This document shows positions 1-64,000 of a DNA stretch of 64,000 nt, one piece after another. The stretch is taken from the NCBI GenBank assembly GCA_963971425.1, contig OZ020520.1, positions 28,861,535-28,925,534 of the forward strand, read 5' to 3'. How positions within the stretch are numbered: position 1 is the first letter of the stretch; each line of letters begins with the position of its first letter. The notes under the pieces are model-generated. The model was not told the DNA's origin, made no database searches, and worked only from the letters and a program-made list of their open reading frames with translations. Source of the DNA: Bryoerythrophyllum caledonicum (lineage: Eukaryota > Streptophyta > Bryopsida > Pottiales > Pottiaceae). Both the position numbers and the translations under genes were made by a program.

Positions 1-600
1 ATGAGCTTGTAGTGCCCTGAGTCCCGGTCCGTGACGATCTACAATAGCTCCACCTGGTGCGTACTCAGCGCTCCAACACAAACCTCTTCACGTGCTGCGT
101 CAGGAGGTTACACACGACCACTTCGAGGGGCCACTCCTCCGTCGTCTCCCAGGCAGAGAGGAAGCACGCCAGCCCGCCATTTGCAACGCTCATCATTTCA
201 AAGGGCTTCTCTCACGACCCCACGTTGAGCTCGTAGAGGTGCCACTTGTTGGTGCCCGCGTCGTAGAGCTTCACCCAGAACTGCCCATACGAGTCAACAT
301 CCTCGCAGATGAGGGCGAACATCCTAGAGCTCCCTTAACACCAACCTTTCCACCAGGTTATGCTTCCAACGAGTCGAAAGGCAACAAAGGCTTTGGCAGC
401 TTCGCAAAAACGACCTCGAGCACCTCCTCTAGCAAGCGGCTCCAGATGGCGGGGTCCAAATGTGGAGGGTGCTGGGGACATGTGTACGAACATTGAGTGA
501 TGGCTGCCTGTCTAGACTTCCCAAACCTGCTGGTCGAAGATGAACACTCGCCTGATCTCAGATGCGGAGCCGCAAACTCAAGTATGGCTCTCATCCCCGG
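1..600 (-). pseudogene. F-box/kelch-type protein, N-terminal part, decayed (copy A)
   Basis: Read on the minus strand, about 545-365 encodes an F-box-like stretch (DPAIWSRLLEEVLEVVFAKL). After a frame change it continues with body sequence such as WVKLYDAGTNKWHLYELNVGS and ends in VKRFVLE. I see at least one frameshift near 358 and in-frame stops near 210 and 80, so it is a pseudogene running off the left edge of the window. Positions 1-90 match 8540-8631 almost base for base, where the open copy B lies, so the two are tandem paralogues in the same orientation. F-box/kelch proteins are substrate receptors of SCF ubiquitin ligases; that role is family knowledge and is not expected from this broken copy. 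Confidence 0.6.
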
Positions 601-1410
601 AGCAGAATTTCTCCAGACCTCCCTAATATCAGCTCATCCAGCTTCGCACGCAAGAGACGAGCTACTGGAATGAGCTCATTCCTTCTGCGTTTTTTGTCGC
701 TTCCTTTGACACGGTACAAGATGGTGCATTCCTCTCCGCCATCTTCAACTCCTTTTCGACAGCATCAAAGCTTCTCCAGAACCAAACTGTCCTCAAATGA
801 TCTATTACATGTCCAATTACACACAGGTTTAGGGTTAGGGTTTAACATATCCATCAGTCACAAAATTCGACTAGCAACTCACCTGGACAAGAAAACTTCC
901 AGACCTTGCTAATGGTATCTACAATGTCGTGATGTGCACCCTACCTTACACTTCAAACCCTGAACCCATCTCCAATTACTCCTTTCTAGCAGCATCAACG
1001 CTTCTTTGGAACCATATTGTCCTATTACATGTTCCACAACGCACAGGGGTTTAGGATTTAACACATCCGACAACATTTGCTGCATTGAATATCACTCAAA
1101 AAATTTACCAACTCACAAGAGGCCTCACCAAACAATTCGAGGCTTCACTGAAGACATCCACAGATCACACAGTCACGATGTGGTTATGCTCTAAAACCCC
1201 AAAGCCATCTCCAACTAGCTCAACCAACACTTGCTCAGAGACTGTGGTAACGAAGTAGACAACCTCACAAACTATGCTTAATAACCCAATACTACAAATG
1301 CATCGGAAAGTGCTAGCTCACAAGATGAAGCGACTTGAATTTACCAGGCAGAAGGTGCATCTTCCTCTTTCCCTCACAAATTGACGTTTCAAGATAAAGG
1401 AAAAAAATAT
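601..1410. other. Gene-free interval with a short telomere-like motif
   Basis: No coding signal is visible. At about 824-842 there is a two-unit stretch of the plant telomere-type motif (GTTTAGGGTTAGGGTTT). It is far too short to be a telomere tract and is read as an interstitial motif. The rest is unique low-GC sequence between the F-box pseudogene and the Ycf54 gene. Confidence 0.4.
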
Positions 1411-1415
1411 GGATG

Positions 1416-1471
1416 ACCTCTCCAAGGTAAAGTAAAGCTACGGATGACGTTTTACTTTATCTTGGAGAGGT
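1416..1471. repeat. Inverted repeat (hairpin) upstream of the Ycf54 gene
   Basis: The left arm 1416-1436 (ACCTCTCCAAGGTAAAGTAA...) and right arm 1450-1471 (...TTACTTTATCTTGGAGAGGT) pair with one mismatch over about 20 bases around a 13-base spacer. The hairpin lies about 100 bases before the Ycf54 start codon, in the promoter or 5' leader. It could be a MITE remnant or a leader structure; no function is shown. Confidence 0.6.
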
Positions 1472-1567
1472 GGAGATGTGCTTCTTCATGGTGGCCATCT
1501 CGCGGAGTGAAACGCCCCGCATTTTGTAGCTGTGAATTCCTTGGAGGGTTTTGCAAGTTAGTGGGCG

Positions 1568-3559
1568 ATGGCGTGCGCAAGTGCAGCAGCAGCAGCAGCA
1601 GCTGTGGTGACTTCGTCGGGGCTGCAGCAGCTCTGCGATGCGAGCTCCAAGGCCAGCACGAGCACCGTGTCGCTCAAGGCCGCCGCGCTCGGGCAGGTGC
1701 GGTGCTGGTCGCGCGCGCTCTCCCTCAACGACTCCGTCAACAAGGTGCGCGTTTTCCCTTTCAATGTGCCTTCTCCCCATAAGGTTTGGAAGCTCAGGTG
1801 TGAATCTGCGCTTTGAATATCACTTCTCCTGAGAGAGAGGGTTTGGTTGCCATTGTCTATCTTCAATGTGTGTGTCTTCTTGTTCTCTTTCTGTGGGGTC
1901 TCACTCATCCTCAAGGCTGTGTTGTCATGACTTCCGTCTCTAGAGTGACTCCCGGGAGAATTTGCACACTGCCGCAAAGCTTTGAGTCATTTCTGCACGT
2001 TGGCAAGTTTTCGCTGTTATCCTGAATGTGGTTCCCAGCTCCAATGTGGCTGACTTCTCTGTGTGATGGCTTCAAGGTTTTGCGGTCATGTTTTCGGTCT
2101 GTAAAGCGCGGGTGTGAAACTTTCGTAGACAGCTCAGCAGAGAAAATGTGTGTCATCCTAGATCACTTCTACAGTGGTCGTTTCGTTCGCAGGAGATTGC
2201 TATTGTCTTGAAACTGGATTATGTCTTCAACCTCTGAGGACCCTTTTTTCTGGTGCAGGTTCAAGCCTACGGAGGAAGGCCCCATGCTTACGACGTGGTG
2301 AGGCGAATCCAGCCCTTGAAGGCGCAAGCTGTGGAGAATGAGCTCGCATCGTACGTGCTAATATTTGAGCCCAATCTTTCGCAGCAGAGAAAATGTCGAT
2401 ATTCAAATCAGTGTCATGAATTTGTCCTAGGCCATGGAATTACAGGCCAAGGAGAACTCTGAGGAGTCAATTCCTGGAAGATGGTGCTTAAAGTGATACG
2501 TGTAATTCAGGGTGCATTGGATCATATCATTTGTTTTGCTGTAGAGATTGATGTGGTGAATTCCTGAAAGATGGCGCTTGAAGATAGTTCAGGGTGCATT
2601 GGATTACATCCTAGATTTTGGAGTGGTGAAATTCCTGGAACATGGTGCTTGAAGTGTAAGTCTGAAGATTATTCTTGGTGCATTAGTTCAGTGGACTTAC
2701 ATGCGCTCTATTCGTTTGTCCAGGAGCGAGTCTTCGAGCTCGCCCATTTCGCAGAAGACGACGTTCTACTACCTGATTGCCAACGCCAAGTTCATGCTGG
2801 ACGACGAGGAGCACTTCCAGGAGCAGATGCAGGAGAAGCTGCGCCTGTACGACGAGCGCAACATGGAGCAGGATTTCTGGATGGTCATTGAGCCCGAGTT
2901 TCTCGACAAGCACCCCGAGGTCGCCAAGCGTGTCAGCAGACCGGCCGCCGCGCTCGTCTCCACCGACAAAGTCTGGATCACGTAAGTTTCCATCTCACGT
3001 GCACATGCCATCGCAAGCTCGTCGTATGTGTACGATGCAAGACCATGATAAGCGCCTGTGTCCATAGCAATGGGGATTTTGCACATGTCATGGTCTCGCA
3101 AAACCAGTCTTTCAAAGGCAAGCTTTCCAATGGCGCAACGAAATACGTAAGATCCAAGTCCATGACCTGCGCATATTTCATTGCGCCATTGTTATGAACA
3201 CAGGCTCTCGTATAATGCGTACGATGCAAGACCACTTCCGTTCTCAACTCTGCTCTTGTCGTGTGGTAGATACGCACATGCATGGAACAGGCTCTTGCAT
3301 CACGTGTGCTTGAAGCATTGCTCTTGCTCTTGTAAGACCATTTTTGGCTTGACGCAGTCTGCTGTTTGCTTGCTTTGCCAGGTTCATGAAGCTGAGGTTG
3401 GACAGAGTTTTGAAGGGCGAGCTGACCGTGGACTCTCCGGAGGAGACACTTGCAGGCAAGCTTACCACGATGGAGTTCGAGAGGCCGGCCAAGTGGATTG
3501 CGCCCTACCCCAAGTACGAGGGCGACTGGTGGACTCCGTTCCTGTACAAGAAGAATTAG
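1568..3559 (+). CDS. YCF54: Ycf54-like protein, Mg-protoporphyrin IX monomethyl ester cyclase accessory subunit (four exons)
   Basis: I recognise the Ycf54 (LCAA) family from TTFYYLIANAKFMLDDEEHF, the following EQDFWMVIEPEFLD, and RPAAALVST followed by FMKLRLDRVLKGEL. Family members act in plastids and cyanobacteria with the aerobic cyclase that forms the fifth ring of chlorophyll. The exon model is 1568-1744, 2259-2350, 2724-2981 and 3382-3559. All introns are GT...AG (donors GTGCGC, GTACGT, GTAAGT; acceptors GTGCAG, GTCCAG, TGCCAG) and the phases join without a stop, giving 234 aa. The first exon is Ala/Ser-rich, consistent with a chloroplast transit peptide, and includes a poly-Ala run from a GCA repeat. 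No lesion is seen, so it is probably functional. The start is the ATG that opens the transit-like exon. It is the only intact conserved housekeeping gene in the window. Confidence 0.93.
1745..2258 (+). other. Intron 1 of the Ycf54 gene
   Basis: Donor GTGCGC follows AACAAG. The acceptor is a pyrimidine tract ending TGGTGCAG. It is phase 0, so exons 1 and 2 join cleanly at Lys-Val. Confidence 0.85.
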
Positions 3560-3880
3560 TGTCCGTTCTGGATAGATTTTGCACTTACGAGATTCGAGAA
3601 GGTGGGCACAACCTGGAATGGTGCCTAGGCAGAGGTGGTATAGTTTAGAGGTGAATGTTTAGTGAATGTGTGCCGAACCATGAGGTTTTTCTCTTCCGCA
3701 TCTTCTGTTCTAGGTCAAATAGTAGTGCCTATTTTGGAATTAACGAAATTTCCTTTTTTGCACAATCGACCACATCCTCATTACACTGATTATTCAAAGA
3801 GAGGGAGGGTAGTTAGTGAAGGTAATACCACATTAAGCACACGCACTAATAGTGATAATCAGTGTAAGTTGCAAAGGTGA
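3560..3880. other. 3' flank of the Ycf54 gene
   Basis: No further coding is seen after the TAG at 3557-3559. The sequence becomes AT-rich. I could not identify a convincing polyadenylation signal. Confidence 0.4.
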
Positions 3881-3904
3881 TTACCTCAAACTCCTTCAAA
3901 TACA

Positions 3905-4178
3905 ACTTGTGCGCTGGATTGTTGATAGCATGTGTGGATATAAATGCATTCAGCTCTGCAAGTGAACACATGACCAGATTAGTAACCTTAATAGCTAGAA
4001 TGATGGTGGTAAGGTTAGTCACTTTGAGAACGTTTGATTCCAAGAAATGCAGTTGAATTTTACCCCAATCTCGTCCGACAGATTTGTGCGCTGGATTGTT
4101 GATAGCATGTGTGTGGATATAAATGCATTCAGCTCTGCAAGTGAACACATGACCAGATTAATAACCTTAATAGCTATG
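3905..4178. repeat. Two near-identical ~90-bp direct copies about 176 bp apart
   Basis: The stretch starting TTGTGCGCTGGATTGTTGAT near 3906 recurs near 4083 and runs through GCTCTGCAAGTGAACACATG to about 4178, with few differences. Both read on the minus strand as AELNAFIST-like peptide, so the duplication may be within the decayed minus-strand gene around it. Confidence 0.7.
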
Positions 4179-4738
4179 CATGTTCTATCAACCTTGAAGA
4201 CTTGCCCACACAGACATTAGCGATGTAGCCATATGGAAGCCCTTGCTGCAACAATTAAATAACGTGGGTATGACTGATGAGAATCACTGTTTGGTAACTC
4301 AATGTACACATCAATTATATTTGTCAAGCAGGAATGCCACAAAAATATACCAAATGGGGTCTGACAATCACCCATCCTTGTAGGAAATGTGGAATAAAAG
4401 AGGTTGGCGACGGCCACCCCTTTCCAGTCAACGATGTACATGTTAGAGAATGTGCACATTTCATATCGCATATTCTTGTAACGAAAAAAGTGCTGAGATA
4501 TGAAAGACATGAAGTATTCTAGTTCTGCACATACCCCTCCGAAGGCCTCACCCGGAGATGGATGATGAAGGCTCACACGGAGTCGGTAGGAGTGAAAAAT
4601 CCAGGAGGAAAAAGCTTGCTCGTTGGGATACAAGAAGCACATGTATAAAACGAAGTCCAAGTAGTAAACCATAAATAGGATATAATTGTGGCACACGAAT
4701 CTATCATCTGACAACAAATACATGAGATGAGAGACATA

Positions 4739-4765
4739 CAGTGGTCAGCAGAAGTGTTCGGACAG
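4739..4765 (+). repeat. Left terminal inverted repeat of the Tc1 element
   Basis: It begins CAGTGGTCAGCAGAAGTGTT and is perfectly inverted at 6379-6405. The flanking TA is at 4737-4738. Confidence 0.95.
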
Positions 4766-5051
4766 TAATTACAATCTCAATTTAATAGTAACACTTGTCG
4801 AGTTTGGTAGGTAGGTGCTGATTTTTTCAGCTAATTATAACTAAAGAGCCACTTGTAAACTAGAAAGAGTACCATCATTCACATTGAGCCACTTGCATGG
4901 GCTGCAGTTCATGATGTGTCAATCATGGGTGTCCAATTCATTAGGCACACAAGTTGTGCATCTGAAAAATCTTGAGAATCGACATGTATTTATGGAGACC
5001 TCTTGCATTTCAAGACACATTGTGATTGAATAAGATTGCTCTTGATTAGCT

Positions 5052-6077
5052 ATGGCTCCTAGAAGGACTCTTGCTGAACGTAAGTTAGTTCTTCAGATGC
5101 ATGAGAGAGGGAATTCGTACTCCGAAATTTCAGCGGTTCTAGGCATCTCTCGAAGCACTTGCCATGCTATTGTGCGGAGGTTTACAATGAGAGGTCATTT
5201 GAGAGATGCTCCTTCACAAGGGAGACCTCGAATTCTTGATGAACGTGGTGATCGTGAGGTTGTAAGGTTGTTGAATGCACCATCTAATGGTACAGCTGCA
5301 GCAGTGGGTAGAGAAATGCGATCTCAAGGATTGGATTTGAGTGATGATACAATTAGAAGATGTCTTCAGAGGCAAGGATTGAGAGCACGAGTGAAAACTA
5401 AGAAGCCATTCTTGTCAAAGAAACACAAAGCACGTCGATATGCATGGGCAAAGAAGTGTAGGCATGCAAGTTGGATGGACTGGAGTTATGTGGTTTTTTC
5501 AGATGAGTCAAAATTCAATTTGTTTGGCTCAGATGGGAGGCAGTATTGTTGGAGGAAGAGAGGAGAGCATCTTTTAGATCAGCATGTGCAACCTACTATC
5601 AAATTTGGAGGTGGAAACATTATGATTTGGGGATGTATGACTTGGGAGGGAATTGGCAACCTTCGTCTTATAGAAGGAAACATGGATAAGTTTGTGTATC
5701 GTGAAATTTTGGAGATGGAGCTCATAAATACTATACACATGTATGATTTAGGAGAGGAGAATGTTATTTTTCAGCACGACAACGATCCCAAACATACTTC
5801 TAAGTATGTTACAGATTGGTTGTTAGCACAGAAGTTTCAACTAATTTGGCATCCGGCTCAATCTCCTGACTTGAATCCTATAGAACACCTTTGGAATGAA
5901 GTAGATCGTCGTATGAGAATGTCAAAGAAGAAACCCACTAACAAGAAGGATTTGTGGGAGAAATTGCAAGAAATTTGGTATAGCATTGAGATTGATACCG
6001 TGAGGAAATTGATCATGTCTATGCCTGAGAGAGCTGCAGATGTTTATCAAGCAAAAGGTGGCTATACACGATGGTAG
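5052..6077 (+). CDS. Tc1-type transposase (DD34E)
   Basis: This 341-aa transposase catalyses cut-and-paste of the element that carries it. The N-terminal ~110 residues hold paired-type helix-turn-helix DNA-binding segments (GNSYSEISAVLGISRSTCHA; then a second helix-turn-helix around 66-108). The catalytic domain shows D151 in VVFSDESKF, D243 in FQHDNDPKHTS and E278 in SPDLNPIEHLWNE, with exactly 34 residues between the second Asp and the Glu (DD34E, the Tc1 signature). Length and motifs match the family and there is no stop or frameshift. Plant mariner-like transposases are usually DD39D, so a clean DD34E copy in this genome is unusual and raises the question of horizontal transfer (inference). 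Confidence 0.95.
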   Translation: MAPRRTLAERKLVLQMHERGNSYSEISAVLGISRSTCHAIVRRFTMRGHLRDAPSQGRPRILDERGDREVVRLLNAPSNGTAAAVGREMRSQGLDLSDDTIRRCLQRQGLRARVKTKKPFLSKKHKARRYAWAKKCRHASWMDWSYVVFSDESKFNLFGSDGRQYCWRKRGEHLLDQHVQPTIKFGGGNIMIWGCMTWEGIGNLRLIEGNMDKFVYREILEMELINTIHMYDLGEENVIFQHDNDPKHTSKYVTDWLLAQKFQLIWHPAQSPDLNPIEHLWNEVDRRMRMSKKKPTNKKDLWEKLQEIWYSIEIDTVRKLIMSMPERAADVYQAKGGYTRW

Positions 6078-6378
6078 TCATTATGATTGTACATTCAAGT
6101 TTTTAGGTAGTCCTCATGATTCTACATTCAAGTTTTTAGCTTGATTTTGTAGCTCATGGCTTTGTTTCCAATGTAAATAGATAACCACTTCACTTTTTGC
6201 ATAAAGAATTGGACACCCACATCATGTGTTTTATTTTTGATTGATTTCTTGATTGACATTTTTTATTATGAATGTTATGTTATATGTTTTTTGTAACTAT
6301 GTGATTGTATGTTTAAATTTTTACAACTTGAATGTGAGTTACGTAAGAAAACTAGCTCATATTGGAAGTGGAAGCGTC

Positions 6379-6405
6379 CTGTCCGAACACTTCTGCTGAC
6401 CACTG
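6379..6405 (-). repeat. Right terminal inverted repeat of the Tc1 element
   Basis: It ends CTTCTGCTGACCACTG, followed by the duplicated TA at 6406-6407. Confidence 0.95.
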
Positions 6406-6640
6406 TACATCAAAGAGGGTTTGGCTGACAAATACCGTTACAAGGGCAGATGTATGACCCAGGTTGACCTGATACAATGCTGAAAATTCCTGCAGTAGAT
6501 TTAGAAAGAGTAGTCAAACAATGAAGGGCACGCTAGAAAGAAATTCGCGATGCAAAACAGCAATTATGACCAACCTTACCTGCTCTGCAAGCTTCTTTGT
6601 GAAGCTGCCAACGTACCCAGATACATCACTCAGCACAACC

Positions 6641-6799
6641 ATGTCAAATACATGACTGAATCTATGGTTTTCATTGCTTGCACACACACAACTATGTCAA
6701 ATACATGACTGAATCTATGGTTTTCATTGCTTGCACACACACAACTATGTCAAATACATGACTGAATCTATGGTTTTCATTGCTTGCACACACACAACT
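6641..6799. repeat. 53-bp tandem repeat, three exact copies
   Basis: The unit starts ATGTCAAATACATGACTGAA and ends CACACACAACT. Copies at 6641, 6694 and 6747 look identical. The array lies in the readable minus-strand exon of the decayed gene (before SDVSGYVG). Because 53 is not a multiple of three, it would shift that frame. Confidence 0.95.
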
Positions 6800-7728
6800 A
6801 GACTTCTTGCAGTGTGGGTGCATATTCTGTGACATATTCCACATCCTAGTTTTCACCGGATCCTAAACCCTGGGGAACAACCCATCAGCTGAGGCATCTT
6901 CCAAGATGGCCAAGCTCAAGCATATCTAGGTTTGGTTACCAATTTGTCGCGCTTTCTGCAGCGTGTCATTCAATGCGACGTCCTGTTCTCACAACACTCG
7001 CCTCACTGTCTCTAGTTCTTTCATTTGGACGCAAATCAGTTGCTGAAGTCTGGAGTCAACAGGATGCAATGTCAGTCATTTTGAGTGATTCCAGGACCAT
7101 CTTCATTGACATGATTTTCTCGAAGCCTTGCTCATGTGGTGAAGACTGATAGCTTCACTCATGTCGAGTCACTTGACATCGTCGATGAATATGATACAGG
7201 TAACCAAGAGTAGGGTTCTTTGAGGATTACAGGGTTCATTGCTCACACATTTAAGGTTACACGACCGAGTATCACAGTTAGTTGTACTCATCGTAGTGTC
7301 AGTGAGATATCACCAGTTCAGCTGCAATGATGTCACATCTTCAAACAGCAAAGGGAATTCAACGGCTCTGTCCTCAATGTGCCACAGATTTGCATCTCAA
7401 GTACAAAGGACCCTACACAACATTGTATTGCTAATGAAGTTCATACATTCCCCTTCAGGTCATTTTGCACGCTCTTGTTAGCTGCAGCTTGAAGATTCTC
7501 AGATGATCATAGAAAACATTAACCAATTATGGTTTAGTCCGGAAATACACAAACGTACACTTCAAGATTCACAGTTCCCAGCGGTAATTCCACTGTTCTC
7601 ACTTGGAAACAAAATTGCACCAAAGCAATGGCCGTCCATGTGGGTTACCATAAACAGGCCAGGTTGTATCGGTTGTATTTACAAGCACTTGCTGACACAA
7701 CACAATTTGCATCTTGGGATTCAAAGGG

Positions 7729-8632
7729 CTATGAAGGGTCGCCGAAAGCACTTACAGGTAGGAGGACCTGCTCCGCATCTGGCACATTCAACGGATTCAA
7801 ATCCACATTCCAACGGAGCTCACATAGGAGGCTGTATCTCATGTTCGGGAGCGCACCTCTCGGCATGCTCGGGAGCGCACGCCACTCGTCGGTGGACAAA
7901 TCGTAAAGCGAAAAGGTCTCTTCTTCATGATACAGACTGAACCTAGGATCGCTGCATGACTCAACCAGCAAAAATCCTTCACATGCGTGCAGGAATTGAG
8001 GTGTTGAGGGAGGGAGCTTAAAAGGGTTGCTGATCGTCCTTAATCTCACCCAATTCGGTTGCTGCGTTCGGCCTTGATACTCCGAGATGAAATCATAATT
8101 AATCCTCGACGTGCTCGGCATGGCAGCGTCCTCGTCGTCGTCACTGTCGGAATCCTCCAAGTCATAGCTGCCTTGGTAACCAGGGTCACCTACAAAACAC
8201 GGCAGGCTCTTCTCGTGGAGCACGAAGAGCCGGTCTCTCAAAAGCACACAATCCATCGTTCCCCCTTCTTGGCTGGGAATGTACTCCAGCTCATTCAGGT
8301 GGTACGCAGCGCAGTCCCACACGCAGGGGCCGATGAACTCCGGCATGTAGTTCTCCGGCTTCAACCCCCCCAGTCTGCAGCGGTGCCTAATTCCCCAAAA
8401 CAAGTCGTGAGAGCAAGGTTGGTCTTCCCGAGGAATATCCAAGTTGATCCATTCCTCTGTCTTGGAATCAAACATATCCACCACGAAACGCACATTATCC
8501 GGTGCATTCAGTCGTGGAATCCGCTTGCGCCATCCAACAATGAGCTTGTAGTGCCCTGAGTCCCGGTCCGTGACGATCTGCAATAGCTCCACCTGGTGCG
8601 TACTCTGCTTCTCCAACACGAACCTCTTCACT
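7729..8632 (-). pseudogene. F-box/kelch-type protein, N-terminally truncated (copy B)
   Basis: A continuous minus-strand frame of about 300 codons reads kelch/F-box-associated sequence, for example DMFDSKTEEWINLDIP, PEFIGPCVWDCAAYHLNELE, an acidic stretch (DLEDSDSDDDEDAAM), and FSLYDLSTDEWRALPSMPRG near the end. The F-box itself is missing: homology to copy A stops at 8631 where a hAT end begins, so the apparent start codon lies in transposon sequence. Near 7754 the frame meets a good donor (CTACCT|GTAAGTG), so the last exon may lie further left; VYGNPHGRPLLWCNFVSK at about 7610-7665 could belong to it. The transposon insertion has probably destroyed this gene. Confidence 0.65.
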
Positions 8633-9090
8633 AGGGTTACCAATCCGACGTCCTTGGGGGTCTGAGAACGTCCTAGGGCGTCCTAGGACGAGGACGTCCT
8701 GACGTCACGTCGGACGCAGCGTCCGGGGGGGGTAAAATGCATTTACCGAAGGCCGTAGTAAGTTTTCTGGACCGTCAGATTCGACGAAGTGCGACGCGGC
8801 GAGATCTCAGCCGTCGAAATGCGTCGAGTCGTCCGACCGGACCCCGCCGTCGGAGAGATCGGACGGCACCGCGGCCGTCCGCGTGATCGGACGGCCGATG
8901 GACAGATCGTACGGCCCCGATTTGATCGCGGGGGCGCACGACGGCCGTATGATTAGGCCGACGGCTTTAGGGCCGTCCGATCGGGCAGCCGACCGATCGG
9001 CGGACGGCCGTCCGATCCGCGGACGGCCGATCGGACGGCCGCGGTGGCGGTCGGCCTCATGGCCGTCCGCCACCCTATAAAAGGCCGTCC
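8632..9090 (+). mobile_element. Left end of a hAT-type element with GGCCGTCCG subterminal repeats
   Basis: The end starts TAGGGTTACCAATCCGACGT. The first ~330 bases closely match the reverse complement of 44506-44170, where the same end closes an element with a clear 8-bp target duplication. Inside, 8860-9090 is dense in GGCCGTCCG and CGGACGGCC units, typical of hAT subterminal transposase-binding arrays. I could not find the matching right end in the window, so the extent of this element is unknown. It directly abuts the kinase-like gene at 9566 and may carry it. Confidence 0.7.
9076..9084 (+). promoter_or_regulatory. TATA box of the kinase-like gene
   Basis: TATAAAAGG sits at the inner edge of the GC-rich subterminal array and about 480 bases before the start codon at 9566. 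It suggests transcription from inside the transposon end. Confidence 0.5.
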
Positions 9091-9253
9091 GCCAACCTCT
9101 CTCTCTCACTTTTTCCTTCCCCTCTCGAAAATTGAAATATATTTTTGAGTGGATGCGGAGTGGCTTTGGCTGGCATTTTTCCATCCATTGGCTCCTCATC
9201 TTTGGGAGGGAGAAAGTGATTCACATTTGGGGGGGAGTTTTTGCGGTTTTTTT

Positions 9254-9538
9254 AAAGTTTTTTTAAAAACTTGTTAGTAAAATGCTTTTTTCATAGTTTT
9301 TTTTATAGAACTTGTTCCAAACTAGTTTTTCTCTTCAAGTTTTTCTTAAAACTTGCTCTTAGAAGATTTTTCTCATAGGTTTTTTTTTTAATTTGTTCCA
9401 AACTAGTTTTTTTCTTGAACTTTTTTTTAAAACTTGTTGTGAGAAGTTTTTTCTCTTAGTTTTTTTTAGAACTTCTTCCCATCTAGTTTTTTTCTTGAAG
9501 TTTTTTTAAAAACTTCTTCTAAAAAGTTTTTTATTGAA
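9254..9538 (+). repeat. T-rich ~80-bp tandem repeat in the kinase gene leader, about 3.5 copies
   Basis: Units share TTTTTTTAAAACTTGTT, CTCATAGTTTTTTTT and TTCCAAACTAGTTTTT blocks and recur with a period near 80 bases. They lie between the TATA box and the start codon, so they would form a long U-rich leader. Confidence 0.8.
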
Positions 9539-9565
9539 ACTTCAAACGGCGGCGGGGTCAAGAAG

Positions 9566-11050
9566 ATGCCGAAGGACAAGAAGAAGCAGAAGGTTGCGGA
9601 CTTCGGAGTGAAGCTTCATCCAATCCACGACGTTCCATCTGAGACTTGCAAGAATTTCCTCATAGAACTGACCGTCAGATTCTATGAAGAAAATTCTATT
9701 CGATCATTGGAGAGCAAGTACGTCAGATATAGAGATGAAGGCCCCGAGAAGTTCCGGACGGACATGCGGCAGCACATGATGGACGCGCTTCAAGCCCCGA
9801 TGTGGAATACGGAGACCCAGAAGCGCGGATTTTTGAAGTTCTTGGATGCCAGAGTGCACGATTCACTCTGGAATGCCAAGAACTTGTTGACCAAGTTTGG
9901 GAGGTTCAATCGCGCGGCGGATGAAGTTTTCAACGACGTGCTGTTGAAGGCGGATTTGTTTGTGGCCCAGATGAAGCCATTCGCTAAGAATCGAAACCGG
10001 CGTGGCTCCGTGGGATGGTGGAATTCGATAGAGGGGCACCAAGAAGACCTGTTGCGTAAAGCTCATCTCATTGCCATTCCGCCAACAACCGCGGTTATAC
10101 GAATGGACAATGCGAACAGGAGAGGTGGATACGCCACCATTCGCAAAGTCCGCATTGAGGGTGCTCCGGGCATTGAACCATTCTGGGAATTTGCCGCCAA
10201 GTTGTCCAACCAATCGGAGACACGGCCGGATTTGGCAAAAGTTGAGCATCAGAATGAGTCGATGGCGGTGAGGATTCCACATCCGGGTGTCATCCGTTTC
10301 GTGGCCATTCATCCGGACAAGTACGAAGGCTATGCGTATTGGTGGAATGGCGGGACAGTTCGAGAGATGTTGAACCGGGATATCGAGTTTGGTGACGATG
10401 TCATCACACATTTGAACTATGGGAGATTCCCCGATGATGAGATTATTCGAGTTCAACAATTGGTTCGTTTTCGCAAAAAACGGACCGAGCTTGCGTGGGC
10501 GTTGTTGCGCATCATGAACGAGGTCCACAAGAGCAACAATCTCCACAATGACTTGTCTCCGGACAATATCCTCCTCCACTTCCCTCCAGATGAATCGCGA
10601 GTGTATATTGGAGTATGCGATTGGGGCATGACCACGAAGGTTAACGAACCAATGCAGTCTCTTTATACGTTCACAAAGCGTGAAGACATGGCCGAGACTC
10701 TGCGAAGGCGATGGTGGGTCGATCCGCGGGTTGCGTACTTGCACAAACCAGATGCGGATGTACAAATGATTCCGAAGTTATCAATGGCTTCGGAGGAGTT
10801 CGCTACGGCCCGAATAGCGCAACGAATCAACGGGCGGACAATGTCCATAGACTACGAGAATCTGCAACGGGAATCTCGGAGTTCCGTAGTATTCTCAAAT
10901 CAAGAATTTGCGGATACATTTCATATGTACATGGAGAGAGTCTGCAACGAAAACCGAGAAAGCGCTGGAGGATTGTTTCATATCATTACACGCTTCAGCG
11001 ACACATACAACTGGCCCACGCCTCATGAGCATTATCGGTCAACGTATTAG
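9566..11050 (+). CDS. Divergent protein-kinase-like protein, probable transposon cargo
   Basis: An intact 494-aa frame. Residues 1-180 are a basic, unrecognised N-terminal domain. The kinase-like fold follows: Gly-rich RRGGYATIRKVRI (185-197), a likely ATP-contact Lys212 in EFAAKL, HPGVIRF (239-245), a hinge-like AYWWNGG, HNDLSPDN (327-334: catalytic Asp329, Asn334; the usual HRD Arg is Asn) and DWG (352-354, in place of DFG). The key Lys/Asp/Asn/Asp are kept, so activity is possible. The C-lobe after DWG is short and atypical. A broken gene at 45734-39069 (minus) belongs to the same family and lies inside a hAT-like element; this gene sits just inside another hAT end. I infer a transposon-carried kinase family. 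An immune-type or host kinase origin cannot be excluded. Confidence 0.8.
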   Translation: MPKDKKKQKVADFGVKLHPIHDVPSETCKNFLIELTVRFYEENSIRSLESKYVRYRDEGPEKFRTDMRQHMMDALQAPMWNTETQKRGFLKFLDARVHDSLWNAKNLLTKFGRFNRAADEVFNDVLLKADLFVAQMKPFAKNRNRRGSVGWWNSIEGHQEDLLRKAHLIAIPPTTAVIRMDNANRRGGYATIRKVRIEGAPGIEPFWEFAAKLSNQSETRPDLAKVEHQNESMAVRIPHPGVIRFVAIHPDKYEGYAYWWNGGTVREMLNRDIEFGDDVITHLNYGRFPDDEIIRVQQLVRFRKKRTELAWALLRIMNEVHKSNNLHNDLSPDNILLHFPPDESRVYIGVCDWGMTTKVNEPMQSLYTFTKREDMAETLRRRWWVDPRVAYLHKPDADVQMIPKLSMASEEFATARIAQRINGRTMSIDYENLQRESRSSVVFSNQEFADTFHMYMERVCNENRESAGGLFHIITRFSDTYNWPTPHEHYRSTY

Positions 11051-11167
11051 TAATACATAGGTTTTACTTTACCAAATTAAAAAAATTCTACTCACCCTTT
11101 GAACGAGATAAAAAATTTGGCTCCTTGGGAAAGGCCTTTGACTATGAATGGATTGGTAAGGATATAG

Positions 11168-13114
11168 CTCACCCTCAATGAGGAGGAAATTCAACAAACA
11201 CTACATTGGACCCACCTTGCTGCCAAAAATGACCTACACCATACATCTACATTCATTAGCACACCGGACAAAAATTGGTACCAAAACTTTAACCAACAAT
11301 CAAACACATTCCCGGACTCCTACATCATTGCACTATTTGAAGTAGACTCAATCCCATACAAAGAACCCACTATTCCACCTGAGCTAAAAAAGCCCCGGAT
11401 TGAACCATCGACACTACAAATAATATGTGTCCACCACCAAAATCAAACCCTTGGCACCCTAGAACAACTTGCCGAACTCACCTCCATAGCAAAATCCCTA
11501 AATATACACCGTCTATACACAAAAGTGGCCCCACCATCAAATATACAAACCCCCGTAAACCGAAGCAAAAAATGGTCAAAAATAAACTACATCAATAGTA
11601 CATTAGACTACCTTGTAATACCCCCACCCCTCCCAAACTACCAAACTCTAACCACACCAAAATTTGACCCGACACATAGCTACTACACCGATGTCTCCTT
11701 CAAACCACCGGAACAAGTTAGCCTAGGAAACTGTCGCAAAGAAAAAGTTGCATATGGCATATACAATTCTATTAAAGAAATTAAATTAGCCAAAAGACTT
11801 CATGGACTACAAAACATCCTTAGAGCAGAACTTATGGCCATTCACAAAACACTACAACTCATCACAATAAAATACAACAATGAACCCGCACACATATTCA
11901 CTGATTGTATCAATGCACTTTATCTACTAAACACCCAAATAACACACCCCACCCTACACAATAGCCACTCCGACCAAGGTATATTACTGTCAATGGTCCA
12001 AATGTTACAAAACCGAACACAAATAACAACCCTTCACAAAGTTAGAGCTCATGCCAATATCGATGGAAACGAACAAGCAAATAAATTAGCAAAAGAAGGT
12101 CGCAAAAATTCTCATAAAAATGCCAAAGACCCATACGAACATGCCCATGCTACCCCATACTACTTCCAAAAAGAAGATTGGCCCTCTAAAGAAGACACCC
12201 CCGATAAAGGCCCGGTTAGATTCTTAAACAAATATCTCAAGAAACAAGACCTCTATAACAACCTTGACACAATCGCTGAAAACTTTCCTAATCTAGAAAA
12301 ATGGACTGGCAACAACAAAATAAACAATGAATTCTCTACAAATTTTTGGAAAAATCCCATCATCTCCGACTCACAAATAACATGCCTCATCAAATTCCGT
12401 ACCGGTCAATATGTGGGAAACGCCCGAAAACAACTCTTCTTTGGAATAGAAAGATTCCCATCTATAACATACCCCATATGTACCTCCACAGACCCCGACA
12501 CATGGTTACATGTCCTACTTAAATGTCATAACCACCACATACACTCCCTAATTGTCAAAAGACATAACAAAGCCGTATGGGAAATCCGTAAATTAATTAC
12601 CTCACATAACAAATCGAGATGCTTTATCCTCATGAATGGTGGCACCTTCAATAACAACTCACAAGAAAATACGATTCCACCATGGCTTCTCCCATGCACA
12701 TGTGATACTCAACGATGCCATTGCAATGCTCGACTCAAAACGGACATAATATGCGTTAGAGACCTACCATGCAATGACCCTCCACCAGACCACATAAACC
12801 AAGACTACACCATTCAATTCATCAAATTTACATACTGTAATGACAGATTCTCCCCGGAAACAATCGAAAACAAAATCAATAAATATCAACTCCTCATTGA
12901 TAACATTACTGCCCTTGGATGGAAAGTGGACCCCCTTATTGTAATCACAGCCGGCGCTCACGCCACCACCTTTATCCCATCAATGAAAACCCTAGAAGAT
13001 ACCTTTAAAATTCCTATTGATACAATTACAAACACTTTTAAAAATATTAACATCATCGCCATACAACATGCTATATCCATCCTCCTACATAAACGCAAAA
13101 TTGAAAACAATTAA
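11168..13114 (+). pseudogene. LINE retrotransposon ORF2 C-terminal part with RNase H domain, 5'-truncated
   Basis: The frame is open from 11168 (after a TAG at 11165) to 13114. The first in-frame ATG is at 11525, but coding quality clearly extends upstream, so it is a truncated fragment. From that ATG the RNase H motifs are YYTDVSF (D56), RAELMAI (E102), IFTDCIN (D127) and KVRAHANIDGNEQANKLA, where the last acidic residue appears replaced by Asn. After it come a Cys/His-containing stretch (YPICTS...WLHVLLKCHNHHIHSL) and a long tail. The reverse transcriptase and endonuclease parts are absent. The coding strand is strikingly poor in G and rich in A and C. The RNase H plus Cys/His layout fits the RNase-H-bearing LINE clades; I cannot name the clade. 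Confidence 0.8.
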
Positions 13115-13255
13115 GCCCTCCCCAATACACAAAACCCCCCATAAAAATACCCCTTCACGTCTTGACGTTGCGAAACACACCCTCCTCCCCATTTTCCCTC
13201 CTCTCTTTCTCCTCTCCCCCTCCCTTCTTTCCCTCCCACCTCCCTTGATACTCTT
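13115..13255 (+). other. Probable LINE 3' region, pyrimidine-rich
   Basis: A C/T-rich tract (TCCTCCCCATTTTCCCTCCT and similar) follows the LINE stop codon to about 13255, after which base composition changes. There is no clear poly-A tail, so the 3' end of the insertion is uncertain. Confidence 0.4.
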
Positions 13256-13350
13256 CTAAAATTGGTTGGCTTTGTGGTGTCTGGTTACTTGTTACATAGT
13301 GTCTACCCTCGAGAGGAGGAAGTAGTTCCGGCTTACTAATTCCTTGTCAG

Positions 13351-13698
13351 GTGGGCATGGTCTTAGTAGCGGAACGAGCAGATACTTTACTCACTCGGGC
13401 TCCTTCGGAGACGGGCGTTCTTCTTCTTACAACATACAAGGTTTTCCAATTGTTTTCCAAGTCTACGACATGTGCACAACTGTTACAACTAGACTTCCAA
13501 AGTGCATACATTGACTTGCTTTTGAACGTCCTGAAGGTCCGCAATGGTTCAGCCTATTGGAGTATTGTGACAGACTTGGAGGCTGCAATTCTAGCGGGTC
13601 ACGACCTAATTCAGAGGTCTTCCAATCAATTTGAAAGTGACCAAGTCGCCGTAGTTGAGAACTTTGACAAATTGAGAATTTTGTATAGAAGGATATAG
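13351..13698 (+). CDS. Unrecognised 115-codon open frame
   Basis: The frame reads with reasonable amino-acid quality (VAERADTLLTRAPSETGVLL, YWSIVTDLEAAILAGHDL) but I recognise no domain, and neither flank gives exon or promoter support. It could be a fragment of a decayed gene or chance. No function is proposed. Confidence 0.2.
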   Translation: MGMVLVAERADTLLTRAPSETGVLLLTTYKVFQLFSKSTTCAQLLQLDFQSAYIDLLLNVLKVRNGSAYWSIVTDLEAAILAGHDLIQRSSNQFESDQVAVVENFDKLRILYRRI

Positions 13699-13717
13699 AT
13701 TTTGAAGAGCTATAAAG

Positions 13718-13943
13718 CGCCACACTAAAGATGATATTTAGTGTAACCACACTAATGTTTTTGGTAATGCAATCACTTTTTACTTCTGAAGAAGATTTTT
13801 ACCGAGGGCATAACTATCAATCCTATCTAAAGAGAGTGATCATTGATAACATAGTTGGTAAAAATATCCATCAAGAGTAAAAACATACATTACTTTTAAA
13901 CAAATTAGTGTGGTTAACACTAAATATCATCTTTAGTGTAGTG
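13718..13943. mobile_element. MITE-like element with ~40-bp terminal inverted repeats
   Basis: The left arm CGCCACACTAAAGATGATAT... (to about 13757) is inverted at about 13904-13943 (...ATATCATCTTTAGTGTAGTG) with few mismatches. Each arm also folds on itself (CACTAAA...TTTAGTG). There is no coding capacity at 226 bp. The target duplication is unclear. Confidence 0.75.
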
Positions 13944-14511
13944 TAGGACCTTTCTATGTGCCTTCTTCTGTTTTGAGGTTTTTGGATCGTATTAATTAGA
14001 AGCATGAAACCTATTTTGGTGAACATGTTGCATGTACACGTGTATATGCAGTAAGGTAGGTAACCTGATTCCAAGTTGTTTTTAATCCTGCCATCTACCA
14101 AATCTTACATAGTAGGTTGTTGAGTCTTCAAAATCTATAGATGGTTCTTTGGCCTACTGATTCCTAACTTTTTATAAGAAATTATTGTTGATAAGAAATT
14201 CTTGTTGAGTCCAGAATTTGTGATTTCTTGAGATTTAGATTTCGGCTTTTTTTGAAAAAGTGGATTTTGGACAATTGTTTACAATTCAATTTAACACTTG
14301 TAGGTGTGCCTCAATGTTGAAGTGGCAGTTACTGGTGCTTCTACCTTGGGTGCAGTTGTGTACGAGGGAAGAATATGATGGTCACAAATCATATATTTCT
14401 CAAGTTTCATATTGATGTTCCAGATATTACGTAGATAGAGAGTACCAAGTAAGTCGTCCATGGCCAAGTATTGGCTGCCAATGAAGAGGGTCACATGGCT
14501 AGCATGTGCAG

Positions 14512-15515
14512 GCCGTGGTTTTCAGTATTGATCCCAAAAGGATTTATGTAAAAGATCCTTTGGAAGTTCCATATAAAACTGTCGAAGTCAAGCAACTAGG
14601 TATTTTCTCCTCTTATATGAAGATTCTGCATTTATATGTAGTCGGTATTTGAATCCTATCACTAGCTTAAAGACATCACGTGATGGGAGTCATTTTGAAA
14701 GCCTCTTCATGGTTAAGATTCTTATGTTTCATTTGACAGGTCCTAATCGAGAGAAATTTGCCTGGTGTCTGTGTGCGGAACTAAATGCTGCAACTCTCCT
14801 ACTCTCTTTCAAGTTCATATGGCGTCTTGAAAGTTAAGCCCCCGGATTTTGAGCTAATTGTTAGTATCTTGACGGATAGTTTTTAATGTGATGTGCTGGC
14901 ACGTTAAGGATGGCCGTGGAACAAGACCTACTGGTGCATATTAGCTTGCTAAAGTGGTTTGGGATCTTGGTGTAGGAGAAATTCTTAAAAAATTGCATCG
15001 ACTATAATGATGGTATGATGTCTGATCTGACTATTGTGGTCATAAGTGTCCTGATTTAAGAGATTTTACCACTAAATAATTGTCTCTGCTTTCTTTTGTA
15101 CTTAAGTATAGTATGCAAAGCCCGTGTAGAGTTTTGCTATTGCACATGCTTTCACTTTATATCTTCTTGTTCATAGCATGTTTTATTGTTCAAAGATTGT
15201 GGATGATGTCAATCAAGCTGGTGCAAAAGTCCTCATGCTTATTATGAGTACAAACAAATGCACACCTGTAGAGTTAGTGTATCACAATATGGGTTTTGTA
15301 TTTTTTGGGAAGTAGAAATTGCGTGTGGTGCACTATGCTAATACTTGCTACAGGAAACATAAATTTGACTATTCATTCTTAGCTTCGTTAACTTTATGTC
15401 ATTCCTCATGGTGCTGATGTTACAGGTCAAGGGAAAGGATTTGACATTGACCTTGTGAAACATGTACAAGATGCTGTCACTATCCCAGTTATTGCTAGCA
15501 GTGGTGCGAGCGGCG
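14512..15515 (+). pseudogene. HISN4: Imidazole glycerol phosphate synthase (hisHF) exon relics
   Basis: Four blocks in order match the cyclase (HisF) half of the plant histidine enzyme that makes imidazole glycerol phosphate and AICAR. 14512-14599: VVFSIDPKRIYVKDPLEVPY. From 14740: GPNREKFAW. 14903-14986: KDGRGTRPTGAY then LAKVVWDLGVGEIL. 15426-15515: GQGKGFDIDLVKHVQDAVTI then PVIASSGA. Splice borders persist (acceptor GTGCAG before 14512, donor at 14600, acceptor GACAG before 14740) and the first junction is in phase. The Glu expected after GAY is a TAG at 14942-14944. The frame is lost after 15515, and the glutaminase half and C-terminus are missing. It is therefore a decayed, unprocessed copy that retains introns. 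Confidence 0.8.
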
Positions 15516-16820
15516 CGGACATGACATCCCCACGCTCGGACTTACCCGAGGTGGGCCCCCGTCTTAATTGCATGGTCTCATTTTTCTGGCTCTCCCATTT
15601 TGGGGGGGTCAGAGGCTTTTTTTGGTTTTTTTTTTTACAAAATTGGGGCCTACAGCCCTAATTTAGTCTCTAGGTCCTCTTTCGGCTAAATTTAGGGCGT
15701 CATTCAAAAACAAAATAGGGGCCAGGTTTTGGCCCCACCACCTTGTCCCCCTCCCAGTAAGTCTGAGCATGGGGGGTGTCCTGTCAAATCGGGTGCGAGC
15801 AGCCCAGAGCACTTTTCAGAGGTCTTCCACAAAACTAGAGCTTCCGCTGCATTAGCTGCAAAGATCTTCCATGGAAAGGAGGTAAGCTAACCCCTAAAGT
15901 TCCTTGACAATTTCCCTCAAAACTATAAGTGGTACTAACTTTCAAACCACAAATCCAAAAAATAAAATAAAAATATGCCCACCAAGCTCTTATCAAAGGC
16001 AATCTAGAATAAAAATTTGAGAGAAAATTGATTTTTTTTCGAATTTTAGGAACCTGTCCAAAAAACAAAAAATCCCCCCGAAGGAGACTCTGGTCCTTTA
16101 GAGGTTAATTGGAGCTTGAATGGATTGAGAATTAAGTTTCTAAGCTTCTTGTTGCTAAGTGGGTATGATGTGTTGATCCAGAAACATTGGCTTCTCATAA
16201 TATCGTCATCAACAAATATAGTAACATCAAGTTGTAGCCTTTGTTGAAACAGTTTATATGTAGTTATGCTGGCTGTACTTTCCCACAGGCCAGCTTCACA
16301 CACACAAAAGAAAGTATGCGCAAGTCTGATATGATTTCTAACTTTACCAATGTATCAGTCTCCGTTTCCTTCCTACTGAAGACGACGAACACACTCGGTG
16401 GCGAAGACAGAGTTGGACATCACCGCAATTGGTCTTAGCACATGAGTGTGGATGGGCGCCACAACCCACACCCCACCAAAGTCGAACCTACGTTCGCACC
16501 GACCATGCCCCCATGTAAACTGCCCGCAAACTGTTGGGTTCACCGTTCGCATGGGGTAAACCAACCAGTATAACTTACTTCTTGTCACTTTCTGGTAACT
16601 TTCTGTGAATTTTTGGTAAATTTATGTAACTGCCTGTAACTTTTTAATTACTTTAGATATTAGGCAGCTCGATGCATGAAGCTCGGGCAGCGTCCGTCAA
16701 ATTGAGGTCGGGCCCGCCATATATTCATCCTTATGGTTGAATTCATTCAAGGCCAACTTGCGGTCGACGTTGATATTCCGGATTCGTTTCGTGGAGGCCA
16801 AGTGGGAACTATTCCTGGTT
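15516..16820. other. No gene seen
   Basis: The sequence switches abruptly after the HISN4 relic to G/C-rich, then AT-rich unique DNA with no convincing frame or repeat. The abrupt loss of the HisF frame at about 15515 suggests a rearrangement or insertion border there. Confidence 0.3.
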
Positions 16821-16821
16821 A

Positions 16822-17103
16822 ATCGTCCCTTTACTGAAACCGTCCCTAGGCCAATCTTCCACAATAAGTAGATTCTGCCGCCTTACTAATGAAGAGAATG
16901 TACTAGAGGTGAAACATGAGAGCCTAGGGACGATTTAACATGAGTCTGTGATTTGGACTTTAAAAACTCTTAACTTATGCATACAGTGTCCAAATAATGT
17001 GATTTGAAGTCTGTTGGAATCCTCTCACATTTGCCTACAACACCCACCAAATATAATTCATAAGTAATGTTAGTAACTCAGTTACTAAAAGGGACGATTT
17101 TAG
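16822..17103. mobile_element. Possible MITE with AATCGTCCCTTT inverted ends
   Basis: AATCGTCCCTTT near 16824 is inverted near 17090-17101 (AAAGGGACGATTT), and an internal CCTAGG-GACGATTTAA copy lies near 16922. Short arms and no confirmed target duplication keep this tentative. Confidence 0.35.
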
Positions 17104-17104
17104 G

Positions 17105-18310
17105 TTTTCTTACCTTACTGTTTCCACGTTCCTGAGGTGTTGAATTGAGAACCCAGAGTTCATTATTTGGGACTCCCTTCGCGGCTGAAGCAGTGATGAA
17201 ATTAATGGCGGTGGTAATTCAAGGGAGGAGCTGGTTATAGTTGCTACATGTGTCGCCATGCACAAGATCGCACGGCAGGAAACGCTGTTGGCGTACGTAC
17301 ACGGCGAGACGAGTCCATTCCAAAATCGAGGCTGTAATCGCGAGTCAGACATCGTGGAGAAGACGATGGAACACTGGAGAATCCCCTTGGGGAAGTTGTC
17401 AGAGCCACTGTAGCTATTGCTGACGTAAATTACCGCTATTGTTGGCCGACCTCCAGCTTTAGCTCCAATCATGGCCTTGTACCAAACCGAGTCTGCTAAA
17501 CCCAGGCTCCGAGTCTCTTCTATGTGATCGGCCCCAATTCACATCTTCTTCCTCATAGTCCATGCACCTTATATAAAATGTGAAGGAAACAAAACAGTTT
17601 CCACGGGAAGGAACATTTCTGTCCATAAATTTGGTAGAGGATGTAATTCATATCTAGCCCAGGAACATTGTGGTATCTGATCGCCCCCTACATCAGCTCA
17701 CAATCACGGCTTCAAACGTCAAATGGCCGATTCTGCATTGAAATTTGCAACCCTTCCACTCTCGCCATTGAAGTACGCACATTGGCCTGACTGCCAGCAA
17801 TGCACAGTAGGCCCAGCCCGTGCTATGGCCTGCATCATGGCAACCTAATCGTTGGCCTGAGTCAAGCTCCCGTGGTGACCAACTTCATTGCCAGCCAATG
17901 AAGCTGGGAACTGCATGGCAATCCCAAAACACGCCAATACTTACATCTTTTACTTATCATACACAAACTAAACTATCAGAGGTCCATTGCAACCGAGATT
18001 GTCCACAGAAACTAAGGTTAAAACTACTATGATAAGTAGTATAAACAGCCAAGAATACGTGAACACCAGATGGGCACTTTGAAATGCATGAATTTGGAAA
18101 AAAGATACAGACCATCAAACAGAAGTTTAGAACTAGAGTCCAAGTCAATGCTTTGAATTCCATGTGACATTACCTCTTCATAAGGTCTCTTCGTCAATAA
18201 TTTCTCAGCAGTTTGCTCATTGAACTACTCAATTGCTTGCCTAGGTCAAAGATAGACTACCAGCACCTAAATCAACAAAAATTTCAATTGGAAGTTTCCA
18301 TGTGCACATG
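17105..18310. other. No recognised gene
   Basis: A 120-codon minus-strand open stretch (17472-17110) has no recognised domain. The remainder is unique sequence without repeats or splice-supported exons. Confidence 0.3.
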
Positions 18311-18316
18311 GAAGAC

Positions 18317-18916
18317 CACTACTAGAAAAGGGGTGGTCAAACAACGTTACTTAGCAACGCCTCTGTCCAAAATGACGTTTGAGGGCTTTTCTGCCTTAGA
18401 ATTTTTTTTTGTGGGACGACATTGCTTTGAGCAACGTTTTTATGGAATTTGGGTGGGAACATCATTCCCATCTTCACAAGGAGCCGCCCACTAAACCCAT
18501 ATCGTTTGCATGGTTGGGAGACACAACTAACTATATATATGAACATGGTTGTTGATTCTCTGATGAGTGTGTGGTTGTTTCATACTAGATTGAAGGAGAT
18601 TTGAGGTTGCCAAGTTGGCATTGATGTGCCTAAAATAATTTAAGTAATTTGTCACCTTCTAATGAATTTGGATCCACCTCAAAATTTTGGATAGTGGGAC
18701 CTACCTCTTAATTGTTCCCGATCTTTTTTAGTGCGTTCTTTGTACTTGTTCCCACGTTGGTTGAACGTTGCTAAAAGCGCACCTCCTGACGTTACACCTA
18801 GTTATGGACACCTCTGATGTTGCATTAAACAACCTTTTGATAATTTTGGCCAACCTTCACCTTAGTGTATTTAGCAACGTTTTTGACGTTGCTTAGACCC
18901 CGAGATTCTAGTAGTG
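18317..18916. mobile_element. Non-autonomous CACTA-type (En/Spm-like) element, 600 bp
   Basis: The ends are CACTACTAGAA...TTCTAGTAGTG, flanked by a 3-bp target duplication GAC (18314-18316 and 18917-18919), both hallmarks of the CACTA superfamily. Subterminal copies of an AGCAACGTT/AACGTTGCT-like motif occur on both sides (for example near 18341 and 18870-18895). It has no transposase and so must have been moved in trans. Confidence 0.92.
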
Positions 18917-18919
18917 GAC

Positions 18920-20490
18920 GACCTCCACTAGGAAGATGGCGAAAGAATGTAAAGGCAACGGGGAAAATACCAGTGCAGGACATCTCTCAAGGTAAAAATG
19001 TATTCGGAGAAAATGAAACGCCAAGCGCTGCAAATTATCTCTTGGAGATTTATCATACATTTGGTCAGATATATAGCTATGTACCTAACTTACACATCAA
19101 TATTCTAGGATGTTTGTTTTACTCATTCTTGGAGCTGTGGTAGAAGAGAGGATGCAGCCGGGTGTGAATTTGCAGCATAGAAACCTTGCTGGAATACAAT
19201 CTCAACACTTACTTTGCCAAGACTGGTCATGAAGAAATTTTAGAAAGCAATTGATGGTTATAGCATTCAGAGCAATTATCTCTACAAAAACAAGCATTCA
19301 AGCAATTTTATCCTTGCATTTTAAAAAGACTATTTCATGAAGCAATCCCTCTGTCTCGGCTTTCGAAGCAGTAAAGTACAGTTCTGTATTACCTGTAGGT
19401 CTAGTTCAACAGTCATGTGTTGAAGTAATTATTTATCTCCTCACACAGTAGTTCGGACACAATGGGTATCACCTAGATATTACACTAGTATCACATAGAT
19501 ATTCCATGAGTATGACCTTGGCATCACATGGGTTTCATCTTAGACAAAAAATATATATATTCCAAAAAATTTGGACAACTAATCCCTCCAATCCATGTTC
19601 CCAAAAAGACATGAGATTCCCTCTCCATGTGGCTTTATCTCATTTTGATTGAGATTCACGCCATGTCAATGACGGCACGTGGGTCCGGGCATAGAAACCA
19701 TGGGGGTATCACCAATATAATTATCTTTTTGTGCACTTATATAAATAGATGAGTATCTAATATAAATAATAGGTTTCTAAAGTAGATTTTGGATCTATAA
19801 TAGGTATACATTCTCAAACGTTCATGTAAATAGAAATTGTCCCTAGCGGCCAATGGGCACAACAAAAATCCACAAGTATATATTTACTAGTGGGTGCCCG
19901 TTGTTTCCAACATGCCAAAAGCAATCTTTAGTTAAGTAAGTGAATGAATAACTTTATTAAAGTTAGAAGATGCTAAATGACAATAGTTTAACTTAAACTA
20001 ACTTGAACTCTGTCTTGTTTCAACAATAAATGCCTTGTGGATGGTTATGGCTTAGCAATCATAGGTAAGCCCACAACCATGGGCCCGGCTTTACCAAACG
20101 GACTGTAATATTTTAAACATAAGAGAAGCCTCTTTGCAGTAAGATACTGGATTTATACATTTTGTTCCATGCGTTCTATTTAGACACGAATGTCTTGGAC
20201 AGCTCTTTAAGGAAGAAGTGTGTTTGATTGTATCTCTTGCACGTTGGTTGGATTCTTTTTCACCTATTGTTTTGCCTGTGTTGCACCAGTTAGTTCAATG
20301 TATTCTCCTCTGGTTTCAGTCTTCAAGAGTACAGGTCGACATAACCATTGCACGTTATTCAGTGTTTATGACCATTGAGCGTTGCGGCGGTTGTTGTTCG
20401 CGAATACTCTCAATTCTATCAGATAAGCTCCACATTCATTGGGATCACTGTAGCATTCAGAAGTCAGTCCAAATTTGGTCGCTGGGTGAC
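18920..20490. other. No gene seen
   Basis: AT-rich unique sequence with short microsatellite-like TA runs (near 19550). No coding frame, RNA gene or large repeat could be supported. Confidence 0.3.
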
Positions 20491-20493
20491 ATT

Positions 20494-21052
20494 GTTATCC
20501 TCGGGTCGAGGATAACCTAAACACAGTTGAACGGATTGTATTGGCTTAGAAATTTGAATGAGATTTATCCTCGACTCGAGGATAGAACTTAGGTACCATG
20601 GTGTATTTGAATTCACAATTCAATAGTGTAAAGTAATGAATGGAAGTGACGATTGGTTATTAAATTGCAGTTATCCTCGAGTCGAAAATAACGGATTATA
20701 GTTTGGTGCTACATGATGCAATCTAATTAATTTAATTGCATGGATGCGTATTTTGTATTAGCGTATGACAACATCCAATCCTTTGTCCAATTTGTGAAAT
20801 TTATGTAACCAAGAGATTATCCTAGAATTCAGGATACCTCATATTATGAATTTTCTATCAATGGATAATCTAAATATTGTTGGTTATCCTCGAATCAAGG
20901 ATAAGCGAGTGCGATTTTAATATCATCTGGGATGCATGTTCAATGTCAAGTGTCAGTTATCATTTCTGAGTGTGGTGGTGCAATGCGTATGCCATCCATA
21001 CACTCATCTTTTCAGATATCATTCGCAGATCTATTCTCGGGTCGAGGATAAC
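20494..21052. repeat. Series of six ~20-bp palindromes of the TTATCCTCGANTCGAGGATAA type
   Basis: Copies lie at 20494-20516, 20565-20584, 20670-20692, 20817-20836, 20882-20905 and 21031-21052, spaced 65-150 bases. A half copy is at 21291-21300 and a single copy at 60770-60792. Arms of about 10 bases are conserved (TTATCCTCG / CGAGGATAA) while the DNA between them is not. Confidence 0.85.
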
Positions 21053-21059
21053 TTCAACA

Positions 21060-22196
21060 TACGTCATATTGTTACAAGAATGATTAGTTTCATGCACTTT
21101 TATATTTGGAGAGATATTTTTCACAGAATCAAAATCAAAGATTAATTCTCTGAATGATGCTCTTCATTTGTAGTTCTGTGCATATTTGGTTTGTTTACTC
21201 CGGGAAAGAAATATCTGTTTGTTGCTGTACTTAATTGGAATATATATGGACGTTTCCCTACAACATTATCGAAATATTCTGTGTCTGCAGCTATCCTCGT
21301 ATGGATGTTAAGCAGTAATATATTTGATCATATTTCCTTGATTTGCAAGTGTCGTTTGCAATTTTGAAATTTTCCTAGATAACTAATACATTGTCCTTGT
21401 CATTGTGATATCTTGAAGATGGAAGACGGCTCGTATGATGGTATAGTTTGAGTTACACCTACCTTGCCTCCAGGTGTTGCTGCATGTGAGAGAATATCTC
21501 GTGCGTCGTGGTTTTCAAAGCACGTTATCCTTATAATCACATCCAGGACTGATGTTGGAATTGGACTATGCCAAAGTGTTGATTCTGGATTTATTCCTGA
21601 AACTGGTGGTCGGCCACTTGGAGATGATCATGTTGCAATTCTTATCGCCAAGACTTTAGATAAGAATGAGATTCCACAGAATTGGATGTTCACCCTCCGA
21701 ACATGGCCAATTTGACAAGTCTTTCTCTGTAATGTGAGTTTATATGACCAAGAGCAAACTAGCATATACAATACAACTCTTAAAGTATATCGTCGCGGAC
21801 CAAGAGTTGGTATTCGACAGTACGAAAGCAATTGTCAGAAGATAGAGGGTCCTTCCCGACCAAAGTTACAATATCGCAAATGCTGCCTATGTTCCCTATC
21901 GTCCTCATTGTCTATGTTCTTTATTTTACATCCCTTGTTCTACAAAAGGTCGTCTAACCGGATGAAATACCGGCACTTTCTACGGATGGGTCATACCCGT
22001 TGCGAGACGTGCTGGAGTCAAGCTCCACGGCAACCAAGCTCTACGGCAACCAAATGTAACATCTCTTTTAGGATCCCATTTATGTCCAAGTCGTTCATCA
22101 ATGCCCTCGTCATGGTTGGGTGCGCGAATTTTTCTAGTCTCAAGCGGTTCTACACGTTCGAGTGGGTAGTGTTACGATCAGTGTTACAACCCTATA
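21060..22196. other. No recognised gene; two weak open frames
   Basis: Plus-strand frames at 21464-21715 (includes SGFIPETGGRPLGDDHVA) and 21734-22201 have fair composition but no recognised family, start context or splice support. Either could be a fragment of a lost gene. No function is proposed. Confidence 0.25.
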
Positions 22197-23290
22197 GCTA
22201 GAGGATATACGATTGCAGTGCATTCGCATGTACACCACTACACCGTTTAACAAAAGGAGCTACACATGTATATATGCATAGTTAGCAAATGCACGTTTTA
22301 GTGGCGAATGCACGTTATTATTTTATGGCCTTGATGAACTTGAAATTTTAAAATGGTTGGTGTTCTCCAAATTTTCATCGGACCAATATTGGAGGATTTA
22401 TGCATGGATGAAGTTGTGAACAATCCTTCATCCGTAGATATTTTCACCAGTTTTGGTCCGATGAAGGAGTGTAATATCTTTTTGGGAAGCTCTCAGCGCA
22501 AGCTAAAGCGTGGTGTAAAATCATGAACCCAAAAACAACTTCAATAATAGTCAGGGTTATATAAGCATTATAACGCATGTTGATGGAGGAGATTGATGAT
22601 TTTCTAACAAGGGTTTCGGATTCTAGTAAAAAGTACCATCTTGAATAACAACTAATTACACAAAAGGGTTTAGGTTTTAGGGTTTGGGGTACAGGGTTAC
22701 AGTGTTACAGAATAATAGGGATCCGGGGTACAATGTTATAGTGTTACATTGATACAAGGGTGTCGCTTGGCTTTACGAGTTAGGCTTAAGAGATTTTGAG
22801 GTTAGCTAGCCTACAACTAGAGGATACGCGAATGCAATGCATTCGCGTATACACCGCTACACTGTTTAACAAAGGGAGCTACACAGGTGTATATGCGTAG
22901 TTTGCGAATTCACATTTCAGTGGCGAATGCACGTTATTATTTTATGGCCTTGTTGAACTTGAAATTTTAAAATTATTAGTGTTCTCCAAATTTTTCATCG
23001 AACCAATATTGAAGGAGTTATGCATGGATGAAGTTGTGAACAATCCTTCATCCATGGATATCTTCACCAATTTTGGTCCGATGAAATAGTATAATATCTT
23101 TTTGGGAAGCTCTCAGCGCAAATTGAAGCGTGGTATAAAATCATGAACTATACAGCTAGAGGATACGTGAATGCAATGCATTCGCGTATACACCACTACA
23201 CCGTTTAACAAAGGGAGCTACACAGGTGTATATGCGTAGTTAGAGAATGCATGTTTTAGTGGCAAATGCACGAAGTTCATAGAATACACT
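22197..23290. repeat. Repeat family with central 25-bp palindrome, three consecutive copies
   Basis: Copies start near 22197, 22808 and 23152, each with AGAGGATACGCGAATGCAAT followed by GCATTCGCGTA, then TTTAACAAAGGGAGCTACAC and TATTTTATGGCCTTG. The first two continue through TTCATCCGTAGATATTTTCA to about 22530 and 23146; the third is truncated. Copy 3 starts right after the end of copy 2. A diverged fourth copy is at 27440-27650. Confidence 0.8.
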
Positions 23291-23459
23291 ACGTTGAGTT
23301 CTATGTCATGGAAATTTTCTTGTTTAGAGTAAAAATTATACACTCAATGAAGTATGTACAGTGCATACAATACATGCACTCATTACCAACGCCTTCATGA
23401 AAACTTAGATTAAACTAATAGTTTATCCAAGTATAATAATTAGTACAATCTCAAACTAA

Positions 23460-24795
23460 AACTTATTCAAGCATGACACAAAGTAAAAGGTGGGTGACAA
23501 TGACACCTACCATCTTACATTCATGTTGTGCACAATTAATACAACCTCAAATTCCAACATACACAAGCACGATATAAAGCAAAAAGTGGGGGACACTGGC
23601 ACCCACCATCCCACATCCATGTCGAACCTAAAACCGATTCAACTCCAAAGCCCAACATACACAAACATGATACAAAGCAAGAGATGGATGACAGTGGTAC
23701 TTACCATCCCACACCCGTACCGTATACACAATTGGTTCAACCCTAAATCCCAACATATACAAACACAATACAAAGCAAAAGGTGGGTGACACTGACAACC
23801 ACCATCCACATCGGTGCCTACAAACAATTGATTCAACCCCGAATCCCAATATGCACAAACACGACACAAAACAAGAGGTGGTTGACAATGGCACCCACCA
23901 TCCCACATCCAGGCCGTAAACACAATTTATATGATTCCGAATCTCAATATATACAAACATGACACAAAGCAGAAGGTGGGTGCCAATGACACCTTCATCC
24001 CTCATTCGTGCCGTACATACAACTGATTCAATCGCAAATCCCAAAGTACACAAACACGATACAAAGCAGGAGGTGAGTGACAATGGTACCCACCATCCCA
24101 CATCCATGCCGTAGACACAACTCATACAACCCCAAATCTCAATATACACAAACACAACACAAAGCAAGAGGTGGGTGACAATGCATTGATCATCCCACAT
24201 TTGTGCCGTACAAACAATTAATACAACCCCAAATCTCAACGTACACAAGCACGGCATAAAGTAAGAGGTGGATGATAATGATACCCATCATCCCACATCC
24301 ATGCCGTACACATAACTGATTTAACCCTAATTCCCAATATATACAAACACGACACAAAGCAAGAGGTGGGTGACAATGGCACCCACGATCCTACATCCAT
24401 GTGGTATATATAATTAATACAACTTCAAACCCCAACATACACAAGCACGACACAAAGTAAAAAGTGGATGACACTGATATCCACCATCCCACATCTATGT
24501 CAAATAAACAACCGAATTAATCCCAAAGTCCAACGTACACAAACCAAGAGGTGTGTAATAATGCATCCATCATTCCACATCCGTGCTATACACACAATTA
24601 GTACAACCGCAAATCCCAACGTACGCAAACATGACACAAAGCAAGAGGTGAGTGACAGTTGCACCCATCATCCCACATCCATGCCGCATATACAACTAAT
24701 TGAACCCCGAATCCCAATGTTGACAAATACGACACAAAGCAAGAAGTGAGTGAAAATGGCACTTATCATCCCGCATCTATGCCGTAGATACAACT
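23460..24795. repeat. Minisatellite, ~97-bp unit, about 14 diverged copies
   Basis: A block like CACAAACACGACACAAAGCA, AGAGGTGGGTGACAATGGCA and CATCCCACATCCATGCCGTA recurs at 23474, 23571, 23667, 23768, 23862, 23960, 24059, 24157, 24254, 24352, 24450, 24634 and 24731, with a shortened unit near 24545. Units differ by 10-20 percent by eye. Open frames across it are by-products of the repeat. Confidence 0.9.
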
Positions 24796-24799
24796 GGAT

Positions 24800-27430
24800 G
24801 ATGTCGTGCATTGCAACCAAGTTGAAAAAATATGAATATATATATATAAAATGAATGTCAATACATAAAATTGGGATAAGGATATAAGATTATGACTAAG
24901 TTTATACTTAGTGTATGTGATAGAATTAATTTAACAAAGAGTGAGAAACTCTACAATAAAGTTGCTCAAATATAAAAATCAATTTCAAATTTTTAACAAT
25001 AAGTTAGGTCATTATTTTATATTTCATAAACTATGAGAGAAAAATTCTAATTTAAATTGAATCATAATATGAAAGAAAAATTATTCTCTAATACAAAAGA
25101 ATTTTTTTCATACTGTTGAACGTATTAAAAGCACAATCAAGAATCTTGTAGTCAAGCATGCAAGAGGCTTGTGCTTTTTGCTAAGATTTAATTTTTTTTG
25201 TTACTATATTTTTAAGTTATAGTAGATGATGTTTTGATTTGGTATCAAAATGAATTTATAGCAAATAGAGACATGATTTTTTTTTCTTAATTTAAAAATG
25301 AATATTTTCAAATTAGATAAACAAAATGGCATAAAAATCACCTAATTTTTGAGGATTTGAGGAATTTGAGTTACCAATCTGGAGTCGTAACCACCTCTTT
25401 TTTATTTAGATTTTTTATCAACGGGAGATCTCTTGCAAAGAGATATTATATAGGTTTTTTTTTGTTATACTCTATTGTATCAAATTTTAAGATACTATAA
25501 ACCTCCTCAAAATGAATAGCATACCCCATCCATAGCTAACACATGTCGGTGCAAGCAAGGACGCACTGAAAGTAGATGTATCCAACTTCATCCGACACCA
25601 ACCGTTCTGGTTCAGCAACTTTGAGAGACCTAATGCCACATAGAGATGCAGCTGGACCTACAATCGTCCTGAACTATCCAGAAACCTTTGACTTTGAGTA
25701 CATGATCATCTGCATTCTTCAGGACTTCCAACAAGTCGCGTGTGGAGAATATATTGCGCTTGATGTGCCATAGGTTTGATGCATCGTCCTTTCCCGCCGT
25801 CACCCAAACGATCTTGTTGTACGTGCTATCGATTCTCCTCTTCAGCTTCGTCGTTGTGGAATCTCTCGTCGTTAAAAATTCAATCATCTAGACTAATATT
25901 AGCTTATGGCATTAACAAATCAGGGTTTAGTGTGGACACATGAAATGTCATTTTTAGACTAATTCAAAAATATGCTTGTAGGTGTACACTGAAAAAATAT
26001 AATATTTGGCGGCAATGCTATAGAGCTTTATTTTTTAGTATTGTAGGGAACTTCAAATTATTATCTCAAATACTAGAATAAATTGAGATGGCCGAAAAAA
26101 AATTGAGGTGCTCTCGAATATCATATCCGTTCTTGTGAAGTGAAGTTTCAAGTACAAAAATTGGGAGGTTGTTAAATCTAAAGAAAAAAAAAACATACTA
26201 TGAACTTAAGTTAAAGTGAAAAAGCAGGACGTGAAATGTAGAGAAGAGAAAAACACATTGTAAATTGAAATTTAAGTAGAAAAATTTAAGTGGGAAAGCG
26301 GGACGTCAAGTATAAGGAAGAGAGAAGCACACCTATTGAATGAGAACTGAAGTTTCAGTTGACAAGTAGGACATCAAACCCCTACCGCAATTTGCAATGA
26401 GACATGGGAAAGCAGGACAACAATTTTATGTGTCATTGTTTGCACGCTGAGGTCTTTAATATGGTAGCTACCAAATTTATATGAGTGGATATGTACTCAT
26501 GCACTATATATCTAGACTCTTTTTAGAGATGAGAGTCGGGGAGGTACACCGGTTTAGATTTCTTTGTAATTCTAGAGCCTAGATATGTACTCATACAGAC
26601 AAATAGATAGTCAATTCAAACAGTGGAGAGTTGATGCAGTCTACAATAGTTTGAGAGAAGATCCGACTATTCCGCACCTTTAAGCTTTAGTACTTTGATC
26701 GAGTTGCCCAGCATGGATCTAGAAATTTTAATTTTGAGCGATGACAAGAGTCTACTCAAAGAGAGCAGCACAATAGTACAAGAATCGGTCATGGAGCGGA
26801 ACGTTACAGAATAAAGAACGGTTATGAAACTAATCAACAATGTTGTGGAATTAATTGTGGTGAGAAATGCCATACGATCGGCGGAGAATGCGATATGGTT
26901 TGGGGGTTGACAACATGTGTGAGATGTCTTCTGAAGTTCGAGAGTTTATAAACGCGTCGTCGCCGGCATAACCTGAAATCAATGACCGTAGCTTTGGCGG
27001 AACTCGTATTTATGATATTCAGATACTTCTCGACATGAATTATAAGCTCAACGGATCCAAGGTAATAAAAGTGATTTACTTGAATGTGAGCTCTAAGGAA
27101 GATGAAGATGAGGTACGGGAACAATTCTAGGGGAGTATACTACAAGAACTTCCGTGAAGTGCACCAGAGTTGCCTCAAATCTGTGACAGCCCCTCTCGTC
27201 TGCCACGAGTGTTCGTCCTACTCCATATTCCATCTCTACTTGGTATGATGCCAGTACTAGCTTTTAAATTACTAGGTGTTTTCGTTATAGAACCAACATA
27301 AACAAATTACGATAGGTTATATAGACATAGAAAAAATTCAGTCGCTTGTTATGTGCTTGTGTACTCGACCAGTGTAGAGGTCTTTTTGTAAACTGTAACT
27401 TCATGAGACTTTACTTTGTAAAACAAATGA
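24800..27430. other. AT-rich interval without a supported gene
   Basis: A minus-strand stretch 25887-25630 (IDSTYNKIVWVTAGKDDASN...VKGFWIVQDD) has protein-like composition, and 26870-27120 may hold decayed coding on minus, but no family is recognised. The rest is low-complexity AT-rich DNA. Confidence 0.3.
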
Positions 27431-27439
27431 GACCTATAG

Positions 27440-27650
27440 TAGGAGAGAACGTGAGTGTAGTGCATTCGCGTGGTCTGTGGTCCCCTACTACCCACAACGT
27501 AGTAGATGAATGCACATTATTATCTGATGACCTTGTGGTGCTTGAAATTTTAAAATTATTGGTGTTCTCCAAATTTTCATCTGACTAATATTGAAGGAGT
27601 TATCTATGGATGAAGTTGTGAATAAACCTTCATCCGTGGATATCTTAAAA
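27440..27650. repeat. Diverged fourth copy of the 22.2-23.3 kb repeat
   Basis: It shares GTGCATTCGCGT, GAATGCACATTATTAT, TTGGTGTTCTCCAAATTTTC and CTTCATCCGTGGATATCTT with the copies at 22197 and 22808, in the same order and spacing. Confidence 0.75.
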
Positions 27651-29689
27651 AATCTTCATCTTCTCCTTCTACACCTACCCTATCATCCAACTTCTCTATT
27701 CCTTTGCTAGACAAGCCACCAACCTCGGATTGCACACCGTCAACCTCCCCAACCTCATCCATCTCTATTCTTTACACAAATGCCACTCACCTAATTGCTC
27801 AACACCACTTCAAACAACAAACAAGACAAAACCAATCTCATAAGAGGATAGAAAACAAGTTGTGAGGACGTCTAGATCAATAGGGGGCTTATAAGCACTA
27901 AAAATTAGTAATCAAGGCTAAAGATCGGATTTGGGGGCTACACTAGGATTGAGGGTTGCATCAGATTTGGTGGTTGCACCCAAATCACCAAATAGCAATA
28001 AATGTAATCTAAATACTTAATGTATTGCGTCACGACCTATATATCATAAATGTAATTCATAATCAATGATGTTGACCTAGAAAAGTGAAGTCTACTAACA
28101 TCCTCGAAAATTGTCAGATTGTAAAGTTCAACAAACTTTTTACATCATTAAAAGTTCATCGTCAAGCTTCTTCGAACATTTCTCCCATAACCTATTACAT
28201 CGTCTACAAACAAGAGATGAACATCCAAGTTGCACGCTATAGATGCAGAAAAAGCAGTAAAAACGGTTTAGAAAATAAACATATAGACGAGAATCGGCCG
28301 AATTTCATATACATTGTCTAACTTCTGGACAACGAGCATTTGTGTCTTCTCTTTAATAGTCCCACGTTCATTCTGTCTATTGAGAATTTGCATGCGAGCA
28401 CCTGTAGAAGTAACTCCATACACTGAAGTCATAATTATCTGCTTGACGAGCTTCATGACAATCTGTACAAAATGTGGATACTATGTCAGAATAGGAATGT
28501 GCATGCCAAAGCTAACGAAGCAAGGGTCCAATCATGAATCCAATTGTAGTGTAAAGAGAACCAAATATGCACTTGTTGAATACATACTCTCAATAGAAAC
28601 ATCCTAGTGTTTGTAACATTACGACTTGTTTTTAAATCTTATAAAGCATCCTTATCCACAGACTCACAGACCCCTTGAAAAGACAAATAATATTGCGGTT
28701 AAAAGAAAATCCAATCAATGCAAAGTTCCAATACCTCTATCATGATCAAAAATAACAAACATGATGTGCGTTGGTCGTTGGATGTTTGGCGCTTCGAGCA
28801 GGTTTAGGATATATTTGAGAGACGTTTGTAGACTAAAAACACTTCCATACTCTGTCGAGTCATAGAGAAGTTACACGAATCCACGGTGAGAATGAATATT
28901 GTATTCAAGGATAGGACTCGGCAAATGATATTTTTAAAAATATTTGTCAAATTTTTGGAAAATACTTTTTAAAAACGTGATTTGTGTAACTCTTTGAAAA
29001 TATCAATTTCGGAGAATATTATAGTTTTAAGACTTTGTTGAACTTCTACTACTAGAAATAAATAATTACTCTACACAATGGTGCCAAATCCAATCCATTG
29101 GGTACAGTACAAAGATTCATCGGTAGCTCCTCACTTTTGAACTTTGAGAAGCTTATAAAAACTTCCGTCTCCATCGGCTAGATAGAAAAACAAAGGTTTA
29201 TGACGGACTAGTGGATACCAATCCAACTCCAACAACAATATGCCTCCAAGGCGTGGTTGTACCGTCGTATGAGCTGATGGATAATGTGTATCCTACAGCA
29301 CAACAATAATCGAACCCCATGGTTAGGACATAAGTAGAGTGAGAGGTAAATGACCTATCCACTAAGCAGAAATATACACATTAAAGATTAATTTTTTACT
29401 CACATAGTGATGAAGTCAACAAGTGAGTTCTTTTGCAATCCAAGAATTGTTTCTGTTTGCAAGGCTGTAAACAATACAGTTGTGTTTATTGAAAAGAACA
29501 ACAATCATGCTTCTTCCAAAACCATGGATCCTCACAGGCACAAACTTGGTGCTGCGAACACCTCTACAATAGGTGTAAAAAAACAGTGAGAGTCCCATCA
29601 CAACGTCCATCATCTTATGCTTCTTGTTTGGTTGCTACTAGCCTGCACAGAAAGACAAAAACCAATAGATCGTCTCAAAAAAAATAAAG
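27651..29689. other. No gene seen
   Basis: AT-rich unique sequence up to the gypsy insertion site. Short open frames lack start context, splice signals or recognisable motifs. Confidence 0.3.
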
Positions 29690-29694
29690 GATTG

Positions 29695-30743
29695 TGTGAA
29701 GTAGTATTTTTATCCAAGTCGTGATTTAACACAATTGGATTCGAGTTCGTTCGCTAGGGAGGTAGATTATAAGATTTGATAAAGTTGTCACTATTGAATA
29801 CTTAAATTAATGGAACATATAAATGTAAGCCACAACGTCTTCTAAATTCCCATCGTCATAACATAAATCGTACTTGCAATGTAATATCACCGGTTGAATA
29901 TTCTTAATTCATACAATATAAAAATAATCTTGCTAAGTCATAACCACTTAGTTCAATTCTTTTTAATAATCAAATTATCGTCCACTTATTAAATTTATAA
30001 TCGCATGATTTCTAATTATCACCCATACACACATTCATAGTGGAATTCCAATATTTCCAAGTTAACTGTTCTCACAATTGGTACAATTCATACCAACAAT
30101 TTATTCCATCACTTCACATTTCCAATCTAGTTCTTGTCAATTTCATAATTCCATAACTAAATTTCCAACTATCACTAACTTCAAATCACAGTCTTCTCCA
30201 ATTTGATCTATTCACAGCATCATCTCACATATGCCCCATTGGCGATTTTCCATACAACACATACACCATTCCATCAATAACCAATTGCTTCTCAAATCAA
30301 CCACAATTCTCTCTACAATTAATTTTTCAATCGGTACACACAACATTCCTCAAATCACAGTCATTTTAATTCCACCAATTATCATTATATAATATATCAA
30401 CATATAAATTCGGCAATTTCCAATCGTCTACAAGTTCTCACACAAAATCTCTGTATCTCCAATTCTACCAACTCTAAACTTAACATATACTTCCTATCGG
30501 CGAGCATGGAAAAATAGATTTCCAATCGGTCTACAACCAATACTTGTACTCCCTATTGGCATGACGTTCCAAATCATGATCCATATCCACCAATTGGTAT
30601 CCATCCATTACCAACTGCCCTATCGGAACGTAACTCACTAACAGGGTCTAATAACACTAAGGATCTACTCCCATTGGCAAGTTCATACGTTCTAACCAAA
30701 AAATTTATTATTTGGAAAATTCCTACCTAAGTATCCTACCACA
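29695..30743 (-). repeat. 3' LTR of the gypsy element (left copy)
   Basis: It starts TGTGAAGTAGTATTTTTATC and ends ...TATCCTACCACA (TG...CA). It is about 98 percent identical by eye to the right LTR and is preceded by GATTG. Confidence 0.95.
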
Positions 30744-31468
30744 TAGCCTTCCTCTCAGCTGTTTGCGTCCCCGCAAACATCTCAGTTCTTCCTAATTGAT
30801 TTCTTCGTTGTCGAATTCTTCTTGGTGTCGCTGGAGGTTACTCCTATCATCGTACACTCGATAGAAAGTTGTTACTGACTCGCTGTTTTGTCGTCTTTGC
30901 TCTCTTCGTCACGTCTTGATTTGTCTTGTGCTGCCATGGCCGCCGTTTTGCTCCCTCCAATCGGTTGTACCAAATCTTGGCTTTACTCTCATCATCATGG
31001 TTTGATGGAATCTTACGATCTAATCAAGTTTGGTTCATAATATTCAATTGGCATCACTTCTTGCCACCATCCGGTACTTCACGTCCCATTGGAGTCACTT
31101 GTAGATTACGTCAACCTTTTCCACTAATTGGATTTTTATTATTTTTTATTATTTAAAAAAAAACTATTATTTATTAAAATTTTAAAAATTATTTATTATC
31201 TTATACATTTATTTGTTTGACTGATTTTTCTTTAGTTATAATTTTATTTATTTATTTTTATTATTTTTATTTTTATTTTAATCACATATTTATTTATTTA
31301 TCTATATTTTTTAAAATTAATTGTTTTTTCTTTTCTTTTCTTTTCAATTTTTTTTAAAAATAAAATAAAATTATTTATCATTATTTTTAAAAAAAATTGT
31401 TAGATGTAATTTCATTTAGAATCTTTAATAATATCCCCTCCATATCCAATTTATAAGCCGTCCACGGC
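30744..31468 (-). other. Gypsy 3' non-coding region with polypurine tract
   Basis: Next to the LTR, the minus strand reads GAGAGGAAGGCTA, a candidate polypurine tract for plus-strand priming. The remainder up to the integrase stop is AT-rich and non-coding. Confidence 0.6.
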
Positions 31469-34400
31469 TTATATAAAATAGGGCTTTAATCGATAACCAT
31501 TAATCCGAGTGGGAAGCAAAGTCCCTTCAAAATCCTTCAATTGGGCAGATCCATTGGTGTTAATATCCACAACTTCATATGGGCCAATCCAGTGCATCTG
31601 GAGTTTACCCGGAAATTTGAAGAAACGACTGTCATAAAGGAGAACTAAATCTCCTACTTTAAATTCTTTATGGCGTAATTTAGAATCATAAAAAGATTTC
31701 CTTTTTTGTTGGGTGACATAAGTGTTGTAGACCGCCATCCAGCGCGCTTCATCTAAAGATTCCAATCTGGTTAGTCGAGCTGCTAGACTAGCATCATCAT
31801 CCAACCGGTTGTCAATGGCAATTCTTAAAGTTGGGATTTCAAATTCAATTGGTAATATAGCTTCTTGGCCGTATACCAATTGGAATGGAGTAAATTTTGT
31901 TGTCACCTTGTAGGCTGTTCGATAGGCCCATAGTGCTCCCCAAAGCTTGTCATCCCAATTGGTTCTAGATCCTGCAATAGTTTTTGTCAAGATTTTACAG
32001 AGAACCCCATTGGTCTTTTCCGTCTGCCCATTAGCTCGTGGATGATATGGACTTGTCTTTCTATGTTTGATGAAGAAGTTATTTGTGAGGATTTCAAATG
32101 TCGTATTTAAAAAATGGGTCCCCCGATCATTTATTAACTCCTTAGGACATCCATATCTTGATATTATATTTTCATAGAGAAATCTAGCAACAGTCTTGGC
32201 ATCGTCAGTTCGTGTTGCTGTGGCCTCCGTCCATTTGGTTGCATAGTCAGTTGCGATTAGAATATAACGGTTTCTCCCATGTCTGGTGGCTGGCGCTATG
32301 GGTCCAACAAAATCGATCCCCCATTTCTCAAATGGGGCCAATGCCAATAGGGGTTGCAATGGCATAGCCGAGGTTGGGGTAGGCTTCCCAATTCCTTGAC
32401 AGGGGTCACACTTCCGGGTATAATAATGGGAATCTTTAAAAAGGTCTGGCCACCAATAGCCTACCAATAAGGCTTTTCTTGCAGTGGCTTCTCCAGCAAA
32501 ATTGCCTCCACATACATCGGTGTGGCATCCCTCCAATATTAATGGTATTTCATGCTTATATACACATCGTCCTAAGATATCGTCATTTCCCCTTTTATAC
32601 AAAGTATTATCAATTAGGGTGTAAGGGCCACACTTGTGCACTAATGCACTAACCTGCTTGGAAGTATAGTCTAATGGTACTTTATTGGTAGACAAATATT
32701 CCAAAATTTCTTTATACTCAGGCTAAATAACTTCAACATCAAACAATTGGGCGTCTAGTAAATTATCATCAATAGGAACTAACTGATCAGTTGGTAGTGG
32801 TTCCAATTGGGACAGATGGTCCGCATTGGCATGACTTTTGTCTGGCCTCACCACAATTGTAAAATTAAACTCTTGAAAAAGTAATACCCATCGGGCTAAT
32901 CTGCCACTTAAATCAGGCTTATTGATTAAATACTTAAACGCGTCATGGTCCACATAGAAGGTGAAGGGGTATCCTAATAGGTAATGGCAAAATTTCTATA
33001 CGGCAAACACCATTCCCAATGCCTCCCTCTCAGTTGTGGAATAATTTCTCTCGGCCGCAATTAATTGGTGGCTAGCAAAATAAATGGGATGATCCCTATT
33101 CTTTTCATCTTTTTGGCTCAACACACAGACCAATGCAATGTTGGATGCATCAACATACACATGAAAGGGCTCACTCCAATTGGGTGGAATCATGACAGGG
33201 GTAGTACTTAGCTTTTCTTTCAACTGAATGAATGCTTTTTTGCATTCTGTCGTCCAAATTGGGCTTTGTCCTTTATCTAACTTCTTAAGTAGATTTGTAA
33301 GTGGAGCTGCAATTTGGGCAAAATTGGCGACACATCGCCTATAGTAGCTACACAAGCTTACAAAGCTTCTGACACCAGTAATTGTGGTAGGTCTAGGTGT
33401 ATTCACAATCAGGTCTACCTTATCGGGGTCGGTGGTTAGGCCTCGCTTGCTCACAATATGGCCAAGTAATTACCCATAGGGTACAATAAATTGGCATTTT
33501 GAAGCATTTAAGGATATGCCATATTTGGCACACTGTTCCAAACATAATGCTAATTTCTCTTGATGGTCCTTCTTTGTACTAAACACACAAAAATTGTCAA
33601 GAAAGATCTCCATAAATCGTCGTAAAAATTGCTGAAAAGCCATGGTCATCACCCTTTGGAAAGTAGCCGGGGCGTTACATAACCCAAATGGCATCACTCT
33701 ATAGGCAAAAGTACCCCAATCGGTGGTAAACGTAGTTTTTAATTGGTCCTCAAGCGCAATCTTGACTTGGTTGAAACCAGAGAAACCGTCAAGAAACGAA
33801 TAGCAATCGAGTCCGGCGACAGCGTCTAATATAGTGTCGGTAAAGGGAAGTGGAAAATAATCTTTCCTTGTTACCGCATTTAGCCTTCTAAAATCTTGAC
33901 ATATTCTAATTTTCCCATTCTTCTTGGGAACAACTACAATTGGGCTAACCCATTCACTAAAAGGAACCGGATATATGAACCCAATGTCTAAGAGTTTATC
34001 AATCTCTTCCTTCACCATCAAGGAATATTTAGGATTTAACCTATGTTGCCTTTGCCTAATGGGTTTAGATCCATCTTCCAGATTTATGTAATGTTGGCAT
34101 ACCTCAGTTGGGATGCCTTTGAGATCTTTGTAACTCCAAGCAAAGTTTGAAGTATGCTCCTTAAAAAATATTTTCCAATCTTTTAACTATCCATTAGTCA
34201 ATTCACAATTAATGTATATGATTTTAGCGTCATCATTTTCACCTATGTTTAGTTCCATACATTGGTCTTTAGGAACATGCTTAGCAATTGGAGTAGGATC
34301 TGACGAATATTCCCATAAGGGCTCACTTTCATAAGGAGGCTCCAATTCCGAAGGTGGAGCATCAATGGCATAAACAGGCCTATCAATTAACCAAGAATTA

Positions 34401-34551
34401 ATAGCTTTATCAGAATCAAGTTCTTCACCACATGGAATTGAAAATTCACCCGGTCCCAATTCAATATAAGTCCCAATAGGTGGATAATTATTAAAATCAA
34501 ACTTAGAATTTGTATGAATCCGATGGGCTCCTAGCTCCTCCTGTTCATCAA
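31469..34551 (-). pseudogene. pol: gypsy pol: end of protease region, reverse transcriptase, RNase H, integrase (defective)
   Basis: One minus-strand frame carries the reverse transcriptase (34021-33470; SFLDGFSGFNQ, MPFGLCNAPATFQRVM), RNase H (33454-32723; YVDASN) and integrase (32704-31469). In the integrase the Asp/Asp/Glu are in WGIDFVGP, INDRGTHF and GQTEKTNG. The reverse transcriptase active site reads FLDN instead of the expected Y/FLDD, and the integrase zinc motif has GGNFAG where a His is usual. TAG or TAA codons interrupt it at 34187, 33470, 32996 and 32723. The region is separated from its gag/protease part by the insertion at 34552-51303, across which the frame is preserved once the insert and one 8-bp duplicate are discounted. 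Confidence 0.92.
34544..34551. repeat. Left 8-bp target duplication of the giant hAT-like insert
   Basis: TTCATCAA here and TTCATCAT at 51304-51311 differ by one base. Eight bases is the hAT-superfamily target duplication length. Confidence 0.85.
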
Positions 34552-34785
34552 CAGGGTTGTTCTGGGGACCTCCCCGTCCGAAAGACCGGGAGGTCCGCTC
34601 GTCCGTCCGTTAAGGGTCAGGGGAGGTCCGTTATGGGTCAACTTAGGGTTGACCACCTGGAAGGTTAAAATTGTTTTACCTCGTCCACGAAGCATGCCAC
34701 GCGTATGACACGTCACCAAATTATTCGAAGGATAAAGTTGACATGGAGGGTTTAGGGTCTTCAGGTTTAGGTTGCAGGCATTTTG

Positions 34786-35015
34786 GGGCGTGAATGTCTC
34801 GGGGGAGGGGGGCGGACGTCTCGGGGGAGGGGCGCGGACGTCTCGGGAGAGGAGCGCGGACGTCTCGGGAGAGGGGCACGGACGTCTTGGGGGGGCGCGG
34901 ACGTCTCGGGGGGGGCCCGGACGTCTCCGGGAAGGGCCGGATGTCTCAGGGGGGCGCGGACATATTGGGGGGTTTCGGACGTCTTCGGAGGGAGGAGGGC
35001 ACGCACACCTAGAGG
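34786..35015. repeat. Left subterminal GC-rich cluster of the giant element
   Basis: About ten units of GCGGACGTCTCGGGGGAGGG type occur in one orientation. Apparent open frames across it in all directions are repeat artefacts. Confidence 0.85.
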
Positions 35016-35149
35016 GCCAAAACACATCACAAAATTTCTAAGGTATAGGGGATAGACCTACATGGTGTAAAATCAAATTTTTTATATATGGAATTGCAAA
35101 ATACATTCAATAACCTTAGTTAATGTTTTATGGACATTGACTAAGGTCA

Positions 35150-35150
35150 A

Positions 35151-35181
<31 letters not shown>

Positions 35182-35184
35182 TAT
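35150..35184. repeat. (AT)n microsatellite
   Basis: A poly-A run passes into about a dozen AT dinucleotides, just beyond the transposase 3' end. Confidence 0.9.
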
Positions 35185-35247
35185 GTTACTATTTATCAAT
35201 AACTCTATGTCTACTTCACTTCTATATGTAATATGTTGACCTCCTTA

Positions 35248-38200
35248 TCAATCATTTTTCGTTCTCGAGGCGTGTCGTCTTGGATTCAAACGAGTACCAC
35301 CTATGTCCAATGGTGCTCTCACAACAACATCTTCGTCATTGGGTGCCTCTGCACAACTATCATTCGATCCATCTGACCGCTCATCATCTCCACAAACTTC
35401 ATCCTCATCACCATAAGCATTAGGTGCATATTCCTCTACTGTTGAATTAATATTGCGCACTTCGTTATCGATTGTACCATCTACCATTGTAGTGACAATT
35501 CTCTTCACCTTTCTTCTTTTGTTTTGGTCGGTGATCCCATCCTCATTGATTCCACGTGTACCCACCATAGGTGTTGAAGACATGGAAGTCCGTCCCGTAT
35601 TTACTGAACAAAATGGGCGAACAATCTTTGGACCTACTCTTGATCGCTTTACACCACGCTTTGCAGTAGAAGGTCCAACTTTAGGAACCATTCCAGAAGA
35701 TGTGACCGAAGCCTTTGATTTTGATGTTGGAGTCAATGTGTCCGTTGAATCATGGCGAAGAGGTGTACATGATGGAGATCGACGACTCCTCCCAATTCCC
35801 GCAAGTATTGCACCTACTGAAGGTGTGTTGTTCGCCAACAATGTTCTAAACAATTGGCCAATAGGAACATCGTCCTCCTGCCCAGCGTTAGGACCCCCTA
35901 AACCAACATTTCTTGGAACGGTCTCATTTGATTCTTCACAACGGATACTTTCTTCAACATTTTGTTCAAATGCTTCGTGAGGTTGATGAACTTCATCTCC
36001 GTTAGAAACTTCTTCTTCATTTGGAATTTGCCATTGTTCCCTCCACCATTGTCATTGTTGTCATCACTCTGAATGGAATAGTCATCATCATTATCGCTAT
36101 GATTACCACTCCGATGTTCATCAGATCCTTCTTCATCGTCTACATCATCATCGGCACGGTCGTATGCAACGATGCCTTCATCTTGCATATCATTAACCAC
36201 ACGGTTAGTGCCCACAGGTGACTCCCCGTCAAGTTCCAACCAATCAAAAACTCCATTCGGTTGGTTTAGGGGTTCATCGTGCGGCATATTGGCACCTACA
36301 TTGTCCGCGGGAATTTCCCCCCCTTGGTCATCGGCATCATCATCACCAACATCAACACCACCATTGCGTTCACCGCCATCACGATCTTCATGACCATCAG
36401 GCCATCCGCCATCACCACCGTCATCATTTTCTTCATCAACGTCCATTGGTACAAACTCAGGATCCGAGTCCTCAGAAAACGGTTGGTTGTCGTACCAGAT
36501 AATAGGGTCTGCTCCACGTCGTTCCCGAAGAAGCTTACTATTGGTGTAAATGTACACCAAGTCCTCTGCCTTCTTTACGCCTAACCGATTGCGAACCTTG
36601 TTGTGAACGAACGAATACATGCTCCAATTCCGCTCACATGATGATGCCGAGCATGTTAATAAAAGAATACGTTTAGCTATCATAGGTAGCGCATTGCCCC
36701 CGACCCTCTGCCACCATTGATGAGGTAGCATCCGTGTCTCTCGAATGTCTGGGGCCTCCAGAGGGCCGTAAGGTCCTGTTCGCTCCTCAAAGTGTGTTAG
36801 TTCGTCCATCACACGGTTGTGGTTTAATCCAAGGCACCCACTTAAGTGCCTTAGCACTCTATTGCGTGCACGCTTTGCAATTCCATCACTTTGAAGTTCT
36901 CCGCACTCCGTCAAATATGGATTCAATAGAGCAGCTGCATAGTGAAGATCTGTCAACATCATCTTCCACCTCCGGTTGAATTGCCTCTCGAAGCGGATTG
37001 CTATAATAGGGTCAAGTAAAAATGGTGCATTACGTAGACCAAACACATGCTTCTTAAAATTATTCATGGCCAACCATGCCCCTCCCCATCGCTGGAGTTT
37101 GTCCATCAAAGGTCCTGTGAGTCACAATAGCTGGCTCCACGAGATGCACAAAATTCTCATAACGCACCCAGAACGTCTCGTCAAGAATAGTATTCCTGAC
37201 CAAACATGCTAGTGCGTGAGCACGATGTCCGTTTTGGCGATTGAATAAAGTACTCTTGTATTCCACCCATTTCTCATGGACTACCACTTGGAGTAGTGCT
37301 GCTTTCACCCTCATCAATCGACTAATCATCAAAAAATGGCAGGCAAATCTTGTCTGTGTTGGCAAGAGTAGAGACAATTTTGGGCTGAACTGGCGAAACA
37401 AAGCCATCGTCACATGACGAGTCCTTATATAAACGCATATGCGTTTGGCCAAAATAATCAAGTCCTTGAAGATTTCTTCCTTGCCCCAATCTTCCAAGAG
37501 GAGATCAATGATGTGAGCTGCACAACCTTGCTTATAAATGTGTGGAAAATCCTCTACCACCATGTCCATAGCTCCCAACATTGCACTGGCATTGTCTGAG
37601 CAAATTTGCACCACGTTTTGCGGTCCCACAACTACAATGTACTCCTTCAATTTCCCAGCTATATATCCTTTGTCTTTTTTGTTCCCCGTTGTATCAATGG
37701 AACCAAGGAATATATCTCCAACAGGACACACAAGCATGACATTCACCAATGGACGATGAACAACATTGTCCCATCCATCTGTGCAAATAGTTGCTCCATA
37801 TAGGCTTGTACAATGCTTCGTTTTCTCTTCTATTTGCAACTTCACATTGTTCCTCTTTGGCTCAATGTGCCTTGTACGCACTGCATTATAGCTTGGTGGA
37901 TGATAGTCAAAAGCCGCTTTCGAGGTTGCTTCCACTGCGTCGACAAAGGTTGGATGTCTTATCACATTGAATGGCACATTTGCTTCGTAGAAGAATGTTG
38001 CCCATTTTTCATTCAATTCATTGCGCTTTGCAATTCGACAAGCCTCAGTCATGCTTTGTTGCCGCATAGTTCTTGGGGTACAAGAATCAGCTCTACTAGG
38101 GACGGCGTTGATTGAGATCGTTCGATCTGGGATGTTCTTTCGTCATTTGTAGAGTCCGGCACTTCTACATATTCTCCACCGTGCATAGACTGACTAGAAC

Positions 38201-38489
38201 ACGGTGCGACAGTGGCAGCAGATGACGTACCATTTGAACCATAGATTTCCGCATGCGTCATTCTTTTGGGTATTACACCACCGCAATTAGCAAAGTGCCT
38301 AAATATCGTTCTCGGGGCCTTCGGACAATGACACTTATCTGAATCTGTATCGTATCCGTAGTGCTTAAAAGCCCTCTATCGTTTGTAACGGAAGGTCTCG
38401 TTGCACCACACACATTTTACATGGTCTTTGTCTATGAACGTCCACCACGGGGCCCATTCTTTCGTCGGTTGGCGGAGTGGACCCGCCAT
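35248..38489 (-). pseudogene. hAT-superfamily transposase, broken
   Basis: The start at 38489 (minus) opens a BED-type zinc finger (WAPWWTFIDKDHVKCVWCNE) that meets a TAG at 38376-38378. The 38067-37060 stretch is the DUF659/RNase-H-like core: TICTDGWDNVVHRPLVNVML and QICSDNASAM hold the expected catalytic Asp residues, followed by GCAAHIIDLLLEDWG. After a frameshift near 37100, 37109-36040 carries the C-terminal hAT dimerisation motif (SASSCERNWSMYSFVHNKVR). An acidic tail follows, and after a second shift near 36035 a basic, Ser-rich tail to 35248. One stop plus two frameshifts make it inactive. It is the natural transposase for the element it sits in, flanked on both sides by its GC-rich clusters. 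Confidence 0.9.
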
Positions 38490-38699
38490 GTTTCATACCA
38501 CAGTAGAAGCTGAATATAAATCCTTAATCTGCAAGCGTTAGTATGTCACATGCAAAACAATTGATGGTATGTGTGGACATCAACCAAAGGCCAATGTGAT
38601 CCACTTAGTCTCAAGCAAGGAGCCCACATGGAGTTCCAGGACAAGAGGCTAATGCTTGAAATAATGATGATTGCCCATCTTCGGTGATATATGTCCTAG

Positions 38700-38880
38700 A
38701 CAAGGAGGCGCGGACGTCTCCGAGGGGGGGCGCGGACATCTCCGGGGGAGGGGGGCGGACGTCTCCAGAAGAAGGGCGCGGACGTCTCGGGGGGGGCACG
38801 GACGTCTCGGGAGGGCGGACGTCTAGGGGGGTGCGGACGTCTTCGCAGGGGCCCAGACGTCTAGGGGGGAGTAATGGGCG
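38700..38880. repeat. Second GC-rich cluster, upstream of the transposase gene
   Basis: Eight or so GCGGACGTCTC-GGGGG units occur in the same orientation as the left terminal cluster, lying between the transposase and kinase-like genes. Confidence 0.85.
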
Positions 38881-40309
38881 CAAATGTGTAGATTGTGGGC
38901 TTCCTTCCCCTCCCGTTATTCCTCCCAAACTAAAACTAGACATACAACCTTTTCATCGCAACTATAACACATAGTTAACAACATTAAGATTTATTTCTAT
39001 CATGCAAATTTACAAACAATGCCACGTAGGCAATCAAAATGTTCAAAAATTGCTCTATAACTTCGCCACTACAATGTACATCTAAAACAATTGTCGGGGA
39101 CTATGAAGTTGTAGGGGGGACCTAGGAAATATGCTACAACTTGAGCAAGTGATGGCCTTTTTGTGGGGTCTTCGTGAACTAAAGCATCCAACTTTGTTGT
39201 GAATGCTATGGTGTCCATGGTATTCTTGAAGAGGTCTGGACACTTGTCGTAGTCCAGTAGTTCGTATTTCTTAAAATTAACCAAAATTAACCTTAAGAAA
39301 GCCCCACCTAACCGGATTAGTTCCAGGGATTTCTATCGTGCGTTAAACAATTTACTTCTAAACACAAAGCCATTTCAAAATACCTTAGCACATCCCGGAG
39401 ATTGGCTTCCCGGGCATTTTCATGACCAACAAATAGCAACCGACTTGTTTAGTTTAAACTCCGTTGAGCGTCGGAGTAGATTTCCGGTGAGTTTTTATAG
39501 TGCCCGGAAAATCACTACCCTCCGTTCTCACAGTCCAGAGGCCATCAAAAATCCACAAGCTAAACTACCCTTAGATTTAGACAAAAGGTTGTAGTTAGTT
39601 TCCCCGGGTTTCACAATCTCCCGGAAGGCTACCCCGGGGAGGTTTTCCCGGAAAAGCCTTCCCGGTGAATAGGTCACGCAAACCCGGGTTTCCCACCACA
39701 ACCACACCTAATGAATCAAAGCAAAAATAATGTAAGAATCATAACAAGCTAGTGTCATACAAACAAAATGAGCAAGACTTCCTTCTACGGGGATTATGGA
39801 GCCTCATCCGCCGCAAGGGTAGAAACCTTAGAATACTCTAAGATAAGGCTTAACCGGCACCTCTACCGGCGTACCAAGAGTGGGGATATCACCCCTCCTC
39901 TCCTACCAATCCAAGCACTTCCCACTTAAGGAACGCTATCATTAATAGCGGTGGGTTTTCCCGGATCCCGGATCCGGTGAAAACAACCCTTCCCGGTCCC
40001 GGACCGGTCTCTAGGGTTTGAAGTAGGTCCCGGACCTCCCTTCACCTATTCTAACTTGGATGCCCTACACCCTCCAAAAGCCTCGGGCTCACAACACACA
40101 CTAGCAAGTCACAACTTCACATCACCTAGGCAAAGACACACTAGGAGGATTCACCTCTTTCTATCTTCACTTGCAACAAACTCTACAAAAGTCAAGACAA
40201 CATATCAATGAAGACACAAAGAAAAGAAAGAAGACACAAGGATACATATAAGGACACCAAAGACATGAGCAAAGACATAAACATAAGCAAAGACACAAAG
40301 AGGGAGAGT

Positions 40310-40492
40310 GAAGATACAAAGAAGGAGTGTAAAGACACAAAAAACACAAGCAAAGACACAAAGAGGGAATGAAGATACAAAGAAGGAGTGTAAAGACACA
40401 AAAACACAAGCAAAGACACAAAGAGGGAATGAAGATACAAAGAAGGAGTGTAAAGACACAAAAACACAAGCAAAGACACAAAGAGGGAATGA
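40310..40492. repeat. 60-bp tandem repeat, three copies
   Basis: Units starting GAAGATACAAAGAAGGAGTG recur at 40310, 40371 and 40431 within a broader AAAGACACAA-rich tract. Being 20 codons long, the unit keeps frames open on both strands; those frames are artefacts. Confidence 0.9.
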
Positions 40493-40985
40493 ATTAAAAG
40501 GAGCACCAAGCCTCCCTTAAGTACACCAAGGCCACTCACTAAACTACGAAAACCTAGATCCACAAATCATGGAAAAAAGAATCTAGATCCTATAATCTAG
40601 GGTGGCCTAGTCACCGGGACACCGGGAAATCCCGGTTTCCCTTCCCGGTAACCATATCCTCAACAATAAGAGGAAAATGGAAGAATTCACTTAAGTGGCA
40701 ATGACCGGGTGCACAATAGGGCCCCATTGACATCATTACTCTCACTTAGTTCAATCAACCACCTTCCAAAATCTTCCCACCAATGGTAGGAAAATTACAT
40801 AACAAAACATAACATTTAACAAAAAAAACATAACGAAACATAACATGACATAACCAGTAGCATTGAAACATAGACTTCGGTAAGTCTAGTCGGAGAAATA
40901 ATAAACATCCTCCTCTTCCTCCTCTAAGCATTCAAAATGCTCGTAAAGGTGAAATAGGTATGGCGTGAGGAAAACTTTCGTATTC

Positions 40986-41540
40986 TCACCTTCTTGAATG
41001 GCACGAATTTGAGGTGTTAACACTTCTTGAAGAAGAAGTGCCCAATCCGGAGAGGAGACGTCGAAATAAGCTTGCACATAAGCCGTTGCCCAACCTCACC
41101 GGGATTCGCTCCTTCCGGTTGGGATGGAAAATCGAGTTTAAAAACTCAATCACCCTTCTCAACCTTAAATCGATGAAGCATGAGCTATGATATCCCTCGG
41201 AGGAATCATAGCTCCGAGAGGTGTGAGAATCTAGCAATACCTTGTTATTTCTCGGCTTCCAACCCTCCCGGTTTTCGAATGAGTAGACCTTCCTCCATTT
41301 CCTTCGAGTCCATACCCGAGGCTTGGCCCGGTAAGCTTCCCGGGAAGTCCCGGGTGATGCCAATTCTTCCACTACTCCACCTCCCGCCAACTTCCAAGGC
41401 TTCTCGTATAATCCTCCACACCCCATCCGAATGAGATCCTCTTCAAGTTGCCTTCCTTCTTCCGTCCCTTCCCGCTTGTTGGGATCCACTTTCAACAACT
41501 TGAAAGTAGCCGGTAGAGCCATGTTGTCCGGGAAATTCAC
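40986..41540 (-). CDS. Unrecognised protein of the 3.8-kb block
   Basis: A 184-codon frame begins MNFPDNMALPATFKLLKVDP and includes GGLYEKPWKLAGGGVVEELA and RLRRVIEFLNSIFHPNRKER. The first half looks like genuine conserved protein; the last 30 residues are Ser/Arg-rich and may be frameshifted, since a second frame (41077-40886) with QAYFDVSSPDWALLLQEVL and an acidic end overlaps. It resembles retroelement-type coding but no domain is firmly recognised. It is probably the gene of whatever element forms this block. Confidence 0.45.
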   Translation of the reverse strand: MNFPDNMALPATFKLLKVDPNKREGTEEGRQLEEDLIRMGCGGLYEKPWKLAGGGVVEELASPGTSREAYRAKPRVWTRRKWRKVYSFENREGWKPRNNKVLLDSHTSRSYDSSEGYHSSCFIDLRLRRVIEFLNSIFHPNRKERIPVRLGNGLCASLFRRLLSGLGTSSSRSVNTSNSCHSRR

Positions 41541-42344
41541 CGGGACACCTATGTCTCAAAAATGCTACTTGACTTACACAAAAACAACACTTAAGTACAA
41601 CACCCCTTTTGAAGTAAAGAGGTTTCTCAAGGGTTTACCGGTGACCACCGGGAGACCGGGACAAACTTAGAATTTGTGCAAGACAAAGTTATGCAAAATT
41701 TGCATAACTCTTCTCACAAATCCAAACAATCACAAGCCTTCTTACAAAAGAAGAGAAACAACAATAGAAGTGAGAGTAGGAGTTTTTATGACAAACAAGG
41801 AGATTTTACAAACAAGCAATTGTACAACTAGAAGTTGCACATACACAAAAGATGAAATTTACAAGGTGGAGGCACTTTGCTTACAAAGATTCAAGTGCCT
41901 TGGAGTTGCTTCCGCCACTCCTAGTCTCTTTGCGCTTCTCGCACTCTTACAACCTTCAAACCCCAAAAACCCTAATCTAAAATAGATTTAGTTTTTGGGT
42001 TTTCTTCCGTCTTCTTCTTCCTTCAAGCTCCAAGCTCCACCAAGGTTTTTAAGATTCAAACCCTAACTCTAAATCTCTCAAAACTTAGTTTCCTCACTTC
42101 TAAAATTTAAAGACACAAAAAGAGGAAATCCTTCCTCTTGTAATTGTGCAAGCCTCTTTACTCACAAACCCACCAATTGTATCTACCCTAGACACTCCTC
42201 GGTCTCTTACTTCCTTGCATCAAAGAGAACAAGAAAAATGAGAGACAACCCAAGAAGAACAACAAAAAAAAAAACAAACAACCTCTCCTCCCCTTGGTGT
42301 CTTCGCGGCCCTCCTCTTCTTCCTCCTCTATTAAAATAAAAGCT

Positions 42345-42530
42345 ACTGTCCGGGCCGGGGGATAGGGTCCCGGTCCCGGTCCTTTTTTTTTTTTTTTTTT
42401 TTTGACACAAAGTCCTGTCCGGGCCGGGGGATCGGGTCCCGGTCCCGGGCTGGTGGTCGGGCCGGGGGTTGTGACCCGGTCCCGGCCACCACAGGGTCGG
42501 GGTTGGGATCCCGGCCCTGGGCCATTTATT
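42345..42530. repeat. Duplicated GC-rich motif with poly-T
   Basis: TGTCCGGGCCGGGGGATAGG at about 42348 recurs at about 42416 with one change, separated by a 20-base T run. Further GGTCCCGG units follow to 42530, then a long A/T-only tract. Confidence 0.8.
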
Positions 42531-43611
42531 TATTTATATTTTTTTTTATTTTTTATTTTTTTATTTTTTTAATTATTTTTTTTTTTAATATATTTAAAAA
42601 AAATCTAATTTATTTTATTCTTTTCTAATTAAATAAAAATCTAATTCATTTACAAAACAAAACATAAAGACTAACTAACTGACTAAAAGAATTTGAAAAA
42701 AAACTACAATTACTAATATAACTAATCTATCTTCTTACTAATCTAGTTAAATAAGGTATTAACTAATATGTGAAAACCTTAACTATAAAAATTTGATTAG
42801 AATGGTGGTTCCACATAAAGAAGTACCGGGAAGGTTTTCGGACTATCCCGGGAAAGGTTTTCCCGGCCTCCCGGGCATCTTTCATAGTGTTTCCGGGTAT
42901 AGGAATTTACTAGTTTAAGACCCGGTATTATTACCATTCTAAAACTAATTAAGAAGTTAAGCATTTTCCTATTTTACCTAATTCTTATACTAACTAATTA
43001 TATGTACAATTAACTACTTTCTAACAACAATTAATCAAAACAAATACTTTTAACTCATTTTTTAGTGGGGCCTATAAAGTGGGAGTTTTCACACTTCCAC
43101 AACACTCCTTGCGTTGCCATATCATTTTTGCCGAAAAACCGACCGCATATGCATCCGATTCCATTGTATATGGATGCAACCTCTACATGCGTTCCAAATT
43201 GCGCTCCTCGTCGTTTGGTCCCCCAAACACAAAAAACAACTCGGGGGCAACATATCGCTTCCGTTCCTTCATTTCCCGGCATCGATCTTCATCTTGGAAA
43301 CCAAAATACGAGGCCTTGTTTTCTACAGGGTTGTCAGGACGCTCGACGTCCCTGACGTCTGGACGTCAGGACGGAGGACGTCCTCGAGCCTATCAGGACG
43401 TCCGGTGACATAACGAGTTTTGTCAGTTTACCCGGGGGTAAATAGCCATCCGCAGCCCTGGCCGGTTGTTCGGCCATTAGATGCGACCACCCTCCGTCCG
43501 CCCGGTGGTCGGTCAGTGGCGTCCATTCCGCCGTCCACTCGCCGCGACCGCTCGGTGGTCGGTCGGTGCCGACCGCCAAGCCGTCCGAATTGTAGTCGGC
43601 GCTCAACCGTC

Positions 43612-43770
43612 CGAATGGCGGTCGGCAGTTGGCCGTCCGCCCGGTCGTCCAAATTTCAGTCACGGGTTGGCCGTCCGGTAGCCGTTCGAATGGCGGTCGG
43701 CAGTTGGCCGTCCGCCCGGCCGTCCAAATTTCAGTCAGGGGTTGGCCGTCCGGTAGCCGTTCGAATGGCG
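43612..43770. repeat. Tandem GGCCGTCCG-rich units inside the non-autonomous hAT
   Basis: A ~75-bp unit with GGCGGTCGGCAGTTGGCCGT, CCAAATTTCAGTCA and GGTTGGCCGTCCGGTAGCCG is repeated, with looser GGCCGTCCG copies either side. Confidence 0.85.
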
Positions 43771-43848
43771 GTCGGCGTTTTGGCCGTCCGATCGGCCGTC
43801 CGAATGGCGGTCGGCCGTCAGCCGTCCGCCTGGTTGTCCGAATGGTGG

Positions 43849-44048
43849 NNNNNNNNNNNNNNNNNNNNNNNNNNNNNNNNNNNNNNNNNNNNNNNNNNNN
43901 NNNNNNNNNNNNNNNNNNNNNNNNNNNNNNNNNNNNNNNNNNNNNNNNNNNNNNNNNNNNNNNNNNNNNNNNNNNNNNNNNNNNNNNNNNNNNNNNNNNN
44001 NNNNNNNNNNNNNNNNNNNNNNNNNNNNNNNNNNNNNNNNNNNNNNNN
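43849..44048. other. Assembly gap (200 N)
   Basis: A run of exactly 200 N lies inside the GC-rich repeat of the non-autonomous hAT. The round number suggests a placeholder, so the element's true length is unknown. Confidence 0.99.
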
Positions 44049-45882
44049 CGGCCAATCCGACGGACGGCCGATGGCCCATCCGACAATCGGATGGCCAATC
44101 TAACGGCCGGCATGCCATCTAACAATCGGACGGCCGGTCCGACGGCCGGTGGGCCGTCCGCCGGGGGGCCGTCCGCCAATCGGACGGCCGGGCGGCCGTT
44201 GACTTGATCGGACGGCCGTCACGCGCCCGCGCGATCAAATCGCTGCTGTCCGATCAGGCGGACAACCGAGGTGCCATCCGATCTCTCCGACGGCAAGGAC
44301 CGATCCGACAACCTGTCGCATTTCGACGGCAGAAATCTCGCCGCGTGGCACTTCGTCGAATCTGACGGTCCTAAAAACTTACCAGGCCTTCCGTAAATGC
44401 ATTTTACCTCCCCTGATGCTGCGTCCGACGTGACGTCAGGACGTCCTCGTTCTAGGACGTCCTAGGACACTCTCAGACCCCCAAGGACGTCGGATTGGTA
44501 ACCCTGGTTTTCTACAATTCGGCTTGCCATCCCCCAATCACACACTCCAATATATACTTTCTCCACATCCTCCGATGGAAAGTGGAGTAGAACATTTGAC
44601 GGTGTTACATCATTGTGGATGATTTTTGCCTTATGGACTAGGTCCATTACATATATAAGAGCCCAAGCCAACATTGCTCTGTTCTTTCGAAAGGCAACAA
44701 TTTTTTGGCTCTGCTCGATGGTGAGATGTTTTATTTTCATTACTTCCTTGTTGCTTATTGCCTCAGACGCCAAGCTATTGAATTTTTGTAAGTTGCGAAT
44801 GCTATCACCGTTCCACCACAATGTATAGGCTTCCATGCTATTTGAATTAATAGCCCAAAATTTAATCACCTGGATGCTGAACGGGGCAAACTAGAGCCTC
44901 AATTGAACGTTGCTCACGCTTCTCACGTTCAGTTTTAGCCATTGAAAGTTTGCCCGCAAATTCAATGTGGATTGGAATATCTGGCATATCTACAATCCGT
45001 ACTTTCCGCACTTTGTCGTATCCTCCTTGAGAATCAAACCCAGACAATGCCACAATCTTTGTCTTCTTTGGAATCCACACTACTCCCGAGTGCATGTGTT
45101 GTTCCATCGCCGCCTTCAGCGCTTGTTCATTCCAAGGCATGCCTTTTTTATTGCCTCTTGAATGTTTTCCACATTTCTTTTGAACCCACATTAGTTTCTC
45201 AAGAAACTGAGCGTCTTCATCGCTCCTCGCTTCTCCCCTCTCTATTTTACCACACATTCAAACACATGCGTGATGTTTGTTGTAGTTGTGATGACTTGTT
45301 GTGCCATCCATTTTGGAGCATGGAAATACTTGTTGTGCCATCCATTTTGGAGCATGGAAATACTTGTTCATGCAATCCATAAACTGCTCAGATTGAGCGA
45401 GTTTGCTCCAAAATTCACGTTCCAAATCAGCCTGTAGCTTTAAAACCCCCACATGTCCATAATCCAAAAATGATTTCTTCAACATATCTCGTGTACGAAT
45501 ACGATAGTAAGTGATGGTCACCTCTCTAATGAACTCTGTGTATTCCTTTGGTGGATATCCTTCGTCCCTCTCGTTGGCGGAAATATTCTTCTTATTCTTC
45601 TTCCCCCCGGAGCTCGAAGAGGGAGTTTAACCAGTTCCCGATTCCGATCGTACCCGGCTCATGGGGTCCATCGCCTCCGGAGCATCCAAATCTTCATACA
45701 TGGGCCTTTTGCCAGATCCTTGCTTTGAAGACATCCTGAAATAGTTCCTGCACAAAAAAAAAAAAAAAAATCTCCCCTTCCAAATCTGAACATTCCACTA
45801 TAGTTCCAAGCAAGACGCGCGTTCACACGTCAAGACAAGGAGCCACTATGGAATGGAATGAAGTTGGTCCGAACTCTTTGAG

Positions 45883-45891
45883 CTTTATATA
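45883..45891 (-). promoter_or_regulatory. TATA box of the kinase-like cargo gene
   Basis: The minus strand reads TATATAAAG about 150 bases before the ATG at 45734 and right beside the third GC-rich cluster, the same arrangement as in the kinase gene at 9566. Confidence 0.55.
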
Positions 45892-45960
45892 CTCGTCCGC
45901 GCCCCCTGGACCTGTCCGCGCCCCCCCCCCCAACCCGTCCGCGCCCCCCCCCCACCCGTT
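45890..45960. repeat. Third GC-rich cluster, upstream of the kinase-like cargo gene
   Basis: Four GTCCGCGCCCCCC-type units are inverted relative to the clusters at 34.8 and 38.8 kb. Confidence 0.8.
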
Positions 45961-46004
45961 CGCTCGCCTTTCGCGCCCCATTCAACATTTAAAGTCTACA
46001 CCAC

Positions 46005-46225
46005 TACACTAAATATCTGTAGTATACACTATTTGACTTGTAATTGCTATAAGTATTCACTCTTAGTGAATCTTTTTTACCATCTGTATCCACAATGATC
46101 CGCCTCTTTCAGTAGTATAAATAGTTGTGCTTTCTGTAAGTAAATTCATCAAAAGTAAAAAGCTATAGCGCTTCAAAATCGTGTAGTGTGGGTACAGTAA
46201 AAGTGATATTTAGAGTAGTATTTAC
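46005..46225. mobile_element. Possible MITE related to the one at 13718
   Basis: CACTACACTAAATATC at 46007 is imperfectly inverted near 46207-46223 (GATATTTAGAGTAGT), and GTGTAGTG occurs at 46182. The motif matches the arms of the 13718 element. The ends are not resolved. Confidence 0.35.
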
Positions 46226-46559
46226 TGTAAAAAAGTCCTTAGTGTAAATATAAGTTTCCTCCCCAATAAAAAATTTCCACACATTGTCAAGCAAGAGGGC
46301 CTTTCCTTCTCACCTCCGAACCTTATGTACTAAGTTCCTTCATCATAGAAACTTGTAGTTTATCTCTAGTCTCTTTTACTTTCTATTCCAAAAGTAGACT
46401 TTGTAATCCAATAGTAGACTCTCTATTCCAATAGTAAACTTTTAATTCCAAAAGTAAACTTTCTATCCCAACAACATACTTTCTATTCCAACAGTAGACT
46501 TTAATACATTCCACTACGTATGTAAAATAAATCATTGGGTTGAATTGGATTTTAGATAT

Positions 46560-47725
46560 ATACATTCCACTACACTTAAAGAAAAAAATAAACAGATGTC
46601 GCATGTCAAATATATCATTGGGTTGAGTTGCATTTTAGCTATATACATTCCACTACACTTAAAAAAATAAATAAACGGATGTCGCATGTCAAATATATCA
46701 TTGGGTTGAGTTGCATTTTAGCTATATACATTCCACTACACTTAAAGAAAAAAATAAATGGATGTCGCATGTCAAATATATCATTGGGTTGAGTTGCATT
46801 TTAGCTATATACATTCCACTACACTTAAAAAAATAAATAAACGGATGTCGCATGTCAAATATATCATTGGGTTGAGTTGCATTTTAGCTATATACATTCC
46901 ACTACACTCAAAGAAAAAAATAAACGGATGTCGCATGTCAAATATATCATTGGGTTGAGTTGCATTTTAGCTATATACATTCCACTACACTCAAAGAAAA
47001 AAATAAACGGATGTCGCATGTCAAATATATCATTGGGTTGAGTTGCATTTTAGCTATATACATTCCACTACACTTAAAGAAAAAAATAAATGGATGTCGC
47101 ATGTCAAATATATCATTGGGTTGAGTTGCATTTTAGCTATATACATTCCACTACACTCAAAGAAAAAAATAAACGGATGTCGCATGTCAAATATATCATT
47201 GGGTTGAGTTGCATTTTAGCTATATACATTCCACTACACTTAAAGAAAAAAATAAATGGATGTCGCATGTCAAATATATCATTGGGTTGAGTTGCATTTT
47301 AGCTATATACATTCCACTACACTCAAAGAAAAAAATAAACGGATGTCGCATGTCAAATATATCATTGGGTTGAGTTGCATTTTAGCTATATACATTCCAC
47401 TACACTCAAAGAGAAAAATAAACGGATGTCGCATGTCAAATATATCATTGGGTTGAGTTGCATTTTAGCTATATACATTCCACTACACTTAAAGAAAAAA
47501 ATAAATGGATGTCGCATGTCAAATATATCATTGGGTTGAGTTGCATTTTAGCTATATACATTCCACTACACTCAAAGAGAAAAATAAACGGATGTCGCAT
47601 GTCAAATATATCATTGGATTGAGTTACATTTTAGCTATATACATTCCACTACACTCAAAGAGAAAAATAAACGGATGTCGCATGTCAAATATATCATTGG
47701 GTTGAGTTGCATTTTAGATTTATAC
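46560..47725. repeat. 83-bp tandem repeat, about 14 copies
   Basis: The unit contains CGGATGTCGCATGTCAAATA, TATCATTGGGTTGAGTTGCA and TTTTAGCTATATACATTCCA. Copies recur every 83 bases from about 46593 to 47672, nearly identical apart from ACTTAAAG/ACTCAAAG and CGG/TGG variants. A diverged start is at 46500 and a diverged end at 47725. Short repeated open frames are by-products. Confidence 0.97.
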
Positions 47726-47846
47726 ATTCGAGTTTTAACTTCAAAAGTTGCAATTGTGTTAGTAACTCTTAACACATAAGACGTTTTAAAAAGTAAAGGT
47801 GGAAATCTTAAGTTTCGAAAAGTAAAAGTGAAAGTCGCAAGTTCAC

Positions 47847-47854
47847 TATATAAA
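47847..47854 (+). promoter_or_regulatory. Candidate TATA box for the RING cargo gene
   Basis: TATATAAA follows the 83-bp array and precedes the fourth GC-rich cluster. It lies about 500 bases upstream of the ATG at 48349, so the leader would contain the cluster. Confidence 0.4.
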
Positions 47855-47909
47855 CTCAGAAACTTTACTTGAGTATGGTGTGAGGATTGTATCGAAAATT
47901 ATTTTAGGC

Positions 47910-48050
47910 GTGCCCCCCCATCCCCCGAGACGTCTGCGCCCCCCGAGAAGTCCGCGTCCCCCTAGACGTACGGACCCCAGGCGTCCGCGCCCCCCCAAGA
48001 GGCGTCCGCGCCCCCTCGACACGTCCGCGCCGTGAGCCGTCTGCGCCCCC
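47910..48050. repeat. Fourth GC-rich cluster, upstream of the RING cargo gene
   Basis: Units such as GAGGCGTCCGCGCCCCC and CCGAGACGTCTGCGCCCC occur in the right-arm orientation. Confidence 0.8.
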
Positions 48051-48106
48051 AGGGGTACAAAAGAGGAGTGCGCGCCCATTGTCCCCACTTTTTCATTCCT
48101 CATCCA

Positions 48107-48282
48107 GGAATTCAGGCCTAAAACTGCCTTACGGCGGCTTTTTGCTGACTACTTGGATGAGCTACAGACTTGTTATACGACGACACGTGTCCTACATCAG
48201 TGGAACACTCATCTCAACCGGGAATTCAGGCCTTAAACTACCTCACGGTGGCTTATTGCTGAATACTTGGGTGAATTTATTT
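48107..48282. repeat. Two ~60-bp direct copies, 117 bp apart
   Basis: GGAATTCAGGCCTAAAACTG with CTTACGGCGGCTTTTTGCTG at 48107 recurs at 48224 with about 10 percent differences, in the leader region of the RING cargo gene. Confidence 0.8.
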
Positions 48283-48348
48283 TGTGCGGCGAACTAAATT
48301 TGTTGTTAGTGTGTTTTTTAACACACTTGAGTTTGTCAACGGGGCTCA

Positions 48349-50690
48349 ATGGAAGGAAATGCAGTGCCAGAAATTGGGGCGGTTCGGAAGAGAGAGAGAG
48401 ATCGGACTCGGAAGCAGGCGGGGGCCATACAGAAGAAGCGGGAGCATGTTTTGAAGAACCCCAATAAATTGGCATTCAAAGGTTGGTGGGACGTGCCAGA
48501 TCCATGAAAATATTCCACATGTGAAGAATACATTGAGTGGTGCCATATCACCAAACTATTTCCGCTTGAGCGCCACCATTTCCATCGCCATTCAGAGAAG
48601 GCAAATTTGACTTATTGTCGGAATCAAGATTTTGTTCAACGTTGTATAGAAGTTTTTCAACATTTATACAACCTTCCGATCTTGAAGCGCAATAAAGCAC
48701 CTCTCTTCATTTGCAGAATGGTGTATACAAAGGTAATTCTTCACAAAGTGGTGGATTGGACCACCATGAAGTCTACACCACACATTACGGTGCCAACAGA
48801 GCCGCAAATTCCAAGGGAGAAGAAATTTCCGGATGGTGGATTGGGAAGAATAATTAAGGCCGGTCGAAGCGGATTTGAGAAGGTGCACGAGACAGAAGAA
48901 TCTGATTCAGATTCAGATTCAGACGGGACTCGCTTTCCACGAGCGAAACGTCGACCTACTAAACGTCGTGGAGCGCCGAACGTTGCACCAACACCCGTTG
49001 TTGAAAACATGGACCCCGCGGAGAACAGTGAATGGGTTCCGGTGCTCACGGAGGTCATTGGAGACCCCGTAGTATCCGTGGAGGTGATAAGTGTGCCAGT
49101 TGCTAGACAACGCGACGAAACGGATGAGATGTCCAAGATGCGAGTACTTTTGGAGAAGGATGATTTCATCGCAAAATTGCAAGCCACCATCCAAAGTCTC
49201 AAGTTGGAAGTGACGACAAAGGACATTAAGATTTCAAGGTTGCAGAATCAGTTGCAACAACGGCAACCAATGGAACATGTCGAAGTACGTGAAACAGTTG
49301 CGGTTCACGATCCGCTGGAGGTGGATGAGAATTTCCTCAACAACGTGGTTGATATTGTAACGGCTGGTGTGTTACAAGAAATTCATACACCGGCCAAACG
49401 ACAACGTCCTCCCATCATTCTTCCTCCAATGGGCCCATTGGTGCAACTATATGTGGACATTGACGGTGCACTTAGCGAAGACTCATTGTCATTTCCAACA
49501 AACATTCAAACGGATGAAGTGAATGAATTGAGGAAGGCAAATGATGAATTGCGCCTTCGTCTTTCAAAGATGTCAGAATCGTACTATCAGTGGAAGGTGG
49601 CAACCATTCTTAATGCCGATTGCGGTCGTCAGATAGCAAATGAGTTCAAGAGGATTGACAATGAATACTTGGAACACAACACGCGAAGGGATTTTGGCCT
49701 CACGTCGTGGAGTAGTTCCGATGAAATGTTTCCATCTGATTTGCCAATAACCACTGGAGAGCCGTCACTCATTGATTGGGCAAAGGTGGACTTTGATCAC
49801 GAGAATGCTAGATCCATCTATGATCTATAATTGAAAGAAGGAATTACCAGCAGACAACTGTGGCCGCAACCCCGCACCATGGATGTTCGATGGCACCAAA
49901 TGCGTAATGTGTTATAATCCATTTGGCCCTGAGGGTGGATGGGCCCTTGGATCATGTAAACACATGTTCCATCCAATGTGCTTAATTAGCATATTTTTAG
50001 TTAGAAGATTTTGCCCAAGTTGCCGTGCTCCATTTCACGCACGCCTTTACGAGGTATTTGGACTCACAACGTACATGCCACCAAGCCATGAGAAAGATCC
50101 AATTAACACCCCTGGTGAAGGTTACCGCCGTCAATTGGGGCGAAGATTTAATTAGGAGTTGGCGTGCCCAAACTCATTCAGTGTTCAAGAACAACATCAG
50201 TATGTCGTTCGGGTGGGAGCACGACCACACTGAGATTGTGAGGGTGTGCCATAAGATCATTGGAACTGCTCCAGGTGACGAAGGGAAGCGGAATTTCTTC
50301 TACCAAACTATGGATGGCTATTGGGATTCTAGAAAGAAAAAATTCCAATTTGGTAAGCATCCTAAAGGCTTCATGTGGAACAGGAAGGGAGAGTTGGTTA
50401 CAGACAAATGTGGGCATGCAAGCATGACAGCCCTTGAAGCAGTCCAGATGGATCTTTCACAGTGGAAAGAGACTTGGAGAAGTGAAGCCGTGGACTTTCT
50501 TTTGGACGAGCACAGTCCATCAACGCTGGCGATGTCTCGAAGAATTGAGAAACTCGCAAATGTTGCATAATCTCAGTGAGGTGGATGGTCCATTTCGGCG
50601 GACGCGAACGAGAGCGAGGCGCAGCCTCATATTGGGCGACGAAGCGGGACCAAGCGGCACAACGGGAGGAAATGAAGATGAGTAGACATA
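48349..50690 (+). pseudogene. Coiled-coil/RING-H2 cargo gene, decayed
   Basis: The ATG at 48349 starts MEGNAVPEIGAVRKRERDRT. A TGA at 48505 interrupts, and the same frame runs on to 49830 with an acidic Ser/Asp run, a basic patch (RAKRRPTKRRG) and coiled-coil segments (about 49130-49260 and 49520-49590). The next frame (49883-50155) encodes a complete RING-H2 finger: CVMC, 14 residues, CKHMFH, C, 10 residues, CPSC. The third frame (50025-50570) continues with SWRAQTHSVFKNNISMSFGW and KHPKGFMWNRKGEL. A short tail ends at 50685 in another frame. The three successive frame changes could be introns or frameshifts. RING fingers usually act in ubiquitin ligases; the rest is unrecognised. It lies between two GC-rich clusters of the giant element. 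Confidence 0.65.
49889..50050 (+). other. RING-H2 zinc-finger domain within the cargo gene
   Basis: The ligand spacing C-x2-C-x14-C-x1-H-x2-H-x2-C-x10-C-x2-C is complete and matches the C3H2C3 RING class, even though the surrounding gene is decayed. Confidence 0.85.
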
Positions 50691-50929
50691 GATGTAGTGT
50701 TAGTTTAGCAATAGGAGGTGAAGGATAATTGCGTTGGCCCTTTCTTTTGTGTGAGTTTTTGGTTTGAAGTTGAATGACATGTTTTTTCCTTCTCACTTAT
50801 CCACAACGTTGCACACCTCATGAATGACGAGTATCTCAAACACAATACATTTGCCATTGCGGTGAATCCAACTTTTTTAATATGTTCTTCATTTTTCCTT
50901 GGTAACTAAGTTTTCCATTGCAACCCCTC

Positions 50930-51070
50930 TTGAGGCGTCCACGCCCCCCCCCCAAGGCGTCCGCACGCCCCCCGAGGCGTCCACGCCCCCCCTCCCCCCG
51001 AGGCGTCCGTGCCCCCCCCCGAGTCGTCCGTGCCCCCCCAGACGTCCGCGCCCCCCAGACGTCCGCGTCC
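50930..51070. repeat. Right subterminal GC-rich cluster of the giant element
   Basis: Eight GAGGCGTCCRCGCCCCCC-type units are inverted relative to the left terminal cluster. The outer sequence also shares CTGGGGACC and CGTCCGTCCG motifs with the left end. Confidence 0.85.
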
Positions 51071-51303
51071 CCCTTCCAAATTTGAAATGCCGATGTGGCC
51101 TTTCAAGTCGTCCACGTCACCAATCGCTTGTCCATGTCATCGTATGACTTTAACTTTTCGTACATTGTAAAAAAAAATTCACCGCGGTAATTTTTGCTCC
51201 TCCCCTCAATGACCGATTTTTCTGGGGACCGCCCGGTTCGTCCGTCCGAATGTCCGTCCGGTCCGCAATATTTGGGCCATGTCCGTACTTTATGACAACC
51301 CTG

Positions 51304-54300
51304 TTCATCATCAGAGTCATATTCCAAATCGGAAGTGACATTTGGAGATTTCCATTGGGTCTCACCAATGTACCGCTTTGGATACATACTTAATTTTAAT
51401 TTATCTTTATTTTTACCGATAATAATTAAACCACGACCCCAATCTTCAATAGCCTTCGCTTGATATAACCAAGGTCGTCCCAACAATATTGGATATGAAG
51501 TATAAGTAGAACTTGGTTGGAACACAATAAAATCAATTCAATATAATATACATGCGATGAATGTTTTTACTGCAGGTAATACTCCCATCGGCTTGACACG
51601 ACTTTGATCAGCCATGCGTAATACTAGTTTGGTTTCTTTTAATCCTGTCAAATGTAAGGCCAACATAGTCTTTCTATTCATAAGGTTGACACTTGAGCCG
51701 CCATCCAATTGGACTCCAGTCACAACTATCCCATCGATATTCACATCCAATGTGGGAGCTCCTGGATCAAAACTTAATGCTACTTCATTAATTGTTGGCT
51801 TGTTTCTTTTCCTTACCAGTTGAGATTGTAATGAAGCTCGACAAATTGGAGCAATTCCCAATAATTGTCTGATTGAAATGTCAGCTTTTATTTTGCCCAA
51901 GTCATCCAATAGGTCATATTGCTCACTGGTCTGCATGATACCTATTGGTTTAGATTTTCGCCTCCTAGGTCGATTGACTTTAGTGAATTCACCCAATTGG
52001 CTTGCTTTAGTGGCTGGGAAGTTACTTTTTCTCCAATTTGGATGCGCTGATTGAAACACCATAGGGGAGTGGTCTTCTTCGAACTCATGTACCATGGGTT
52101 TCCCTTTTTGTTCCAATGGAGTTATAAATATTGTAGGATCAGGATTAAATGACTGAAACACTTGATTTCCAATTGGATTTAAAGATTTCATACCTTGAGG
52201 TACCGTGGTGTCAATAGGTACAACACGTGTAACTGGAACTTCATTGTCAGATAAATTCAATGGGCTTTTACTTATTGCTGGTTCTTTTTCAATCAAAGGT
52301 GCAATTACTGCCTCAATATTGTCGGGCATGACCGGATGATTTCCCATTGGTTGGTTGTCATTTCTTACATCTGCCAATATAGAATTGTAATTATCTGCCA
52401 AGACTAAAGGTTGAGTCCCTTCAGGTATCTGCTTGTTTACCCTTGCTCGGGTAATTACTCTTTCCACATTATTCACTCCATGGTTAAAATCTTTTTCCAA
52501 TAGTTCTTCTTTCTCTGATATAATTGAAGAATTACCAGTACAAGTTGCCACATAATTTATTGTACGGCTTTGATTCATATTGTTGTTGGTATTGTTATTA
52601 TTCGGAAATTCTTCCACTAATACCAATCGAGGGCTGGTATCCTTATTGTTAACCATCCCATCATTATCCCGTGGACCATTTCCTTTAGGAGCGTTGCACT
52701 CCGGAGCCGTATGTCCGGCTTGTTTACAATTTCCACATTGGGGAATATAAGGTACACTAGCTCGGGCATTTGGACAATTTCTAGAGAAGTGACCCCATTG
52801 TTTGCAGTTATAGCATTGAACATACGAATTATTTTCCCTACTTGGTTCTTGATTGCCATAGGTCGGTCCATTTTGGTTGGGATTCCCAAATGGCATAGCA
52901 GACCATCCCTGGTTCTGATTAGGAATATACCTATTGGGATTCTTTTGATAACCACCATTATTGAAATTGAAGTTATTGAAATTTGGATTAGGATTTTGAT
53001 TCCTATTATTATTTCTATTGTTATTATTCCAATTTCTTCGCTGATTATTCCAATTATTCTGAGTATTCCAATTTGGTCCATTGTTATCATTAAATTGGAT
53101 TTGATTATTAGTATCATCAACTTGATAGACTTGTGCATTACGGAATTGCCCTCTAGCTTCATTCCTTAAATTGTTTCTTAATTTATTACAACATGAGATA
53201 TCATGATGCCCGCCACAAAATCTACACTCCGGAGGTTGATTTAATGCTGAAGGTCAATCTGGCAACATATGCCCTTGACCCTTACAATTGGTGCACCACA
53301 CATTGGCTCTCTCATCTACAGGTTGGTCTCTTTTGGCTTTAGCTCCCGCCACTTGGACCACCAACTCATCAAACTTATTGATTAAGGTCAAAAGAGTAGA
53401 CTCCATGGTTTGTAATGGGGTTGGGTATACTATTGGAGAATTACCTATTGTGGCATTGGTTTGAACTGGGGCAGCTATAGTCAATTGGTTATTGGGCATA
53501 ACTGTTGGAACTGGATTTGATACATAATGGGAAAGAGGCACATAAGGTCTATGTGGTGGTACATATCCCATTTTGGAGTTATAAGCATTGGTTGTACTTA
53601 CCCCATCGGCAATTCTAGGTGGTAAAATATATTGTATATGTGAATGGACTGCCGCGCCCAATAGGTCTTCATAAATAGTTTCCTCCATAAACTTAGCTCT
53701 AGCATAAGCTGCGGCTAAATTAATTGGTTGTCCTTCTTTTACACTTGTCCTTAATCTGGAAGGATTTAACCCTTTCACAAAAATTCTTAATTTCTCTGCA
53801 TCGGACACTACTTGTCCTTGAAGTATCCTCATGATGATGTCACTGAATCTCCCATAGTAAGAGTCAATTGTTTTTCCTTGGTTCATTGTCAAATCATGTA
53901 ATTGGTCCATTAACCTCTCATTAAACGCAATTGGTCGGAAATTTTCCAAAAATGTATCTCTTAACCCTGCCCAATCAGCAAAGGTTCCATTGGATTGTCT
54001 GGTAAACCAATCTCTGGCACTTCCTTGTAAGGTTCCAGGAAATATGGCTAACCAATGGGATTCATGTCTCGCGTTATTAGAATTACATTAAGTTAAAAAT
54101 TCTTTAATATGCCTATCGGGATCAGCACCCGGTTGACCATAAAATACTAGGAAATGTATTGTTGAGTATGGCCGATCGGTTGTCTGACCTGGTGTCATGA
54201 CCACCGGCAGTACATTAGCCCCTGCCATTGTGGTTGTATTCCTTCCTGGATCTTCCCTACTTGGTTCTAATACCAATGTAGGTGATCTTCTAGATTGAAA

Positions 54301-54564
54301 TTGATCTTCCAAGTTTAATATGACTCCAGTGGGACTCCAACCAGGGATTCTTGAAACCTGCTCACAACTCAAATTTGAATCTTGTCTTGTTGGGTTGGGA
54401 ATCGTGTCCCTCCGCAAACTCGGTCTATTTTCTAATTGGCGATCAAGTTCTCGTTGTCTGGTTTTGATGTCCAATCGGATTTTACTCCTACGCTCTGCCC
54501 TAATAGCTCTTGGTGTAGAAATATTAATTCCATTAATATTGGGTGGGCTCCCACTCTCCGACAT
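51304..54564 (-). pseudogene. gag: gypsy gag and protease (defective)
   Basis: The minus-strand frame starts at 54564 (MSESGSPPNINGINISTPRA). The retrotransposon gag core follows (RHESHWLAIFPG..., AEKLRIFVKGLNPSRL), then zinc knuckles CYNCKQWGHFSRNC and CGNCKQAGHTAPEC, preceded by a degenerate CTNCKGQGHMLPD whose last Cys is a TGA. The protease shows VQLDGGSSVNLM with its active-site Asp and, later, LLGRPWLYQAKA. In-frame stops occur at 54088, 53254 and 51538. The frame reaches the giant insertion at 51304 and is continued by the pol part at 34551. Confidence 0.92.
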
Positions 54565-54890
54565 TAATCATTGTCAACCAATTAGTAATTTTTATATATA
54601 TGTTTTTTTTTAAATTTCAAAAGAATTCCAATTAATTAAATTGTTTTTTGTTTTTTGTTTTTTATTTAGAAATATTATATGTTTATTTATTTATGTAATT
54701 CAATTTTTATTTTATTTTTTTATTTTATTTTTTTATTAATATAAAATTTAAAACTTAATTTAATACTCTTGAATAATTCATTAAATTATGAAATGTCATT
54801 TTTAATTAATCATTTTTGTTTTTCCAATAATCCATAAAGATTTTTGTAATCACCAATTTTTTTTCAAATTTCAAATCTTATTTGGCCACT

Positions 54891-54908
54891 TCCCTGGCAC
54901 CGGCACCA
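54891..54908 (-). promoter_or_regulatory. Primer-binding site of the gypsy element
   Basis: Two bases from the 5' LTR, the minus strand reads TGGTGCCGGTGCCAGGGA. It resembles the tRNA-Asp-type site common in plant gypsy elements (TGGCGCCGTTGCCGGGGA) with three differences. Confidence 0.7.
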
Positions 54909-54910
54909 AA

Positions 54911-55984
54911 TGTGAAGTAGTATTTTTACCCAAGTCGTGATTTAACACAATTGGATTCGAGTTCGTTCGCTAGGGAGGTAGATTATAAGATTTGATAAAG
55001 TTGTCACTATTGAATACTTAAATTAATGGAACATATAAATGTAAGCCACAACGTCTTCTAAATTCCCATCGTCATAACATAAATCGTACTTGCAATGTAA
55101 TATCACCGGTTGAATATTCTTAATTCATACAATATAAAAATAATCTTGCTAAGTCATAACCACTTAGTTCAATTCTTTTTAATAATCAAAATTATCGTCC
55201 ACTTATTAAATTCATAATCGCATGATTTCTAATTATCACCCATACACACATTCATAGTGGAATTCCAATATTTCCAAGTTAACTGTTCTCACAATTGGTA
55301 CAATTCATACCAACAATTTATTCCATCACTTCACATTTCCAATCTAGTTCTTGTCAATTTCATAATTCCATAACTAAATTTCCAACTATCACTAACTTCA
55401 AATCACAGTCTTCTCCAATTTGATCTATTCACAGCATCATCTCACATATGCCCCATTGGCGATTTTCCATACAACACATGCACCATTCCATCAATAACCA
55501 ATTGCTTCTCAAATCAACCACAATTCTCTCTACAATTAATTTTTCAATCGGCACACACAACATTCCTCAAATCACATAGTCATTTTAATTCCACCAATTA
55601 TCATTATATAATATATCAACATATAAATTCGGCAATTTCCAATCGTCTACAAGTTCTCACACAAAATCTCTGTATCTCCAATTCTACCAACTCTAAACTT
55701 AACATATACTTCCTATCGACGAGGAAGGAGTTCCAGCACTCCAAGCATGTAAAAATAGATTTCCAATCGGTCTACAACCAATACTTGTACTCCCTATTGG
55801 CATGACGTTCCAAATCACGATCTATATCCACCAATTGGTATCCATCCGTTACCAACTGCCTTATTGGAACGTAACTCACTAACAGGGTCTATTAACACTA
55901 AGGATCTACTCCCATTGACAAGTTCATACGTTCTAACCAAAAAATTTATTAATTGGAAAATTCCTACATAAGTATCCTACTAGA
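54911..55984 (-). repeat. 5' LTR of the gypsy element (right copy)
   Basis: It matches 29695-30743 with about 17 substitutions and three small indels by eye, including a ~22-base insertion near 55720. It is followed by the target duplication GATTG. Its outer end reads ...TAGA where the left copy has ...CACA, so the terminal dinucleotide has mutated. Confidence 0.95.
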
Positions 55985-55989
55985 GATTG

Positions 55990-58900
55990 TCTACCTAAGA
56001 AACAGGTTCAGCCAGTGTTTGAAATTTTCCACGCTTGCACAACTCAGTCTTATGAACCTACTTGACACTAAGGTGAGTAATAACTTCATGAGGACTGCGC
56101 CATTGTGGTTATCAACACAACCGAGGAAACAAAGCAGCAAGCTATATGGGTCTATAGATCATCAAAAAAAAAAAACCCCCGGCGAGAGAGTGTCTTACCA
56201 ATTGCTTTAGCACCTTCTGCACCTTGCTGGACTTCACCGAAATCCACAGCACAAAGCATCAACGAAAGAGACAACTGCCACGATTTGCAGGATGTCACCT
56301 TCCGTAGTGACGTCAACCTCCTCCAGCACCAACAAGCAACAATGGGCACTCAAAATACCACAAAGGTATATTATCGCCGCCAACGTAGCAATTCAGCCTA
56401 CGCTTCCGCAAAGAGTAGAAAAACGATGTATTCACAACAAAGTCTACCAAGAACACCGCCCTTGGAATGAGCACTAGCAGCTCCAAATTCACAACCTAGA
56501 CTTCTAAGAAGCCTCTACAATGCTCAACAACGTTCAACACTATCCTACTCCAACAAGATGACTACTTACACCACCTGGGTCCTTCTGGAAGCCCATTCAG
56601 CTCTTACACCTCTTAAATCACCTATACAATATGTGGCTTCCTACCCCAGTAGCCTACCTATGTCACCAAAAATTATTGAGAGTGAACAAGCCGCAGACCC
56701 CGTGGGTACTCCCCTTGTTGATGCTACTTGCCCTAAATCTAGGTCCGAAAGATGAGGCGCGTTTGTCGCCCCTGCACCAAATTCAATAATTTTTTCCAAT
56801 CATCCAATGCACCGTGTCCGTGTTGTTTGCTTCTTTTTCTTCCAGCTCCTTTGGTGCCTTGCCCCTTGTTCTTCTGGCCTTGTCCTTTGGGCGTGAGTTG
56901 CACCAACACCCTGACATTGATACCCTCCTCCACCCTATAATCCCGGTTGCCATTGAAACTTGGTCCTCGTGAGACCCCAATAACCTATCTATTGGTACTT
57001 GTAAAGATTGGCCTAGGTTTTCTAATGCCTTGTATTTTCCTTCCATCCATCATCTTTTTTCTTCTCCTTTTCCTTTGCGGCCTTTTTCTTTATCTCTTTT
57101 TCTTGATTTCTCCCGCGCCCGGTTCTTTCTTCTTGTTTTCTCCATTGACTCTCTTTCTTTTGTCTTTCCATATTTTCAATTTTATTTTCCTACTACTCCC
57201 TCCAGCTTCATCTCGGTTTAATCCCTTTTTGTTTTGCATCCCTTATTTTTTTCTTTCTTCCACAATCATACCCTTCTACTACTTTTAAGATCACATCTCT
57301 CTCACTAAATTTTTCTCTACCGCAATTTTGTATACTTATTTCTATTACTAATTTCTACTGCAACTAACCATTAATATTTTGAACTTCTAATTGTAACTAT
57401 TCTTTCCACATCTTCCTATTTCCAATCCTAATTTTTCTGTTGCCGCCCACTTTGCAGCACTAAGTACAAATTCGAATTCTTTCAATTTCCACGTTTTTCA
57501 TGTTTATCTACTAACATCCAATTTTTTGCCTACCTTTGATACAATGCTCTTCTAGGAGCTTCCACACTAATTAAGTCAACTATACCCTAAACCACTGATT
57601 TCTAACAATAATCATCAAATTTTAATAGTTTACTCTAAAATCAAATGTGAACCAATTTCAGGACTCACACCCAAAGAACATAGAATGGGGAGTCACTTGT
57701 CTTTTTCAAGGCCACCTTGGATCCTAAACCTATTGTTGCTAATGAAATTCCATGGAAGCACCACTTCAAAATTCACATCTATTTCATAATATCTCATCCT
57801 AAATCCAATTTAAAAAATTGCATGCTCCCTAGAACCAAATGCTCTTTTATTGAAAGATACTTTTGTAGGAAACTCCAAAGTTTCTAATTTTTCCTACCTC
57901 TCACCTTCTAAAGGCCCATGTAACACTAGGGGGATATTTTCCATTCTGGGTACTAGATTCATAGAATTCAAGAACTAAACTACTCTTTGAAATATTAATA
58001 ACACATTGTCCTTGACAAGAACTTCGTGGAAGTTTTTTTTTTTTTTCTTGGATCCATAATGTGAAATTGATTACTAGCCTTTGTAGTGAAATTTGGGACT
58101 TTGGGTAGCCCCAAAATTTTAGTTCGAAGTATCTATCAACATTGGCATTTTCACACATATAGAAAATATTACCTTTATTGGAAACGCCAAAAACCAGTTA
58201 TGTCGTATACAACTTAAATGTCAATGAGATGAACCCTTAAACCCACCTCCGACGTCGTTGTTTAGGGTAAACTCTGAAATCCCATTAAAACCTTATAATC
58301 CCATTGTACACTTTCTTATGCAATTGTTCTACCTTCTTTCTATGGAGAAGAAAGATTCGGCTTTAAAGTTGTCAAATGTAAGAACGACTTGAAACGATAC
58401 GGAGTACCCTATACCCCATTGTATAAATCTTTTCCAAAGCCTAGAATGAATGGAGGCTATGAGGCCAAAAGGTCAATGAAATCAACCCCAAGGCACCGCC
58501 AACATCTTTGTTTTGGATGAACCCTAAAACCTTAAATCCTTCATTTACGATCGTTAATGAAATCTTCCTTCCTTCACTCCATGGAAAAAGAAAATGTGTT
58601 AGTAGTTAAAAAATATTTCAAACGTAACTAAGCACTCCTAAAGCCTAAACCTAGATGTACTAGACTTTCTAATGTGTTTTGTCCTTGACGAAAGATAGCC
58701 TTACTTTGGAAGTGGATGGTGAACATTGCATATGGATCCCTTAAACACATGTTATAGTGAGGTTCAGGGCAATGATAGGGCATTCTAATAAGGTTGCAAT
58801 AAGGAAAACTATTAACCTCTAGCGCCCAGGTATTGTTTTTCCAAAAACAAGACATGTGCTGATTTTGTCTTTGAACTGACTTTAATGGAAATTCAATGCC

Positions 58901-60230
58901 TAATTCTAGTACCCAAATTTACAATATTGAACTCAAACCATGACCTTAACTTTGGGGATAATTAGCACAACATCCAACGGTTGATGGAATAAATTATAGC
59001 GTTTAAAGTTTCCATATATTGGTATTGAAAATTGTGGACTTTGGAGGGCATACAACTTTATCTATCAATAGATTCTTGCAAGAATTGTCTAGGGTTTCAA
59101 ATAAAAGAGGTTTACTTGTGCACTAGGTTGATAGCTTCACATTTTCATATCATATGTGAACACAACATGTATACGTGACTATTGATGTGTTTTTACTTCT
59201 GTCTATCTATTTGTATACGAGAATGTTCCAAATCTATTAAAACTAGAATAGAAGTTTTGTAAGAAATGAGAAATCAACAATCACAAAACAACAAAGAATT
59301 TCTTAGAGACAAATTTCAATCAAAATTTAAGGCCACAATTCTTTTGCATGTGTATTATATACAACATAGTATGCGGCATGACATTCATTGTATTTTAGTG
59401 TATTTGATGTATTTTAAGTTATTTTCCTAGCCCTGTTTAGAGTTCTATAATTCCAAATCATGATTTGACTTTTGCAGAGTGTTCATGTAATACATGCGCA
59501 AATCTATACTTCAAATTTCACAACCGAATTCCTCTTTGATTTCATTCAAATTGAGTTTTAGCACCTTCAGAGTCCCATTTTGGGTCTCATGGGCACATAA
59601 GGGTTAACAAAACTCTGTTTCACATTTCCTCCGGAGTAGTCATTGTTGCAGAAATTGCATCTCTTCAGAAAACATAATGTAAGGCTTTGAATAAATTGAT
59701 GTATGCAATGCACCAAGGCCCAAATAAAAGCGTGTTGGAATTGAGGTTGTACCCTAAAACTAGCGTAGGTGTGCCTTCAAGTGTTTTTTCTTCCAATCAA
59801 AGTTCATCTAAGGCAATTGAATCATCTTAGGTGTACCTTTCAATAAATATGATCATTACAATTAGAGTCATCAAACGGTTAAACGTATACATGAATATGA
59901 ACCAATGTACACAATATGAACCTTTGCCAATTCTTGTCAATGTACTTTACATGTCTTAGAATGATAGTCCAAAATGTGGTCATTAAGAAGGTACAAACCA
60001 CATATTGTTGGAGGAAAGATAGAAATTAAAAGACTATAAAGACCTCTAAGTTTTATGTGGTACACAAAAGGTTTTTTTGGGCACTTTGCCCTCCAATGTA
60101 TGACAATGCTTAAAAATATTTGACTTGAGTGGAAATGCCAATTTCCACCAAAAACAAGAATTGTCCTAGTAGGACAAAATGAAAGGAAGTCATGTTTGTT
60201 GTTGGTATTGAATATCTCACATTTATTGAG
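55990..60230. other. Gene-poor interval
   Basis: No complete gene is supported. About 57046-56740 on minus reads basic, Lys/Gly-rich peptide (KGQGQKNKGQGTKGAGRKRS) that could be a gag-like remnant, and 57040-57300 is strongly pyrimidine-rich on plus. The remainder is AT-rich unique DNA. Confidence 0.3.
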
Positions 60231-60237
60231 GTTATAC

Positions 60238-60318
60238 TAAGATGGCATGATTTTTTCTAAGATGGCATGATTTTTTCTAAGATGGCATGATTTTTTCTAA
60301 GATGGCATGATTTTTTCT
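60238..60318. repeat. 20-bp tandem repeat, four copies
   Basis: TAAGATGGCATGATTTTTTC is repeated four times without visible change. Confidence 0.97.
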
Positions 60319-60319
60319 C

Positions 60320-62450
60320 ATACATACAGTAAGAAGAAAACTTATATCTCATGTATCATGCACCCTAAACCCTAGACTTCAAGAATTGGAAATATAAATT
60401 ACAACAACATGATGTGCCTTTGATTGACAGGATCCCACTTGAAGCCTTTTTTCATTTAGGACTTAAGAAAATTGGAGTTGGGTTTCCAGTAAATATAGAC
60501 AATTTTGTTACAATATTAACTCCAAGTGGAGGATAACAAGCCATTTGAAACATACTTCTACACTTGGTTTCATGCCTAAATCTCCAAAGACTTTAGATGT
60601 CACCATTCCATCTTCTGTGTGAAATGCACTAAAACGTACAATTCACAAAACCTAAAATATTATAAACCATTACTTGAAAATCAATGTAGTGGTGTTGAAA
60701 TCATTTTTTTAAAACCCTAAATCTTTGACTCCAAGATGATGAACTAAATTTTCATTTATGCTAGCTAGGATTATTCTCAAGTCGAGGATAAGAAGGCAAC
60801 CAATTTATACTACCAGACTTTGATTCAAACCAATCTCCAAAGACCCTCAAACCTTGAATGTCATTGCTTGTACCTTTTGTGTGAGATGGACCAAAACGTA
60901 CAATTTTAAAAAATATCAAATAGTAGAAACCTTGAACCTTGGAATCAATTTATTCAAGTTGAAAACTATGTAACCAAGTTCATCCTCAAGCTACAGGATG
61001 AAGAGCCATTTTGTCTAAGCCTATTAAACTTCTACTCAAGTCAAAGACCTGAAGCTATTTTATTCACACTCACGACTTGGTTCGATACTTAAATATCCAT
61101 AGACTCTAGTTACGACCATATCTATATTCTGTAAGACATGTACTTGAATGCACAAAACATAAAACATCACGACTCCATCCAATAACCTAAAATATCAATC
61201 CATAAGAACTAAAATATATGCTTTCAAATTTATCTACTACTCAAAGATGATGGACCATTTCATTTAGGCTAGGTAATTTCAGTGTGGAATATAACAAACC
61301 CATTGATCTTTTGTCCCAAATTTTCTTTTTCGCAAGAATCTCCAAAGACTTTAGATGACACTATTTCATTCTTTTGTATAAGAAGGCCTGAAATAAATAA
61401 ATCACATAAATTTCATAGCACGGCCCCAATATCAAATATAACTTCGTATTCAAATATGTAAAAAAATTGGAACATCTATAAACAATAACATTACAATAAA
61501 AAATATTGATTTATGGATGTATGATTGAAATTTCTAGGTTGTATAGACTTCACTTACTATAATTCTTTAGGTTTTGAATTGGCATAAATAAATTTTAAAA
61601 CACTAAATCATGCCAATCTTTAAAAATTTGATTCCCTCAAAAAAAAACTAGATAAACAACAATGGTGTGCTCTAATAGCATCTAATAAAACCAACTAAGT
61701 ATTGTATTTGTTAATACATTGGAACATATGGAGCTCTATACTTAAACTTTTCCTCCTCTGTAAGATAACTTTCAAGGTCATATTCTAAATTCAAGCAACC
61801 GTTTTCATTCATACTTTTGCTTTGCTCAAAATATTTAAAATAAAAATTGTTGTAATACTAAATCAGTTATAGAAATATAGAAAAAATTATCATAAGATTA
61901 TATAAAATCCTTTTGTAGCTCCATTTAGGTTTTTAAATAATGCTTTTAAAATTAGAGAGGAAGTGAATATTAAACGGGACATCATATTTCACAATGAAAG
62001 TCATTCCTATACATTTAAATATTACACAGTCTCCAATAAAATAAAATAAACAATACAATTGATATAATGGATAAATAGACATTAGTACTAGCTCGTTTTT
62101 TACAATATAGTATTTTTTAAAACATGAGGTAGTTATTGTATATATATTTATGCTTTGTTACTTATAAGCAATGAAGACAATTATACAATAATGATAGACA
62201 ACGCACTCTAAATAAACTAAGAATTTATATCAATTTTAATATCATTTGAAGAAACATATAATACTTGTAACTTGTTGATATGAAAGAGCCATTTTTATCA
62301 TAATATACTATACAAAACAATAATAATACAACAAATATAAAGATTTGTATCCATAAACCTATGAATAATATTAAAGAAAACGAGATATAATTAAAAAAAA
62401 ATTGATGAATAACAAACTTATGTATGAACTACAAAGTAATCCTAGCTTCT
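60320..62450. other. AT-rich interval, no gene seen
   Basis: One copy of the TTATCCTCGA-type palindrome lies at 60770-60792, and a looser CATCCTCAAGCTACAGGATG is near 60980. No coding frame longer than background is visible. Confidence 0.35.
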
Positions 62451-62459
62451 TAATATTCT

Positions 62460-63720
62460 ACTCACATGAAGCACTCTTTTCCCAGTGGGAACCCCTATAT
62501 GTGAAACCCTCCTTTTTGCAGCGTTCACAAGTTTCAACTTTATGAAAGATGCCATTGCAACTTGTGTAAAACCTAGATTTTTTCTTCTCCCATGATAAAC
62601 CTAGGTTGCACTTAGAACAAAGACACTCCCATGTTGTGGTCTAAAATAAAATTTATATTATGGAAGTATAAACTCTCCTCCGGTTATAAAAACCCTTCTG
62701 ATTATAATGTGTGCGTTCTAGAAACCAATCAATGAAACAAAAACCATGATCTGTCATATCAAGATGAGGGAAAGTAGAATAGTTCTCGGTGGTTCCCATA
62801 CGTGAAAATGGAGTGTTTCCCATTCTTCCAATATTGAGATCACCACTTTCATATAAATCCAACAGGCTTCAAATTTTGTCAGGAAATAATCCTTTCATAT
62901 TCTGAAAGAATTGCTCTGCTACACCATCACTTATAAGCTTCAACTCCTCGGCGGTAGGCAGATCCTTCATCTTATCCCCTTGTTCCTCCTAGCTAATACC
63001 TTTCCTTTTCCATTCTTTTTCATTTTTTCTTCTAATCTCATCTTATTCTTAACCTCTTGCTTTGTCCGCTTGGCCAGTGGATGTACATATCTAACACAAG
63101 ATAATACAACCGCATTAATAAAAATATTTGAAATAAATAAATAACATCACATATTAATATTGAAAAGACAAATATTAACTCACCTTCCCAATCCTTGGAC
63201 TATTCTGTATTCAAACTTAACCATTTCTCAAGCAAATTTGTCTTCAGCTCAATCAACATATGCTCCATTCTCCCATAGATATTGGGCCTTTTCATTGAGC
63301 CATGCACAGTCTCCCTCCGAGATTCTTTGAGGAATACAAATGCCCACAACTTCATTGTCGTCTAGTAAAATACAATAGCCTATAAGCTCTTGACTTGTCA
63401 CCAAACATTCTTCAAAGTCAAACGAGGTACCGAGACTTTGGTAATCAAAAATCTTCTTTACCTTCGCCACAATCTTCACAGAACTAGGAATGTCCATTCC
63501 CTTGTTTTCAAGTTCTTTTAAAACAATTTTGGCATCATTTCCATACAAAATAACATTCCCTGAAACAACCTCTTCCACCGACGACTTCAACCCCTCCAGA
63601 TCATTCAAATATATGTATGCGTAATGATCGGTTGATAATCCATGATCAATCAAGACCTTCTTATGCTGGTTATCATCATTGTGGTGTGAGACTTGCTTCA
63701 ACAAATTCAAATAGCGCACT
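62460..63720 (-). pseudogene. Decayed multi-exon gene with Cys/His-rich C-terminus, unknown function
   Basis: The minus-strand block 63719-63249 reads as real protein (VLIDHGLSTDHYAYIYLNDL, GNVILYGNDAKIVLKELENK, DNEVVGICIPQRISEGDCAW). Two stops follow, then VKFEYRIVQGLGR with a donor (GTGAGT). A charged exon resumes near 63092 (VHPLAKRTKQEVKNKMRLEE ... DLPTAEELKLISDGVAEQFF). It continues after another TGA with LDLYESGDLNIGRMGNTPFS and DHGFCFIDWFLE, and ends after a short intron-like gap in a Cys/His-rich segment (CLCSKC, SCNGIFH, CERCKK; 62640-62460). Exon-like borders and composition argue for a former gene; three stops argue for decay. The family is not recognised; a nuclease-like fold in the first block is only a guess. 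Confidence 0.45.
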
Positions 63721-64000
63721 TATATTTTGCACCATCGAGGTCTTCAGAAACACCCAATCTATTTTTCTTTTTTTCAACATTCAGAACCGTTTATTTGTCT
63801 CCTTATAATAGACCTTCTCCGGAACAAAATTATATTATTTTCGATTAAAATCCTAAAAGCACCTCATATTTTACCAAAATAAAGTAAAAAAAATCAAAAT
63901 CAACTTCAAACAAAATACAACAAAATAATTATCACAAATGAATAAACAAATAAAAAATACTAAAGTTAGAATTAAAAGTATAAGCATTTTAATAAAAATC
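63721..64000. other. AT-rich right edge, no gene seen
   Basis: This stretch lies upstream of the decayed minus-strand gene. A 5' exon might lie here or beyond the window edge, but nothing convincing is readable. Confidence 0.3.

Follow-up and report, generated by a model that had tools for sequence, protein, structure and literature searches.

A probable three-gene hAT transposon, decayed and interrupted by later insertions, in a gypsy coding region of Bryoerythrophyllum caledonicum

The insertion at positions 34552 to 51303 of the window, the whole 64,000-nucleotide stretch of DNA analysed here, is most probably (about 0.8 in our estimate) a decayed hAT transposon with three genes and a native length of about 10.8 kb, whose transposase, kinase and RING genes have been kept as a unit under selection, the latter two as accessory genes. 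The usual description of a hAT element is that of a transposase flanked by two ends. All three genes are broken in the window copy. The features are listed below, ending with a second hAT-like family outside the element.

34544..34551, + strand: left target-site duplicate TTCATCAA (empty sites: TTCATCAT)
34552..51303, + strand: whole hAT insertion, 16,752 bp including nested insertions
34552..34560, + strand: left terminal inverted repeat CAGGGTTGT, starting exactly at 34552
34785..34995, + strand: GGACGTC-type array 1, subterminal
35593..38489, - strand: hAT transposase gene, broken (tblastn pieces, Pfam DUF659 and hAT dimerisation)
38707..38869, + strand: GGACGTC-type array 2, between transposase and kinase
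39072..45740, - strand: kinase gene, broken; pieces at about 45740-44507, 43325-43102 and 39244-39072, with two nested insertions between
39245..43101, no strand: nested 3,857-bp insert, TG...CA, ACACT duplication, solo-LTR-like
43326..44506, no strand: nested hAT derivative, 1,181 bp, belonging to a second family and bounded by a GTTTTCTA duplication
45906..45968, - strand: GGACGTC-type array 3, reverse orientation, upstream of kinase
46520..47729, no strand: 83-bp tandem repeat, 14.6 units in the window copy
47922..48031, - strand: GGACGTC-type array 4, upstream of RING gene
48349..50682, + strand: RING gene (the coiled-coil/RING gene of an earlier note on this DNA), broken (tblastn, profile)
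49901..50023, + strand: RING-H2 finger, 8/8 C3H2C3 zinc ligands in the window copy
50932..51073, - strand: GGACGTC-type array 5, subterminal
51295..51303, - strand: right terminal inverted repeat ACAACCCTG, ending exactly at 51303
51304..51311, + strand: right target-site duplicate TTCATCAT
8632..11050, + strand: second hAT-like family, outside the element; terminus TAGGGTTACC, then kinase
9566-11050, + strand: open 494-aa kinase of this second family

The coordinates of the insertion given in the earlier note were exact, with ends and flanking duplicates where it had placed them. The 8-bp duplication is present, TTCATCAA and TTCATCAT agreeing at 7/8 bases. The window was scanned for ends of the form [CT]AGGG...CCCT[AG] spaced 200-25000 bases apart, with at most 2 mismatches in the 9 bases of the terminal inverted repeat (TIR) and at most 1 in the 8 flanking bases. 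Three pairs resulted, namely 34552-51303, the nested 43326-44506 and an implausible 31479-41974. Gypsy copies without the insert, sought as empty sites, were found at C4:21402645 (97% over 300/300 bases), C9:773156 (95%, 298/300 bases) and C14:12404901 (94%, 265/300 bases). The empty site reads TTCATCATCAGA in two of these three copies (two inspected), so that the left duplicate bears one later change. When joined, the gypsy flanks give a single open frame through all 99 codons, in agreement with the precise insertion into a gypsy coding frame that had been proposed.

The three genes that the earlier note had recognised inside the insertion, a hAT transposase, a kinase-like gene and a RING gene, were all recovered by profile searches. 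The transposase, interrupted in the window by one in-frame stop, matched Pfam DUF659 (PF04937) at 1.6e-32 and Dimer_Tnp_hAT (PF05699) at 2.1e-5 (24.7 bits, cut-off 21.4). The motifs CTDGW, SDNASAM, GCAAH and SCERNW, which we take to be the catalytic D, D, E and C..H motifs of hAT transposases, are retained in most of 13 mapped copies. The protein has a long acidic tail. For the RING gene, zf-RING_2 was matched in 7/7 chosen relatives (best 5.5e-6), one of them, member 1, scoring 26.8 bits, slightly below the curated cut-off of 27.3. Its profile matches solved E3 ligases, the best being RNF24 at 9.5e-8, and its motifs recur in most mapped copies. By its ligands and this profile match the product is predicted to be of the RING-H2 E3 ligase type.

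Because the window kinase is split by insertions, Pfam Pkinase was scored on other copies, copy E reaching 9.9e-12 and copy I 8.7e-14. The motifs GGYGKV, AGK, HND, DWG and APE, presumably the G-loop, lysine, HxD, DxG and APE catalytic motifs of eukaryotic protein kinases, are present in several copies. Similarity to solved structures is weak: the kinase profile reached CaMKII at 8e-5, copy E searched as a single sequence gave no match at 1e-3, and a kinase from a more distant class of relatives gave only matches above 0.1. An AlphaFold2 model had a mean pLDDT of 38.5, too poor for use. Searches for kinase relatives in a viral and a prokaryote collection, which say little, yielded 9 and 11 pattern-matching stretches, respectively, none of them confirmed.

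The length of 16.75 kb, taken in the earlier note for that of a giant element, is inflated. The 3,857-bp insert, for which an LTR pair was looked for and none found, and the 1,181-bp hAT derivative, which includes a 200-base run of N, each have their own duplication and had been missed. These two insertions, together with expansion of the 83-bp repeat, which has fewer units in copies A and D-I, brought an element of about 10.8 kb to 16.75 kb; copies D, F, G, H and I measure 10.7-11.2 kb.

In nine copies of the same genome both ends lie within 17 kb of each other and enclose the transposase, kinase and RING genes in identical order. A duplication matching at 7/8 bases or better was found in eight of the nine, all duplications being distinct: 8/8 in copies E, F, H and I, and 7/8 in the window copy, B (scored by eye), G and C1:15.435M. 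Copy D has both ends and no matching duplication. Copies D-I are mutually 93-95% identical. The TIRs, of the (C/T)AGGG type, read CAGGGTTGT and ACAACCCTG in most complete copies, with variants at C1:15.435M (TAGGG), in B (altered right end) and in K4 (CAGGGTTTT). As judged from these copies, the element transposes as a single unit making 8-bp duplications, as expected if, as had been proposed, it is a single hAT element holding three gene units.

Two loci, X and Y, share the gene trio and its order with these copies, with a DNA identity of about 70-79%. With the majority codon of 11 copies as reference, dN/dS against X was 0.35 for the transposase (bootstrap 0.29-0.44), 0.42 for the kinase (0.31-0.55) and 0.48 for the RING gene (0.40-0.58); against Y the values were 0.30, 0.53 and 0.46. 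Between X and Y the kinase gave 0.66, and within the subfamily the three genes gave 0.88, 0.58 and 0.63, which is largely decay. In a distant class with 43-61% identity at the protein level, the genes adjoin with the kinase/RING pair flipped. Divergent kinase and RING genes some 2 kb from each other were counted four times in this class against 0.125 expected, transposase-kinase neighbours twice against 0.19 and transposase-RING neighbours once against 0.11. A kinase was sought and found beside the transposase and RING genes of the C10 locus; the trio of this class was seen at one locus, and co-location is read from gene positions rather than from element ends. These comparisons establish, at the level of sequence, that the genes of the trio have remained together across subfamilies, with purifying selection acting on them. 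Since X and Y carry the trio at dN/dS values of 0.30-0.53, the kinase and RING genes are old rather than recently picked up, and the label "cargo" given to them is misleading for genes so co-inherited.

Kinase-only elements also occur. Of nine examined, seven have a duplication of at least 7/8, at six independent sites, and K1 and K8 fail. In K1 the deletion junctions lie in or beside GGACGTC arrays. Such elements probably arose by deletion between these arrays and have themselves transposed. They spread mostly with a broken kinase, most broken at the same place, and K1 against the majority gave a dN/dS of 0.71 (0.52-1.19). As these derivatives still spread, the kinase and RING genes seem to be dispensable in cis. 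The second hAT-like family, whose kinase is related to that of the element, is young (87 scored matches, 94-100%); in its window copy a transposase was not seen near the terminus or kinase, and the right end was not found.

In the mechanism that we propose, the transposase would bind to the TIRs as well as to the subterminal GGACGTC arrays and perform cut-and-paste, while recombination between arrays would delete, and perhaps flip, gene modules. The kinase and the RING protein would provide accessory functions, most likely as a phosphorylation-plus-ubiquitination pair aimed at the transposase dose or at a host silencing factor. Their long conservation suggests that they may aid the element's life within its host.

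Insertions stacked inside one another could mimic one element, and the two internal segments with their own duplications (ACACT and GTTTTCTA) are in keeping with this. However, the other 11.7 kb are colinear with complete three-gene copies sharing both ends, and these ends pair up elsewhere at independent duplications, so that such a pile is rejected and retains hardly any probability. We also consider it unlikely that host kinase and RING genes were captured by one hAT master and passively carried, in the manner of Pack-type elements. hAT and other plant elements do acquire host sequence (PMC2528002), and the kinase-only class, with its mostly broken kinase and wide dN/dS range around 0.71, would fit; yet extra sequence left unconserved between subfamilies is not what we found, X and Y retaining the trio at dN/dS values below 1. 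Against capture also stand the neighbouring trio genes of the distant class and, perhaps, the dispersed, multi-copy nature of the kinase and RING matches listed (best 93 of 2244 and best 58 of 3765 candidates scored, respectively).

Within the preferred reading of an old three-gene element, what the accessory pair does is a matter of more tentative proposals. By analogy with VANC, the kinase might mark a host silencing factor and the RING ligase remove it. The divergent kinase/RING neighbours, the retained motifs, the selection on both genes and the related kinase kept by the young second family speak for such counter-defence, although it is read from domains only; we hold it to be possible, at odds below even. 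Equally tentative is a self-limiting device, in which the pair would regulate the dose or DNA binding of the transposase itself. The same domains and co-inheritance agree with it, and the acidic tail could be modified, whereas the second family, in its window copy, has a kinase near its terminus with no transposase seen (right end not found). A broader picture, to which we give similarly limited credence, is that of an ancient multi-gene hAT lineage whose kinase/RING pair would shield it from silencing, whose module would be lost, flipped and moved by array recombination, and whose kinase-bearing relative, the young second family, would have reached high copy number.

A hAT lineage retaining a kinase and a RING protein by selection would imply that hATs, as some MULEs do, maintain a regulatory or counter-defence apparatus of their own. 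The dispersed copies could be annotated as plant kinase or RING genes, distorting gene-family counts, and the arrays would offer elements a concrete route to lose, flip and perhaps exchange genes. The MULEs VANDAL and Hiun (vanB, vanC), of a different superfamily, likewise encode proteins besides the transposase; VANC of VANDAL is an anti-silencing protein, and the word "kinase" is absent from the main text of that article (PMC6446971). No kinase- or RING-bearing hAT was seen among the matches listed in the accessible parts of the open-access literature, which is a weak absence. Hatvine1-rrm was considered as a gene-carrying hAT and dropped, RRM standing for reiterated reproductive meristem. 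Plant hATs such as maize Ac/Ds and grapevine Hatvine share with the present element the 8-bp duplication, short TIRs, hAT dimerisation region and deletion derivatives, and Ac/Ds also has subterminal repeats (PMC3260210). Ac is 4.6 kb long (PMC3260210) and grapevine hATs of stated length 2-5.5 kb, Hatvine-6 being variable (PMC2528002, Table 2), whereas the element described here has about 10.8 kb and two further conserved genes. Hatvine-6, with transduplicated host sequence, is likewise a hAT with extra sequence besides its transposase, described as common to few elements only (PMC2528002); in contrast, the same two extra genes are found here in nine complete copies and in X and Y, under selection.

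The insertion at 34552..51303 is a real, single, multi-gene hAT element. We searched the 437-Mb assembly, in which the window lies at C8:28861535-28925534, and scored 40 full-size matches each to the 400-bp left end (window included; best 40 of 210 candidates) and to the 230-bp right end (best 40 of 108 candidates); ten loci were fetched. A plastid rbcL fragment from this assembly has its best PDB matches among chains of land plants, which makes the source a green plant. Nine of the 40 left ends belong to copies carrying the transposase, kinase and RING genes with a right end at most 17 kb away (window, B, D, E, F, G, H, I and C1:15.435M). Eight of these nine are flanked by their own duplications matching at 7/8 positions or better, which bears out the single element claimed in the earlier note: 8/8 in E, F, H and I, and 7/8 in the window copy, G, C1:15.435M and, read by eye next to an altered right terminus, B. 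The remaining one, D, has no matching duplication at its two ends. By our own arithmetic, a match of at least 7/8 is expected by chance in about 4 in 10,000 cases per copy. Among the other left ends, copy A has both ends and an 8/8 duplication without the kinase, four (J among them) have all three genes with the nearest right end 23-38 kb off, copy C has transposase and kinase without a right end, 19 have the kinase as sole gene of the three, and six have none of them among the listed gene matches.

The borders reported earlier were confirmed, and empty gypsy sites, which the earlier note had suggested seeking, were found: three uninterrupted gypsy copies match the joined flanks at 94-97% over 265-300 of 300 bases, and further copies without the insertion at 70-77%. 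The empty site is TTCATCAT in the two copies read of the three, so that the 7/8 duplication of the window copy corresponds to 8/8 with a single subsequent change in the left duplicate. When joined, the flanks give one open frame of 99 codons. The stretches at about 30000-30739 and 55217-55980 repeat each other in the same direction with 96-100% identity, about 25.2 kb apart; they are probably the LTRs of the gypsy element holding the insertion.

The description as a 16.75-kb giant overstated the native size. Five copies (D, F, G, H and I, the last including 200 N) measure 10.7-11.2 kb, and the window copy has been enlarged by repeat expansion and by two nested inserts:

39245-43101: insert of 3,857 bp, beginning TG and ending CA, with ACACT duplicates, absent from the other copies compared
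43326-44506: hAT derivative of a second family, 1,181 bp, within the kinase gene, with GTTTTCTA duplicates and a 200-base N run inside

The first resembles an unusually long solo LTR; an LTR pair was looked for inside it and not found. Subtracting both inserts, each with one of its duplicates, leaves 11,701 bp, which include an expanded 83-bp repeat (14.6 units in the window copy), whose core has 16 matches in the window copy, 4-8 in D-I and one in A. The other complete copies are of 9.7 kb (B), 12.8 kb (E) and 12.9 kb (C1:15.435M).

The transposase has DUF659 and hAT dimerisation domains, and the expected motifs, which we take to be those of hAT transposases, occur in most of 13 mapped copies. 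The kinase has G-loop, AGK, HND, DWG and APE motifs and a Pkinase match (8.7e-14); single-sequence and profile searches found no close relative among solved structures. The RING gene encodes a product of about 780 aa with a RING-H2 finger and a putative coiled coil; the finger was detected in 7/7 chosen members, and the nearest solved chain to the profile is RNF24 (9.5e-8). In the window copy all three genes are broken, by in-frame stops (one in the transposase, one in the kinase, two in the RING gene) and by other frame breaks, and every window-family copy mapped for stops has them in at least one gene.

Two diverged loci, X on C2 and Y on C9, also have the three genes arranged and oriented as in the window family, with DNA identity of about 70-79%. 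dN/dS was calculated by NG86, with the majority codon of 11 copies as reference and bootstrap limits. For transposase, kinase and RING gene, respectively, it was 0.35, 0.42 and 0.48 against X (upper limits 0.44, 0.55 and 0.58), 0.30, 0.53 and 0.46 against Y (0.39, 0.69 and 0.57), 0.40, 0.66 and 0.47 between X and Y, and 0.88, 0.58 and 0.63 inside the subfamily. These values therefore indicate selection on all three genes before the copies decayed, least clearly for the kinase. The earlier reading of kinase and RING gene as cargo understated their age, since the trio was already present in X and Y with dN/dS below 1. We favour the view that their products are a putative accessory pair of the element, for which counter-silencing and self-regulation are about equally likely roles.

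More distant classes were found for the kinase (43-46% protein identity, 57 rows among the best 93 of 2244 candidates), the RING gene (44-49%, 32 rows among the best 58 of 3765) and the transposase (51-61%, 49 rows among the best 67 of 2962), some of these matches being free of stops. Among the matches listed, kinase and RING gene are divergent neighbours four times (0.125 expected), transposase and kinase are neighbours twice, both on opposite strands (0.19 expected), and transposase and RING gene once (0.11 expected). Because of this pattern, a kinase was sought beside a transposase and RING locus on C10, and the 500 bases fetched contain a kinase C-terminus (113 aa, one stop, 93% identical to another class member). 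At this locus transposase(-) is followed by RING(-) and then kinase(+), so that the kinase/RING pair is inverted compared with the window family. The dozens of dispersed matches in the kinase and RING classes could be listed as host genes by an annotation pipeline.

The window copy contains five GGACGTC-type arrays, close to both ends and between the genes, oriented one way on the left and the opposite way on the right. By motif count, A and all of D-I have both left arrays; D, E, G, H and I have 3-5 matches to the reverse motif, but A and F one each. In K1, a kinase-only copy, array 1 is joined to array 2 and the array 4 region to array 5, junctions that fit recombination between arrays. A right end lies 3.7-5.7 kb from nine of the 19 kinase-only left ends and 8-21 kb from three more; the other seven have none. 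The first nine were examined for duplications: five have 8/8, one 7/8, and one further copy 7/8 by eye at a site common to another copy through segmental duplication; none was found in two. Two kinase-only copies about 95 kb from each other, C11:13107794 and C11:13202945, have near-identical flanks and reflect a segmental duplication. In 11 of 18 rows assigned by judgement to the kinase-only class (16 with a listed left end), the kinase match is broken at residues 326-329; two extend past and five end elsewhere. Most kinase-only copies thus seem to descend from one with a broken kinase, and the kinase is therefore probably not needed in cis.

Other features of the window include a second kinase-bearing family:

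5052-6077: open 341-aa Tc1/mariner-like transposase (DDE_3, HTH_Tnp_Tc3_2)
8632-11050: terminus of a young second hAT-like family, then an open 494-aa kinase, inserted beside a frame that weakly matches kelch
11525-13114: open 529-aa frame with an RNase_H match, at a guess LINE-like

Over 398 bases, the end at 8632 and the nested 1,181-bp element are 80% identical; a right end for the 8632 copy was not found within the window. The 494-aa kinase shares 33% identity over 262 residues with that of the window element. This end has 40 full-size matches at 91-100% (best 40 of 560 candidates) and the kinase 87 at 94-100% (best 87 of 2125), 30 of them without a stop by our own count. In 28 of the 40 scored ends the kinase lies 0.88-1.09 kb inside the terminus on the same strand.
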